45,018 nt of DNA, from positions 1 through 45,018 of the forward strand of contig JAHEIH010000007.1 of assembly GCA_024639455.1 (NCBI GenBank). The letters are read 5' to 3'. Position 1 is the stretch's first letter, and each line of letters opens with the position of its first letter. Both the position numbers and the translations under genes were made by a program. Below are positions 1 through 45,018 of this stretch, one piece after another. The notes under the pieces are model-generated. The model was not told the origin of the DNA. It ran no database searches and saw only the letters and a list, made by a program, of their open reading frames with translations. This DNA comes from Cellvibrionales bacterium (GTDB lineage Bacteria; Pseudomonadota; Gammaproteobacteria; Pseudomonadales; JAHEIH01).

Positions 1-128
1 GTGTCTGCGTAGTATGTACCGGCCTCAGTACAAAAGATTCATAGCAATTAATAGAAACTAACTATGTTTTTAGCGGCTGCGCGAACAAGGTCCCACAGGT
101 GGGGAACTAGGTTACAAAGGAGGGGGTG

Positions 129-150
129 GAGAAGGTCGTTAGACCTTCTC
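129..150 (-). other. Hairpin spanning the stop codon of the first gene
   Basis: A perfect 9-bp inverted repeat (129-137 with 142-150) has a 4-nt loop that contains the stop codon of the minus-strand gene ending at 139. No T-run follows it on the minus strand, so it is not a textbook intrinsic terminator. It may protect the mRNA 3' end. The remaining bases 1-128 hold nothing I can support. Confidence 0.45.
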
Positions 151-975
151 GCCATCGGGCATACCATCGCTTAGAGGGTTGGCTTCGGCGGCGCCGAGGA
201 AATCGGCTTTGCGCTTATGGCGGGCGGCGTCGAGGCCTTCTTCAAACTCGGCGCTAGACATCGCCAGTACCTGTAGGTAGCCCTCTTTTTCCATCATCTC
301 TTCGAGGCTGGATTCGAACGAGCGAAGAAGTAGTTTCTTGGCCAATCCCATCACGTGGGCGGGGCTCTGTGCCAGTTTGTGTGCCAGAGCAAGGCCACTA
401 GCATCGACGTCTTCATCAGCAACCACTTGGGTTGCCAAGCCGAGATCCATGGCTTGTTCGCCGGTCCATGTGCCATTGCTAAACAGGAAGTTGCGCGCTT
501 TTGCCAGGCCCACCAAACGGGGCAGGGTGTAAGCGATCAAACAGTCAGGCACTACGCCTAGGCGAAAGAAACCGGCCGAGAATTTGGCGCTTTCACCGGC
601 AACCACGAGGTCTGCCATCAGTGCCAAGCCCATGCCGCCTCCCATGGCGTGGCCGCGAACGCCGCATACCACCGGGGTATCTAGTGAGGCCCAGGGGATA
701 AAAATATCATCCGAATGGCGGAAGCGGGTATGCACGGACCAAGGGTCCTTGGCTTTCACCAACATATCTAAGTTGCCGCCGGTGCAGAAACTCTTGCCTT
801 TGCCGGTTAGGTACACACAGCGAATACTTTGGTCGTCGTGAATCACACGTGCTACGTCGCGCAGTGAATAACGCATTTCGCGGCTTAGCGAGTTGTGGGT
901 TTCGGGGTTGTCTAGGCGAACGATCAGGACGGGGCCATCGCGTTCGGTTTCAACGTGCGGGTATTGGGTAATCAT
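139..975 (-). CDS. Enoyl-CoA hydratase/isomerase family protein (isomerase-like)
   Basis: A 278-aa crotonase-fold protein. The N-terminal signature, an oxyanion-hole segment with FCTGG and the GHAMGGGMG turn are all visible. The conserved Glu of true hydratases in the xPExxLG(L/I)xPxxGG stretch is absent: here the segment is FRLGVVPDC, and the following GG is also lost. That fits an enoyl- or dienoyl-CoA isomerase, or another crotonase chemistry, better than a hydratase. The start has a GGAG site just upstream. It lies 15 bp downstream of a dienoyl-CoA-reductase-like SDR in the same operon, so a joint role in handling misplaced double bonds during beta-oxidation is likely. The exact substrate is unknown. 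Confidence 0.8.
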   Translation of the reverse strand: MITQYPHVETERDGPVLIVRLDNPETHNSLSREMRYSLRDVARVIHDDQSIRCVYLTGKGKSFCTGGNLDMLVKAKDPWSVHTRFRHSDDIFIPWASLDTPVVCGVRGHAMGGGMGLALMADLVVAGESAKFSAGFFRLGVVPDCLIAYTLPRLVGLAKARNFLFSNGTWTGEQAMDLGLATQVVADEDVDASGLALAHKLAQSPAHVMGLAKKLLLRSFESSLEEMMEKEGYLQVLAMSSAEFEEGLDAARHKRKADFLGAAEANPLSDGMPDGEKV

Positions 976-990
976 TCCACCTCTCCAGAG

Positions 991-1794
991 TTAGTCTCTT
1001 TTGCCAGGGTAGCCAGTGCCGCTATGGGTGCGGTTACGTCCGCCATCGACCACGATGTCGGCGCCGGTGATGTAGCTGCCAGCATCCGAACAAAGGAAGA
1101 CGGCCGCATTGGCGATATCTTTTGTTTTACCGAGCTCACCCAGCGGAATCGACGCTAATTGGCGATTAGCCACGCCTTGGTCTTCGTAGATACGTTTGAC
1201 ACCTTCGGTATCGCCAATGGCGCCGGGAGCGATGGTGTTACAGCGAATGCCTCGATCGCCCCACTCGTTGGCGAGGGTTCGGCACAGCGACATAATGCCC
1301 GCTTTAGCAGCGCCGGCGTGGGCACAGCCAGGCCATCCTTCTAGCGCGCGGGTGGTCGAAATGGCGATGAAGCGACCACCGAATTCAGATTTGCTCAGCG
1401 CATCGAAGGCCGCTTGTGCGCAGAAGAAAGTACCGTTAAGGTCGATATCGATTACCACTTTCCATGCGTTGGCTGACATCTCTTCGGCGGGCACCACAAA
1501 GTTACCTGCGGCGTTAGCAATCATCACGTCTAGTTGGCCGAATTTTTCCAAGGTCTGCTGTACGGCGTTTTGCACGGCTTCGGGCGAGCGAACGTCGGTT
1601 TGAACCACGAGTACTTCAGCGCCCATCGCTTCCAGTTCTTGTTTGGCAGCAGTGAGTTTTTCGATGTTGCGGCTGGCGAGGGTTAGGCGTGCGCCACAGG
1701 CGGCGAATGCTTTGGCGATACCAAAACCAATACCACTTGCACCACCTGTAATGAAAGCTACTCGTCCAGCGAGTGCATCTGCCGTAAATGTCAC
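991..1794 (-). CDS. SDR oxidoreductase resembling 2,4-dienoyl-CoA reductase
   Basis: A 267-aa short-chain dehydrogenase with the TGGxSGIG cofactor loop near the N-terminus, NAAGNF in place of NNAG, and a C-terminal GADIVVDGG segment. The usual Tyr of the YxxxK pair is missing: the lysine is preceded by HAGAAK, the pattern of peroxisomal-type 2,4-dienoyl-CoA reductases, and the IAPGAIGDTEG stretch also fits. I chose the GTG at 1794 because AAGGAG lies 6 nt upstream. A sigma54 promoter at 1852-1867 lies downstream of the next in-frame ATG (1944), which rules that longer start out of this transcript. The role is probably NADPH-dependent reduction of dienoyl-CoA. First gene of a two-gene operon with the isomerase-like crotonase. 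Confidence 0.8.
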   Translation of the reverse strand: MTFTADALAGRVAFITGGASGIGFGIAKAFAACGARLTLASRNIEKLTAAKQELEAMGAEVLVVQTDVRSPEAVQNAVQQTLEKFGQLDVMIANAAGNFVVPAEEMSANAWKVVIDIDLNGTFFCAQAAFDALSKSEFGGRFIAISTTRALEGWPGCAHAGAAKAGIMSLCRTLANEWGDRGIRCNTIAPGAIGDTEGVKRIYEDQGVANRQLASIPLGELGKTKDIANAAVFLCSDAGSYITGADIVVDGGRNRTHSGTGYPGKRD

Positions 1795-1851
1795 TTGACT
1801 CTCCTTATAAATGAAAACGTGGGGCGCTAGGCCCAAGACTGTAACCCCTTG

Positions 1852-1867
1852 AGCAAATCTTATGCCA
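1852..1867 (-). promoter_or_regulatory. Sigma54 promoter for the SDR/isomerase operon
   Basis: The minus strand reads TGGCATAAGATTTGCT, with GG and GC separated by exactly 10 nt, as in the consensus TGGCAC-N5-TTGCW. Transcription should start near 1841, 47 nt before the GTG at 1794. It is divergent from the promoter at 2076-2091. Confidence 0.85.
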
Positions 1868-1943
1868 AATGGTCGAATGCCCTGTTTGTCTAGGACGTAA
1901 TGGGGAGCTTGTACGATGTGATGGTAGTTTTGTATCTCAATCA

Positions 1944-1966
1944 AACACTTTTTGTTGCCAAGTGTT
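1944..1966. promoter_or_regulatory. Candidate enhancer inverted repeat between divergent sigma54 promoters
   Basis: Perfect 7-bp arms, AACACTT and AAGTGTT, are separated by 9 nt. The repeat sits about 80-110 bp upstream of both divergent sigma54 promoters, the usual place for an activator binding site. The right arm extended to AAGTGTTGC recurs at 31992-32000, about 90 bp upstream of another sigma54 promoter. Function is inferred from position only. The rest of the 1795-2138 gap holds only the two promoters and ribosome binding sites. Confidence 0.35.
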
Positions 1967-2075
1967 GCCTCGAGCTACACCGCTGTGAAGAACCGTGATG
2001 TTGAGCGCTACAACACGGCGGGATAAGAGCGAGAAACCGAGCAAGTAAAGGGGTTTTTACTGGAATCGCTTTGAA

Positions 2076-2091
2076 TGGCATAGACATTGCT
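2076..2091 (+). promoter_or_regulatory. Sigma54 promoter for the ring-cleavage operon
   Basis: TGGCATAGACATTGCT has GG-N10-GC spacing and a TTGCT -12 box. The predicted start is near 2102, 37 nt before the ATG of the CoA-transferase gene. It probably drives the genes from 2139 to at least 9966. Confidence 0.87.
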
Positions 2092-2138
2092 AACATCAAC
2101 ATGTTTAACGCTCAGGCCTATTTAAAAGGAGCTCAATT

Positions 2139-3350
2139 ATGAGCCAATTGCCGTTTCACTCACTGCCACACGTCCCGACCTCTGCGGGTTTAGCGTGCTT
2201 TGATGGCATTCGAGTGATCGATTTGACCACCTCAGTCGCGGGTCCCTACGCCACCATGCTGCTCGGTGATTTCGGTGCCGAAATTATTAAAATTGAGCGT
2301 CCGCACGGGGACGATTCGCGCCATTGGGGGCCTCCATTTCTAGAGGGCGAGGCGCTGTGGTTCCTCGCCATGAACCGCAACAAGAAAAGTGTGGTGATGG
2401 ATATGCGCGACGCCGAGCAGCGAGCTATGTTCGACGCGTTGGTTAAAACCGCCGACGTGGTGGTAACCAATCAGCCACCCGATGTACAAAAGAAATTGCG
2501 CCTCGACTACGATTCGTTATCGGCGCTGCGCGAAGATTTGGTGTTTGTTTCTATAAGCGGTTTCGGGCTAGAGGGTGAGCGCGCCAACCTTACGTGCTAC
2601 GACCTGATTGCTGAAGGGTATTCCGGCATCATGGATATTACCGGTGCGCCCGATAGTCCGCCGCAAAAGGTCGGTGCTCCCGCAGCGGATATGCTGGCGG
2701 GACAAGATGCCGCCATGTCTGCTATGGCGGCATTGTTTGAACGCGCTCGTACCGGCAAGGGTAAAAAGATCGATGTTAGCTTGGTGCAGAGCATGACGCG
2801 TTTCCTCGCCTGTCGCATCTCGCCCTACTTGGGCGCCAACGAAGTGCCCAAGCGCTCAGGTGGTACCGACAGCGTTATCGCTATCTATCAATCGTTTGAA
2901 ACCGCCGACCTGCCTATGACGTTGGGCTTGGGTAACGACGCCATTTGGCAGCGTTTCTGGGCGGCAGTGGGTGATGAGGCTTACGCCGCAAACCCTGATT
3001 TTGCCTCCAATGCGGATCGCCGTATACACCGCGAATCTATCGTGGCGAAGATCCAAGACATGCTGCTGACCAAGCCTCGCGCTGAGTGGTTAGAGATTTT
3101 GGCTGAAGCGCGCGTGCCCGCGGGTCCCATCTATGCAGTAGACGAATTGTGTGCCGACGAGCACCTGCAAGCGCGCGGTATGTTCTACACCCTAGAAGAT
3201 GGCACCGGTCGCAAGGTGCCGCAGATCGGCCTAGGTATTAATTTTGATGATCAGCACGTGATCGCTTCCGCAGCACCGCCGCGCTTGGGCGAACACACCG
3301 AAGAAATATTACAGTCCCTCGCGCAAGGCAAAGACGCGAAGGCCGTTTAA
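2139..3350 (+). CDS. CaiB/BaiF class III CoA-transferase
   Basis: A 403-aa family III CoA-transferase that moves CoA between acids in the cytoplasm. The N-terminal GIRVIDLTTSVAGPYATMLLGDFGAEIIKIE block and the Asp of GAPAADMLAG (about residue 184, matching the catalytic Asp of the family) are visible. Length is normal for a one-domain member. AAGGAG precedes the ATG. It is the first gene of the operon, directly ahead of the BadI-type hydrolase, so it may activate the acid substrate or recycle CoA from a dicarboxylate intermediate. Donor and acceptor cannot be read from the sequence. Confidence 0.9.
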   Translation: MSQLPFHSLPHVPTSAGLACFDGIRVIDLTTSVAGPYATMLLGDFGAEIIKIERPHGDDSRHWGPPFLEGEALWFLAMNRNKKSVVMDMRDAEQRAMFDALVKTADVVVTNQPPDVQKKLRLDYDSLSALREDLVFVSISGFGLEGERANLTCYDLIAEGYSGIMDITGAPDSPPQKVGAPAADMLAGQDAAMSAMAALFERARTGKGKKIDVSLVQSMTRFLACRISPYLGANEVPKRSGGTDSVIAIYQSFETADLPMTLGLGNDAIWQRFWAAVGDEAYAANPDFASNADRRIHRESIVAKIQDMLLTKPRAEWLEILAEARVPAGPIYAVDELCADEHLQARGMFYTLEDGTGRKVPQIGLGINFDDQHVIASAAPPRLGEHTEEILQSLAQGKDAKAV

Positions 3351-3368
3351 ATGTATTAGGAGAACACC

Positions 3369-4160
3369 ATGAGCCACCCCCAGTACAGCACCATCCTGTT
3401 TGAAGAAGATGGCCCGATCGCCAAGATTACCCTGAATCGCCCCAATGACGGCAATATGTTCAACGTCACCATGTGCCACGAGTTGCGCGATTGCATGGAA
3501 GTGATCCGTCGTGAAACCCGTACTCGCGTCGTTGTGATTACCGGTGCTGGCGACAAATTCTTCTGCATCGGTGGTCAAAAAGACGGCATGGAAGATACCC
3601 AGTTGTACGCCGGTGTATTACCTACTCTGGAAATGTACGAAGCTATCGATCGGTTGCAAAAGCCCGTGATCGCAAGTGTCAACGGTTACGCTGTTGGCGG
3701 TGGCAACGTCCTGCAAGTGGTATGTGATCTCACCATTGCCAAAGAGAGCGCGGTATTCCGCCAAGTGGGCCCGATGATGGGTTCATTCGACGCTGGTTAC
3801 GGTACCTGGTATCTGGAAGACTTAGTGGGTAAAAAGCGCGCCAAAGAAATTTGGTACACCAACCAGAAAATCAGCGCCCACGAAGCGAAAGAGATTGGCC
3901 TGATTAACCGCGTTGTCCCAGACGAGGAGTTGCAAGCTAAGACCCGTGAATACGCGCTTGAAGTGGCCGATCGTGGCGCCATGGCCTTGGCCTCGATCAA
4001 AGGTGCGTTCAACGCTCGCCACGGTGGCGTGGGTGGTTTGTCGCGCGTAACCCACGATATTCTGTTGCGCCAGTACCTTGACTCTTCAGAATCGAAAGAA
4101 ATGAGTGCGAGCTTCAAAGAGCGTCGTCAACCAGACCACTCGACATTTGGTAAAAAATAA
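3369..4160 (+). CDS. badI: 2-ketocyclohexanecarboxyl-CoA hydrolase-like ring-opening crotonase (BadI type)
   Basis: A 263-aa crotonase of the MenB/BadI subgroup. The segment GGGNVLQVVCDLTIA (about residues 110-124) matches BadI, whereas MenB has a His after the GGG turn. QVGPMMGSFDAGYGTWYL carries the Ser139/Asp141 pair typical of the subgroup, and KKRAKEIWY and a C-terminal KERRQPD follow. BadI hydrolyses the ring of 2-oxocyclohexanecarboxyl-CoA to pimeloyl-CoA. The neighbours supply the enzymes for the preceding steps, which favours BadI over naphthoate synthase. A good AGGAG site lies ahead of the ATG. The true ring substrate may carry substituents. Confidence 0.82.
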   Translation: MSHPQYSTILFEEDGPIAKITLNRPNDGNMFNVTMCHELRDCMEVIRRETRTRVVVITGAGDKFFCIGGQKDGMEDTQLYAGVLPTLEMYEAIDRLQKPVIASVNGYAVGGGNVLQVVCDLTIAKESAVFRQVGPMMGSFDAGYGTWYLEDLVGKKRAKEIWYTNQKISAHEAKEIGLINRVVPDEELQAKTREYALEVADRGAMALASIKGAFNARHGGVGGLSRVTHDILLRQYLDSSESKEMSASFKERRQPDHSTFGKK

Positions 4161-4175
4161 TAAAGGCGGAAAGCT

Positions 4176-5789
4176 ATGTTGCCCTATCTGAGTCTTCACC
4201 ATCCCAGTCATGCGCGTAAGTTTTACGACGCGGGTCTGTGGCAGTCGGATACCTTTTATTCGCTGCTGGCGGAGCACGCCGCGGCGCGCCCTGATGCGCT
4301 TGCGCTTCGCGATGGCAGTGCCTCGCTGTCGTGGTGTGCGCTTAAAGCGCGCGTTGATGCATTTGCCGATGACCTGCGTGAGAACGGCATTGGGCAGGGC
4401 GACCGCGTATCTATTTGGATGGGCAACCGCGCCGAAGTGATTATTGCGTTTATCGCCTGTACCCATGAGGGCGTGGCGGTGAATCCCTCACTGCATAAAA
4501 GCCACACCTGCGGTGAAATCATCGAGCTGTTAACCGAGCTGCAAGTGCGCGCCTTGTTAACCGAAGATGATTGGGGTGCAGATCGCGCCGCGAAAGACTT
4601 CAAAGGAATGTTGGCGGAACTGCCCTTCTTGAAGAAGGTATACACCCCGCAAAACTTCCCCTCCACCATTACTAGTGTTGGTGCTCAGCCTTGCGATGAC
4701 CCCGACGTAGTGTCTTACTTGGCCTTTACCTCTGGCTCGACGGGGCGTCCCAAGTGTGTGATGCACTCTGCCAATACCTTGCTTGCTAATGGCCGTGATC
4801 TTGTGCGCGATTGGCAACTGACTAACCAGGATGTCATCCTGTCGCTGAGTCCCTTGTCGCACCATATCGCTTGGGTGGCGTTTTCTCAGTGGTTGCTGTG
4901 CGGCGGTACGTTTGTGACCAATGACCTACCCACAGGTATGTCGACCCTCGATTGGTTGTTGGAAACCAACGCGACGTATGTGCTGGGTGTGCCCACCCAC
5001 GCCATGGATATTCTCAGCGAGCAACGCCAACGTGGTCTCGCTACTTTGGGCGCAGTGAAAATTTTCTACATGGCCGGCTCACCGATTCCAGAAGTGGTGG
5101 CCGAAGCCTTCGTTAATCAAGGCATTGCACCGCAAAATGTGTATGGTATGACCGAGTGCTCTTCGCACCAGTACACCCACCCCGATGATAGCATCGATGT
5201 GTGGACTAAGAGTTGTGGTCGTGGTGGCCCGGCTTACGAAGTGAAAATTTGGAACCCCGAATTCCCCGATGAGGAAATGCCGCTGGGTGTGATGGGCGAA
5301 ATTGGTGGTCGCGGCGCTTGTCAAATGCTGGGTTACTTCGGCAACCAAGCCAAAACCGAGGGCACCTTTAACAAGCACGGCTACCTGATGTCGGGGGACT
5401 TAGGCTACTTCGATAGCGAAGGCAACCTGATGATTCGTGGCCGGGCCAAGGACTTAATCATACGCGGTGGGCACAACATCTATCCCTCGCACATCGAGGC
5501 CAATGCGGTGAAACACCCCGCCGTGGAAAAAGCTGCCGCCTTCGGTATGCCGGATGATCGCCTCGGTGAGCGCGTATGCCTGGCGATCATTGGTAATATT
5601 TCGGCCGAGGATATGCTCGATCACTTGGCCAAAGAGGATCTCTCTAAGTACGACATGCCCGAGTGGTTTGTGGTGCTCGACGAAATGCCGCTAACCGCGA
5701 GTGGCAAAATTTTGAAACGCGAATTGGTGGTATGGGCGCAAAACGGCACCATGACCCCCGCCGAAGTTCGCTACAAAGCAAAGGCTTAA
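4176..5789 (+). CDS. aliA: Acyl-CoA ligase, cyclohexanecarboxylate-CoA ligase type (AliA)
   Basis: A 537-aa AMP-forming acyl-CoA synthetase that activates an acid with ATP and CoA. The P-loop FTSGSTGRPK is at about 184-193, followed by YGMTECS, the hinge GRAKDLIIRGGHNIYP and the C-terminal TASGKILKREL with the catalytic Lys near 511. The N-terminus resembles cyclohexanecarboxylate-CoA ligases more than long-chain ligases. It sits between the BadI-type hydrolase and BadK-type hydratase genes, 15 bp after the former. Probable role: entry into the ring pathway. The acid could be cyclohexanecarboxylate, a substituted derivative or a monocyclic terpene acid. Confidence 0.8.
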   Translation: MLPYLSLHHPSHARKFYDAGLWQSDTFYSLLAEHAAARPDALALRDGSASLSWCALKARVDAFADDLRENGIGQGDRVSIWMGNRAEVIIAFIACTHEGVAVNPSLHKSHTCGEIIELLTELQVRALLTEDDWGADRAAKDFKGMLAELPFLKKVYTPQNFPSTITSVGAQPCDDPDVVSYLAFTSGSTGRPKCVMHSANTLLANGRDLVRDWQLTNQDVILSLSPLSHHIAWVAFSQWLLCGGTFVTNDLPTGMSTLDWLLETNATYVLGVPTHAMDILSEQRQRGLATLGAVKIFYMAGSPIPEVVAEAFVNQGIAPQNVYGMTECSSHQYTHPDDSIDVWTKSCGRGGPAYEVKIWNPEFPDEEMPLGVMGEIGGRGACQMLGYFGNQAKTEGTFNKHGYLMSGDLGYFDSEGNLMIRGRAKDLIIRGGHNIYPSHIEANAVKHPAVEKAAAFGMPDDRLGERVCLAIIGNISAEDMLDHLAKEDLSKYDMPEWFVVLDEMPLTASGKILKRELVVWAQNGTMTPAEVRYKAKA

Positions 5790-5791
5790 CT

Positions 5792-6562
5792 ATGCACGTT
5801 GAATTAACCAAGCAGGGCGACATTGCCCTTCTCACCCTCAATCGCCCAGAGGCACTGAACGCACTGTCGTTCGATATTCTGCAACAGATTGGCAGCGCCA
5901 TCGATGAAGTGGCGAGCTACAACGACGTACGCGCGTTGATCATCACCGGTGCGGGCGACAAGGCCTTTTGTGCCGGCGCCGATATAAAAGAGTTGCGCAA
6001 CCGCCGATTGATTGATCAGAAGCGTGGTGCCGAGTTGGGCCAGGCGATGTTTGCTAAACTAGATCGCCTGCCTGTAGCGTCGATTGCATTGGTCAATGGC
6101 TATGCCTTTGGCGGTGGTGCCGAGTTGGCGATGGCCTGTACCTTCCGCCTAGCCTCTAGTCATGCTGTTTTTGGTCTGCCCGAGGTAAAACTGGGTTTGA
6201 TTCCAGGTTACGGCGGTACCCAGCGTTTACCGCGTTTGGTTGGCGAGAGTCGCGCCATGGAAATCATCATGACTGGTCGCAACGTCAAGGCAGATGAAGC
6301 GGAGCGCATTGGTCTGGTTAATCGTGTGGTGGAAGGTGATCTCATGGAAGCCGGCTTAGAATTCGCAGGCAAGTTCACCCGATACAGCCTACCTGTTTTA
6401 GAATTTGCCCGTCGCGCCGTGCAGCGCGCCGGAGACACCAGCCTGCAGGAAGGTCTGCAGGTCGAGGCTGATTTGTCGACCCTGGCTTATCGCTTGAACG
6501 ATGCGGAAGAGGGCATGGCGGCCTTTGAAGAAAAACGTCGCGCGGAGTTCAAAGATGGTTGA
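5792..6562 (+). CDS. badK: Enoyl-CoA hydratase (BadK type)
   Basis: A 256-aa crotonase with both hydratase glutamates: Glu111 in GGGAELAMA and Glu131 in FGLPEVKLGLIPGYGG. AFCAGADI forms part of the oxyanion-hole region. It is expected to hydrate a cyclic enoyl-CoA such as cyclohex-1-ene-carboxyl-CoA. The ATG follows the AliA-type stop codon by 2 nt. The frame extends farther upstream inside aliA without a plausible start. The last 8 nt overlap the next gene, indicating translational coupling. General short-chain enoyl-CoA hydratase activity is an alternative. Confidence 0.8.
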   Translation: MHVELTKQGDIALLTLNRPEALNALSFDILQQIGSAIDEVASYNDVRALIITGAGDKAFCAGADIKELRNRRLIDQKRGAELGQAMFAKLDRLPVASIALVNGYAFGGGAELAMACTFRLASSHAVFGLPEVKLGLIPGYGGTQRLPRLVGESRAMEIIMTGRNVKADEAERIGLVNRVVEGDLMEAGLEFAGKFTRYSLPVLEFARRAVQRAGDTSLQEGLQVEADLSTLAYRLNDAEEGMAAFEEKRRAEFKDG

Positions 6563-7262
6563 TGCACAAATCGTTGTCACCGGTGCCTCTAAAGGTATCG
6601 GTGCAGAAATCGTTACCCTGTTGGCTGCCAAAGGTGAAAACGTGGTGGGTTTATCGCGAACTGGCACCGTGCCTGCGGGTACTGGCTTCGCTTGCGACAT
6701 GACCGACGAGGTGTCGGTGGTGGAGGCGTTCAAGAAAATCGGTGAGCGCGGTCCTATCAAGGCGCTAGTAAATAATGCCGGCGTGCACATCCTGGGTGCT
6801 ATCGAAAGCCTGAGCGTAGCGTCGTTTAACGAAACCTATGCGCTGAACACCACCGCGGTAATGGTGGCGTCGCGAGAAGCCTACCCCCACATGCTGAAGA
6901 ACGGCGGTGGCGTGGTGGTGAACATGGGGTCGTTTTTTGGCAAATTAGGCGTTAAAGATAACCTGGCTTATTGCAGTTCAAAGGCTGCGGTAGCGGCCAT
7001 GACCCGCTGTATGGCTGTGGAGTGGGCGAAGGATGGCATTCGCGCGGTTAACGTGGCGCCAGGCTACATCGAAACCGACTTGAACCGTGACTATTTGCAG
7101 CGCGAAAAGGTCAAGGCTTGGATGGGTTCACGCATCCCCGTGGGTGCCCCCGGGGTGGCAGAAGACGTTGCCAAACTCGTCTCTTGGTTGTGTATCGAAC
7201 AAGTTAATTTCTTAACAGGTGAGACTATCTACATCGATGGTGCTCAGGGAGTAAATCACTAA
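6555..7262 (+). CDS. badH: SDR 3-hydroxyacyl-CoA dehydrogenase (BadH type)
   Basis: A 235-aa classical SDR: TGASKGIG at residues 9-16, NNAG at 73-76, catalytic Ser126, Tyr139 and Lys143 (YCSSK), and a C-terminal GETIYIDGAQG. In the cyclohexanecarboxylate route this step oxidises 2-hydroxycyclohexanecarboxyl-CoA to the 2-oxo compound that BadI cleaves. The ATG overlaps the end of the hydratase gene, with GGAG upstream, and the stop codon overlaps the next ATG (TAATG). Assignment to BadH rests mainly on operon context, because SDR sequences alone do not fix the substrate. Confidence 0.78.
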   Translation: MVDAQIVVTGASKGIGAEIVTLLAAKGENVVGLSRTGTVPAGTGFACDMTDEVSVVEAFKKIGERGPIKALVNNAGVHILGAIESLSVASFNETYALNTTAVMVASREAYPHMLKNGGGVVVNMGSFFGKLGVKDNLAYCSSKAAVAAMTRCMAVEWAKDGIRAVNVAPGYIETDLNRDYLQREKVKAWMGSRIPVGAPGVAEDVAKLVSWLCIEQVNFLTGETIYIDGAQGVNH

Positions 7263-8428
7263 TGCAGTTACTTAATCGCGTCCTAGCCTCTCGTCATTGG
7301 AACGAAGAGGAACGCATGATTCTGGATTCGGTGCAGCGTGTGGTGAATGACATTATCGCCCCCAACGCTGAACACATCGATGCCACTGGCGAGTTCCCTT
7401 GGGACAACGTTAACGCCCTCAACGAATTGGGGTTGAACGCCATTTTTGTTCCTGAAGCATACGGCGGCATGCCTATGTCGTACCGCCTCTATTTGGAAAT
7501 CGTGACCCTGATTTCGGAGGCGTGCGCCTCGACCGGTATCATTTACGCCACCAACTACCACGGCATGAAGCCGCTGATCGAGTTTGGTAACGAAGAGCAG
7601 AAACAGCGCCTGTTGCCTTGTATTGCTGAAGGGGGGCTGGGCGCGCTGGCGATCACCGAACCTACCGCGGGTTCTGACGCCACCGGTATGAAAACCAGTT
7701 TTACCCCCGATGGCGACGAGATTATCATCAAGGGCTCGAAGATCTTCATCAGCAATGGTGACGTGGCCGACCGCTACTTGGTGTTCGGTAAGTGGAGCGA
7801 AATCGATGACAACAAAGGCTCTATCAGTGCGCTGATACTGGAGAAAGGCGCCGAGGGCTTCTCTGTCATTTCTAAAGAAAAGAAAATGGGTCACAACGGT
7901 TCTTCAACCTGTGCTCTCGCGTTTGATGGCGTGCGCGTGCCGCGCGCCAACCTGCTGGGTGAGCCTGGCGACGGTCTGAAAATTCTGTTGGCGTCCCTCA
8001 ACAAGTCGCGCCCTTCGGTAGCGGCTCATGCTCGAGGTATTGCACGTGCAGCGTTCTACGACATGGTGAACTACGCCAACGAGCGCGTGCAGTCAAAGCG
8101 CCCCATCATCGATTTCCAAGGTATCCAGTTCAAGATTGCCGATCTGGCAGGTGAACTGTTGATGCTGGAAAAGTGGATGGACTACGTTGCAGACTTGGTC
8201 GATAGCGGTATTAACGACATGGGTATGGAAGCGTCCGTGGCTAAACAGCGCGGTAGTGACTTGGCCATGAAGATGGCCATCGAGTGCGTGCAGACCCATG
8301 GTGGCTATGGCTACTGTCGTGATTACCGCGCCGAGCGCCTGATGCGCGATGCAAAAATCTGTCAAATTTGGGAAGGCACCAACGAAGTGCACCGCCAGTT
8401 GATTGGTCGTAGCTTTAAAGCGCGTTAA
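7262..8428 (+). CDS. aliB: Acyl-CoA dehydrogenase (AliB type)
   Basis: A 388-aa FAD-dependent acyl-CoA dehydrogenase with the catalytic Glu in IWEGTNEVHRQ (about residue 371), the ITEPTAGSD flavin/substrate segment and HGGYGYCRDYRAERLMRDAK. It passes electrons to ETF, which is encoded downstream at 26229-27907. The start codon overlaps the BadH-type stop by one base. By position it would form the ring double bond of cyclohexanecarboxyl-CoA (AliB step). A role on a side chain or on pimeloyl-CoA cannot be excluded. Confidence 0.8.
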   Translation: MQLLNRVLASRHWNEEERMILDSVQRVVNDIIAPNAEHIDATGEFPWDNVNALNELGLNAIFVPEAYGGMPMSYRLYLEIVTLISEACASTGIIYATNYHGMKPLIEFGNEEQKQRLLPCIAEGGLGALAITEPTAGSDATGMKTSFTPDGDEIIIKGSKIFISNGDVADRYLVFGKWSEIDDNKGSISALILEKGAEGFSVISKEKKMGHNGSSTCALAFDGVRVPRANLLGEPGDGLKILLASLNKSRPSVAAHARGIARAAFYDMVNYANERVQSKRPIIDFQGIQFKIADLAGELLMLEKWMDYVADLVDSGINDMGMEASVAKQRGSDLAMKMAIECVQTHGGYGYCRDYRAERLMRDAKICQIWEGTNEVHRQLIGRSFKAR

Positions 8429-8457
8429 TTCCAAACCAATGCTAGGAGAGTAGGACA

Positions 8458-9966
8458 TTGTCTACTGCAATTAAAAAAGTCGCCGTGTGTGGCGCAGGTG
8501 GTACCATGGGTGCCGGTATCGCTCTAGTGGCCGCGCGGGGCGGTTTTGAGACTGTGTGTTTCGACCTGTCGAGTGAGCGCTTAGAGCAGCAATCCGCCGC
8601 TGCCGCTAAGTTTTTCGACAAGGCCATCGCGCGCGGTAAGATGGATCAGGCACAGCGCGACGCTGCACTGGCTCGCATGAGCAACACCTCGGACCTGAAT
8701 GATCTAGCTGATTGCGATTTAGTGATCGAGGCCATTTTTGAAAACCTAGAGGTGAAACGCGAGCTATTCACCAAGCTGAACGGCATCTGTAAACCTGAGA
8801 CGATTTTTGCGTCCAACACCTCGACGCTGTCGATCACTCAGATCGCCGGTGGTTGTGGACGTGAAGACAAAGTTGTTGGCATGCACTTCTGCTTGCCCGC
8901 ACAGGTGATGAAGCTGATCGAAATGTCGCGCGGTATCAATACCTCGGATGAAACCTTCAATAACGCGTGGGCTTGGACCGAAACGGCAGGTCAAATCCCC
9001 GTAGAAACCCAGGACAAACCAGGCTTCATCCTCAATGCCTTGTTGGTACCCTTCAACAACGACGTGATCCGCGCCATCGAAGCGGGCTTGGCCAGCGCCG
9101 AGGATATCGATATCGCTATCCGTACAGGCTTAGGCTACAAAATGGGTCCCTGCACCCTGTTGGATCTGATCGGTTTGGATACTCAAGTGCTATTGGGTGA
9201 AGCTTTCTACCCCATCACTCTCGACACCCGCGCATCGGTACCGCCGTTACTACGTCGCATGGTGGCAGCCGGTAAACTGGGTAATAAGTCGGGCGAAGGT
9301 TTCCTCACCGCTGAAGTAGCCCCCAAGGCTGAATCTTGTTTGAGTTACGAAGTGATCGGCAAAACTGGTCGCTCCTTCCCTGATGGCGACCACCCGTTGG
9401 CGGCGGGTTCAGTCATCCATGGTGATGTGCGTATTTACACGGGCACGTGCTTTGAAGTTAACGCCGACAAAGCCGCGATTGCGGTGGAGCTGGATACCGA
9501 ATGTCTCGGTGTTTACACCGGCGAATTGGGTGACGAAGCGACCGCTAATGTGGTTGGCTTTGCGCGCTATCGCAACGGTAGTGAAGCACCGTCTAATCTT
9601 ATTGAGTTGGTTTACAAGCCCCACACCAAGCCCGCGGCCATCGCCGCCGCCCGCGCAGTATTTGAAGTAGCCGGCTTTGATGTGGTGCTGTGTAATGATT
9701 TGCCGGGTCGTATTGTCGATCGCCTGGTGCGTCCTAAGTATAACGACGCACTGCGTTTTGTCGACGAAGGCCTGGCATCACCGGCCGACATGGACAAGAC
9801 CTGCTGCATGGGGCTGGGTTATCCCGTTGGTCCTGTGGGGCGCGCCGTGGCGGGTGGCCTTGCGCGTCACTACTGTGTGTCAAAAGCGATCTACGATATG
9901 ACCGGGCAGCCTGGTTATGCGCCCGCCCGTGCCGCCGTTGTCGAACATCAACGCAGTCAAGCCTAA
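8458..9966 (+). CDS. 3-hydroxyacyl-CoA dehydrogenase, two C-terminal domains
   Basis: A 502-aa NAD-dependent 3-hydroxyacyl-CoA dehydrogenase of the long PaaH-like form, with an N-terminal Rossmann domain and two C-terminal helical domains. The dinucleotide loop is GAGGTMGAG, one residue longer than the usual GAGTMGAG. Catalytic His143 and Glu155 are present, but the usual HFFNP reads HFCLP. Asn193 is retained in GFILNALL. The start is TTG with AGGAG upstream. It follows the AliB-type gene by 29 nt and is closed by a strong terminator at 9982-10009. The altered active-site loop may point to a bulky or cyclic substrate. Confidence 0.85.
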   Translation: MSTAIKKVAVCGAGGTMGAGIALVAARGGFETVCFDLSSERLEQQSAAAAKFFDKAIARGKMDQAQRDAALARMSNTSDLNDLADCDLVIEAIFENLEVKRELFTKLNGICKPETIFASNTSTLSITQIAGGCGREDKVVGMHFCLPAQVMKLIEMSRGINTSDETFNNAWAWTETAGQIPVETQDKPGFILNALLVPFNNDVIRAIEAGLASAEDIDIAIRTGLGYKMGPCTLLDLIGLDTQVLLGEAFYPITLDTRASVPPLLRRMVAAGKLGNKSGEGFLTAEVAPKAESCLSYEVIGKTGRSFPDGDHPLAAGSVIHGDVRIYTGTCFEVNADKAAIAVELDTECLGVYTGELGDEATANVVGFARYRNGSEAPSNLIELVYKPHTKPAAIAAARAVFEVAGFDVVLCNDLPGRIVDRLVRPKYNDALRFVDEGLASPADMDKTCCMGLGYPVGPVGRAVAGGLARHYCVSKAIYDMTGQPGYAPARAAVVEHQRSQA

Positions 9967-9981
9967 GCGGCTAGCGCGTTT

Positions 9982-10009
9982 AATAGGCCCTTTCGAGGGC
10001 CTATTTTTT
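9982..10009 (+). terminator. Intrinsic terminator with TTCG tetraloop
   Basis: A perfect 10-bp stem (9982-9991 with 9996-10005) closes on TTCG and runs into a T-tract. It ends the ring-cleavage operon only 17 nt before the next ATG, so the second dehydrogenase needs read-through or an unseen promoter. Confidence 0.9.
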
Positions 10010-10026
10010 ATCGAATTGAAAAGAGA

Positions 10027-11457
10027 ATGAGTATGACAGCATTAGCATCAGACGTTGTGGTTGGGGTGGTTGGCGCCGGCACCATGGGGGCAGGTATTGC
10101 ACAGGTGGCGGCAGCCGCGGGACACCCCGTGGTGTTATTTGACGCCTTCGACGGTGCGGGCGAAGCGGGTAAGCAACGGCTCGCGGCGGGTCTCGACAAG
10201 TTGGTCGCCAAAGGAAAAATGAGCGTCGAGGACTGCCAAGCATTACTCGACCGCATCAGCATCGCCGACAGTATGGCGGCCATGGCGCCAGCCGGATTGG
10301 TCGTTGAAGCGATCTTGGAAGACCTTGACGTGAAGCGACAATTGTTTGCCGAGCTAGAGGCTATTGTCGCGCCTGAGGCTATCTTGAGCTCTAATACCTC
10401 CTCAATCTCAATTACTTCCATTGCGCGGGATCTACAGCGGCCCGAGCGCTTTGTGGGTATGCACTTTTTTAACCCTGCGCCAGTAATGAAGCTGGTTGAA
10501 GTGATCTCGGGGGTAGCGACATCGAGCGAAGTGGCGGCCTGTGTATTTGCCATCGCGTCGACTTGGGGCAAGGTGGCGGTGCATGCTAAATCAACCCCGG
10601 GTTTTATCGTGAACCGCGTGGCGCGCCCCTACTATGCCGAGGCGCTGCGTCTTTTCGAAGAGCAATTGGCCGATCCCGCAACCCTAGACGCGTTATTGAC
10701 CGGTGGGGCTGGCTTCCGTCTCGGCCCCTTCGCATTGATGGATCTGATCGGTCAGGATGTGAATTACGCTGTGAGTGAATCTGTCTTTAACGCGTTCTAT
10801 CAAGAGCCGCGGTTTAGGCCTTCATTGGTGCAGCGCGAGTTGGTCAATGCCGGCTTCCTGGGTCGCAAAAGTGGGCGCGGTTTCTACCGTTACGATGACG
10901 GCGCCGATACGCTAAGCGTGAGTCAGATCGAGGTGCCTGCAGGGACAGCCAGCGCTGAGTTGAATCCGGCTGGTGTCAGCGTAGTCGACGGCGTACAAGT
11001 GCGAATGACCGATGGTCGAACCGCGCAGGCCGTGGCCCGCGCCGAAGGTTTCCCTGTGATCTTGTTTGACCTGTTAACCGAACAGTCGACGCGGGTGGCG
11101 ATCAGTGCTTCGAGCGATGTTTTAGATACCGTGTTACACAGCGTGGTGGCGGGTTTTAACGCCCGCGGCATCGAGGTCACTCATGTGGCGGATTGGCCAG
11201 GATTGGTGGTAATGCGTACGGTGGCCATGTTGGCGAACGAGGCCTTCGAGGCAATGCTGCAAGGCGTGGCCAATGGCGAGGGTATAGACAACGCCATGCT
11301 ATTTGGCGTTAACTATCCCCGCGGCCCCGTGGCTTGGGCACAGCAAATTGGCCTGACGACCATCCTTAAGGTATTGGATGCCATCCATGCGCTGACCGGA
11401 GATCCACGCTACCGCGCGTCGATGAAACTTCGCTTGGAGGCTGAATGCCATTTTTAA
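10027..11457 (+). CDS. 3-hydroxyacyl-CoA dehydrogenase, canonical long form
   Basis: A 476-aa paralogue of the preceding gene with canonical motifs: VVGAGTMGAGIA, SSNTSSISIT, GMHFFNPAPVMKLVEV with His146 and Glu158, and TPGFIVNR. A second, partly duplicated C-terminal domain follows FLGRKSGRGFYRY. It oxidises (S)-3-hydroxyacyl-CoA with NAD. The last 13 nt overlap the start of the CMD-family gene. No sigma54 or clear sigma70 promoter is visible in the short gap after the terminator. Together with its paralogue it suggests separate beta-oxidation rounds for different chain or ring intermediates. Confidence 0.88.
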   Translation: MSMTALASDVVVGVVGAGTMGAGIAQVAAAAGHPVVLFDAFDGAGEAGKQRLAAGLDKLVAKGKMSVEDCQALLDRISIADSMAAMAPAGLVVEAILEDLDVKRQLFAELEAIVAPEAILSSNTSSISITSIARDLQRPERFVGMHFFNPAPVMKLVEVISGVATSSEVAACVFAIASTWGKVAVHAKSTPGFIVNRVARPYYAEALRLFEEQLADPATLDALLTGGAGFRLGPFALMDLIGQDVNYAVSESVFNAFYQEPRFRPSLVQRELVNAGFLGRKSGRGFYRYDDGADTLSVSQIEVPAGTASAELNPAGVSVVDGVQVRMTDGRTAQAVARAEGFPVILFDLLTEQSTRVAISASSDVLDTVLHSVVAGFNARGIEVTHVADWPGLVVMRTVAMLANEAFEAMLQGVANGEGIDNAMLFGVNYPRGPVAWAQQIGLTTILKVLDAIHALTGDPRYRASMKLRLEAECHF

Positions 11458-12002
11458 GTTCGCTGCCCGACAACGCTGGGCCGCCTAATCTGTTCAAGCG
11501 CTACCCCGAGATCTACGAGGCGTGGGCGCACATGAGTCAGGCCATGATGAATGGCCCCTCGCACCTGTCGCGCGGTGAACGCGAGCTGATACTCACCTAC
11601 GCGGCGGGTGTCGCCGGTTGCGAATTTGTCTACACCGCCCATGCTGAGGTCGCCTACCAACTGGGTATCGAGCGCGGTCTGGTTGAGGCGATGTTGACTG
11701 ATTTAGACACCGCGCCGGTGTCGGATAAGCTGCGTCCAATTATGCAATACGTCAGGCAATTAAGCATTGCTCCCGGCGGTGTGACTCAGGCGATGGTAGA
11801 TGCCGTGATGGCTGCGGGGTGGAGTGAGGACGTCTTGCATTCAGCGGCGGTTATCTGTGCGCGTGCTGCATTTATGCAGCGTTTGGTGCAGGGTTTTGGT
11901 TTTGCCACAACCACGCCAGAGGTCATTGAAAAGCACGCTATCAAGCGTGTCGAAAACGGCTACGTCAATTTGTACAGTGTATTCAAAAAAAATCAGCCTT
12001 AA
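11445..12002 (+). CDS. Carboxymuconolactone decarboxylase/AhpD-like protein lacking the CxxC pair
   Basis: A 185-aa all-helical CMD/AhpD-fold protein. The hallmark ExxxxCxxCxxxH is reduced: Cys59 and His66 remain, but the second cysteine is Val62 (GCEFVYTAHA). A peroxidase function of the AhpD type is therefore unlikely, and a decarboxylase, lactone-related or binding role is more probable. It overlaps the upstream dehydrogenase gene, so it is translationally coupled to it. It converges on the acyl-CoA dehydrogenase gene that ends at 12068. The substrate is unknown. Confidence 0.72.
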   Translation: MPFLSSLPDNAGPPNLFKRYPEIYEAWAHMSQAMMNGPSHLSRGERELILTYAAGVAGCEFVYTAHAEVAYQLGIERGLVEAMLTDLDTAPVSDKLRPIMQYVRQLSIAPGGVTQAMVDAVMAAGWSEDVLHSAAVICARAAFMQRLVQGFGFATTTPEVIEKHAIKRVENGYVNLYSVFKKNQP

Positions 12003-12022
12003 GGCTGACCAAAGGGGGAGAT

Positions 12023-12056
12023 GGCTAGGCTGCCCATCCGGAAAAGCAGCCCAGCC
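12023..12056. terminator. Possible terminator hairpin between convergent genes
   Basis: GGCT-a-GGCTGC pairs with GCAGCC-c-AGCC around a 12-nt loop. No T-run follows on either strand, so termination is only suggested by its place between two convergent genes. Confidence 0.4.
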
Positions 12057-12067
12057 ATTGAACGGTA

Positions 12068-13267
12068 TTAACCCTTGCGGCCCATCGAGCGCAGGCCGGT
12101 TTTGCCGTGGTGGCGATCGGCCACTTTGTAGCCCAGCGCGTCTTCAGCAATCAATATTTTCTGTACGTTCGCGGTGCCTTCACCGGTAAACATCAAGTCG
12201 GCATACTTTTTATAGCGCGAGATGCGGTACTCGGTTGAAAGACCGTAGCCACCGAAGATCTGTTGCGCGGTATCGGCGCAGAATTTGGCTGTTTTTGAGG
12301 CGTGGAACTTGGCAATAGCGGCTAAACGGTTGGTGGGCAATTCTTCGTCCATCGCTTGTGCCGCTTGGTATACCAGCGCACGGCTCGCTTCAATTTCTAC
12401 CGCCATCTCAGCGATTTGTGCCTGAATCATCTGGTAGTGACCAATAGGTTGTCCTTTGATGATGCGCTCGTTGGCGTATTTCACCGCGTCTTCAAAACAG
12501 CCAATGGCAATGCCCAGAGCCTTAGCGCCGATTACCGCACGGCCGCCTTGTAGAGCACGCATAATGATCTTGAAGCCTTCGCCTTCTTCGCCCAAGCGGT
12601 TCTCCACGGGCACGACGAAGTCATCCAAGAATACCGCACAAGTGCGGAATGACTTAGACAGACCTACGTCGATGGGTTGTGCGCTGTAGCCGGGGTATTT
12701 CTTGGGTTCGACGATGAACGCTGTCACGCCACGTGCGCCAGCCTCGGGGTCAGTTTTGGCGAGCAAGATGCCCACATCGCACTCATCGCCCAAGGTGGCC
12801 CACATTTTTGAACCGTTCAGTTTGTAGACGTCGCCTTCGCGGCGCGCGAAAGTTTTCATTGCGCCTGCAGCATCCGAGCCACCGCCGGCTTCGGTCAATG
12901 CCATCATGCCCACGGTATTACCCGCTAGTAGGTCTGGAACGTACTTTTGAATTTGCTCGTCGGTACCAGCCAAGAAAATACAGGCAGGGCAGTTGCCACC
13001 GTTTTGGTTGAAGCCGCCGTAGCGAACGTCCATACGAGCGATTTCTTCAATGATGATGGCCGCCGCCAAGTAACCCATGTCGCTGCCACCAATCTCTTCT
13101 GGAAAGGTACAACCGTAGAAGCCAGCATCACCCGCTCTTTTGATCAGGTCGCGGGGCAATTCACCGCGTTCTTCATACGCATCCATATTGGGGATGATTT
13201 CTTGTTCCATGAAACGGCGAATGCTGTCGCGGATAGCGCCAATTTCGTCTGGGAGCATTTGATCCAT
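12068..13267 (-). CDS. Acyl-CoA dehydrogenase
   Basis: A 399-aa acyl-CoA dehydrogenase with MALTEAGGGSD, FGGYGLSTEYRISRYKKYADLMF and the catalytic Glu in GEGTANVQ (about residue 363, usually EGTNEIQ). The ATG at 13267 has AGAGGA upstream. A longer in-frame start at 13429 lies upstream of the sigma54 promoter at 13343-13358 and is therefore rejected. It is divergent from the thiolase-like/MaoC operon. It may supply the alpha,beta-desaturation that precedes MaoC hydration and aldolytic cleavage. The substrate is not predictable from the sequence. Confidence 0.88.
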   Translation of the reverse strand: MDQMLPDEIGAIRDSIRRFMEQEIIPNMDAYEERGELPRDLIKRAGDAGFYGCTFPEEIGGSDMGYLAAAIIIEEIARMDVRYGGFNQNGGNCPACIFLAGTDEQIQKYVPDLLAGNTVGMMALTEAGGGSDAAGAMKTFARREGDVYKLNGSKMWATLGDECDVGILLAKTDPEAGARGVTAFIVEPKKYPGYSAQPIDVGLSKSFRTCAVFLDDFVVPVENRLGEEGEGFKIIMRALQGGRAVIGAKALGIAIGCFEDAVKYANERIIKGQPIGHYQMIQAQIAEMAVEIEASRALVYQAAQAMDEELPTNRLAAIAKFHASKTAKFCADTAQQIFGGYGLSTEYRISRYKKYADLMFTGEGTANVQKILIAEDALGYKVADRHHGKTGLRSMGRKG

Positions 13268-13342
13268 TTGTCGAGTCCTCTGCTGGGATGTATTAGTCGT
13301 TCGTCGCTGTGTATTGATATACGACGAGATACTCCGCCTATA

Positions 13343-13358
13343 CGCAAATTTCAGACCA
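13343..13358 (-). promoter_or_regulatory. Sigma54 promoter for the acyl-CoA dehydrogenase gene
   Basis: The minus strand reads TGGTCTGAAATTTGCG, with GG-N10-GC exact. The predicted start is near 13332, 65 nt before the ATG. It is only 44 nt from the divergent promoter at 13402-13417. Confidence 0.75.
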
Positions 13359-13401
13359 GTATTGTGCATTTTGGTTTTTTGCTGAGGATTTTGTTGATGC
13401 G

Positions 13402-13417
13402 TGGCGCAGTTATTGCA
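13402..13417 (+). promoter_or_regulatory. Sigma54 promoter for the thiolase-like/MaoC operon
   Basis: TGGCGCAGTTATTGCA has GG-N10-GC spacing and a TTGCA -12 box. The predicted start is near 13428, about 90 nt before the GTG at 13519. Confidence 0.84.
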
Positions 13418-13518
13418 TCGCAGCAGCATAAAAATGCGTAGTGCACGCGTCGCTTCAGCGATGACGAGCCGCGCTAGGTGTCATGTCACTCTCCATGTGA
13501 CCTTGAGGAGTACAGTTT

Positions 13519-14685
13519 GTGTCTCTAAGAAACAAAGCAGTGATTGTCGGTGTCGGTGAAAGCGACATTGGCAAGCTACCCCACATGAGTGGTTTGGGCT
13601 TGAACGCTCAAGCCGCCAAGCGCGCTATCGACGATGCGGGTTTGAAGCCCAGTCAGATCGATGGCCTGCTAACGGCCTACTCGTTTACTGAGCCCTATTT
13701 TATGTTGGGCTCGGTGCTGGCGGAGTACTTAGGGATACAACCAAAATACTGCAGTTCCATCGTGGTGGGTGGCGCTTCTCCTACTGTGATGCTGCACCAT
13801 GCCGCGCAAGCGGTAGCGAGCGGGGCTGCAAATTACGTACTGGTATGCGCCGGTGAAAATCGCGCCACAGGGATGAGTCGTGACGATGCAGTGTCGGCAC
13901 TGGCGGCGGTGGGCCACCCCTATTTTGAGGCGCCTTACGGTTTGGGAATTCCCTCTCTTTATGCCTTGGTGGCGCAAGCCTATATGAAGAAATACGGTAC
14001 GACGCGTGAGCAAATGGCGGCGGTCGCGGTCAACACGCGCAACCATGCCTTGTTACACCCCAATGCCCATATGAAAAAGCCACTGACGATTGAAGAGGTC
14101 CTCAATTCCAAGCCCATTTCAGCGCCGCTCAATATGTTGGATTGCTGTCTGATATCGGATGCTGGTGGCGCTTTCATTGTTACCCGCCCTGAACTAGCAG
14201 AAGATTTACCCAGCGAAGCGGTTTGGTTGGCGGGCATCGGTGAGGCCCACACCCATGAGCACCTGCTGTCAGCGCCTTCCTTGACGGAATTCGGTGCGTC
14301 CCAGTCGGGTCAGCGGGCCTATGATATGGCGGGGCTCGGTCCCAGTGACATGGATGTGGCCATGCTCTACGACTGCTTCAGTATCGTGCCGATTATTGAA
14401 ATGGAAGAGCTTGGTCTGGCCCCGCGCGGTGAAGGGGGCGCGATGTTCGCGTCGGGTGATGCCGCTGTTGGCGGGCGCCTACCCATTAATACTCATGGCG
14501 GTATGCTGAGTCATGCACACGCTGGTGCTGTGGGTGGCTTGATGGCCTTAATCGAAGCCGTGCGCCAGTTGCGTCACCGCGCCGATAAGCGCCAAGTGGC
14601 CAACGCCGAGACAGCGATCGTGCACGGTGAGGGAGGCATTTTGTCGTCGCACTGTACGGCCGTTCTTACGCGCGAAGCGCGCTAA
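13519..14685 (+). CDS. Thiolase-fold protein without the nucleophilic Cys (Ltp2/SCP-x-like, probable aldolase)
   Basis: A 388-aa thiolase-superfamily protein of the lipid-transfer/SCP-x-like branch. Where SCP-x thiolases carry the nucleophilic Cys (C-S-T-G-S-T), this protein has GGASPT with Gly85. The C-terminal GHPxGATG is HAHAGAVGG, preceded by NTHGG. This is the pattern of non-thiolytic members such as the Ltp2 retro-aldolases, which need a DUF35 partner, and a DUF35 protein is encoded at 17928-18335. GTG start with GAGGAG upstream. First gene of an operon with MaoC, crotonase, dehydrogenase and amidohydrolase. The likely role is C-C cleavage of a beta-hydroxyacyl-CoA. It is not an ordinary beta-ketothiolase. 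Confidence 0.75.
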   Translation: MSLRNKAVIVGVGESDIGKLPHMSGLGLNAQAAKRAIDDAGLKPSQIDGLLTAYSFTEPYFMLGSVLAEYLGIQPKYCSSIVVGGASPTVMLHHAAQAVASGAANYVLVCAGENRATGMSRDDAVSALAAVGHPYFEAPYGLGIPSLYALVAQAYMKKYGTTREQMAAVAVNTRNHALLHPNAHMKKPLTIEEVLNSKPISAPLNMLDCCLISDAGGAFIVTRPELAEDLPSEAVWLAGIGEAHTHEHLLSAPSLTEFGASQSGQRAYDMAGLGPSDMDVAMLYDCFSIVPIIEMEELGLAPRGEGGAMFASGDAAVGGRLPINTHGGMLSHAHAGAVGGLMALIEAVRQLRHRADKRQVANAETAIVHGEGGILSSHCTAVLTREAR

Positions 14686-14716
14686 TTAAATATAAACATT
14701 AAGAATAGGAATAATT

Positions 14717-15190
14717 ATGTCTCAACAAGTTCGCGGTCTGTACTTTGATGATTTTACCGTCGGTCAGGTGATCGAGACGCCCCGTCGCACCATTACCAAC
14801 ACCGATATTGTTAATTTCGCCTGCCTGTCTGGCGATTTCAACGGTGTGCACACCGACTGGGAATACTGCAAAACCACCCCTTTCGGTGAGCCAATCGCCC
14901 ACGCGCCGCTAATCTACGCCATTATGGGTGGTTTGACTTACGCGAGCGGTGTTAACGACGGCACCTTGATGGCGGTGATTGGCATCGACGAGTGGCGCAT
15001 GCATTCACCGGTGAAGCACGGCGATACCATTTACATGCGCCAAACGGTCATGGAAACCCGCGCATCATCTAAGCCCGGTCGCGGCATCGTTAAATTTAAG
15101 CGCGAGTTCATGAATCAGCGCGGTGAAGCCTGCCAGAGCATGATCGCTACCTTTATGTACAAGGCACGCCCCGAAGGTGATAAACAATGA
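14717..15190 (+). CDS. MaoC-family enoyl-CoA hydratase
   Basis: A 157-aa single hot-dog-fold MaoC-like protein. The hydratase motif is visible as SGDFNGVHTD followed by PFGEPIAHAPL, giving the expected Asp/Asn/His set. It would hydrate a trans-2-enoyl-CoA to a 3-hydroxyacyl-CoA. AGGA precedes the ATG and the stop overlaps the next ATG (ATGA). Placed between a Cys-less thiolase-like protein and a crotonase, and sharing a regulon with a DUF35 protein, it resembles the hydratase partner of steroid side-chain aldolase systems. Confidence 0.85.
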   Translation: MSQQVRGLYFDDFTVGQVIETPRRTITNTDIVNFACLSGDFNGVHTDWEYCKTTPFGEPIAHAPLIYAIMGGLTYASGVNDGTLMAVIGIDEWRMHSPVKHGDTIYMRQTVMETRASSKPGRGIVKFKREFMNQRGEACQSMIATFMYKARPEGDKQ

Positions 15191-15981
15191 GTGTCGAACA
15201 AGATTTATTGTTTGAGGTGACCGACAGCGTCGCGGTTATTACTCTCAATCGCCCCGATAAACGCAACGCCTTTACCGACGACATGGTGGCGCGCTGGGTT
15301 GATCTGTTGGGTGAATGCGAGCAGCGCGACGATGTGCGCGTGATTGTCATGACCGCGGCGGGCACCAGTTTTTGCTCGGGGGCTGATACCGGCAAAATGG
15401 CAGGTAACAGTGAACAGTCGCCCGTGCAGGCGCGTGATCGTATGACCAATGTGGCACACGCGTTGGTACGCGCGGTGCAGCGCCAGCGCAAGCCGGTCAT
15501 CGCCGCGGTCAATGGTTCTGCCGTTGGCGGGGGTATGGATGTGGCCTTAATGTGCGATATCCGTCTCGCTTCTGATAAGGCGCGCTTTGCTGAAACCTAC
15601 GCCAAAATGGGCTTGTTGCCTGGCGTGGGTGGTGCCTGGTTCCTACCTAAGTTGGTCGGCCAATCAAAGGCTTTCGATATGTTTTGGACCGGTCGTTGGG
15701 TTGAGATTGACGAGGCCAAAGCGCTCGGTATCGTGGACCACGTCTACCCCGATGAAGAATTTCGCGCCTCGGTGATGGATTACGCACGCAGTATTGCCTC
15801 GGCGGCACCGCTGTCGGTGAAAGCCATCAAAGCGTTGATCAAAACCAGTGCTGAGCAGTCGCTCGATACCCATCTAGATGGCTTAGCTGCGCAGTTGGCG
15901 GTGGTTCGCACCAGTGAAGATCACAAAGAGGCATTGGCGGCGTTTAAAGACAAGCGCAAGCCAGACTTCAAAGGTCGCTAG
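15187..15981 (+). CDS. Enoyl-CoA hydratase/isomerase family protein
   Basis: A 264-aa crotonase with SFCSGADTGKM, the GSAVGGGMDVALMCDIRLAS turn and GLLPGVGGAWFLPKLVG. The first hydratase Glu position is Asp in GGGMDVA, while a Glu is kept in RFAETYAKMG, so one of the two catalytic acids is altered and isomerase or other activity is possible. The start overlaps the MaoC stop by 4 nt. The third crotonase of the locus with normal family length. Confidence 0.83.
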   Translation: MSVEQDLLFEVTDSVAVITLNRPDKRNAFTDDMVARWVDLLGECEQRDDVRVIVMTAAGTSFCSGADTGKMAGNSEQSPVQARDRMTNVAHALVRAVQRQRKPVIAAVNGSAVGGGMDVALMCDIRLASDKARFAETYAKMGLLPGVGGAWFLPKLVGQSKAFDMFWTGRWVEIDEAKALGIVDHVYPDEEFRASVMDYARSIASAAPLSVKAIKALIKTSAEQSLDTHLDGLAAQLAVVRTSEDHKEALAAFKDKRKPDFKGR

Positions 15982-15987
15982 GATACT

Positions 15988-16869
15988 ATGAATATTGGCT
16001 ATATCGGCTTAGGTGTGATGGGCGGTGCGATTGCACAGCGCTTGCAGCTGACGCATTCTCTCAGTGTATTCGACCTCAACCAACACGCGGTGACAGCGTT
16101 GGTGGCCAATGGTGCCTGCGCGGTTGAAAGTCCGGCTGAATTGGCGCGATGCTGCGATGTGGTGATGTTGTGTGTGCCGCGCTCTGCCAATGTTCGCGAG
16201 ATTATCTTTGGCGCCAACGGCCTGCTAGAGGGGCTCATTCCAGGCAATATTGTTATCGATCAGACCAGTGGTGACCCAGCGGAAACACGCAAAATGGCGG
16301 CTGAGCTCGCTGCCCATGGTATCTCCATGGTCGATGCGCCAGTATCGGGTGGCGCCGCTGGCGCTGCCGCGGGTACTATCGCGATCATGGTAGGCGGTGC
16401 CGATGACGTGGTCACCAAGGTGCAGCCGGTACTCGAGGCGATTAGCCCCAATATCTTTCACTGCGGTGACATCGGCAGTGGTCAGGTGTTGAAGTTGGTG
16501 AATAACACCATCAGTACCTGCAATCGATTTGCCTTGCTTGAAGGCTTAGCGCTTGGGGTGAAGAATGGTTTGAGTCTCGACAAAATGTCGGACGTACTAA
16601 ACAACGGGGGTGCGCGCAGTCGCTCCAGCGAATTGTTATTGCCGGCTATGGTTCGCGGTGAAACCAGTGCCATTTTTGCTTTGGCGTTGATGTTGAAAGA
16701 TCTCAATCTCGCCAATGAATTAGCCCACGAAAGCGGCGTGCCACTGCACTTTGGTCAAATGGCGCGCGGTATGCTGCAAACAGCGGCCAACGCGTTTGGT
16801 CCGGAGGCCAACCTCGATGATATTGTCGACCTGGTGGCCCAGCAAGCGGGTGTGACCTTTAAATCCTAA
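15988..16869 (+). CDS. 3-hydroxyisobutyrate dehydrogenase-like oxidoreductase
   Basis: A 293-aa beta-hydroxyacid dehydrogenase: N-terminal GYIGLGVMGG NAD(P) loop, DAPVSGGAAGAAAGT substrate-binding signature and the catalytic Lys of GSGQVLKLVNNT. Members oxidise short beta-hydroxy acids to semialdehydes, or reduce semialdehydes. AGGA precedes the ATG, 6 nt after the crotonase stop. A longer paralogue is at 20270-21532. A partner aldehyde dehydrogenase for the semialdehyde could be the one at 21688-23112. Confidence 0.87.
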   Translation: MNIGYIGLGVMGGAIAQRLQLTHSLSVFDLNQHAVTALVANGACAVESPAELARCCDVVMLCVPRSANVREIIFGANGLLEGLIPGNIVIDQTSGDPAETRKMAAELAAHGISMVDAPVSGGAAGAAAGTIAIMVGGADDVVTKVQPVLEAISPNIFHCGDIGSGQVLKLVNNTISTCNRFALLEGLALGVKNGLSLDKMSDVLNNGGARSRSSELLLPAMVRGETSAIFALALMLKDLNLANELAHESGVPLHFGQMARGMLQTAANAFGPEANLDDIVDLVAQQAGVTFKS

Positions 16870-16892
16870 TCCCCACTATCCAGAGAGTGATC

Positions 16893-17912
16893 ATGTTGCT
16901 AAGCAAGCGCCTCGAGGGTCGTAATGAGACCATCCTCGACCCCGAATTGCCAATCATCGACTCGCACATCCATCTATGGGATCTTCCCGATAACCGCTAT
17001 TTGTTTGAGGATTACCTGCAGGATGCGCAGGGCGGTCACAAGGTGCTCGCGTCGATTTACTGCGAGTCTCAGCGTTTTGTGCGCAGCGACGGGCCGGACA
17101 TGATGAAACCCGTTGGCGAGGTCGAGTTCGCCAATGGCATGGCCGCCATGACAGCAACCGGGCTCTACGGGCAATGTCGCGTGGCGGCGGGCATTATAGG
17201 CCACGCCAATTTAACGTACGGTGCGCAGATTGGCGAATTACTTGACCGCTGCATGGCGGCGGCACCCGATCGCTACCGCGGGGTGCGACACGTAACCTTG
17301 GATTATCCCGACGAGCGCCCCTTTAAATACATTTTTACCTATCGCCCTCCGGCGGGCATCTTAGATCATCCCGAGTTCGGCAACGGCTTGGCCGAATTGG
17401 ACAAGCGTGGCCTGATCTATGATGCAGCGATTTATGATCCTTCGCTGCCGCGACTGACCGAAGTGGTTGACGAACACCCCAACCTGACAGTGGTGCTTAA
17501 CCATATGGGTAACGTGGTACGGGTAGATATGAGCGAGGGTGAAAAAGCGGCTACGTTTGTTCGCTGGTCTTCGCAGTTGCGTGAATTGGCAAGGCGTCCC
17601 AATGTGATGTGTAAGGTCGGTGGCTTGGGAATGCCCATTTGCGGTTTTGGATTTGAAGATCGTGCCGATGCGGTAGGTTATGAAACGTTAGCGGAGGCAT
17701 GGCGGCCATTTATCGAAACCGCCGTTGAGACGTTTGGTACCGAACGATGTATCTTTGGTAGCAATTTCCCGCCGGATGGTCGTTCGGCGGGCTATATTCC
17801 CACCCTTAATGCCTATAAGCATGTGTTGCGTGATTTTTCCGACGACCAGCGACGCGATATATTTGCCCGCAATGCCTCGCGAGTCTATCGCTTAGGCATT
17901 GCAGAATTGTAG
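16893..17912 (+). CDS. Amidohydrolase-2 family protein (TIM barrel), first paralogue
   Basis: A 339-aa amidohydrolase of the 2-pyrone-4,6-dicarboxylate hydrolase/ACMSD-like group. His25 and His27 form DSHIHLWD, further histidines are His133 (GVRHVTLDYP) and His204 (LNHMGN), and a late GSNFPPD carries the barrel-end Asp. All candidate metal or acid-base positions are intact. Members hydrolyse lactones or decarboxylate ring acids. ATG 16893 is preferred over the in-frame GTG at 16887 because the GAGAG site would sit too close to the GTG. Last gene of the operon, converging on the DUF35 gene. The paralogue at 24397-25377 has lost two of these histidines. Confidence 0.8.
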   Translation: MLLSKRLEGRNETILDPELPIIDSHIHLWDLPDNRYLFEDYLQDAQGGHKVLASIYCESQRFVRSDGPDMMKPVGEVEFANGMAAMTATGLYGQCRVAAGIIGHANLTYGAQIGELLDRCMAAAPDRYRGVRHVTLDYPDERPFKYIFTYRPPAGILDHPEFGNGLAELDKRGLIYDAAIYDPSLPRLTEVVDEHPNLTVVLNHMGNVVRVDMSEGEKAATFVRWSSQLRELARRPNVMCKVGGLGMPICGFGFEDRADAVGYETLAEAWRPFIETAVETFGTERCIFGSNFPPDGRSAGYIPTLNAYKHVLRDFSDDQRRDIFARNASRVYRLGIAEL

Positions 17913-17927
17913 GTGTTTAGATAACGC

Positions 17928-18335
17928 TTAGTTGCTTACGAGGGTCCACTGAGGGAGCATATTGCCGTTGTGATCCTCTTCAAAGGCCACTTCAACCGCA
18001 TCGCCGATGGCGGCATTCAACGCGTTTGCCCCTATCAAATTGGTAATCATGCGAGGGCCTTCGGTGGTGATAACGGATACCACCACGTAGGGCGCTTTGT
18101 CGCGAAATTGTGGCAGGGGTGCACGCTCCACGGTAGTCACGCTTTCGATACTACCCGTGCCTGCGCAGGTATAGGGCGCAAGGTTGTTCTCCCAGCACTT
18201 TTCACATTGGTAGCGTGGTGGAAATTGAATGTGCTGGCAGCCTTGGCATTGTTGAAATTCCAGCCGGCCTTCGCGCGCGGCTTGCCAGTAGCTTTGTGAA
18301 TCACCGTTGGCGAATTCTGATGGTCTAGCCTCCAT
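17928..18335 (-). CDS. DUF35 OB-fold protein with zinc ribbon
   Basis: A 135-aa protein with a four-cysteine rubredoxin-like zinc ribbon (Cys30, Cys33, Cys44, Cys47) followed by an OB-fold. DUF35 proteins are acyl-CoA-binding partners of thiolase-fold enzymes and of MaoC hydratases. Here the probable partner is the Cys-less thiolase-like protein at 13519. The start at 18335 has AGAGGA 6-7 nt upstream. A longer start at 18377 lies upstream of the predicted transcription start and is rejected. It is encoded on the opposite strand, with its own sigma54 promoter, next to the regulator gene. Confidence 0.85.
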   Translation of the reverse strand: MEARPSEFANGDSQSYWQAAREGRLEFQQCQGCQHIQFPPRYQCEKCWENNLAPYTCAGTGSIESVTTVERAPLPQFRDKAPYVVVSVITTEGPRMITNLIGANALNAAIGDAVEVAFEEDHNGNMLPQWTLVSN

Positions 18336-18372
18336 CACTGTTCCTCTTGTTCTATTTTGCGTGCATTGCAAA

Positions 18373-18388
18373 AGCAATTTTCGAGCCT
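18373..18388 (-). promoter_or_regulatory. Sigma54 promoter for the DUF35 gene
   Basis: The minus strand reads AGGCTCGAAAATTGCT, with exact GG-N10-GC and a TTGCT -12 box. The -24 box is weaker than the others. The predicted start is near 18362, 27 nt before the ATG. Confidence 0.7.
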
Positions 18389-18435
18389 ATTGTCAGATAA
18401 ATTCCCCAAAAAGGTCATTTAAAGATTTATTCCCA

Positions 18436-18495
18436 TATAATGAGATTATGTTTTTTCAAGAATGCTCGTGTAATATACACTGGCATCGTTATAAT
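18436..18495 (+). promoter_or_regulatory. Candidate sigma70 promoter region of the activator gene
   Basis: Two exact TATAAT hexamers lie at 18436-18441 and 18490-18495, ahead of the regulator ATG at 18531. Neither has a convincing -35 box at 16-18 bp. A perfect GTGTA-N3-TACAC repeat at 18468-18480 just upstream of the second hexamer could be an operator. No sigma54 site faces the regulator. Confidence 0.35.
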
Positions 18496-18530
18496 GCACG
18501 TCATAAATACACGCTTAAAAAGGTTGATGT

Positions 18531-20183
18531 ATGAACAAGGGGAATATCAGCGGTTTGGTGCTGGCCTCCAAAGAGGGAGAGGTGATTTTTTCGTGCGGTG
18601 AAGGCGAAAACTCTGAAGTCCTCGCCTTGCTCTCGGATGCAAAATGGCTTGAACACGCATTGGCTACGCGTATCGTGTCAGTCGATATCTCTGCCGGCAT
18701 TCTTCCCGCTGTCGTAGTTCACAGCAATAAAATAATTGTCATGATCCTTTTGTCCGATGCCTCGGACACGGTCATGGAGTTTTTGCTGGGCCTCGATTTT
18801 TCGCTCGATATTCTTGATCACATCCTCAACGACCCCTATGACGCCATGGTAGTGACAGACAAGCAAGGCTTGTTGCGCTTCTTGTCACCAGTGCACGAGC
18901 AGTTTTTTCGCCTAAAACACGCCGAGGCCTATGGCAAATTAGCCCACGAAGTCATTCCAAATTCACGCCTCGCTCACGTTGCCAAGACAGGCATCGCCGA
19001 AGTGGGTCAGGTGTTGCAAGTGGGTAATACCCAGCGCATCGTGTCGCGCCAGCCGATTAAACACGGCGGTGAAATCGTTGGCGCCATGGGGCGCGTGATG
19101 TTTAAAGGCCCTGAACAAATTGAAAAAATGGCGCGCAAGGTTAGCTTGTTGGAAAAACGTCTCGCTGAATACGAGCGCGAGGCGAATTCTGACAAACGCA
19201 TGGAGCGCTATTTAGACGATATCATTGGCCAGAGCTATGCCATTGAATCGGTGCGCCAGCAGATTCGCAAGGTGGCTGCATTGGACGTCCCCGTTTTGAT
19301 TCAGGGCGAAAGCGGCACGGGTAAAGAGCTTGTCGCGAAGGCCTTGCACATGTGTTCGGCCCGTTCTGATGCACGCTTGATCACTGTTAACGCGGCTGCA
19401 CTGCCAGCCAACTTAGTCGAAAGCGAGTTGTTTGGTTACGAAGCGGGTGCTTTTACAGGGGCGCATCGCAAAGGGCGCCCCGGTAAGTTCGAGCAAGCCG
19501 ACGGCGGCACCATCTTTCTCGACGAGATCGGCGATATGCCGCTGGAAGTGCAGTCGAAGTTGTTGCGTGTACTGCAGGAGCGCGTCATTGAGCGGGTCGG
19601 TGGCGATAAGCCTAAGAGCGTTGACTTCCGTCTATGCAGTGCCACCAACCACGATTTAGAAGAACTGGTAGGTGAAGACAAGTTCCGCCTCGATCTGTTC
19701 TACCGTATCAGCCCGGTGGTGATTCGCTTGCCCAGTTTAGAAGAGCGGGTTGAAGATATTCCTTTATTGATGCGCCACTTCTTGTCTGAATTGTCGGACA
19801 AGTACGGCAACCACGACATCGATTTTGAGTCAGATGTGTTTGATTATCTGATGGGTCGCCAGTGGCCGGGTAATATTCGCCAGTTGCGTCATGAGGTAGA
19901 GCGCGCCTTCGTGTTCGCTGAAGAAGGCCGTATTACGATCGAAAGCTTTGGGCATAATCCCGGCATTGGTAAAGACGCTAAGTCGGCGACTCCCGCCAAG
20001 GCGAGTAAGTTCAACGTTGGCGGTGCCACCATTAAAGAAGCCGTGAGCGAACTCGAGTTGGAAATGATCGCCGACTGCATGGATCGTTTCCGCGGCAACA
20101 AAAAGAAAGTAGCCGACCATTTGGGGATTTCTCGTTCCTACCTGTATAAAAAGCTCGAAGAACTTAACTACACCGAAGAATAA
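18531..20183 (+). CDS. Sigma54-dependent transcriptional activator (PAS, AAA+, Fis HTH)
   Basis: A 550-aa enhancer-binding protein. The N-terminal ~90 residues are unassigned. A PAS-like sensor follows at about 95-205, then a coiled-coil linker, then the AAA+ domain with Walker A GESGTGKE at 259-266, the sigma54-contact loop GAFTGA at 306-311, and Walker B GGTIFLDEIGD around 325-334. A C-terminal Fis-type HTH spans about 505-545. There is no receiver domain, so a small ligand rather than a histidine kinase probably sets activity. It is the only such regulator in the window and sits amid eleven sigma54 promoters, so it is the likely activator of the whole catabolic locus. Confidence 0.93.
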   Translation: MNKGNISGLVLASKEGEVIFSCGEGENSEVLALLSDAKWLEHALATRIVSVDISAGILPAVVVHSNKIIVMILLSDASDTVMEFLLGLDFSLDILDHILNDPYDAMVVTDKQGLLRFLSPVHEQFFRLKHAEAYGKLAHEVIPNSRLAHVAKTGIAEVGQVLQVGNTQRIVSRQPIKHGGEIVGAMGRVMFKGPEQIEKMARKVSLLEKRLAEYEREANSDKRMERYLDDIIGQSYAIESVRQQIRKVAALDVPVLIQGESGTGKELVAKALHMCSARSDARLITVNAAALPANLVESELFGYEAGAFTGAHRKGRPGKFEQADGGTIFLDEIGDMPLEVQSKLLRVLQERVIERVGGDKPKSVDFRLCSATNHDLEELVGEDKFRLDLFYRISPVVIRLPSLEERVEDIPLLMRHFLSELSDKYGNHDIDFESDVFDYLMGRQWPGNIRQLRHEVERAFVFAEEGRITIESFGHNPGIGKDAKSATPAKASKFNVGGATIKEAVSELELEMIADCMDRFRGNKKKVADHLGISRSYLYKKLEELNYTEE

Positions 20184-20200
20184 TCGCTTCCCTGAGCAGT

Positions 20201-20216
20201 TGGTATTGATATTGCT
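20201..20216 (+). promoter_or_regulatory. Sigma54 promoter for the second HIBADH-like gene
   Basis: TGGTATTGATATTGCT has exact GG-N10-GC spacing. The predicted start is near 20227, 43 nt before the ATG at 20270. It lies 17 nt after the activator gene. Confidence 0.8.
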
Positions 20217-20269
20217 AACTGTTCAGCACAATTAATAATGACAACGATATTCAGTCTTTGGAGCGTGCA

Positions 20270-21532
20270 ATGAACGTCGGTTATGTCGGCTTAGGAGCCA
20301 TGGGTCATATTCTGGCTTCCCATTTGATAAGTCAGTACTCACTTTCTGTTTGGGATTTAAATCAAGGCGTGTTAGCCGATTTTTCCTCGCGCGGTGTGGA
20401 TGTGCCGGCCAACGTGGCAGACATGGGTAAGTATTGCGATGTGGTGATTTTGTGCCTGCCCAAAAGCGAGCACGTGGCACAGGCACTTTTTGGAGAAACG
20501 GGTTTGGCGCAGACACTTCGCCCAGGTGCGATTGTGGTCGATCAGACCAGTGGCGACCCGGCCCAAACCGCCGCCTTTGCGGAGCGTTTAGCCCAGCAGG
20601 GCGTGACGCTGCTGGACGCGCCTGTAGCAGGCGGTATTCCGGCGGCCCATGCCAAAGAAATTTCTATTATGTTGTCGGGTGATCCCACCGCTATTGAAAC
20701 CGTTAAACCGGTAATGAGCACTATCAGTCCTCATCTATTTGTGTGTGGCGACAAGGTGGGCAGCGCACAAACCCTCAAGTCGATTAACAACACCATTAAT
20801 AGCGTCAACCGTTTCGGTGCGCTCGAAATTGCCGCCTTGGGGCGCGTTATGGGTCTCCCGCTGGCGCAGGTTATCGAAGCGCTCGACAATGGTTTGTCGA
20901 AAAGCTTCCTGACCAGTCGATTGCTGGGCGGTATTGCCAATCAGACGCCGTCTACCGATTTTGCATTGGCGGGCATGTTCAAAGATGTGGGGCTGTCGCG
21001 TGGTATGGCGCGCACCCATCGCTTGGCTCGCCCGATGAGCGAGGTCGGCAGCCATCTACTGGCTACCGCCATGGCGGTGGTTGGAGAAGACGCCCGCTTG
21101 GAGGACTTAATTGCCTTTACCGAGCGATTGGTTGGTTGCCAGTACCGCGCCGTGTCAGAGGTAAGTTTAAGCGATGCGCAGGTGGCCCAAACCCAAGCGG
21201 TGTTAACGTTGGCGCTCCAGGCCGTGCACGCCTTGGCGGTGTTAGAAAATATTCACTTGCTGCAGGCCTTGCAGGTCAATTTGGCCAGTGCAGGTTTGGT
21301 GTTGAGCAATGGCTCCGCAGAGAGTCGCATGCTGCAAGCTCTTTTTAGCGCCGTAGCGGGTGAGTGTGAGCCATTGCCAGCGCTGTCTGATTGGTTGGAA
21401 GCGCTGGAGGTGTTAGCGAATGTCGCCAATGCCCAGCACAGTGCGGCAGCTGTGACCTCACAAGCGTTGAGTTGTTTGTATCAGATGCTGCAAAACCATC
21501 CCCAGCGGCAGGTCATCGCTGAGCACGTGTAG
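20270..21532 (+). CDS. 3-hydroxyisobutyrate dehydrogenase-like protein with C-terminal helical extension
   Basis: A 420-aa protein. The first ~295 residues are a beta-hydroxyacid dehydrogenase with the N-terminal GYVGLGAMG loop, DAPVAGGIPAAHA and the catalytic Lys in GSAQTLKSINNT, clearly paralogous to the protein at 15988-16869. It then continues for about 125 residues of Ala/Leu-rich, apparently all-helical sequence that the paralogue lacks and that I do not recognise. ATG 20270 has GGAG 6 nt upstream; the frame runs to a TTG at 20258 but that lacks a site. Role: oxidation or reduction of a hydroxyacid intermediate. The tail may mediate oligomerisation. Confidence 0.82.
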   Translation: MNVGYVGLGAMGHILASHLISQYSLSVWDLNQGVLADFSSRGVDVPANVADMGKYCDVVILCLPKSEHVAQALFGETGLAQTLRPGAIVVDQTSGDPAQTAAFAERLAQQGVTLLDAPVAGGIPAAHAKEISIMLSGDPTAIETVKPVMSTISPHLFVCGDKVGSAQTLKSINNTINSVNRFGALEIAALGRVMGLPLAQVIEALDNGLSKSFLTSRLLGGIANQTPSTDFALAGMFKDVGLSRGMARTHRLARPMSEVGSHLLATAMAVVGEDARLEDLIAFTERLVGCQYRAVSEVSLSDAQVAQTQAVLTLALQAVHALAVLENIHLLQALQVNLASAGLVLSNGSAESRMLQALFSAVAGECEPLPALSDWLEALEVLANVANAQHSAAAVTSQALSCLYQMLQNHPQRQVIAEHV

Positions 21533-21556
21533 CGGTTTGGGCATACGACCTTATTC

Positions 21557-21572
21557 TGGCATTGCGTTTGCT
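21557..21572 (+). promoter_or_regulatory. Sigma54 promoter for the aldehyde dehydrogenase/thiolase operon
   Basis: TGGCATTGCGTTTGCT has exact GG-N10-GC spacing and a near-consensus -24 box. The predicted start is near 21583, about 105 nt before the ATG at 21688. Confidence 0.85.
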
Positions 21573-21687
21573 AGTTGTGTCGTCATTACACGATAAGCGC
21601 ACTTCGGTGGCTGCCATGTGTCTTTCTGAAAGACGCAGTGTCTAGCCATTGGCCAAGTGTCATGGATTTTTAACGAAAAGGTATCTC

Positions 21688-23112
21688 ATGCAACAGTATT
21701 CTCAGTTCTATATCGACGGCCAGTGGGTCGATTCCATCGAATCAAACCCCTTTGAGTTGGTTAACCCCACGACTGAGGAAGTGTTTGCTACCGTGGCACT
21801 AGGGAGCCCTGCTGATGTCGATCGCGCCGTGGTGGCAGCACGCAAGGCATTTGAATCTTTTTCGCGCACCCTAGTTAACGAGCGTATTGAATTGTTGCAC
21901 ACCATTGCCGCCGGTCTAGAAAAACGTGGTGCGGATGTGCACGCCGCGCTGACGCAAGAAATGGGTGCCCCCGCTAGCTTAAAAGCGCAAATAGGCTCGT
22001 CGATCAATGCGCTTAAACAGGCCGCTAAGAGCGCCGCGAGCTATGAATTTGAGAGCCGTCGCGACCGCTTCATCCTGCGCCATGAGGCCATCGGCGTGGC
22101 GGGTTTGATTACCCCTTGGAACTGGCCTATTCAATTGTTGTGCAACAAGTTGGCGTCGGCGTTTGCAGCCGGATGTTCGGTGGTATTGAAGCCCAGTGAG
22201 TACACCCCGGTGAGCGCCATCGTCTTCACTGAAATGCTGCACGAATTGGGTCTGCCCGCGGGTCTGTTTAACCTCGTCAATGGTGACGGCCCAGGTGTTG
22301 GCAATGCCATCAGTAGCCACAAGGGCATCGATGTGGTGTCGTTTACCGGTTCAACTCGCGCCGGTATTTTGGTGGCAGAAGCCGCCGCTGCTTCGGTGAA
22401 ACGCGTTACCCAAGAGTTGGGGGGTAAATCGGCCAATATCGTGTTGCCGGATGCCGATCTGAAAGCGGCCGCGGAATTCAATGTCACGCGCGGTTTTTCA
22501 AACAGTGGTCAGTCATGTCACTCGCCCACGCGCGTACTGGTGCACGAAAGCCAATTGGAAGAAATGGAAGGTTATTTGGCCGAGGCCGTTGCGCAGCATA
22601 CCGCGGTCGGTGACCCCACCGATCCGGCGATCACCCACGGCCCCGTGGTCAACCGTAACCAATTCCAAATGATTCAGCGCTACATTCAAAGTGCGATCGA
22701 CGAAGGCGCCAAGCTAATTGCTGGTGGTCCAGGTCGCCCTGAGGGTATCGACAAAGGTTTCTTTGTGCAGCCCACCGTGTTTTCGCAGGTGACCCCCGAT
22801 ATGACCATCGCGCGTGAGGAAATCTTCGGCATGGTGACGGCGGTCATTCCCTACAAAACGGTGGCAGAGGCAATGCAGATTGCCAATGATACGCCCTACG
22901 GTTTGGCAGCTTACGTGTTTACCGCCGATGACCATAAAGCCTACGAAATCGCCTGTGAAATGCGCGCTGGACGTGTGTTTATCAATGGTGCGCCACCCTC
23001 GACTGATGTACCGATGGGGGGTTACAAAATGTCGGGTAATGGCCGTGAGATGGGTGAAGCGGGTATGGAAGAGTACCTGGAAGTCAAAGCTATTCTGTGC
23101 CCCAGTGCCTAA
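21688..23112 (+). CDS. NAD(P)-dependent aldehyde dehydrogenase
   Basis: A 474-aa ALDH-superfamily protein with PWNWP, the SFTGST cofactor loop, Glu243 in TQELGGKSAN and the catalytic Cys277 in NSGQSCHSPTR. It oxidises an aldehyde or semialdehyde to the acid. ATG 21688 has AAAAGG 6 nt upstream; an in-frame TTG at 21649 has no such site. Co-transcribed with a thiolase. It could consume an aldehyde released by the putative retro-aldolase or a semialdehyde made by the HIBADH-like enzymes. Confidence 0.92.
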   Translation: MQQYSQFYIDGQWVDSIESNPFELVNPTTEEVFATVALGSPADVDRAVVAARKAFESFSRTLVNERIELLHTIAAGLEKRGADVHAALTQEMGAPASLKAQIGSSINALKQAAKSAASYEFESRRDRFILRHEAIGVAGLITPWNWPIQLLCNKLASAFAAGCSVVLKPSEYTPVSAIVFTEMLHELGLPAGLFNLVNGDGPGVGNAISSHKGIDVVSFTGSTRAGILVAEAAAASVKRVTQELGGKSANIVLPDADLKAAAEFNVTRGFSNSGQSCHSPTRVLVHESQLEEMEGYLAEAVAQHTAVGDPTDPAITHGPVVNRNQFQMIQRYIQSAIDEGAKLIAGGPGRPEGIDKGFFVQPTVFSQVTPDMTIAREEIFGMVTAVIPYKTVAEAMQIANDTPYGLAAYVFTADDHKAYEIACEMRAGRVFINGAPPSTDVPMGGYKMSGNGREMGEAGMEEYLEVKAILCPSA

Positions 23113-23134
23113 ATTGCGCCAATAGGAATATAAC

Positions 23135-24346
23135 ATGAGAGATGCCGTTATCTGTGAACCACTGCGTACTCCGGTTGGGTGTTTTGGTGGCGTTTTTAAA
23201 GACCTGAGTGCTGCTCAACTGGCGGAAACGGTGGTGCGAGAATTAGTTGCCCGCAGCCAAATTGAGTCCGCTCTTGTTGAAGATTTGATCCTTGGTCAGT
23301 GCACCCCCAGCGGTGAAACTCCCGCCATTGGTCGCATCGTGGCGCTAGACGCAGGGTTAGGTGTGCAAGTGCCCGGTACTCAAGTTGACCGACGCTGTGG
23401 CTCTGGCATGCAGGCAGTGATCGACGCCTGTATGCGCGTGATGGCCGGCGGAGCGGATTTGTTGATTGCCGGCGGTGCCGAAGCCATGAGCCAAGCCGAG
23501 CACTACGTCATGGGGGCGCGCTGGGGGCTGAAGGGCGATTCAAATGAGTTTCGCGACCGTTTAGCGCGAGCGCGTATCACTGCCGGTGGCCGCGACCACC
23601 AGATGGCGGGCGGTATGATTGAGACCGCGGAAAATCTGCGTCGCGAGTTTGGTATTAGTCGCGAGGCGCAGGACATCTATGCGCTTGAGTCACAGCGTCG
23701 TGCTAAAGCGGCACAGGATGCGGGGCTTTTCAACGATGAGATTGTGCCGGTGGCTGTGCGACAACGCCGCGATACCGTATCGATTGCGGTGGATGAACAC
23801 CCGCGCCCGCAGACAACTATGGCGGATCTACAAAAACTGCGTGCCATCCGCAGTGGTATTGACGCTGAGGCCACCGTGACGGCGGGTAATGCCAGTGGTC
23901 AAAACGATGGTGCGGCGGCGTGTATCGTGACGACCCGCGAGATGGCAGAGAAGCTAGGTTTGAAACCGTTGGCGCGTTTGGCGGGTTGGTCGGTGACTGG
24001 ACTTGAGCCTGAGCGAATGGGGCTTGGGCCGGTGGTGTCTACCGAGCGCGCTTTACAGCGCGCGGGTATCACCATGGCAGATATTGATCTATTAGAAATT
24101 AACGAGGCTTTCGCTGTTCAGGTGCTCGCCTGTGCAGAAGCGATGGGGCTGGGGCAAGATGATTTTTCACGCCTGAATGTGAATGGTTCAGGTATCTCGC
24201 TGGGCCACCCCTTGGGGGCCACCGGTGCGCGTATCTTAGCGACCTTATTGCGTGAAATGGATCGTCGTGAGGCGCGCTATGGCTTAGAGACCATGTGTAT
24301 CGGCGGCGGGCAGGGTCTGGCGGCGATTTTCGAGCGCGTCGTGTAA
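23135..24346 (+). CDS. Acetyl-CoA acyltransferase (beta-ketothiolase)
   Basis: A 403-aa canonical thiolase II. Nucleophilic Cys88 is in RRCGSGMQA, with His358 in GISLGHPLGATG and Cys388 in MCIGGGQG. It cleaves 3-oxoacyl-CoA to acetyl-CoA and a shortened acyl-CoA. It provides the ordinary thiolytic step that the Cys-less protein at 13519 cannot. Follows the aldehyde dehydrogenase by 22 nt with AGGA upstream, and ends at a strong bidirectional terminator. Confidence 0.93.
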   Translation: MRDAVICEPLRTPVGCFGGVFKDLSAAQLAETVVRELVARSQIESALVEDLILGQCTPSGETPAIGRIVALDAGLGVQVPGTQVDRRCGSGMQAVIDACMRVMAGGADLLIAGGAEAMSQAEHYVMGARWGLKGDSNEFRDRLARARITAGGRDHQMAGGMIETAENLRREFGISREAQDIYALESQRRAKAAQDAGLFNDEIVPVAVRQRRDTVSIAVDEHPRPQTTMADLQKLRAIRSGIDAEATVTAGNASGQNDGAAACIVTTREMAEKLGLKPLARLAGWSVTGLEPERMGLGPVVSTERALQRAGITMADIDLLEINEAFAVQVLACAEAMGLGQDDFSRLNVNGSGISLGHPLGATGARILATLLREMDRREARYGLETMCIGGGQGLAAIFERVV

Positions 24347-24361
24347 AGTTTGTACCCTAAC

Positions 24362-24388
24362 AAAACCCGCCAACTCGGCGGGTTTTTT
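24362..24388. terminator. Bidirectional intrinsic terminator
   Basis: AAAACCCGCC (24362-24371) pairs with GGCGGGTTTT (24377-24386) around a 5-nt loop, with a T-tract on the plus strand and A-tract complement on the other. It separates the convergent thiolase and second amidohydrolase genes. Confidence 0.9.
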
Positions 24389-24396
24389 GTGTCGGC

Positions 24397-25377
24397 TTAA
24401 TGTAAGCTGAGGCGGTAAATGCGAGCGGCGTTGCCGGCAAAAATGGCCTCTTTTTCGGCTTTGGAGTAGTCCTTAAGCATATACTTGTGGGCGTTGATCG
24501 AGGTGGCGTAGTTGCTGGCGCGCTTGTCAGGCGGGAAGTTGCTGCCGTACATGCAGCGCTCGCTGCCAAAGATCTCGATGCAGCTGTCTAGGAAGGGCTG
24601 CCACTGTTTGGCGAGGGTGATGTGAGGGTTGTCATCGCCTTCGGTAGGGGCGTCGAACTCCCACGTCGGCATACCGAATCCGCCTACCTTCAAGCTAACA
24701 TTGGGGCGTTTGGCCAGTTCGCTCAGGTTTTTGCGCCAAGTGTTTATCGCGGCGGCTTTGTCTGCCGGGCCCATATCTACTAGTACCAAGTTACCACTGT
24801 TGTTGATGATCACCTGCAGATCGGGTACCTGGTCGATGATATCGGTTAAGCGTGGCAGCGACGTGTCGTAGCACGCCGCATCAAAGCTTAGGCCGCGTTT
24901 AGCCAGCGCTTTCAAACCGTCGATTAAATTGGGGTTTTCTAAAATCCCACCAGGTGGACGCCCGCTCATAATGAATTTGAATGGGCGCTCATCGGGATAG
25001 TCCAAGGTGACTTGGCGAATGCCGCGGTAGCGATCTGGTGCGGCGGCCATACAGCGGTCGAGTAGTTCACCTACAGCGGCGCCGTGGGTGAGGTCGGCGT
25101 GGCCGACAATGCCCGCGCACAACTGGTAGTCGCCGTAGCGACCCGATGCGGCCATCGCCGCCATACCGTTGGCAAATTCAACTTCGCCCAAGGGTTGTAA
25201 GACTTCAGGGCCGCGGCTGCGTTTAAATGCACGTGTTTCGCTATAGACCGAGGCGATGACCTTGTGGCCGCTGTTGATGTCGGCGAGGTGCTCATCAAAC
25301 ATATAGCGTATGTGTGGAAGGTCGAACAGGTGGAAGTGGCTATCGATGATTGCCAATTCGGGCTCGAGGATGTCCAT
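24397..25377 (-). CDS. Amidohydrolase-2 family protein, second paralogue with lost histidines
   Basis: A 326-aa close paralogue of the protein at 16893-17912, sharing long stretches such as DRCMAAAPDRYRG. The N-terminal His pair (14 and 16, DSHFHLFD) and late GSNFPPD are kept, but His133 of the first copy is Gln122 and His204 is Asn193 (NNSGN). The two copies therefore probably differ in substrate, metal use or reaction. ATG 25377 has AAGGAG 5 nt upstream. Monocistronic, with its own sigma54 promoter back to back with that of the cupin gene. Confidence 0.8.
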   Translation of the reverse strand: MDILEPELAIIDSHFHLFDLPHIRYMFDEHLADINSGHKVIASVYSETRAFKRSRGPEVLQPLGEVEFANGMAAMAASGRYGDYQLCAGIVGHADLTHGAAVGELLDRCMAAAPDRYRGIRQVTLDYPDERPFKFIMSGRPPGGILENPNLIDGLKALAKRGLSFDAACYDTSLPRLTDIIDQVPDLQVIINNSGNLVLVDMGPADKAAAINTWRKNLSELAKRPNVSLKVGGFGMPTWEFDAPTEGDDNPHITLAKQWQPFLDSCIEIFGSERCMYGSNFPPDKRASNYATSINAHKYMLKDYSKAEKEAIFAGNAARIYRLSLH

Positions 25378-25482
25378 GGTGTCTCCTTGTGACATAAGTG
25401 TGCGCGCTAATACGACTGGCTATTTTTTGTCCGCACAACGATCATAAACACCCTTTTAATGGGTAGCTAAGACATCCTATTG

Positions 25483-25498
25483 TGCAGGAAATATGCCA
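25483..25498 (-). promoter_or_regulatory. Sigma54 promoter for the second amidohydrolase gene
   Basis: The minus strand reads TGGCATATTTCCTGCA, with exact GG-N10-GC; the -12 box is CTGCA. The predicted start is near 25472, 95 nt before the ATG. It is only 22 nt from the divergent promoter at 25521-25536. Confidence 0.75.
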
Positions 25499-25520
25499 CT
25501 CCCATTTGGATGATTTAAAC

Positions 25521-25536
25521 TGGTCTGTTTTTTGCT
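25521..25536 (+). promoter_or_regulatory. Sigma54 promoter for the cupin gene
   Basis: TGGTCTGTTTTTTGCT has exact GG-N10-GC and a T-rich spacer typical of strong sigma54 promoters. The predicted start is near 25547, 47 nt before the ATG at 25594. Confidence 0.8.
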
Positions 25537-25593
25537 GTAATGATGACTTTGCGCGTTAGTGTGACACGCAAAGGCGTCTTTTTGGGAGTTTTT

Positions 25594-25998
25594 ATGCAGG
25601 TTATTTACTCGGGCTCACAGCCTTCTTCCTATGGTGGTGATGACAATTTTTCCGGTACGGTACGCCGCGATCCACTGTTTTTTGCCCCCGAACCCGGCCG
25701 TGTAGCTACCGGATTGGTGACGTTTGAGCCTGGTGGTCGCACCCATTGGCATGTTCACCCGTTGGGACAAATCCTTGTGATTACAGCGGGTTGCGGTTGG
25801 GTGCAAGCATGGGGCGAAGAGCGTTACGAAGTTCGTGCGGGCGATGTTGTGTGGATCAAACCACACGAAAAACACTGGCATGGTGCGTCTGACACCACGG
25901 CTATGAGTCACATTGCTATTACCGAGGCACTGGACGGCTCGGCGGTCACTTGGCAGGAGCCGGTGAACGATGAGCAGTTCTATCCCGCCGCTACCTAA
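25594..25998 (+). CDS. Cupin-domain protein
   Basis: A 134-aa single-domain cupin. Motif 1 is visible as GGRTHWHVHPLGQILVITAG and motif 2 as GDVVWIKPHEKHWHG, with His residues that could bind a metal. Such small cupins act as isomerases, lyases or dioxygenase-like enzymes, often next to CMD-family proteins. ATG 25594 has GGGAG 5 nt upstream. The earlier in-frame ATG at 25540 lies upstream of the predicted sigma54 transcription start and is rejected. The reaction is unknown. Confidence 0.82.
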   Translation: MQVIYSGSQPSSYGGDDNFSGTVRRDPLFFAPEPGRVATGLVTFEPGGRTHWHVHPLGQILVITAGCGWVQAWGEERYEVRAGDVVWIKPHEKHWHGASDTTAMSHIAITEALDGSAVTWQEPVNDEQFYPAAT

Positions 25999-26228
25999 TG
26001 GAGGGTTGGCGTTTAATGCGCTGTTGTTGGCGGGAACACACTGTGTTTTGGGCAAACAAATCGCGCATAATAATGCCCACCAAATGAGGCGTCGCTCACA
26101 GGATGAGCGGTGTCGCATTGCACAAATTGTCGCTATTTTAATGCTCTAAAATATTGACGTTTAATTTGGTTAAGTGAGCGATTTTGCGCGTTAAAGTCGC
26201 TTGCTGAAATTTATAAACTGGAGATAAC

Positions 26229-26978
26229 ATGAAAGTACTAGTAACGGTAAAGCGCGTTGTCGATTACAACGTGAAGGTACGTCCAAAGTCTGATGGATCT
26301 GGCGCCGACCTTAACAACGTTAAAATGTCTATCAACCCCTTCTGTGAAATCGCGGTTGAAGAAGCGGTGCGTTTGAAAGAAAAGGGCGTTGCCACTGAAG
26401 TCGTTGTTGTGTCAATTGGCGACAAGGGCTGCCAAGAGCAAATCCGTACCGCACTTGCACTGGGTGCTGACCGTGGTATCCAAGTTGATGCGGGCACCGA
26501 TCTGCAACCGCTGGCTATTGCCAAGCTGTTGAAAGCGGTGTGCGATAAAGAGCAACCTAGCCTAGTGATTATGGGCAAACAGTCTATCGACGGCGACAAC
26601 AACCAAACCGGCCAAATGCTAGGCGCCCTGAGCGGCATGCCCCAAGGTACTTTCGCCTCTGTGGTTGAAGCCTCTGGCGATAGCGTTAACGTGACCCGCG
26701 AAGTGGACGGCGGTTTGCAAACGGTGGCACTGAAATTGCCCGCCATTGTGACTACCGACTTGCGCTTGAACGAGCCCCGTTACGCATCACTGCCAAATAT
26801 CATGAAAGCGAAGAAGAAGCCTCTAGACGTGACCACGCCCGAAGAGCTGGGCGTGACTGTTGCTAGCAACATCACCCTGGTGAAGGCTGAGCCACCTGCT
26901 GAGCGTTCAGCGGGCATCAAAGTAGACTCAGTGGCCACACTGGTAGACAAACTGAAGAACGAAGCGAAGGTGATCTAA
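26229..26978 (+). CDS. etfB: Electron transfer flavoprotein beta subunit
   Basis: A 249-aa EtfB with the N-terminal [34 protein letters not shown] and [17 protein letters not shown] segments. It forms a heterodimer with EtfA and takes electrons from acyl-CoA dehydrogenases, here probably those at 7262 and 12068, to ETF:quinone oxidoreductase. The GGAG site is ideal. The 230-nt gap upstream (25999-26228) has no convincing sigma54 site, so expression is probably not tied to the local activator. The stop overlaps the EtfA start. Confidence 0.95.
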
Positions 26979-27907
26979 TGAGCATTTTAGTAGTAGCAGA
27001 ACACGATAACGCCTCTATCAAAGGCGCCACCCTGAATGCCGTTGCTGCCGCGCAAGCGATTGGCGGTGATATTACTGTATTGGTGGCCGGTGCCAACTGT
27101 GGCGACGCTGCCAATGCCGCTGCCAGTATTGCAGGTGTGAGCAAAGTACTGTGTGCCGATAACGCCGCTTACGCTCACCAATTGGCTGAAAACGTCGCCC
27201 CTTTGGTCGCTGAGTTAGCCACCGGTTACAGCCACGTGATGGCTGCTTCCACCAGCAACGGCAAAAACATCATGCCTCGCGTAGCCGCACACCTCGATGT
27301 TGATCAATTGTCTGACATCATCGCGGTTGAAAGTGCTGACACTTTTAAGCGCCCTATCTACGCGGGTAACATTATCGCTACTGTTCAAAGCAGCGATGCC
27401 GTTAAAGTGATGACTGTTCGTACCACAGCATTTGACGCGGTCGCCGCTGAAGGTGGAAGTGCAGCGGTTGAAGCCGTCGCTTCTGCGCACGACGCGGGTA
27501 TTTCAAGCTTTGTTGGCGAAGAAGTCGCCGTATCGGATCGCCCCGAGTTGACCTCAGCAAGTACCGTCATCTCTGGCGGTCGCGGTATGCAGAACGGCGA
27601 GAACTTCTCATTGTTGGAAGGCATTGCTGACAAGCTGGGTGCGGCGATGGGTGCATCGCGTGCAGCGGTTGACGCTGGCTTCGTACCCAACGACATGCAA
27701 GTTGGCCAAACCGGTAAGATCGTAGCTCCTGACTTGTACATTGCTGTAGGTATCTCTGGTGCGATTCAACACTTAGCGGGTATGAAGGACTCGAAGGTGA
27801 TTGTGGCGATTAACAAAGACGAAGAAGCGCCTATCTTCCAAGTCGCCGACTACGGTTTGGTAGCCGACCTGTTCGTTGCACTGCCTGAACTGGAAGCAGC
27901 GCTGTAA
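26978..27907 (+). CDS. etfA: Electron transfer flavoprotein alpha subunit
   Basis: A 309-aa EtfA with the N-terminal [10 protein letters not shown], the FAD-binding [37 protein letters not shown] split across the C-terminal domain, and [12 protein letters not shown]. Normal family length. Translationally coupled to etfB through TAATG. A strong terminator follows at 27926-27950. Confidence 0.95.
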
Positions 27908-27925
27908 TAGCGCGCAACAAAGGAG

Positions 27926-27950
27926 GGCGGCTTTTTAGCCGCCTTTTTTT
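27926..27950 (+). terminator. Intrinsic terminator after etfA
   Basis: GGCGGCT (27926-27932) pairs with AGCCGCC (27937-27943) across a 4-T loop, followed by seven Ts. The next ATG lies only 7 nt beyond. Confidence 0.9.
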
Positions 27951-27956
27951 ATATCT

Positions 27957-28649
27957 ATGGCTGAAATTATTTTACTTCGTCACGGGCAGGCTTCCCTGGG
28001 GTCTGCTAATTATGACCAGCTTAGCGAACTGGGTTATCAACAGGCGAGGCGACTCGGGGAGCACTGGCGCGCGCTAGATAAGCGATTTGATCGCATTGTG
28101 ATGGGCACTATGGCGCGGCACGAGCAAACCACACACAGTTTTTTACAAGGCTTTACCGGCAGCGAAGATGTCGATTTGGCGGCGCATTCTGTTTCATTAG
28201 CGGCGGGCCTAAACGAGTACAACCATACTTACTTGCTAGAGCAGTTGCGCACCCAATTTCCCAAGCAGTGGATCGATACCGGTCACCTGCAGCGCGATTA
28301 CTACAACAATATACGTCGTTCGCTGACGTATTGGGCCGAGGGCTTGATTCCTAGCGATAGCCAAGATACATGGCAAAGTTTTGGTGAACGTATTCAAACG
28401 GCGTTGGCTGGCAGCATCGATGGCTCATTTAAACGCGTTATCTTGGTATCGTCGGGTGGCCCTATCTCGCAAATGCTGGCGTACTTTTTGGGATTGCCGC
28501 GTGAGCAGTCGATCGATTTGAGTCTACGTTTGAAAAACACGAGCACTAGCACAGTGGTGACCAATCGTGTCGACTTCACCGTCGATACCATCAACGATGC
28601 CAGTCACCTGCAACGAGCTGAATATCAACACATGATCACCATGGCTTAG
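27957..28649 (+). CDS. Histidine phosphatase family protein
   Basis: A 230-aa phosphoglycerate-mutase-like phosphatase with LLRHGQAS at the N-terminus (phospho-accepting His) and a second conserved His region in LVSSGGPISQ, where the usual His is not obvious. It may act on small phosphate esters. The ATG sits directly after the etfA terminator with no Shine-Dalgarno sequence, so translation is either leaderless or inefficient. It converges on the Rieske gene and shares a bidirectional terminator with it. Confidence 0.8.
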   Translation: MAEIILLRHGQASLGSANYDQLSELGYQQARRLGEHWRALDKRFDRIVMGTMARHEQTTHSFLQGFTGSEDVDLAAHSVSLAAGLNEYNHTYLLEQLRTQFPKQWIDTGHLQRDYYNNIRRSLTYWAEGLIPSDSQDTWQSFGERIQTALAGSIDGSFKRVILVSSGGPISQMLAYFLGLPREQSIDLSLRLKNTSTSTVVTNRVDFTVDTINDASHLQRAEYQHMITMA

Positions 28650-28667
28650 GCGATTAAATTGATCTAA

Positions 28668-28692
28668 AAAAGGCGCCATTTTGGCGCCTTTT
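28668..28692. terminator. Bidirectional intrinsic terminator
   Basis: AAAAGGCGCC (28668-28677) pairs with GGCGCCTTTT (28683-28692) around ATTTT. It serves the convergent phosphatase and Rieske oxygenase genes. Confidence 0.9.
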
Positions 28693-28694
28693 CG

Positions 28695-29723
28695 TTAGCG
28701 TGCTTCTTGCTCTCTTATCAGTTTGGCCATTAGGCGGCGCATCATAGTAGGACCTTTGTCCTGCGGTAAGAACTGCTTTTTCATTTCAGGGTCGGTAAGC
28801 GCCCAAATCTTTTGCTGGGCTTCAATGATCTGGCGGTCTTCTTCGAAGGTTTTGATAACCACTTCCATGCGTGCCTTCACCTGGTCGGTGACATTGGCGG
28901 CGTCCATGATCAAGCCGGTGGCATAGCGGTAGGCTGTTTTGGTCTCTGAAATGGGAGTCACCGCTTGTTGCTCGATATTTTCAAAGAGTGGTGTGACGCC
29001 TTCGGGGGCTTGGTAGCCACATTTTTCTGCCGTGCCGGCAGGAAAACGTGCGCCGTACAAAATGAAGATGCCGGGTACCACAAATTCATAAGTAGACCAG
29101 GCGTCAACACGCACGCTGGTGTCACTTGGAAGCGCAGCATCGACAAACCAACGCTCGTATTTAATTGACCGGCCGGACGCTGTGATGTTGGGCTCTGTCG
29201 CCGACCAATCGGCGCCAGAGGCTACTTTTAGAGTCGTTTCGTGCACAAAGTCAACGTGCGACAAGTCGCACAGGTTATCGTGGATCAATTGGTAGTGCGC
29301 ATCGTATTCAATACCGTGCGAGCGCATCGGCTTGTTGGGGTCATCGATGCCCCACGCCTTGGGAATGAGGCTTTCGTCTGCATTTTCCGGTGCGCCGGTC
29401 CACACCCAAATCCAAGAGTCTTTTTCCACCACGGGGTATGTGCGGATAGAGCACTTGGGTGCTTCTGCCATCAAAGGAGCGTCGACACATTGTCCGGCCT
29501 CGTTGAACGTCATACCGTGGTACATGCAGCGCAAGTGATTGCCTTCTACGCGACCAAATGACAACGGCGCATGGCGGTGTGGGCAGCGGTCTTCTGCGGC
29601 GTGGATTTGGCCATCGACATTGCGCCATACTACAATCGGCTGCTCGATAATCACTCGCCCAACAGGCTTTTCGGCGACCTCGTAAGACCAACCAAACACG
29701 TACCACGATTCCATCAAAAACAT
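28695..29723 (-). CDS. Rieske non-heme iron oxygenase, VanA-like oxygenase subunit
   Basis: A 342-aa ring-hydroxylating/O-demethylating oxygenase. The N-terminal Rieske [2Fe-2S] ligands are Cys47, His49, Cys66 and His69. The mononuclear iron motif is Asn150-Asp153-His156-His161 (DNLCDLSHVDFVH). This is the phthalate/vanillate type, which uses a separate flavin/ferredoxin reductase, and no such reductase is encoded in the window. AAAAGG precedes the ATG. Second gene after the NDP-forming acyl-CoA ligase, under a sigma54 promoter. It would open a substrate by hydroxylation or demethylation, feeding the CoA pathway. Confidence 0.9.
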   Translation of the reverse strand: MFLMESWYVFGWSYEVAEKPVGRVIIEQPIVVWRNVDGQIHAAEDRCPHRHAPLSFGRVEGNHLRCMYHGMTFNEAGQCVDAPLMAEAPKCSIRTYPVVEKDSWIWVWTGAPENADESLIPKAWGIDDPNKPMRSHGIEYDAHYQLIHDNLCDLSHVDFVHETTLKVASGADWSATEPNITASGRSIKYERWFVDAALPSDTSVRVDAWSTYEFVVPGIFILYGARFPAGTAEKCGYQAPEGVTPLFENIEQQAVTPISETKTAYRYATGLIMDAANVTDQVKARMEVVIKTFEEDRQIIEAQQKIWALTDPEMKKQFLPQDKGPTMMRRLMAKLIREQEAR

Positions 29724-29760
29724 AATGTTATCCTTTTTTTTTCGGTAGGTTTTTATCCTG

Positions 29761-31833
29761 TTAGTTTACCAGTGCATCAACGGTGCACAAGCCTTCACCG
29801 GCGGGACGCACGATGATAGGGTTCATTTCAAATTCTTGAACCTCGCCGGCGGCGAGGAAGTTGTCGCCGAACTTAACGGCCGCCGCTACCAGGGCTTCGA
29901 TGTCTGCGCGTGGTGCGCCACGGAAGCCTTCTAATAATGTCCATAGTTTGAGTTTTTTTACCGCGGTTAGTACCTGCTCTTCGGTCACGGGCAGTGACAG
30001 GTGGGTCACGTCGCGGTAAAGCTCAATTGCCACACCGCCGGTGCCAATCGAAATCACCGGACCAAAGTCAGTGTTACGCAAGCAAGACATAACGATTTCA
30101 ATACCGCCCGATACCATTTCTTGTATGAGGATGCCGGCGTCAGCTTTGTTCAATTTTTGGCGGAATTCAGTGGCGTGCGTATCGACGTCATCAAATGACT
30201 GAACGCGCAGTTTCACCAGGCCCAGTTCGGTTTTGTGGTCTGATTCACTGGGTAGTACTTTTACTACCAAGGGGAAGTTTAGATGGGCGCAAGCCTCGGC
30301 GGCGCTATCGCCTGCCTTCATCACTGCCCACGGCGCGGGGGTGATACCACTGTCTTGGCAGAACTGCATGGTGGTTTCCCATGTGTCTGGCATGCTGCGA
30401 GCGGCGGCGGGCGCCCGGTTGGGCAGGGCGGGCATGCTCTCTGCGTGGCGACGGCGGTACAGAAGTGATAAGGCGCTGATGGTAGCGTGGGGGTCGGCGC
30501 ATACCAGTACACCGGCTTCCATGAAGGATTTGCGCTGCTCTTGGCTGATCGCTTCGCCGATGATGCTCAGGAATATAGGCATGTCTTTGGCCAGTTCTTT
30601 AAACACGGCTTCGTTGGCATCGACGTGGCGCTTCACCGTTGAGGCGAACTGAATAATCAGAGCTTCGCTTCGTGGATCAGCCACAACCGCGCGGCACGAG
30701 TCTTCCAACAAAGTGGGTACGCTGTTCACTTGGCCAGTTAAGTCGATGGGGTTAGATTTCCGCGCAAAGTCGGGCAAGATGCCGTCGAGAGTTTGCATGG
30801 TGTCCGCCCCAAATTCAGCCAGGGTTAAATCCATTTCGCTGCTGTGGTCAGCCAGCAGTGCGCCAGCCCCACCAGAGACACTTAATACCGACACGCCGCG
30901 TTTGTCGTCGCTGCCGACGCGAGGGTTTGGCAGGTAGGCCAGCACTTCTACCGCCGCAATCATTTCGGCAATGCTGTTCACTTCGATGATACCCGCTTGG
31001 GCAAATACGTCGGCGTATACTACGTGTGACGAGGCTATCTTACCGGTGTGTGACGCGGTGGCTTCTTGGCCAACCGCTGAGCGACCTGTCTTTAGTGCAA
31101 CGATTTGAATACCGCGTTGGCGCGCACGCTCGGCAATCGGCAGAATGCGGTTAGCCGCCTCTAAGCCTTCTAGGTAGAGCGCGACGACTTTCACATCGTC
31201 CTGTTCAATGATGTCGCCGGCGATATTGATCACATCGGTGCAGGTTTCGTTGCCCACGCTGACGATATACGACAGGCCTAGGCCACTGTTGTTTAGTGCG
31301 TTACTAATGGCGCCCGATAAGGCACCACTTTGGCTCAATACAGCGATAGGGGCGTGGTTGATTTTTTCGATGCGCAGGGCCGCGCCACTGAAGCTCATGA
31401 TGGTCTTGTGTTTTACCGACCACAGGCCATTGCAGTTGGGGCCGATCACGCGCACATTGTATTTTTTAGCGGCTTCAGCCAAGCGTTGGGCGTTAATTTC
31501 GCCCCCTTCTACTTCTTCAAAACCAGCGCTGAATACTACCGCGTTTTCGATGCCTTTGACGCCGCATTCTACGATGATGCCAGCGACGGTAGCGGCTGGC
31601 GTGATGATCAGGGCGACGTCAACAACCTCGGGGATATCGCCTACACAGGTATAGGCTTTAAGACCCTCGATTTCAGGATTGGTGGGCGACACAGGGTAAA
31701 CGCGACCGGTGTAACCATGCTTCAACAGGTTTTTCACCAGCGAATGGCGGGGCGTCCCTTCTTTGGGTGACGCGCCGACGATGGCGATACTCTGGGGTTG
31801 CAGAAGTTTGGCGATGTTGTGTTGATCGGTCAT
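29761..31833 (-). CDS. NDP-forming acyl-CoA ligase (acetate-CoA ligase family)
   Basis: A 690-aa fused protein: N-terminal CoA-binding and SucD/SucC-like ligase domains with the phosphohistidine motif ATASHTGK (His262), and a C-terminal ATP-grasp domain. It makes acyl-CoA from acid, CoA and ATP with release of ADP, or runs in reverse to conserve energy. ATG 31833 has AAGGA upstream. A longer ATG at 31923 is upstream of the sigma54 promoter at 31887-31902 and rejected. In operon with the Rieske oxygenase (37-nt gap). The substrate could be the oxygenase product or a dicarboxylate. Confidence 0.88.
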   Translation of the reverse strand: MTDQHNIAKLLQPQSIAIVGASPKEGTPRHSLVKNLLKHGYTGRVYPVSPTNPEIEGLKAYTCVGDIPEVVDVALIITPAATVAGIIVECGVKGIENAVVFSAGFEEVEGGEINAQRLAEAAKKYNVRVIGPNCNGLWSVKHKTIMSFSGAALRIEKINHAPIAVLSQSGALSGAISNALNNSGLGLSYIVSVGNETCTDVINIAGDIIEQDDVKVVALYLEGLEAANRILPIAERARQRGIQIVALKTGRSAVGQEATASHTGKIASSHVVYADVFAQAGIIEVNSIAEMIAAVEVLAYLPNPRVGSDDKRGVSVLSVSGGAGALLADHSSEMDLTLAEFGADTMQTLDGILPDFARKSNPIDLTGQVNSVPTLLEDSCRAVVADPRSEALIIQFASTVKRHVDANEAVFKELAKDMPIFLSIIGEAISQEQRKSFMEAGVLVCADPHATISALSLLYRRRHAESMPALPNRAPAAARSMPDTWETTMQFCQDSGITPAPWAVMKAGDSAAEACAHLNFPLVVKVLPSESDHKTELGLVKLRVQSFDDVDTHATEFRQKLNKADAGILIQEMVSGGIEIVMSCLRNTDFGPVISIGTGGVAIELYRDVTHLSLPVTEEQVLTAVKKLKLWTLLEGFRGAPRADIEALVAAAVKFGDNFLAAGEVQEFEMNPIIVRPAGEGLCTVDALVN

Positions 31834-31886
31834 GGTGTTTTCCTTAGTGCCTAGCGCCATGGGGCGCCCAAAATAAAATGCCTTAT

Positions 31887-31902
31887 TGCAAGCATTAGGC
31901 CA
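31887..31902 (-). promoter_or_regulatory. Sigma54 promoter for the acyl-CoA ligase/Rieske operon
   Basis: The minus strand reads TGGCCTAATGCTTGCA, with exact GG-N10-GC and a TTGCA -12 box. The predicted start is near 31876, 43 nt before the ATG. Upstream, GTGTGGCTA occurs twice (31954-31962 and 31977-31985, 23 bp apart), and AAGTGTTGC at 31992-32000 matches the arm of the candidate enhancer at 1944-1966. Confidence 0.82.
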
Positions 31903-32034
31903 GATTTGGGATGGCTGGGGCAATGCGGTTAATGCCCTGTTTTAGCGGGATTGGTGTGGCTAAAGGGCGGGTAAATGTGTGGCTAGTGGAAAAGTGTTGC
32001 TAGCAAGGGCAGACAGCGGGGGGCGACTGCCTTT

Positions 32035-32063
32035 GAAAAAGACAAAGGGAGGCGATGCCTCCC
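32035..32063 (-). terminator. Intrinsic terminator of the small Tat-protein gene
   Basis: GGGAGGC-GAT-GCCTCCC at 32047-32063 forms a 7-bp stem. On the minus strand it is followed by a T-rich run (complement of 32035-32046), 25 nt past the stop codon. Confidence 0.7.
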
Positions 32064-32088
32064 TCACGAAGGGTCTATGCCTTGTGTT

Positions 32089-32319
32089 CTAGCCGAGCTT
32101 GGTTTGTTTGGCTTCTTTAATGTATTCATCAACACGCGCGGGCAGGATGTATCCACTTGCCTGTGCCATTTTTGCGGTAGCCGATACTTTCGCCACGTAA
32201 TCTTTACGAGAGGGGTACATTTCAGCCAGTTTTTCCGCGCTAAAAGGTTCTGTGACATCTGCCGTCGTAGCGAGGGTCGCACCGGCGAGAAGCGTTTTAT
32301 TAAAATCACGTCTGTTCAT
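32089..32319 (-). CDS. Small Tat-exported protein of unknown function
   Basis: A 76-aa protein beginning MNRRDFNKTLLAGATLATTA, a textbook twin-arginine signal (RRDFNK plus hydrophobic stretch). Only about 50 residues would remain outside, with the pattern SAEKLAEMYPSRKDYVAKV followed by ASGYILPARVDEYI. That pattern recalls the last ~50 residues of large alpha/beta-hydrolase-domain proteins, but no hydrolase domain is present. It is either a genuine small periplasmic protein or a stub left by deletion. AAGGGA lies 6 nt before ATG 32319, and a terminator follows, so the gene looks functional. Divergent from the solute-binding protein gene. Confidence 0.65.
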   Translation of the reverse strand: MNRRDFNKTLLAGATLATTADVTEPFSAEKLAEMYPSRKDYVAKVSATAKMAQASGYILPARVDEYIKEAKQTKLG

Positions 32320-32537
32320 TGTTATTCCCTTGTTTTTATTTGGCTTTTTTGCCTTGTGCGGCGATGATTTGCCGACGCTATGGCCGCATCGCGACCGAAT
32401 GGATGTTTGCTTGCAGAGAGTGTTCCAATCTTTGACGGGTTTTGTCATGTTGCGGATGTTATGTTTTCTCAGGTTATCTATATCCCGCAAAAATTTGTTT
32501 TATTATCTAGCCATACCTTGAATAAGAGATGAGCCAC

Positions 32538-33842
32538 ATGTTGAAGAAATGTTTAGCCTCGTTGGCTTTAGCAGGCAGTACCTACCTACCCCTCGCCGAG
32601 GCGGCCGAGCTCGTTGTGGCGACCGTTAACAACGATCACATGATTGAAATGCAAAAGCTGTCGCCCGAGTTTGAAAAGGCTCACCCAGGCACCACCCTAA
32701 AATGGGTGACCTTAGAAGAGGGTATGCTGCGCCAACGCGTTACAACGGATATCGCCACCAAGGGTGGTCAGTTCGACGTGATGACGATTGGCGTCTACGA
32801 GGCGCCTATCTGGGCTAGCAAGGGGTGGTTATCGGCCCTAGATTTTGGTGCTGACTACGACGTGGACGATTTGTTGCCGACGGTGCGCGGTGCACTGTCC
32901 TATAAAGGCGCCATGCACGCCGCGCCATTCTATGGCGAATCTTCGATGGTGATGTACCGCAAAGACCTCACCGAGGCGGCGGGCATCTCACTAGCCCAAC
33001 GCCCCACATGGAGCGAGATTGAAAGCGCGGCGGCCGCAATTCATAACCCTGAAGAGGGGGTGTATGGCATTTGTTTGCGCGGCAAAGCGGGTTGGGGCGA
33101 AAACATTGCTGTTTTTTCCACCATGGTTAACGCCTTTGGCGGCCAGTGGTTTGGCATGGATTGGAAACCCCAGATGCAAACCCCGGCGTGGAGGGATGCG
33201 TTAAATTTGTATGTTAACTTGCTGCAAAAATATGGCCCGCCGGGTTCCACCTCTAATGGCTTTAATGAATTGCTAGCCCTTACCAGCGAAGGTAAGTGTG
33301 GCATATGGGTAGACGCGACCATTGCGGCCAGTTCCTTGACTAACCCTAAGAAGTCCAAGGTGGCGGATAAGATCGCCTTTGCTCAGGCACCTAAGCAAGT
33401 CACTGAGAACGGTGCTAATTGGCTGTGGTCGTGGGCGCTAGCGGTGCCTTCCTCGTCCAACAAAAAGGCTGAAGCAAAGGCGTTTATCGAGTGGGCAACT
33501 AGCAAACAGTATATAGAGTTAGTGGGTGAAACGCTCGGCTGGGGGTTTGTACCGACCGGTACGCGTCAGTCGACGTATGAAAATCCCGAGTTCCTCAAAA
33601 ACGCCTTATTCGCTAGTGCCGAGTTACAGGCGATTGAGAGCGCCGATCCAAAAAACAACGCCATGAATCCTACCCCTTATGAAGGGATTCAGTTTGTCGC
33701 CATTCCCGAATTTCAAGCGATTGGAACTACCACGGGGCAGATGGTGGCGGCAGCGTTAGCTGGTAGTAAAACCGTCGACCAAGCCCTGCAGTATTCTCAG
33801 CGTATGGCTGACCGGCAGATGCGTCGAGGACGTTATTATTAA
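32538..33842 (+). CDS. Extracellular solute-binding protein, sugar/polyol ABC type
   Basis: A 434-aa family 1 binding protein. The signal peptide runs to about LAEAAE, followed by the periplasmic core with QFDVMTIGVYEAPIWASKGWL, AAPFYGESSMVMYRKD and WSWALAVPSSSNKK, resembling sorbitol/mannitol binders. ATG 32538 is preferred to 32529 because the AAGAG/GATGAG site is too near the earlier codon. No permease or ATPase gene accompanies it, so it is an orphan receptor or works with a transporter encoded elsewhere. No sigma54 site was found upstream. Confidence 0.85.
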   Translation: MLKKCLASLALAGSTYLPLAEAAELVVATVNNDHMIEMQKLSPEFEKAHPGTTLKWVTLEEGMLRQRVTTDIATKGGQFDVMTIGVYEAPIWASKGWLSALDFGADYDVDDLLPTVRGALSYKGAMHAAPFYGESSMVMYRKDLTEAAGISLAQRPTWSEIESAAAAIHNPEEGVYGICLRGKAGWGENIAVFSTMVNAFGGQWFGMDWKPQMQTPAWRDALNLYVNLLQKYGPPGSTSNGFNELLALTSEGKCGIWVDATIAASSLTNPKKSKVADKIAFAQAPKQVTENGANWLWSWALAVPSSSNKKAEAKAFIEWATSKQYIELVGETLGWGFVPTGTRQSTYENPEFLKNALFASAELQAIESADPKNNAMNPTPYEGIQFVAIPEFQAIGTTTGQMVAAALAGSKTVDQALQYSQRMADRQMRRGRYY

Positions 33843-33854
33843 AGACACAGCTAG

Positions 33855-33893
33855 TTGTTAAAAAAGTCCTTTTTATGACGCTTTTTTTAACAA
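33855..33893 (+). terminator. AT-rich inverted repeat after the binding-protein gene
   Basis: TTGTTAAAAAAG (33855-33866) pairs with CTTTTTTTAACAA (33881-33893) with one bulged T, 13 nt after the stop codon. It is likely a terminator or 3'-end hairpin. Confidence 0.5.
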
Positions 33894-33898
33894 AAGGC

Positions 33899-33926
33899 TT
33901 GCCCCGAAAATTTTTTTGAGTATCAT
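33899..33926 (+). promoter_or_regulatory. Candidate sigma70 promoter of tRNA-Lys
   Basis: TTGCCC and TATCAT are separated by 16 bp and followed by a GC-rich ATGCGCC discriminator typical of stable RNA promoters. The expected start is near 33933, 36 nt before the mature tRNA. Confidence 0.5.
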
Positions 33927-33968
33927 ATGCGCCTCTTCCGGGGCATACAGGTTTCGGCAAGACTACCA

Positions 33969-34044
33969 GGGTCGTTAGCTCAGCTGGTAGAGCAGTTGGC
34001 TTTTAACCAATTGGTCGCAGGTTCGAATCCTGCACGACCCACCA
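33969..34044 (+). tRNA. tRNA-Lys (anticodon TTT)
   Basis: A complete cloverleaf of 76 nt including an encoded CCA end. The acceptor GGGTCGT pairs with ACGACCC, the D-arm is GCTC..GAGC, the anticodon loop CTTTTAA carries TTT at 34002-34004, and the T-loop is GGTTCGAATCC. A terminator follows at 34054-34084. Confidence 0.97.
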
Positions 34045-34053
34045 AACAAACAA

Positions 34054-34084
34054 AAAGGCTCGCCAAGTGGCGGGCCTTTTTTTT
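34054..34084 (+). terminator. Intrinsic terminator of tRNA-Lys
   Basis: AAAGGCTCGCC (34054-34064) pairs with GGCGGGCCTTT (34069-34079), with one G-T pair, and is followed by Ts. Confidence 0.88.
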
Positions 34085-34129
34085 GAGGGGTGGATTGACG
34101 TACAGAGATGAGGACCTGCAAGGTTCGAC

Positions 34130-34153
34130 AATAAATCGCTAAGCTGATTTATT
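34130..34153. repeat. Inverted repeat in the tRNA-downstream scar
   Basis: Perfect 8-bp arms AATAAATC and GATTTATT surround 8 nt. It lies between the intact tRNA and the tRNA fragment. Function unknown; possibly a remnant of an integrated element. Confidence 0.45.
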
Positions 34154-34186
34154 GGACAACGGCGCGAAGCAACGTTGCCCCAAGGG

Positions 34187-34215
34187 TTACAATCGGAGAT
34201 GCAATCCGATTGTAA
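34187..34215. repeat. Perfect 10-bp inverted repeat next to the tRNA fragment
   Basis: TTACAATCGG (34187-34196) and CCGATTGTAA (34206-34215) surround a 9-nt loop and end 2 nt before the tRNA-Lys fragment. It could be a recombinase-type site or a small RNA hairpin. The gap 34045-34348 holds only the tRNA terminator, these repeats, the tRNA fragment and its terminator. Confidence 0.5.
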
Positions 34216-34217
34216 TC

Positions 34218-34236
34218 AATCCTGCACGACCCATCA
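34218..34236 (+). pseudogene. 3' fragment of tRNA-Lys (possible att-site remnant)
   Basis: Sixteen bases, AATCCTGCACGACCCA at 34218-34233, repeat the 3' end of the tRNA-Lys at 34026-34041, 192 bp away; the CCA end is altered to TCA. The 5' T-stem, anticodon and D regions are absent. A terminator follows at once. It fits the duplicated end left by a tRNA-integrating element or a decayed second tRNA copy. Confidence 0.65.
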
Positions 34237-34244
34237 TATATTTC

Positions 34245-34273
34245 AAGGAGTTGCTAAGGCAGCTCCTTTTTTT
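34245..34273 (+). terminator. Intrinsic terminator after the tRNA fragment
   Basis: AAGGAGTTGC (34245-34254) pairs with GCAGCTCCTT (34259-34268) with one G-T pair, followed by a T-run. It is plausibly the original terminator of a lost or displaced tRNA gene. Confidence 0.8.
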
Positions 34274-34348
34274 GCCTCGAATTTCTCATTCTGGGCTCTA
34301 CACCTTAAACGGCATCCCCGTTAATAATGAAGAACCGAGCCGGCCTAA

Positions 34349-35017
34349 CTACCCTTCGCGTGCGCGCTTGGGTGATCCTTCGAGCCCTGCCAGCATCTTA
34401 TCTGAGCCTTGAATCTTCATCTCAAATTTGCTGTCGACGGTGGTGTAGTCGTAGTAACCCATGCGGGCTATAGGGCGTGCTTTGAGGATATCAAGTAAGC
34501 CGTTACCATCGATATATTCGTCTTTAATATGGACGCCAATCACACGGCCAAACACGACTTCAGCGCTGCCCATTTTACCGTTGCCCGGGAAGGAGACGGT
34601 TTGAAGGTATTCGCACTCGAAGCAGATGGGTGAGTCGTCAACTAATGAAACGCCTATCTTGTTTGCTTCGCGCTTTTTCAAACCCGCCATGTCGAACTCG
34701 TCGACTTCTGGCGGCACTTCCTGCGCTGAGGTATTAACCGCCTCGCGCAGATCGTAAGTTGCCATGCTCCAGCCAAACACCCCTGTTTCTTGGGCAAACG
34801 CCACACTGTCTTTGTAGGCGCCAACGGTGGAGTGGTTGGCCGAAAACATCACGATCGGCGGGTCAAAGGTGACATTGGTGAACTGGCTGTAGGGGGCCAA
34901 GTTATCAATGCCATCTTTATTTCGAGTAGAAATCCACCCAATAGGTCTTGGTACCACACAAGACTTAAAGGGATCGTGTGGGAGGCCGTGATCGGTAAAG
35001 CCGGGTTCGTAAAACAT
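34349..35017 (-). CDS. Flavin reductase-like / FMN-binding split-barrel protein
   Basis: A 222-aa split-barrel flavoprotein. The N-terminal VVPRPIGWISTRNKDGIDNLAPYSQFTNV segment is the FMN-binding signature of the flavin reductase-like family, and the C-terminal half carries the second barrel strand set. It could supply reduced FMN or act as an FMN-dependent oxidoreductase. GAGGAG lies about 11 nt before the ATG, a long spacing. Downstream gene of a two-gene operon with the shikimate-dehydrogenase-like protein. Role in the ring pathway is inferred only from the shared sigma54 promoter. Confidence 0.82.
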   Translation of the reverse strand: MFYEPGFTDHGLPHDPFKSCVVPRPIGWISTRNKDGIDNLAPYSQFTNVTFDPPIVMFSANHSTVGAYKDSVAFAQETGVFGWSMATYDLREAVNTSAQEVPPEVDEFDMAGLKKREANKIGVSLVDDSPICFECEYLQTVSFPGNGKMGSAEVVFGRVIGVHIKDEYIDGNGLLDILKARPIARMGYYDYTTVDSKFEMKIQGSDKMLAGLEGSPKRAREG

Positions 35018-35051
35018 TGAAGTACTCTCTCCTCAAATATCCTTGGTATGT

Positions 35052-35858
35052 TTAGTCGTGCTGCCAAGCTTCAAGCAAGAAGTCACACATCACATCCAAT
35101 ACCGCCACAACCATGGCGTCGCCATCGGCAGTTTGGCAGCCTGCTTCGCGGGCCGCTTTCATCAGTTTAGTCTCGCCATGGCCTGCGACTACGTCGCCAA
35201 CAAACATGCTGGCTTCAAGCAGAGATGTGTCGAATGGCGTGGGGTCGTTGTCATCCATGCCCATGGGGGTGGCGTTAGAGACAATGTCGAAACCTTTCGG
35301 GTTGTTGCTGCCCACGTAAACGCGGTCACCTGCGGTGGGTTTGAGCATATCAACCAGCTTGGCAGAGCGGGCTTCATCGGCGTCGTACACAGCCACCTCA
35401 CCAGCGCCTTGTTCTAGGAAGGAAATCACGATGGCGCTGCCGGCACCGCCAGCGCCAAATACCAGTACCTTGGCGCCTTCAACGGTTGCACCGTTGTCAA
35501 TTTGCGCTTTTACGAACGCGTCGCCATCGGTGGTGTGACCATACCAAGAGCCGTCTTTAAGGCGGCGAACGGCGCTCACCACACCCAGCATACGCGAGGT
35601 TTCAGATACCTTGGCGCACAACTCGTAACCAGTGATTTTGTGGGGCATGGTTAAGCTGTAACCGTCGACATTCTTGGTAGCGTACAAACCGTCTACTGCG
35701 GTCTTCAGATCGCCGTCATGCACCTCCATCGGCAGTGAAATCATGTTCATACCACGTTTGGCCATGTGCTTGCTCAGCCAGTCGGGCGAGCGGGCGTAGA
35801 TGATTGGGTCGCCGAGCAGAGGGTATAGACGGGTACGGCCATTCAAGTTAATAGACAT
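35052..35858 (-). CDS. Shikimate/quinate dehydrogenase-like protein with altered substrate motif
   Basis: A 268-aa protein of the shikimate dehydrogenase fold, with the GAGGAGSAI NADP loop near the middle, catalytic Lys74 in TMPHK and Asp111 in HTTDGDAF. Substrate-site residues differ from AroE: the SxSP pair reads ARSP (first Ser lost), the AVNT segment reads VVSAVRR (Asn replaced by Ser), and NTDG reads TTDG. It is therefore probably not the biosynthetic AroE but a dehydrogenase for another hydroxylated ring. AAGGAG 6 nt before ATG 35858. First gene after a sigma54 promoter, which ties it to the catabolic regulon. Confidence 0.83.
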   Translation of the reverse strand: MSINLNGRTRLYPLLGDPIIYARSPDWLSKHMAKRGMNMISLPMEVHDGDLKTAVDGLYATKNVDGYSLTMPHKITGYELCAKVSETSRMLGVVSAVRRLKDGSWYGHTTDGDAFVKAQIDNGATVEGAKVLVFGAGGAGSAIVISFLEQGAGEVAVYDADEARSAKLVDMLKPTAGDRVYVGSNNPKGFDIVSNATPMGMDDNDPTPFDTSLLEASMFVGDVVAGHGETKLMKAAREAGCQTADGDAMVVAVLDVMCDFLLEAWQHD

Positions 35859-36254
35859 TTAGTGCTCCTTCGAGTCTTTGCAAATGTAGAATGAATGAAT
35901 TGCTTCAATGTAGTGGGCAATACAAGCAATATGCACGCCACCTGAAATAGTGGATTAGGTTAATGTGACAAGATCATAACATATTGAAATATATAGCTTT
36001 GTCTTTTTTTCTGCCTTTGTTGTTAGGCCCAATGTGTTTGGCGTTGTTTTTGGTAGCGACATAAAGGCAATAGCTGCGTTTTGTAGAAACAGTCAGTCCA
36101 GTGAGTGATTTATCACGTACAACTAGCCACCAATCGTTTAGTTTTACGAGTACGGTAAGACAAGCGAGTTAAAAGCACGTATATTAGTGTCTATTAATTT
36201 GTGCACTGTTACCCTTGCGCTGCCCATCTGACAATGAACTGTTAATAAAGAGAT
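35859..36254. other. 396-bp intergenic region between divergent genes
   Basis: AT-richer than its flanks. On the minus strand it holds the sigma54 promoter for the shikimate-dehydrogenase-like operon. On the plus strand only the AAAGAG site of the TonB receptor gene is clear. I found no sigma54 site or convincing sigma70 promoter facing the receptor, and no small open reading frame with a ribosome binding site. Confidence 0.5.
35925..35940 (-). promoter_or_regulatory. Sigma54 promoter for the shikimate-dehydrogenase-like operon
   Basis: The minus strand reads TGGCGTGCATATTGCT, with exact GG-N10-GC and TTGCT. The predicted start is near 35914, 56 nt before the ATG. Confidence 0.83.
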
Positions 36255-38309
36255 ATGGACAAATTAACGTCGAGAGCCATTTTTGTAGGTTTTTTCAGTA
36301 TGTTGCCCTTGGCGACCGCTGTGGCATCAGCCGCAGGCATTGACGAAATCTTCGTCACCGCCTCGCGTGCACCCCAGACAGTGCAATCCTTGGCAGGTAA
36401 CGCCTTTGCGCTTGATAGCGATACGCTGACTAATACAGCTCACCAACACATTCAGCAAGCGTTGATTAAAGTGCCAGGCGTAAGCATGCACCGCAATGAC
36501 GGGATGGAATATTTACCAGCCATTCGTTCACCCGTGCTGTCTGGTGCGGGTGCCTGCGGCAGTTATTTGATGGCGGAAGATGGCATTCCTTTGCGTCCGG
36601 CGGGTTTTTGTAACGTCAATGAGTTATTTGAATCTCATACCGAACAGGCCGCTCGTATCGAGGTTATTCGCGGTCCTGCCAATGTTATGTATGGTTCCAA
36701 TGCGTTGCATGGCGTGATTAACGTATTAACGCCTGAGGTGGCTGAAGATGTCGCGTCGTTGAGTGTCGAGACGGGGCCCAATGCCTACAAACGCCTCAAG
36801 TTGACCGTCGGAAACGAACAGCATCTATTGGCGATCACAGGGTTGTCAAGTGATTCGTTTCGCGACGAAAGCGGCGTCGACCAGCAAAAGCTAACCTACA
36901 AAAATCGTTTCATTGTTAATGACGTCGTGGTCACCTCCGCGCTGTCGGCGGTGAATTTGAATCAGGAAACGGCTGGTTATATTTCGGGTACCGATGTCTA
37001 CAAAGACAAGGCGCTGGCGGCTACCAACCCCAACCCTGAGGCTTATCGCGATGCACGTGCGGTGAGAGTTTGGAGTCGTATTGAAAAGCAGATGGATGGC
37101 GCCAGTTGGATCGTTACGCCCTACATGCGCTACAGCAAGATGGACTTTTTACAGCACTTTTTGCCCGGCACGCCGTTGGAGCAAAACGGCCAGTCCAGCG
37201 TTGGCGTGCAGTCTTTGTATAAAATGGCCGAGGCCGATTACACCCTGAGTATGGGGCTAGATGCCGAGGTAACCAACGGTTGGTTAAAGCAGACGCAAGA
37301 AAACCCCACCGTAGGTTCGGCCTTTTTAGTGGGCACGATACCGCAAGGTAAGCATTACGACTACGAGGTGAAAGCCACCCAATTGGCGCCGTTTGTGCAA
37401 GTGGATTGGGCGCCGACCGATGCCGCTACTGTTTCCGCGGGGGTGCGCTACGAGCGCATGTCATACGACTATGACAACCTAATGGTCGATGGCCGCACTC
37501 GTGAGGACGGTACGACCTGTGGATTCGGTGGATGTCGTTACACGCGCCCCGCCGATTCGCGTGATGATTTCAGCAATTGGTCCCCTTTTGTGGGGGGATT
37601 GATTAATGTCAGCCCGCAAGTGCAGTTGTTTGCCAATCTCGCTGAAGGCTTCCGCGCTCCCCAGGCTGTCGAATTGTACCGATTGCAGCGTGCGCAACAA
37701 ATCGCTGATTTGGACTCGGAAAAGCTGCGCAGCCTTGAAGTGGGCACGCGTGGAGGTTTTGATGCCCTTAGCTACGAGCTGACCCTGTATACCATGCAGA
37801 AGGACAATGTCATTTTCCGCGATAGCGACTTTTTCAATGTCAGTAACGGCAAAACCAGCCACAAAGGCCTTGAGTTAGCGCTGCGCTATCAGTTTAACCC
37901 GCAGTGGGATGTGTCTTGGGCGGGCAGTCTAGCTCGTCATCAATACGAGAATTCAGATCTGTCGTCGGACATCGAGATTGCTGGTAATGATGTGGATACC
38001 GCACCTAAACAGTTTGGTGTGGTGGACCTAGGTTGGCAGCCCTCAGCGAGCAGCCGTTATGCGCTGGAGTGGGTCTATACGGGCGCATACTTTACAGATC
38101 CCGAAAACGAACACCGCTACGACGGTCACGACCTGTTAAACCTACGTGCCCACTGGGCAATCAATGAGCAATTGAAGCTGTCAGCTCGCTTGCTTAATGC
38201 GCTGGATACGCGCTACGCGGAACGTGCTGATTATTCAAGCTTCGGAGGCGACCGATACTTTCCTGGGGCGCCGCGTAGTTTGTATGTCTCGCTGAATATC
38301 GCTTGGTAA
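36255..38309 (+). CDS. TonB-dependent outer-membrane receptor
   Basis: A 684-aa TonB-dependent receptor. The signal peptide ends near ASAAG, then comes a TonB-box-like DEIFVTASR, a plug domain with VPGVSMHRNDG and RIEVIRGPANVMYGSNALHGVINV, and a C-terminal beta-barrel ending in a terminal aromatic (NIAW), the usual outer-membrane signature. A Cys-containing plug loop (CGSY..GFCN) and barrel loop (CGFGGC) may form disulphides. The ligand is unknown. It may serve uptake for the flanking catabolic genes, but it has no visible sigma54 promoter. Confidence 0.92.
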   Translation: MDKLTSRAIFVGFFSMLPLATAVASAAGIDEIFVTASRAPQTVQSLAGNAFALDSDTLTNTAHQHIQQALIKVPGVSMHRNDGMEYLPAIRSPVLSGAGACGSYLMAEDGIPLRPAGFCNVNELFESHTEQAARIEVIRGPANVMYGSNALHGVINVLTPEVAEDVASLSVETGPNAYKRLKLTVGNEQHLLAITGLSSDSFRDESGVDQQKLTYKNRFIVNDVVVTSALSAVNLNQETAGYISGTDVYKDKALAATNPNPEAYRDARAVRVWSRIEKQMDGASWIVTPYMRYSKMDFLQHFLPGTPLEQNGQSSVGVQSLYKMAEADYTLSMGLDAEVTNGWLKQTQENPTVGSAFLVGTIPQGKHYDYEVKATQLAPFVQVDWAPTDAATVSAGVRYERMSYDYDNLMVDGRTREDGTTCGFGGCRYTRPADSRDDFSNWSPFVGGLINVSPQVQLFANLAEGFRAPQAVELYRLQRAQQIADLDSEKLRSLEVGTRGGFDALSYELTLYTMQKDNVIFRDSDFFNVSNGKTSHKGLELALRYQFNPQWDVSWAGSLARHQYENSDLSSDIEIAGNDVDTAPKQFGVVDLGWQPSASSRYALEWVYTGAYFTDPENEHRYDGHDLLNLRAHWAINEQLKLSARLLNALDTRYAERADYSSFGGDRYFPGAPRSLYVSLNIAW

Positions 38310-38331
38310 TTATCGTCTAAAAGATTGGGCG

Positions 38332-38359
38332 TTTAGCCAAAACACGCATACAATATAAT
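38332..38359 (+). promoter_or_regulatory. Candidate sigma70 promoter of the MFS gene
   Basis: TTTAGC and an exact TATAAT (38354-38359) are separated by 16 bp. The expected start, near 38366, coincides with the base of the hairpin that holds the ribosome binding site. Confidence 0.45.
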
Positions 38360-38364
38360 GCCTT

Positions 38365-38381
38365 GCGGATCGAGGATCCGC
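38365..38381 (+). promoter_or_regulatory. 5' hairpin carrying the Shine-Dalgarno sequence of the MFS gene
   Basis: GCGGATC-GAG-GATCCGC forms a perfect 7-bp stem. The ribosome-binding GAGGA (38372-38376) spans the loop and the first stem bases, 6 nt before the TTG start at 38383. It could limit translation or stabilise the mRNA 5' end. Confidence 0.45.
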
Positions 38382-38382
38382 T

Positions 38383-39741
38383 TTGCTTTTGAGTTTGCTT
38401 ATGCGTGCGGTACTGCTGCCTCTTTTTTCACTGTTTATCTGTCTGGCCTTGGTTAGTGGGGGCAGCTCGTATCTGATAACCCTGATCGGTATTGAGTTGG
38501 GTGCGCAGGGCGTGCAGCCCATGCATGTTGGTTATGTTATGAGCTGCTATTCAGTGGGCTTCGTCCTCGGTAGTATCTTTACCCCCAAATTATTGCTAAA
38601 AGTAGGCCACATCCGTGCCTTTGCCGCGCTGGCCAGCGTGGTGGGGATGACGGCGATCAGCTACCCCATCAACAACGACATCTTCTTTTGGGCACTGTTG
38701 CGTGGCATCGGTGGTTTCTTTATCGCCGGTTTATACATTGTTATTGAGAGCTGGTTTAGTGCCTCGACCGACGCCAAGAACCGCTCTACGGTATTTTCGT
38801 TTTATCTGTTGGCCACCTATTCCGCGTCGGCCATTGGTCAGTTATTCATCGGTAAGGGCGTCGAATTGGGTGCCTATATCGCCTTTACCATTGGCGGCAT
38901 GATGATCTTCGCCTCCAGTATTCCGCTATCGATTTCAAGCCGTCAGTCGCCTTCGCTGGATAAGTCATCATCCATGAGTCCGTTCCGCTTAGCAAAGCGT
39001 GCACTATTGGGCCTAGTGGGCGCTGTTGCGGGTGGTTTTATGCTTGGCGCATTCTACGGTTTGATCCCGTTGTACAGCACTATGACGGGTTTAACGTCGC
39101 ATGATATTGGTAAACTGATGTCTATCTCGGTGACCTTGGCAATGCTGTGTGCATGGCCCATTGGATGGTTGGCAGACCGAATTCCGCGCAGTGTTGTACT
39201 GCTTGGCTTAGTGGTTGTTAGCGGTACAGCAGCACTTTTTGTGCTGTTGTTTGGATCAAGCGTGGTATCAATCATTTTTGTTTGTGCGCCGGTGATAATG
39301 GCGTGTAGTGCCTCGATTTACTCCATCTCTGTTGCCATTACCCAGGACTTAGTAGACAACGAAGAGCGCATTGCCGCCTCGTCAACGTTGTTGATGGCCT
39401 ACGGTTTTGGCAGTATCTTGGGTCCCATGATTGGCTCGTGGACGATGCAGAATATTGGCCCCGGTGCCCTGTTCGCCTGCTTTATTGCCGTATTGACTGG
39501 ATTGGGCCTATTTACTCTCTATCGCCAAGCACGTCAGGCGCCTATTCCTGTCGAGTACCAAGACCAGTTTGTACCCTTGATTCCCGAGGTGCAAGTCAAT
39601 GCCGAGCTGATTCCGCTTGAGTCTGAAAACATGGCCGATGACACCGATTCGGCGGATCAGGCGCCTGTAGTAGCAGAGCAACCCCTGGCAGAAGAGCCCG
39701 TTACCGAGCTAGATGGCACAAAAAAAGAGGCACAGGGCTAG
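38383..39741 (+). CDS. Major facilitator superfamily transporter
   Basis: A 452-aa inner-membrane protein with about 12 hydrophobic segments, a GSIFTPKLL loop, RGIGGFFIAGLY, and the WLADRIPR motif after the sixth/seventh helix. The last ~55 residues are hydrophilic and acidic and look disordered. The TTG at 38383 has the only good Shine-Dalgarno sequence; the ATG at 38401 has none, and starting there would lose six hydrophobic residues. The substrate is unknown. Confidence 0.85.
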   Translation: MLLSLLMRAVLLPLFSLFICLALVSGGSSYLITLIGIELGAQGVQPMHVGYVMSCYSVGFVLGSIFTPKLLLKVGHIRAFAALASVVGMTAISYPINNDIFFWALLRGIGGFFIAGLYIVIESWFSASTDAKNRSTVFSFYLLATYSASAIGQLFIGKGVELGAYIAFTIGGMMIFASSIPLSISSRQSPSLDKSSSMSPFRLAKRALLGLVGAVAGGFMLGAFYGLIPLYSTMTGLTSHDIGKLMSISVTLAMLCAWPIGWLADRIPRSVVLLGLVVVSGTAALFVLLFGSSVVSIIFVCAPVIMACSASIYSISVAITQDLVDNEERIAASSTLLMAYGFGSILGPMIGSWTMQNIGPGALFACFIAVLTGLGLFTLYRQARQAPIPVEYQDQFVPLIPEVQVNAELIPLESENMADDTDSADQAPVVAEQPLAEEPVTELDGTKKEAQG

Positions 39742-39753
39742 CCCCGGGCCTCT
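39726..39753. terminator. Possible terminator between convergent MFS and xylA genes
   Basis: AGAGGC (39726-39731) pairs with GCCTCT (39748-39753), with a shorter GGG/CCC stem inside. There is an A-tract just upstream, which would give Ts on the minus strand, so it may mainly serve xylA. Confidence 0.5.
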
Positions 39754-39770
39754 CGCTCTTACGCTAATCC

Positions 39771-41090
39771 TTAGCGGATGTAGCGATTGACGATATTCTC
39801 GTACAACTCCTGTTGGCCGCTGATCTGTTGCGGTTCACCGTAGCTGTCGCCTAGGCTGGCGAGGGTTTCCAGGTTTAATTCCCCTGCTTCAAAGCGCGCG
39901 CCATCGCCACTGTCGAAGGTGCTGTAGCGTTTGCTGCGCATGGCTTGCATGGGTGAGTTTTCGCGAATATCGGCGGCAATCAGCAGCGCACGTGCAAAGG
40001 TGTCCATGCCGCCAATATGGGCGTAGAAACGGTCTTCGTAGTCGGTGGAGTTGCGTCGCGCCTTGGCGTCAAAGTTGATACCGCCACCCTGTAGGCCGCC
40101 GTGGCGCAGCAGGCTCAGCATAATTTCTACGGTCTCGTTCAAATTGAAGGGGAACTGATCGGTATCCCAAGCATTTTGGTAGTCGCCGCGGTTCGCATCA
40201 ATTGAGCCGAGCATGCCGGCAGCGCCAGCCACTTCAATCTCGTGTTCCATTGTGTGGCCCGCCAAGGTGGCGTGGTTGGTTTCTAGGTTGATCTTAAAGT
40301 CATTTTCCAAGCCAAATTCGCGAATGAAGCCCATCACAGTGGCAGCGTCGTAATCGTATTGGTGTTTGCTGGGTTCCATTGGCTTTGGCTCGATGAAGAA
40401 ATGGCCAGTAAAACCATTTTTGCGACCGTAGTCGCGCGCCATGGTTAGGAACTGCGCTAAATGTTCACGTTCGCGCTTCATGTCGGTATTGAGCAGGCTC
40501 ATGTAGCCTTCACGACCGCCCCAGAAGACGTAGTTTTCGCCTTTGAGGGCGATGGTAGCGTCGAGGGCGTCTTTTAGTTGTGAGCCGGCGTAGGCCACGG
40601 TGCGAAAATCAGGGTTAGTGGAGGCACCATTCATGTAGCGCGGGTGGCTAAATAGGTTGGCGGTGCCCCACAGCAGTTTCACCCCGGTATCGGCTTGCTT
40701 TTGCTTGGCGTATTCAACAATGGCCTGCAGGCGGGCGCGGGTTTCGGCGCGGTTAGTGCCTTCGTCGACGAGGTCCACATCGTGGAAACAGTAGTAGTTG
40801 ATGCCAAGCTTGGTGATGAATTCAAAGGCCGCATCCATTTTTCCCTTAGCGCGTTCGACTGGATCTTTAACACCGTCCCAAGGGAAGGTGTAAGTTCCGG
40901 GACCAAAGGGGTCGTTGCCGGTGCCGCAGAAGGTGTGCCAGTAGCAGACGGCAAATTTGAAGTGTTCAGCCATGGTTTTGCCCGCCACTACGCGGTCAGG
41001 TTGGTAGAAGCGGAAGGCCAGTGGGTTGTCGCTGTCGGGGCCTTCAAAGGCAATCTTGCCAACATTGGGGAAGTATTCGTGCTGAGACAT
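39771..41090 (-). CDS. xylA: Xylose isomerase
   Basis: A 439-aa class II xylose isomerase, converting D-xylose to D-xylulose in the cytoplasm. The catalytic dyad is visible as His103/Asp106 in [12 protein letters not shown], with metal-binding [15 protein letters not shown] and later GSIDANRGD. Normal length. ATG 41090 has AGGA upstream, inside the end of xylB; 4 nt separate the two genes. Last gene of the operon. Confidence 0.97.
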
Positions 41091-41094
41091 AGTA

Positions 41095-42588
41095 TTATTC
41101 CTGTGTTCGTAATGTCTGTTGAAGGGCGAGTTGCCAGCGCTCAAAGGCGGCTTGTGTGGCGCCTTGCTGGCTTGAATTTGGCATCACCGTATCGAACGTG
41201 CGTTGGCTGGCAAAGGCTTGCTCAACGCCGGTGAAATAGCCGGTACCGACGGCTGCACCGCGGGCGGCACCTTCGGCGCCGTCGCTGTCGACACGCTCGA
41301 TGGGGCGGCCGATGACGTCGGCCAGAGTTTGGGTAAACGTGTTGCTCAGGAACAACCCTGAGTGGGCAGCGCGCACCACATGGTTTTGGTAGCCGATGCT
41401 CTGCATGCGCTGGAAGCCATAGCCAAGAATAAAGGCCACGCCTTCAAGGAAGGCGCGGGCGATATCGGCACGACCGTGCTGATTAAAATCGAGACCCAAT
41501 AAGTGGGCGCCTAACGTACGGTTAGCAAACATGCGTTCGGCGCCATTACCGAACGGTAGCAAGGTCAATCCACGGCTTCCGGCAGGGGCAGACGCGGCCA
41601 TATCACTCATCTGGCGATAGGACACATCATCACCCAACAGGTGTTTGAGCCAGTTGTAGGCCCGGGCGCCGCCGTTGATACACACTAGTAAGCCATTCAC
41701 GTTGTGGTCGTCGGTGGAGGTCACGTGTTTAAAGGTGTTACCGACGTTGTCGCGGTCGGCAATGTTTTCTTGAGTCAGTGCATACAGTACCGCCGAGGTG
41801 CCCGCTGACAGTGCCACTTCGCCGGGCTGCGAAACGTTCAAACTAAAAGCATTGTTCGGCTGGTCGCCACAGCGATAGGTAATTGGCGTGCCAGCGCTTA
41901 AGCCTAGCTTGCTCGCCATTGCCGCCGACACGGCACACTGATGGCCAATCGAGGGTTTGATAGCAGGGATAAAACGCTCGTCGATCTGCCAGTGGTGGAG
42001 CAAGTCGCGAGCAACGTCGTTGCGTTGAAAATCCCACAGGGTGCCCTCGGATAAATTGCCCGCGGTGGTGGTTGGCTCGCCGCTCAAGCAGGTCGCGATG
42101 TAGTCGCCCGGCAGCATAATTTGGCGTATGTGGGCGTACACGTCAGGCGCGTGTTGCTGTACCCAGCGCAATTTAGCGGCAGTAAAGTTTCCGGGCGAAT
42201 TGAGCAGGTGGGTATAGCAATAGTCTTCCCCTAGCTCGGCAAAGGCGCTGTTGCCAATGGTTACCGCGCGGCTGTCGCACCAAATAATCGAGGGACAGAC
42301 GGGTTGTAATTGCTCGTCTAGGCACACTAGGCCGTGCATCTGGTAAGAGATGCCAATCCCTTTGATGGCTTTGCCATCCACGCCAGAGCTTTGCAAGACG
42401 TTGGCTAGACCTTGTTTGAAGTATTCCCACCACATACGTGGATCTTGTTCGGCGAAGCCCGCCTGTGGCGCGCTAATTGGCATTTCTTCAGACGGGTGGG
42501 AAAGGCTGCCCAGGCTAGTGCCCTGCGCCGCATCAAACAGTGAAAATTTAATCGATGAACTGCCGAGGTCGATGCCAAGGAAAATCAT
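41095..42588 (-). CDS. xylB: Xylulokinase
   Basis: A 497-aa FGGY-family kinase phosphorylating D-xylulose. N-terminal [11 protein letters not shown] phosphate loop, [23 protein letters not shown]-like RCGDQPNNA and the C-terminal [17 protein letters not shown] regions fit xylulokinase. The frame extends upstream, but ATG 42588 gives the family length and follows the transporter stop by 1-2 nt, which implies translational coupling. Confidence 0.94.
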
Positions 42589-42589
42589 T

Positions 42590-43519
42590 TTATGCGGTCT
42601 CGATGGGTTGTTTACTGGCGGCTTGGGACTGCCGTTTACGATTGACGTGCGCATGTAATGACATCGCGACACCCGAACCAAGAATCAAGCAGATGCCCAT
42701 AATGGCCCATTGGTTGGGCAGTTGGTCAAATATGATCCAGCTCAGTAGTGCAGCCCAAACAAGGTGCACGTAATTGATCGGTGCGAGTAGCGAGGCGGGG
42801 GCTTCTCGATAAGCGCGAGCAAACATGAAGTGTGCACTAGATATAATAAGGCCTAGTAACACCATCATACTGCCATCAAACAGTGTGGGCATGCGACTTT
42901 CCCCTAGGGATGGGATAGCAGCCAAGCAAAACACTACCAACCCCCCAGCATTAACATAAAATAGCATTGTTACGGCGCTATCTTGGTGGGCGAGCTTGCG
43001 CGTCATGATTTGGAAGATGGCAATGCAAACAGCATTAGTTAAGGCACAGATGACACCCAATGTGTTCAAGTCACCGCTCAGGTTAAGCACCATGAGGACA
43101 CCGCTGAAACCTAGTACCGTCATTGCCCAGCCAAACGGTGACACCTTTTCGCCCAAGAAGGGGCCAGACATGGCAATCACTATAAAAGGCATGATGTAGA
43201 TAATGGCAATGGTTTCCCCGATGGGCATTAATTTCAGTGCGTAGGAAATGGTGAAAGAGCCAACGCACATCAGCAAGCCTCTGATAATCAGCAGTTTGGT
43301 GTTTTTTGTACGCCAAAGACCTGAGCCAGCATTGGGAAAGGCTACAACAAATAACGCGAAGAAGCTGACGATGTAGCGTATGGCGATAATTTCAGTCACT
43401 GGATAGCGCTGTGTTAAGTACTTGGTTAATACGTCGCTTATGGCAAAGCATAACACGGTGGCCATCACGAGCGTGACCCCGAGCCAGAGGCGTCCTTGAT
43501 AAGGTGTTGTATTGGGCAT
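42590..43519 (-). CDS. EamA-family (DMT) transporter
   Basis: A 309-aa inner-membrane protein with two EamA repeats and ten predicted helices, for example TLVMATVLCFAISDVLTKYL and IIYIMPFIVIAMSGPFLGE. The C-terminus is basic. Directly upstream of xylB and coupled to it, so it may carry a pentose, an overflow product or an unrelated metabolite. Most pentose importers belong to other families, so a sugar-import role is only an inference. No regulatory gene for xylose is present nearby. Confidence 0.88.
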   Translation of the reverse strand: MPNTTPYQGRLWLGVTLVMATVLCFAISDVLTKYLTQRYPVTEIIAIRYIVSFFALFVVAFPNAGSGLWRTKNTKLLIIRGLLMCVGSFTISYALKLMPIGETIAIIYIMPFIVIAMSGPFLGEKVSPFGWAMTVLGFSGVLMVLNLSGDLNTLGVICALTNAVCIAIFQIMTRKLAHQDSAVTMLFYVNAGGLVVFCLAAIPSLGESRMPTLFDGSMMVLLGLIISSAHFMFARAYREAPASLLAPINYVHLVWAALLSWIIFDQLPNQWAIMGICLILGSGVAMSLHAHVNRKRQSQAASKQPIETA

Positions 43520-43680
43520 AAATCAGGCCAGTTGTTCGACTAAAAACAACATACTACATGGCGGTGAGGTTAAAAAATACTCAGATAAAGCCCTGCGGAA
43601 TCAATCCTGCGCATATCTTACAAAAGCGCACTAGTGATTGGGATATTATGATGAATTAACGTTAATAATAAGAGCACCTT

Positions 43681-45018
43681 ATGGCCACTTGTATTCGTAC
43701 CGATACCTACACAGGATTCACGTCTTCGATCCATCAGCAGGTTGATCAAAACCCCATGAGCCGCCTGCAAATTGGTGTGATGGCGATCTGTTTTATCCTG
43801 AATATGCTGGACGGTATGGATGTGTTGTTGGTGTCCTATGCGGCGCCAGTATTGGCCGACGACTGGGGTATCCGCCCCGAAATGCTGGGGGTGATCTTCA
43901 GTGCGGGCTTGGTGGGTATGGCGATTGGTTGCTTGCTGATCGCGCCCTTTGCCGACGTGATTGGACGCAAGAAAATGATCCTTATCGCGCTGACCGATAT
44001 CGCCTTTGGGATGATGTTGACGTCTCTTTCTACCGAAATTTGGCACTTGGTTGCCTGGCGGCTGATCACGGGTCTCGGCATTGGCGCCATCTTGGCGAGC
44101 ATGGCGGCGTTGGTGTCGGAGTATTCCAATGACCACCGTCGCAACTTTAATGTCGGGCTGCTACAGGGCGGCTTTCCGATTGGCGCCACCATTACTGGTT
44201 TTTTGTCAGCGCTGTATTTGCGTGAATACGGCTGGGACATGGCGTTTTTGGTGGCGGGTATAGTCACTGCCAGCATGATTCCCGTAGTGTTGATTTGGTT
44301 GCCCGAGTCGCTGGAGTTTTTGTCTAAGCAGCAGCCGGCCAATGCCTTACAAAAAGTGAATAAGGTGTGGACCGGTATGGGCTATGACGCGATTGAGCAT
44401 ATGCCTCCCAAGCCAGAGGGTCACGTTAACAAAGTGGCGCTGGGCGATTTGTTTAACGACGGCCGCCGTGTGTCGACCTTCTTCCTGTGGGCGGGGATCT
44501 TTTTCTGCTTTATGACCTTGTACTTTACCATTAGCTGGATCACGAAGAGTGCGGTCGATGCAGGCCTGCCGTTAGACAAGGCGATTTATGCCGGTGCGAT
44601 CTACAATATCGGCGCCTTTGTCGGTACGGCAAGCCTGGGGCTACTGTCGGTGAAATGGGGCTTACAACGCACCTTATTTAGCATGATGATGCTGGCGGCC
44701 ATGCTGCTGTTGGCCTTCGGTTGGATCAATACCTCTGTCGTGATTATCTTGCTGACGACCTTCGCCATTGGCGTGACCTTGGGTGGCGGCTTTAACCTGT
44801 TCTACCCCATTGCCACACGTCTCTATCCCAGCCATGTGCGCGCCACCGGTGTGGGTTGGGCGGTGGGCGTAGGGCGTGCTGGTGCGGTGATAGGCCCGCT
44901 GCTAGCGGGTTATCTCATGGGCGCCGGTGCGTCGGTGACGGTGACGTTTTCAGTGTTTGCGGTGCCGACCTTGCTGGGTGGGCTTTGCGTGCTGGGGGTG
45001 AGGAAACTCACGGCGTAG
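43681..45018 (+). CDS. MFS transporter, aromatic acid:H+ symporter (AAHS) type
   Basis: A 445-aa 12-helix MFS protein. In helix 1, LNMLDGMDVLLVSY carries the Asp44/Asp47 pair typical of PcaK/BenK-type symporters, and the cytoplasmic loop DVIGRKKM is MFS motif A. YPSHVRATGVGWAVGVGRAG in the second half is also AAHS-like. It would import a carboxylic acid with protons. AAGAG precedes the ATG. The stop codon is the last three bases of the window, so the gene is complete. A weak sigma54-like site lies upstream (43596-43611), which would link it to the catabolic locus if real. Confidence 0.9.
   Translation: MATCIRTDTYTGFTSSIHQQVDQNPMSRLQIGVMAICFILNMLDGMDVLLVSYAAPVLADDWGIRPEMLGVIFSAGLVGMAIGCLLIAPFADVIGRKKMILIALTDIAFGMMLTSLSTEIWHLVAWRLITGLGIGAILASMAALVSEYSNDHRRNFNVGLLQGGFPIGATITGFLSALYLREYGWDMAFLVAGIVTASMIPVVLIWLPESLEFLSKQQPANALQKVNKVWTGMGYDAIEHMPPKPEGHVNKVALGDLFNDGRRVSTFFLWAGIFFCFMTLYFTISWITKSAVDAGLPLDKAIYAGAIYNIGAFVGTASLGLLSVKWGLQRTLFSMMMLAAMLLLAFGWINTSVVIILLTTFAIGVTLGGGFNLFYPIATRLYPSHVRATGVGWAVGVGRAGAVIGPLLAGYLMGAGASVTVTFSVFAVPTLLGGLCVLGVRKLTA

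Follow-up and report, generated by a model that had tools for sequence, protein, structure and literature searches.

The window, that is, the whole stretch of 45,018 nucleotides analysed (from a Cellvibrionales bacterium), contains within positions 2139-8428 six core genes, all on the + strand and either overlapping or separated by no more than 29 bases. In order, they encode a CaiB/BaiF (class III) CoA-transferase (2139..3350; best model NF052585, 294 versus 750 bits), a crotonase of the MenB/BadI group that is a putative ring-opening hydrolase (3369..4160; assigned from family models, tree and residues), an AMP-forming acyl-CoA ligase (4176..5789), an enoyl-CoA hydratase in which both catalytic glutamates are kept (5792..6562; family models and residues), an SDR proposed from family models to be a ring-alcohol dehydrogenase (6555..7262), and an acyl-CoA dehydrogenase (7262..8428; NF043006, 281.9 versus 650 bits). 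The hydratase starts at ATG 5792 according to its translation and the SDR at ATG 6555; their scans ran from 5786 and 6558, respectively. Beyond 8428, the run continues on the + strand with a long-form 3-hydroxyacyl-CoA dehydrogenase (8458..9966; family models) and a second, PaaH-like one (10027..11457; TIGR02279, 587.6 versus 669.4 bits), which passes PRK08268 (606.3 bits, cut-off 508), and ends with a CMD/peroxidase-related protein (11445..12002; PF02627). The tightly packed set of ligase, acyl-CoA dehydrogenase, hydratase, SDR and BadI-type crotonase described in an earlier, sequence-only reading is real, and it is accompanied, as claimed, by a CoA-transferase and two long 3-hydroxyacyl-CoA dehydrogenases, both of which lie past 8428, where that reading had ended the set. 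EtfBA and an oxygenase, which were said to sit with these genes, are present in the window but stand 18-20 kb away.

On family models, the crotonase scores highest with menB (245.7 bits, cut-off 380), followed by badI (TIGR03210; 219.5 bits, cut-off 467.6), in both cases below the cut-off, and the nearest solved sequences are those of MenB (2iex). In a tree whose input comprised 30 of the 80 retained loci and eight plasmid loci, the window crotonase and 38 others form one clade (support 100/100) apart from BadI and MenB. This third clade joins MenB weakly (87/85), and MenB, BadI and third-clade sequences, together with three long-branched rows, share one side of a 100/98 branch against outgroup crotonases. 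For the sequence-only reading, which took a firm grouping with MenB or with an unrelated crotonase clade as evidence against itself, the outcome is intermediate: the protein forms a third clade inside the MenB/BadI group, linked to MenB by the weak branch just mentioned. S139 and D141 (Ser-x-Asp) are invariant in the clade (38/38), on the BadI side (23/23) and on the MenB side (13/13), one row (L066) being left out of the count because of its length. The pair also occurs in MenB, a ring-closing enzyme, which counts against inferring ring opening from it. Both hydratase glutamates are absent from the crotonase, V114 and G134 standing at what we take to be the positions of crotonase Glu144 and Glu164; the operon's own hydratase has both. 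The Ser-x-Asp pair in place of the hydratase glutamates, together with the common clade, places the protein in the MenB/BadI subgroup, and because the pair is kept and the two glutamates are absent, retro-Claisen ring opening remains the best predicted mechanism. Database records label clade proteins 'enoyl-CoA hydratase-related'; in the open-access literature searched, no account of the clade or operon was recognised and no assay of a clade enzyme was found.

The operon is flanked by further genes of acyl-CoA metabolism, some of which we group as a second module. Before it, on the - strand, lie an enoyl-CoA hydratase/isomerase-type crotonase (139..975; best NCBIfam score 182 bits, too low for the cut-off of any of the 25 families shown), orthologues of which adjoin the ring-opening gene in loci L068, L096 and L111, and an SDR of the 2,4-dienoyl-CoA reductase type (991..1794; PRK07576 280/321 and PRK07677 260/318 bits), 71-73% identical in L068 and L096; its start is GTG 1794, the listed reading frame reaches 1944 and the scans covered 991-1782. 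Beyond the run lies a second acyl-CoA dehydrogenase (12068..13429, - strand), orthologues of which precede the operon in L044, L056 and L068 (81-85% identity) and L124 (66%). The + strand then carries the remaining genes of the module, encoding an SCPx-type thiolase-like protein (13519..14685; PF22691; PRK06158 388/421 bits; 70-82% identical in seven loci), a MaoC-type hydratase (14717..15190; PF01575; orthologues in seven loci) and an enoyl-CoA hydratase-type crotonase (15187..15981; 55-59% in L044, L056 and L068). Also on the + strand are a 3-hydroxyisobutyrate-dehydrogenase-like oxidoreductase (15988..16869; 61-64% in L057 and L068), an amidohydrolase recognised by its Amidohydro_2 domain (16887..17912), an aldehyde dehydrogenase (21649..23112; 67-69% in L044, L056 and L068), an acetyl-CoA C-acyltransferase (thiolase; 23135..24346; PRK06205 637 bits, over the cut-off of 551), and EtfB and EtfA (26229..27907), which are 61-63% identical to Etf genes near both Salipiger clusters. 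The oxygenase is of the Rieske type (28695..29723, - strand). The second module is linked to the operon in only a few of 67 loci.

Orthologues 70-85% identical occur at the 80 retained loci with the operon conserved around them, and the operon is also found on annotated plasmids of Salipiger, Burkholderia, Aminobacter, Celeribacter and Achromobacter. Among 67 long-flanked crotonase loci, a few of which share an assembly or species, the ligase is present in 60, the hydratase in 59, the SDR in 55, the acyl-CoA dehydrogenase in 59, a hydroxyacyl-CoA dehydrogenase in 61 and the first CoA-transferase in 43, and all six of these occur together in 37; the PaaH-like dehydrogenase (22/67) and the CMD protein (6/67) are rarer. 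Because the partner genes recur across these loci, the gene set is not a chance assembly. Some loci (L096, L111, L088 and L100) hold the crotonase without most core genes, and it may therefore take part in further pathways. Conservation of the operon extends over Alpha-, Beta- and Gammaproteobacteria, in genera that include Afipia, Bradyrhizobium and Aminobacter, whereas actinomycetes have a looser form: in the Streptomyces version, the crotonase is 53% identical, the transferases 41% and 52%, the hydroxyacyl-CoA dehydrogenases 43-44% and the ligase only 30%, and the SDR is closest to a different SDR of the window. Neighbouring genes in relatives encode sigma-54 activators and uptake systems (MFS, TRAP, TTT and ABC). 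For three MFS neighbours, the best match, below the cut-off, is a metabolite/H+ symporter model, and for the Streptomyces MFS neighbour a shikimate transporter model comes second (363.5 versus 538 bits, below the cut-off); both are hints only. In the Roseovarius family, two of 248 genomes have the protein, one of them being the sample's own centre. In a sample of 398 genomes of the phylum, nine other proteins scored below 255 bits on the badI model, and none of the six placed in the tree (those of G377, G409 and G338 being outside that placement) fell in the clade.

Sites of the sigma-54 -24/-12 type, scored against what we take to be the sigma-54 promoter consensus, precede both the operon (ATGGCATAGACATTGCT, 2075..2091, + strand; score 14 of 16.5, 64 bases before the operon) and the divergent SDR gene (TTGGCATAAGATTTGCT, 1852..1868, - strand; score 15 of 16.5, 74 bases before GTG 1794, or 86 bases in the window scan, which counted from 1782). 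On the + strand, further sites lie 118 bases before the thiolase-like gene (13401..13417), before an NAD-binding_2 oxidoreductase gene (site 20200..20216; gene 20258-21532), and before the aldehyde dehydrogenase and thiolase genes (21556..21572). A doubtful one (25520..25536, + strand; score 13.5) is only 20 bases before a cupin start codon, and a weaker one (35925..35941, - strand; score 13.5) precedes an AroE-like gene (35052-35858). In the window, sites stand before seven of 21 transcription units against 0.67 expected, a number reached in none of 5000 randomisations; the units were hand-picked, and coding DNA is among the positions randomised. Scanning the 26 best places again, with GG and GC no longer required, gave six, versus a mean of 0.54 and a largest value of four for 300 scrambled motifs. 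Across loci, a site scoring at least 14 precedes the CaiB gene in 33 of 52, the corresponding counts being 41 of 1040 for random stretches and, before the ligase gene, 7 of 76; no good site precedes CaiB in the other 19, and only 14 of 32 crotonase-first loci have one. The window also encodes a sigma-54-dependent activator (18531..20183, + strand; PF00158 and HTH_8), a homologue of which occurs in 30 of the 67 loci and is divergent from the first operon gene in annotated plasmids. With a GG-N10-GC promoter-like site before it and an activator gene nearby, the operon is predicted to be under sigma-54-type control.

The sequence-only reading had likened the genes to the aliA-aliB-badK-badH-badI route and had suggested aerobic use of an alicyclic acid, naming cyclohexanecarboxylate first and then naphthenic acids or a p-menthane terpene acid. 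A diverged bad-ali pathway for that substrate would share the same five activities, and the crotonase and Salipiger BadI are 43% identical and have Ser-x-Asp in common; moreover, 40 of 50 genomes with the crotonase show no protein of at least 428 bits on the badI model, and the crotonase could therefore replace BadI there. However, the remaining ten hold both proteins, the second scoring 428-529 bits and in six cases passing the cut-off; in this set, the badI-model matches under 255 bits lie between 194 and 254 and are presumptive clade members, and those of G476 (307 bits) and G484 (254) are probably outside the clade. Likewise, Salipiger abyssi has an operon of the window type (pPABY4) in addition to a true badI-aliB-aliA operon (pPABY2), and the latter passes the AliA and AliB models (818.5 and 583.2 bits), whereas the window ligase reaches 229.6 bits on AliA (TIGR03208, cut-off 792.3) and the acyl-CoA dehydrogenases at 7262-8428 and 12068-13429 reach 127.8 and 189.1 bits on AliB (TIGR03207, cut-off 575.35). 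The ligase is only 27.7% identical to Salipiger AliA and the operon's acyl-CoA dehydrogenase 28.4% to Salipiger AliB. For the operon SDR, BadH (TIGR03206, cut-off 431.2) is outside the best 25 of 222 families, of which the lowest shown scores 108.8 bits; Salipiger BadH itself is below that cut-off (382.3 bits). The hydratase is 43% identical to one near Salipiger badI, an identity of a kind not specific to BadK, and badK is often missing from bad-ali clusters (PMC9795900). No MarR gene was found among the window proteins scanned, a subset of the reading frames, and no BadR operator (CAAN4TTG) in 1783-2138, upstream of the operon. In the window as a whole, CAAN4TTG is commoner than in shuffles (30 versus a mean of 18.07). 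Membership in the bad-ali route is rejected on models, tree, co-occurrence of both systems and gene control, and even a diverged form of it is unlikely.

An ordinary beta-oxidation cluster acting on a linear and possibly branched acid, in which the crotonase would be a plain hydratase/isomerase, is less likely again: the remaining enzymes are of ordinary beta-oxidation types and SCPx-type and 3-hydroxyisobutyrate-dehydrogenase-like genes are nearby, but the crotonase lacks both hydratase glutamates and has the invariant Ser-x-Asp pair, and a hydratase with both glutamates is encoded in the operon anyway. We regard as quite improbable a role in degrading the last steroid rings, with the crotonase as an EchA20-type ring hydrolase. 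EchA20 is reported to cluster with MenB and to open a ring (PMC5380842), and steroid-type genes are found on another contig, C20 (HsaA-like 309/450, HsaD-like 169/400 and FadD3-type ligase 648.9/657 bits, with a CoA_trans protein near a crotonase). However, that set has its own FadD3-type ligase and a crotonase only 29% identical to that of the window, and orthologous operons are scattered over a range of genera, among them Afipia, Bradyrhizobium and Aminobacter; ipdAB, fadD3 and other HIP genes were not recognised among the window proteins scanned. The steroid role was judged unlikely because the steroid-type genes stand elsewhere in the genome. Ring closure in the MenB (Dieckmann) direction within a biosynthetic pathway, to which the top menB score and weak MenB sister grouping could point, is highly improbable, since the neighbours in relatives, sigma-54 activators and uptake systems, are those of catabolic operons. 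Menaquinone synthesis in particular is hardly likely because no MenD, the only other men gene searched for, is over the cut-off in the genome (61.5 versus 244.2 bits); the menB models are also below theirs.

The reading that we prefer, with a probability of roughly 0.6, is that the operon encodes the central part of a catabolic pathway under sigma-54 control, by which an alicyclic carboxylic acid other than cyclohexanecarboxylate is degraded. It is probably a separate ring-opening pathway and not the known cyclohexanecarboxylate route, because the crotonase is a third relative of BadI and MenB and the gene control is different. From the computed gene content, conservation, clade, residues and promoter-like sites, we infer every reaction, the reaction order and the substrate as follows. 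The ligase or a CaiB-type transferase would form the CoA ester, the acyl-CoA dehydrogenase would introduce a double bond next to the carboxyl group, the hydratase would add water to it, and the SDR would oxidise the ring alcohol to the 2-oxo-acyl-CoA. The third-clade crotonase would then open the ring hydrolytically to the mono-CoA ester of a dicarboxylic acid. CaiB proteins may subsequently move the CoA, and the 3-hydroxyacyl-CoA dehydrogenases could shorten the chain together with the enzymes of the second module, namely the SDR of the dienoyl-CoA reductase type, the crotonases, MaoC, the SCPx-type thiolase-like protein and the thiolase. The acyl-CoA dehydrogenases would pass their electrons to EtfBA. 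The order of activation, dehydrogenation, hydration, oxidation and hydrolytic ring opening is implied by the sequence-only reading, and gene content and active-site residues agree with it. No core step requires oxygen, and the substrate may be a terpene-type or substituted alicyclic acid. More broadly, the chances seem even that the clade makes up a third functional class within the MenB/BadI group and that its members hydrolyse the ring in an undescribed pathway for a natural alicyclic acid, one that needs no oxygen, is controlled by sigma-54, has spread horizontally and occurs in Alpha-, Beta- and Gammaproteobacteria as well as, in looser form, in actinomycetes. Examples of substrates for such a class are a hydroxylated or branched ring acid and part of the carboxyl-rich alicyclic matter of seawater.

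Only a few routes are known to us in which a saturated ring is opened by hydrolysis. If the third class is real, the operon, conserved as it is among soil and marine bacteria, would make alicyclic acid turnover accessible to testing, and such operons should be labelled 'cyclohexanecarboxylate degradation' only with caution. The sigma-54 signature is a practical handle, in that the inducer of the activator should reveal the substrate. What would be new here is a sigma-54-controlled, oxygen-independent ring-opening route for an alicyclic acid; the bad-ali route is known, and its aerobic use has been published (PMC9795900).

As described there, the bad-ali genes of Rhodopseudomonas palustris and Aromatoleum sp. 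CIB resemble the window in grouping a ligase, acyl-CoA dehydrogenase, hydratase, SDR and MenB/BadI-group crotonase, and in forming an oxygen-independent route that occurs in aerobes too (PMC9795900). The window differs in that its operon also includes a CaiB transferase and hydroxyacyl-CoA dehydrogenases, its crotonase belongs to another clade, its ligase and dehydrogenase are 28% identical to Salipiger AliA and AliB, and the predicted control is of the sigma-54 type as opposed to the MarR-type BadR. The mrc genes of Castellaniella defragrans are similar in that a substituted ring acyl-CoA is proposed to be hydrated, oxidised and then opened by hydrolysis (PMC4109377). Because MrcE is reported to be 88% identical to an Azoarcus BadI (PMC4109377), it is presumably on the BadI side, unlike the window crotonase. 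MenB has the same subgroup and Ser-x-Asp as the window crotonase, which belongs to a separate clade in a genome with no MenD over the cut-off. EchA20/IpdAB, which act on steroid rings C and D, offer a further likeness in a MenB-clustering crotonase and hydrolytic ring opening (PMC5380842); the difference is that the steroid-type genes of this genome are on contig C20. Finally, the thn operon of anaerobic naphthalene degraders, like the window, combines a CoA-transferase, acyl-CoA dehydrogenases and crotonases, which there act on a ring dicarboxylic acid (PMC11659651, PMC12016498). Its ThnP is a family I transferase, whereas that of the window is of the CaiB type, and its hosts are sulfate-reducing anaerobes; the intramolecular CoA transfer demonstrated for it provides a model for the role of the CoA-transferase (PMC11659651, PMC12016498).

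In the window (contig C25, 1-45018; host genome 2.88 Mb, estimated to be 99.5% complete), the genes claimed in the sequence-only reading are confirmed as open reading frames on one strand, which within the claimed range overlap or are separated by gaps of at most 29 bases. Family scans assign the core to a CaiB/BaiF CoA-transferase, a MenB/BadI-group crotonase (3369-4160), an AMP-forming ligase, an enoyl-CoA hydratase, an SDR, an acyl-CoA dehydrogenase and two 3-hydroxyacyl-CoA dehydrogenases, after which comes a CMD-family protein; neither a second CaiB nor a quinone-oxidoreductase-type gene was found by these scans in the gene run 2139-12002. The Etf genes and the Rieske protein that had been placed with the core are present, but they lie 18-20 kb from it, and any link to it is putative.

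Scanning of named genomes yielded 114 pattern matches and 88 relatives, from which 80 loci (designated L) were retained; their crotonases are 70-85% identical to that of the window; actinomycete plasmid relatives are 53% identical, and the BadI and MenB proteins met in the analysis at most 47%. A tree of 82 rows built by maximum likelihood groups the window crotonase with 38 others, two of them actinomycete, in one clade (support 100/100), and places eight proteins over the badI cut-off, three from ali-bad operons and 12 further rows in a separate one (97/95). When placed with BadI and MenB in this way, as had been proposed, the window crotonase thus falls outside the BadI clade, and the MenB side joins its clade at 87/85 only, a sister relation that is unsure because the tree program warned of long branches. 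Separation of the clade from both BadI and MenB is well supported. Among the 50 clade-holding genomes, 10 have a badI-model protein of 428-529 bits (over the cut-off in six); the other matches, below 255 bits, score 194-254 and are in part only presumed members of the clade.

The bad-ali genes constitute the known cyclohexanecarboxylate ring-cleavage cluster (aliA-aliB-badK-badH-badI). The window crotonase scores 245.7 and 218.3 bits with two menB models (cut-offs 380 and 342.7) and 219.5 bits with badI (467.6), the ligase scores 229.6 bits with AliA (792.3), and the acyl-CoA dehydrogenase scores 127.8 bits with AliB (575.35). Since the three proteins are far below the badI, AliA and AliB cut-offs, membership of the operon in this cluster was rejected; the sequence-only reading was right about the kind of pathway but wrong about this membership. 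The ali-bad operon on the Salipiger abyssi plasmid pPABY2 served as a control: its AliA (818.5 bits) and AliB (583.2 bits) both pass, its BadH reaches 382.3 bits against a cut-off of 431.2, and badI carries that name in the database record. Identity to the pPABY2 proteins is 43% for the window crotonase and BadI, 27.7% for the ligase and AliA, and 28.4% for the dehydrogenase and AliB. A window-type operon with an 81% identical crotonase is found in the same bacterium on another plasmid, pPABY4. Near each of these two ring-opening operons (L121 and L128) are EtfBA genes 61-63% identical to those of the window. S. abyssi is therefore a handy organism for telling apart the substrates of the two operons.

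Alignment of 81 rows shows S139 and D141 without exception in the clade (38/38 rows), on the BadI side (23/23) and on the MenB side (13/13), the sides being defined by tree placement and one MenB row coming from a men operon; three outgroup crotonases have L/L/V and P/P/P in these columns. V114 and G134 of the window crotonase occupy the positions of two glutamates in the neighbouring hydratase, which we take to be Glu144 and Glu164 of rat crotonase. All 38 clade rows share F64, Y90, V109, R131, M136, W147, E150 and D151, each of which departs from the most frequent residue on the BadI side and from that on the MenB side. This residue pattern supports a chemistry that would be the same in kind as that of the MenB/BadI group, with a different substrate.

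Conservation was counted in 67 loci whose flanks extend at least 2.5 kb upstream and 9 kb downstream of the crotonase, with gene-specific identity limits of 42-50% and a coverage limit of 40%; not all of these loci are independent, as some share an assembly or species. The 3-hydroxyacyl-CoA dehydrogenase is found in 61, the ligase in 60, the hydratase and the acyl-CoA dehydrogenase in 59 each and the SDR in 55, and all six core genes occur together in 37/67. Further genes are a second CaiB (44/67), the first CaiB and a quinone-oxidoreductase-type enzyme (43/67 each) and a sigma-54 activator (30/67), which on Burkholderia multivorans, Aminobacter and Achromobacter plasmids is divergent and precedes the first operon gene. 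On a Streptomyces plasmid, a comparable cluster includes Etf genes and an MFS transporter gene; because the ligase there is just 30% identical and the SDR is closest to another window SDR, the actinomycete version is looser. Genes of a second module in the window (thiolase-like 13519, MaoC 14717, crotonase 15187, dehydrogenase 12068, aldehyde dehydrogenase 21649) have orthologues adjoining the core in L044, L056 and L068, the last also with those of SDR 991 and crotonase 139, and part of them recur in L072, L078, L085, L096 and L111. Most of the core is absent in L096, L111, L088 and L100. In three loci from alphaproteobacterial MAGs (L100, and L088 and L092 of a single assembly), a clade crotonase is accompanied by few core genes, namely the ligase in all three and the hydratase in L088 and L092, and by other conserved genes; this arrangement may be a minimal version or another pathway.

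A sigma-54-type -24/-12 site (score at least 14 of 16.5) precedes the first CaiB in 33/52 loci, compared with 41/1040 random stretches and 7/76 stretches before the ligase; it is present in 25/30 loci with the activator gene and 8/22 without. Where the crotonase comes first, a site precedes it in 14/32 loci. In the window, a script scan located sites at 1868 (-), 2075, 13401, 20200, 21556, 25520 and 35941 (-), so that 7 of 21 transcription units, as listed by the analyst, have a site 20-130 b upstream (expected 0.67; 0/5000 randomisations, whose positions include coding DNA); five score at least 14 (expected 0.39; 0/5000). In a scan with scrambled motifs as a further control, the true motif gave six and the scrambled ones averaged 0.54 (maximum 4 in 300). 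Site 1868 (-) is 74 b from the likely GTG start of SDR 991 at 1794 (the script had used 1782), and site 25520 is doubtful because it is only 20 b before the start codon. The activator gene (18531-20183) encodes sigma-54 and HTH_8 domains, and the operon is probably controlled by sigma-54. In contrast, the Gram-negative bad-ali cluster is described in PMC9795900 as controlled by the MarR-type BadR with the operator CAAN4TTG, which is absent from window positions 1783-2138. The whole window has 30 copies (shuffle mean 18.07; 0/100 shuffles reach 30).

Several neighbouring genes were also observed. A small cupin (25540-25998) exceeds the (R)-mandelonitrile lyase cut-off (168.3 versus 140 bits) and has relatives of 60-63% identity near the operon in L041, L057, L121 and L124. 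An AroE-like dehydrogenase (35052-35858, -), below the shikimate dehydrogenase cut-offs listed, accompanies a flavin-reductase-like protein (34349-35017, -), with the possible sigma-54 site 35941 upstream. Adjoining the catabolic cluster, a sugar locus (39771-43519, -) has a xylose isomerase over its cut-off, a xylulokinase-like protein and a carboxylate/amino acid/amine-type transporter. Elsewhere in the host, contig C20 (28000-47999; L119) has steroid-type genes: HsaA-like (309 bits, cut-off 450), HsaD-like (169, 400), a FadD3-type ligase (648.9, 657), a 2-oxopent-4-enoate hydratase-like gene, a 4-hydroxy-2-oxovalerate aldolase over its cut-off and a CoA_trans protein close to a crotonase. 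Steroid degradation by the host is possible.

The core steps would not need oxygen, and a CoA-transferase may act after ring opening. A precedent is ThnP, which transfers CoA intramolecularly in a ring dicarboxylic acid and, unlike the CaiB-type window protein, belongs to family I (PMC11659651). Uptake systems of MFS, TRAP, TTT and ABC types near relatives would suit a small acid, and an MFS carrier of the aromatic acid/H+ symport type (43681-45018; 340.7 bits, cut-off 418.55) is a possible uptake route for a ring acid. In this host, a branched ring would match the SCPx-type and 3-hydroxyisobutyrate-dehydrogenase-like enzymes that the second module contributes.

Related ring-opening systems are known. 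Aerobic alicyclic use is not new, because Aromatoleum sp. CIB uses the widespread bad-ali genes aerobically for cyclohexanecarboxylate (PMC9795900). MrcE of a monoterpene route shares 88% identity with an Azoarcus BadI (PMC4109377), the ring-opening crotonase EchA20 clusters with MenB (PMC5380842), a "BadI-like" gene occurs in an estrogen cluster (PMC7793797), a ring-opening route was assigned by prediction to Cupriavidus gilardii genes (PMC4547698), and naphthalene degradation has been reviewed (PMC12016498). The window operon probably encodes a pathway of a known kind that differs from bad-ali in membership.
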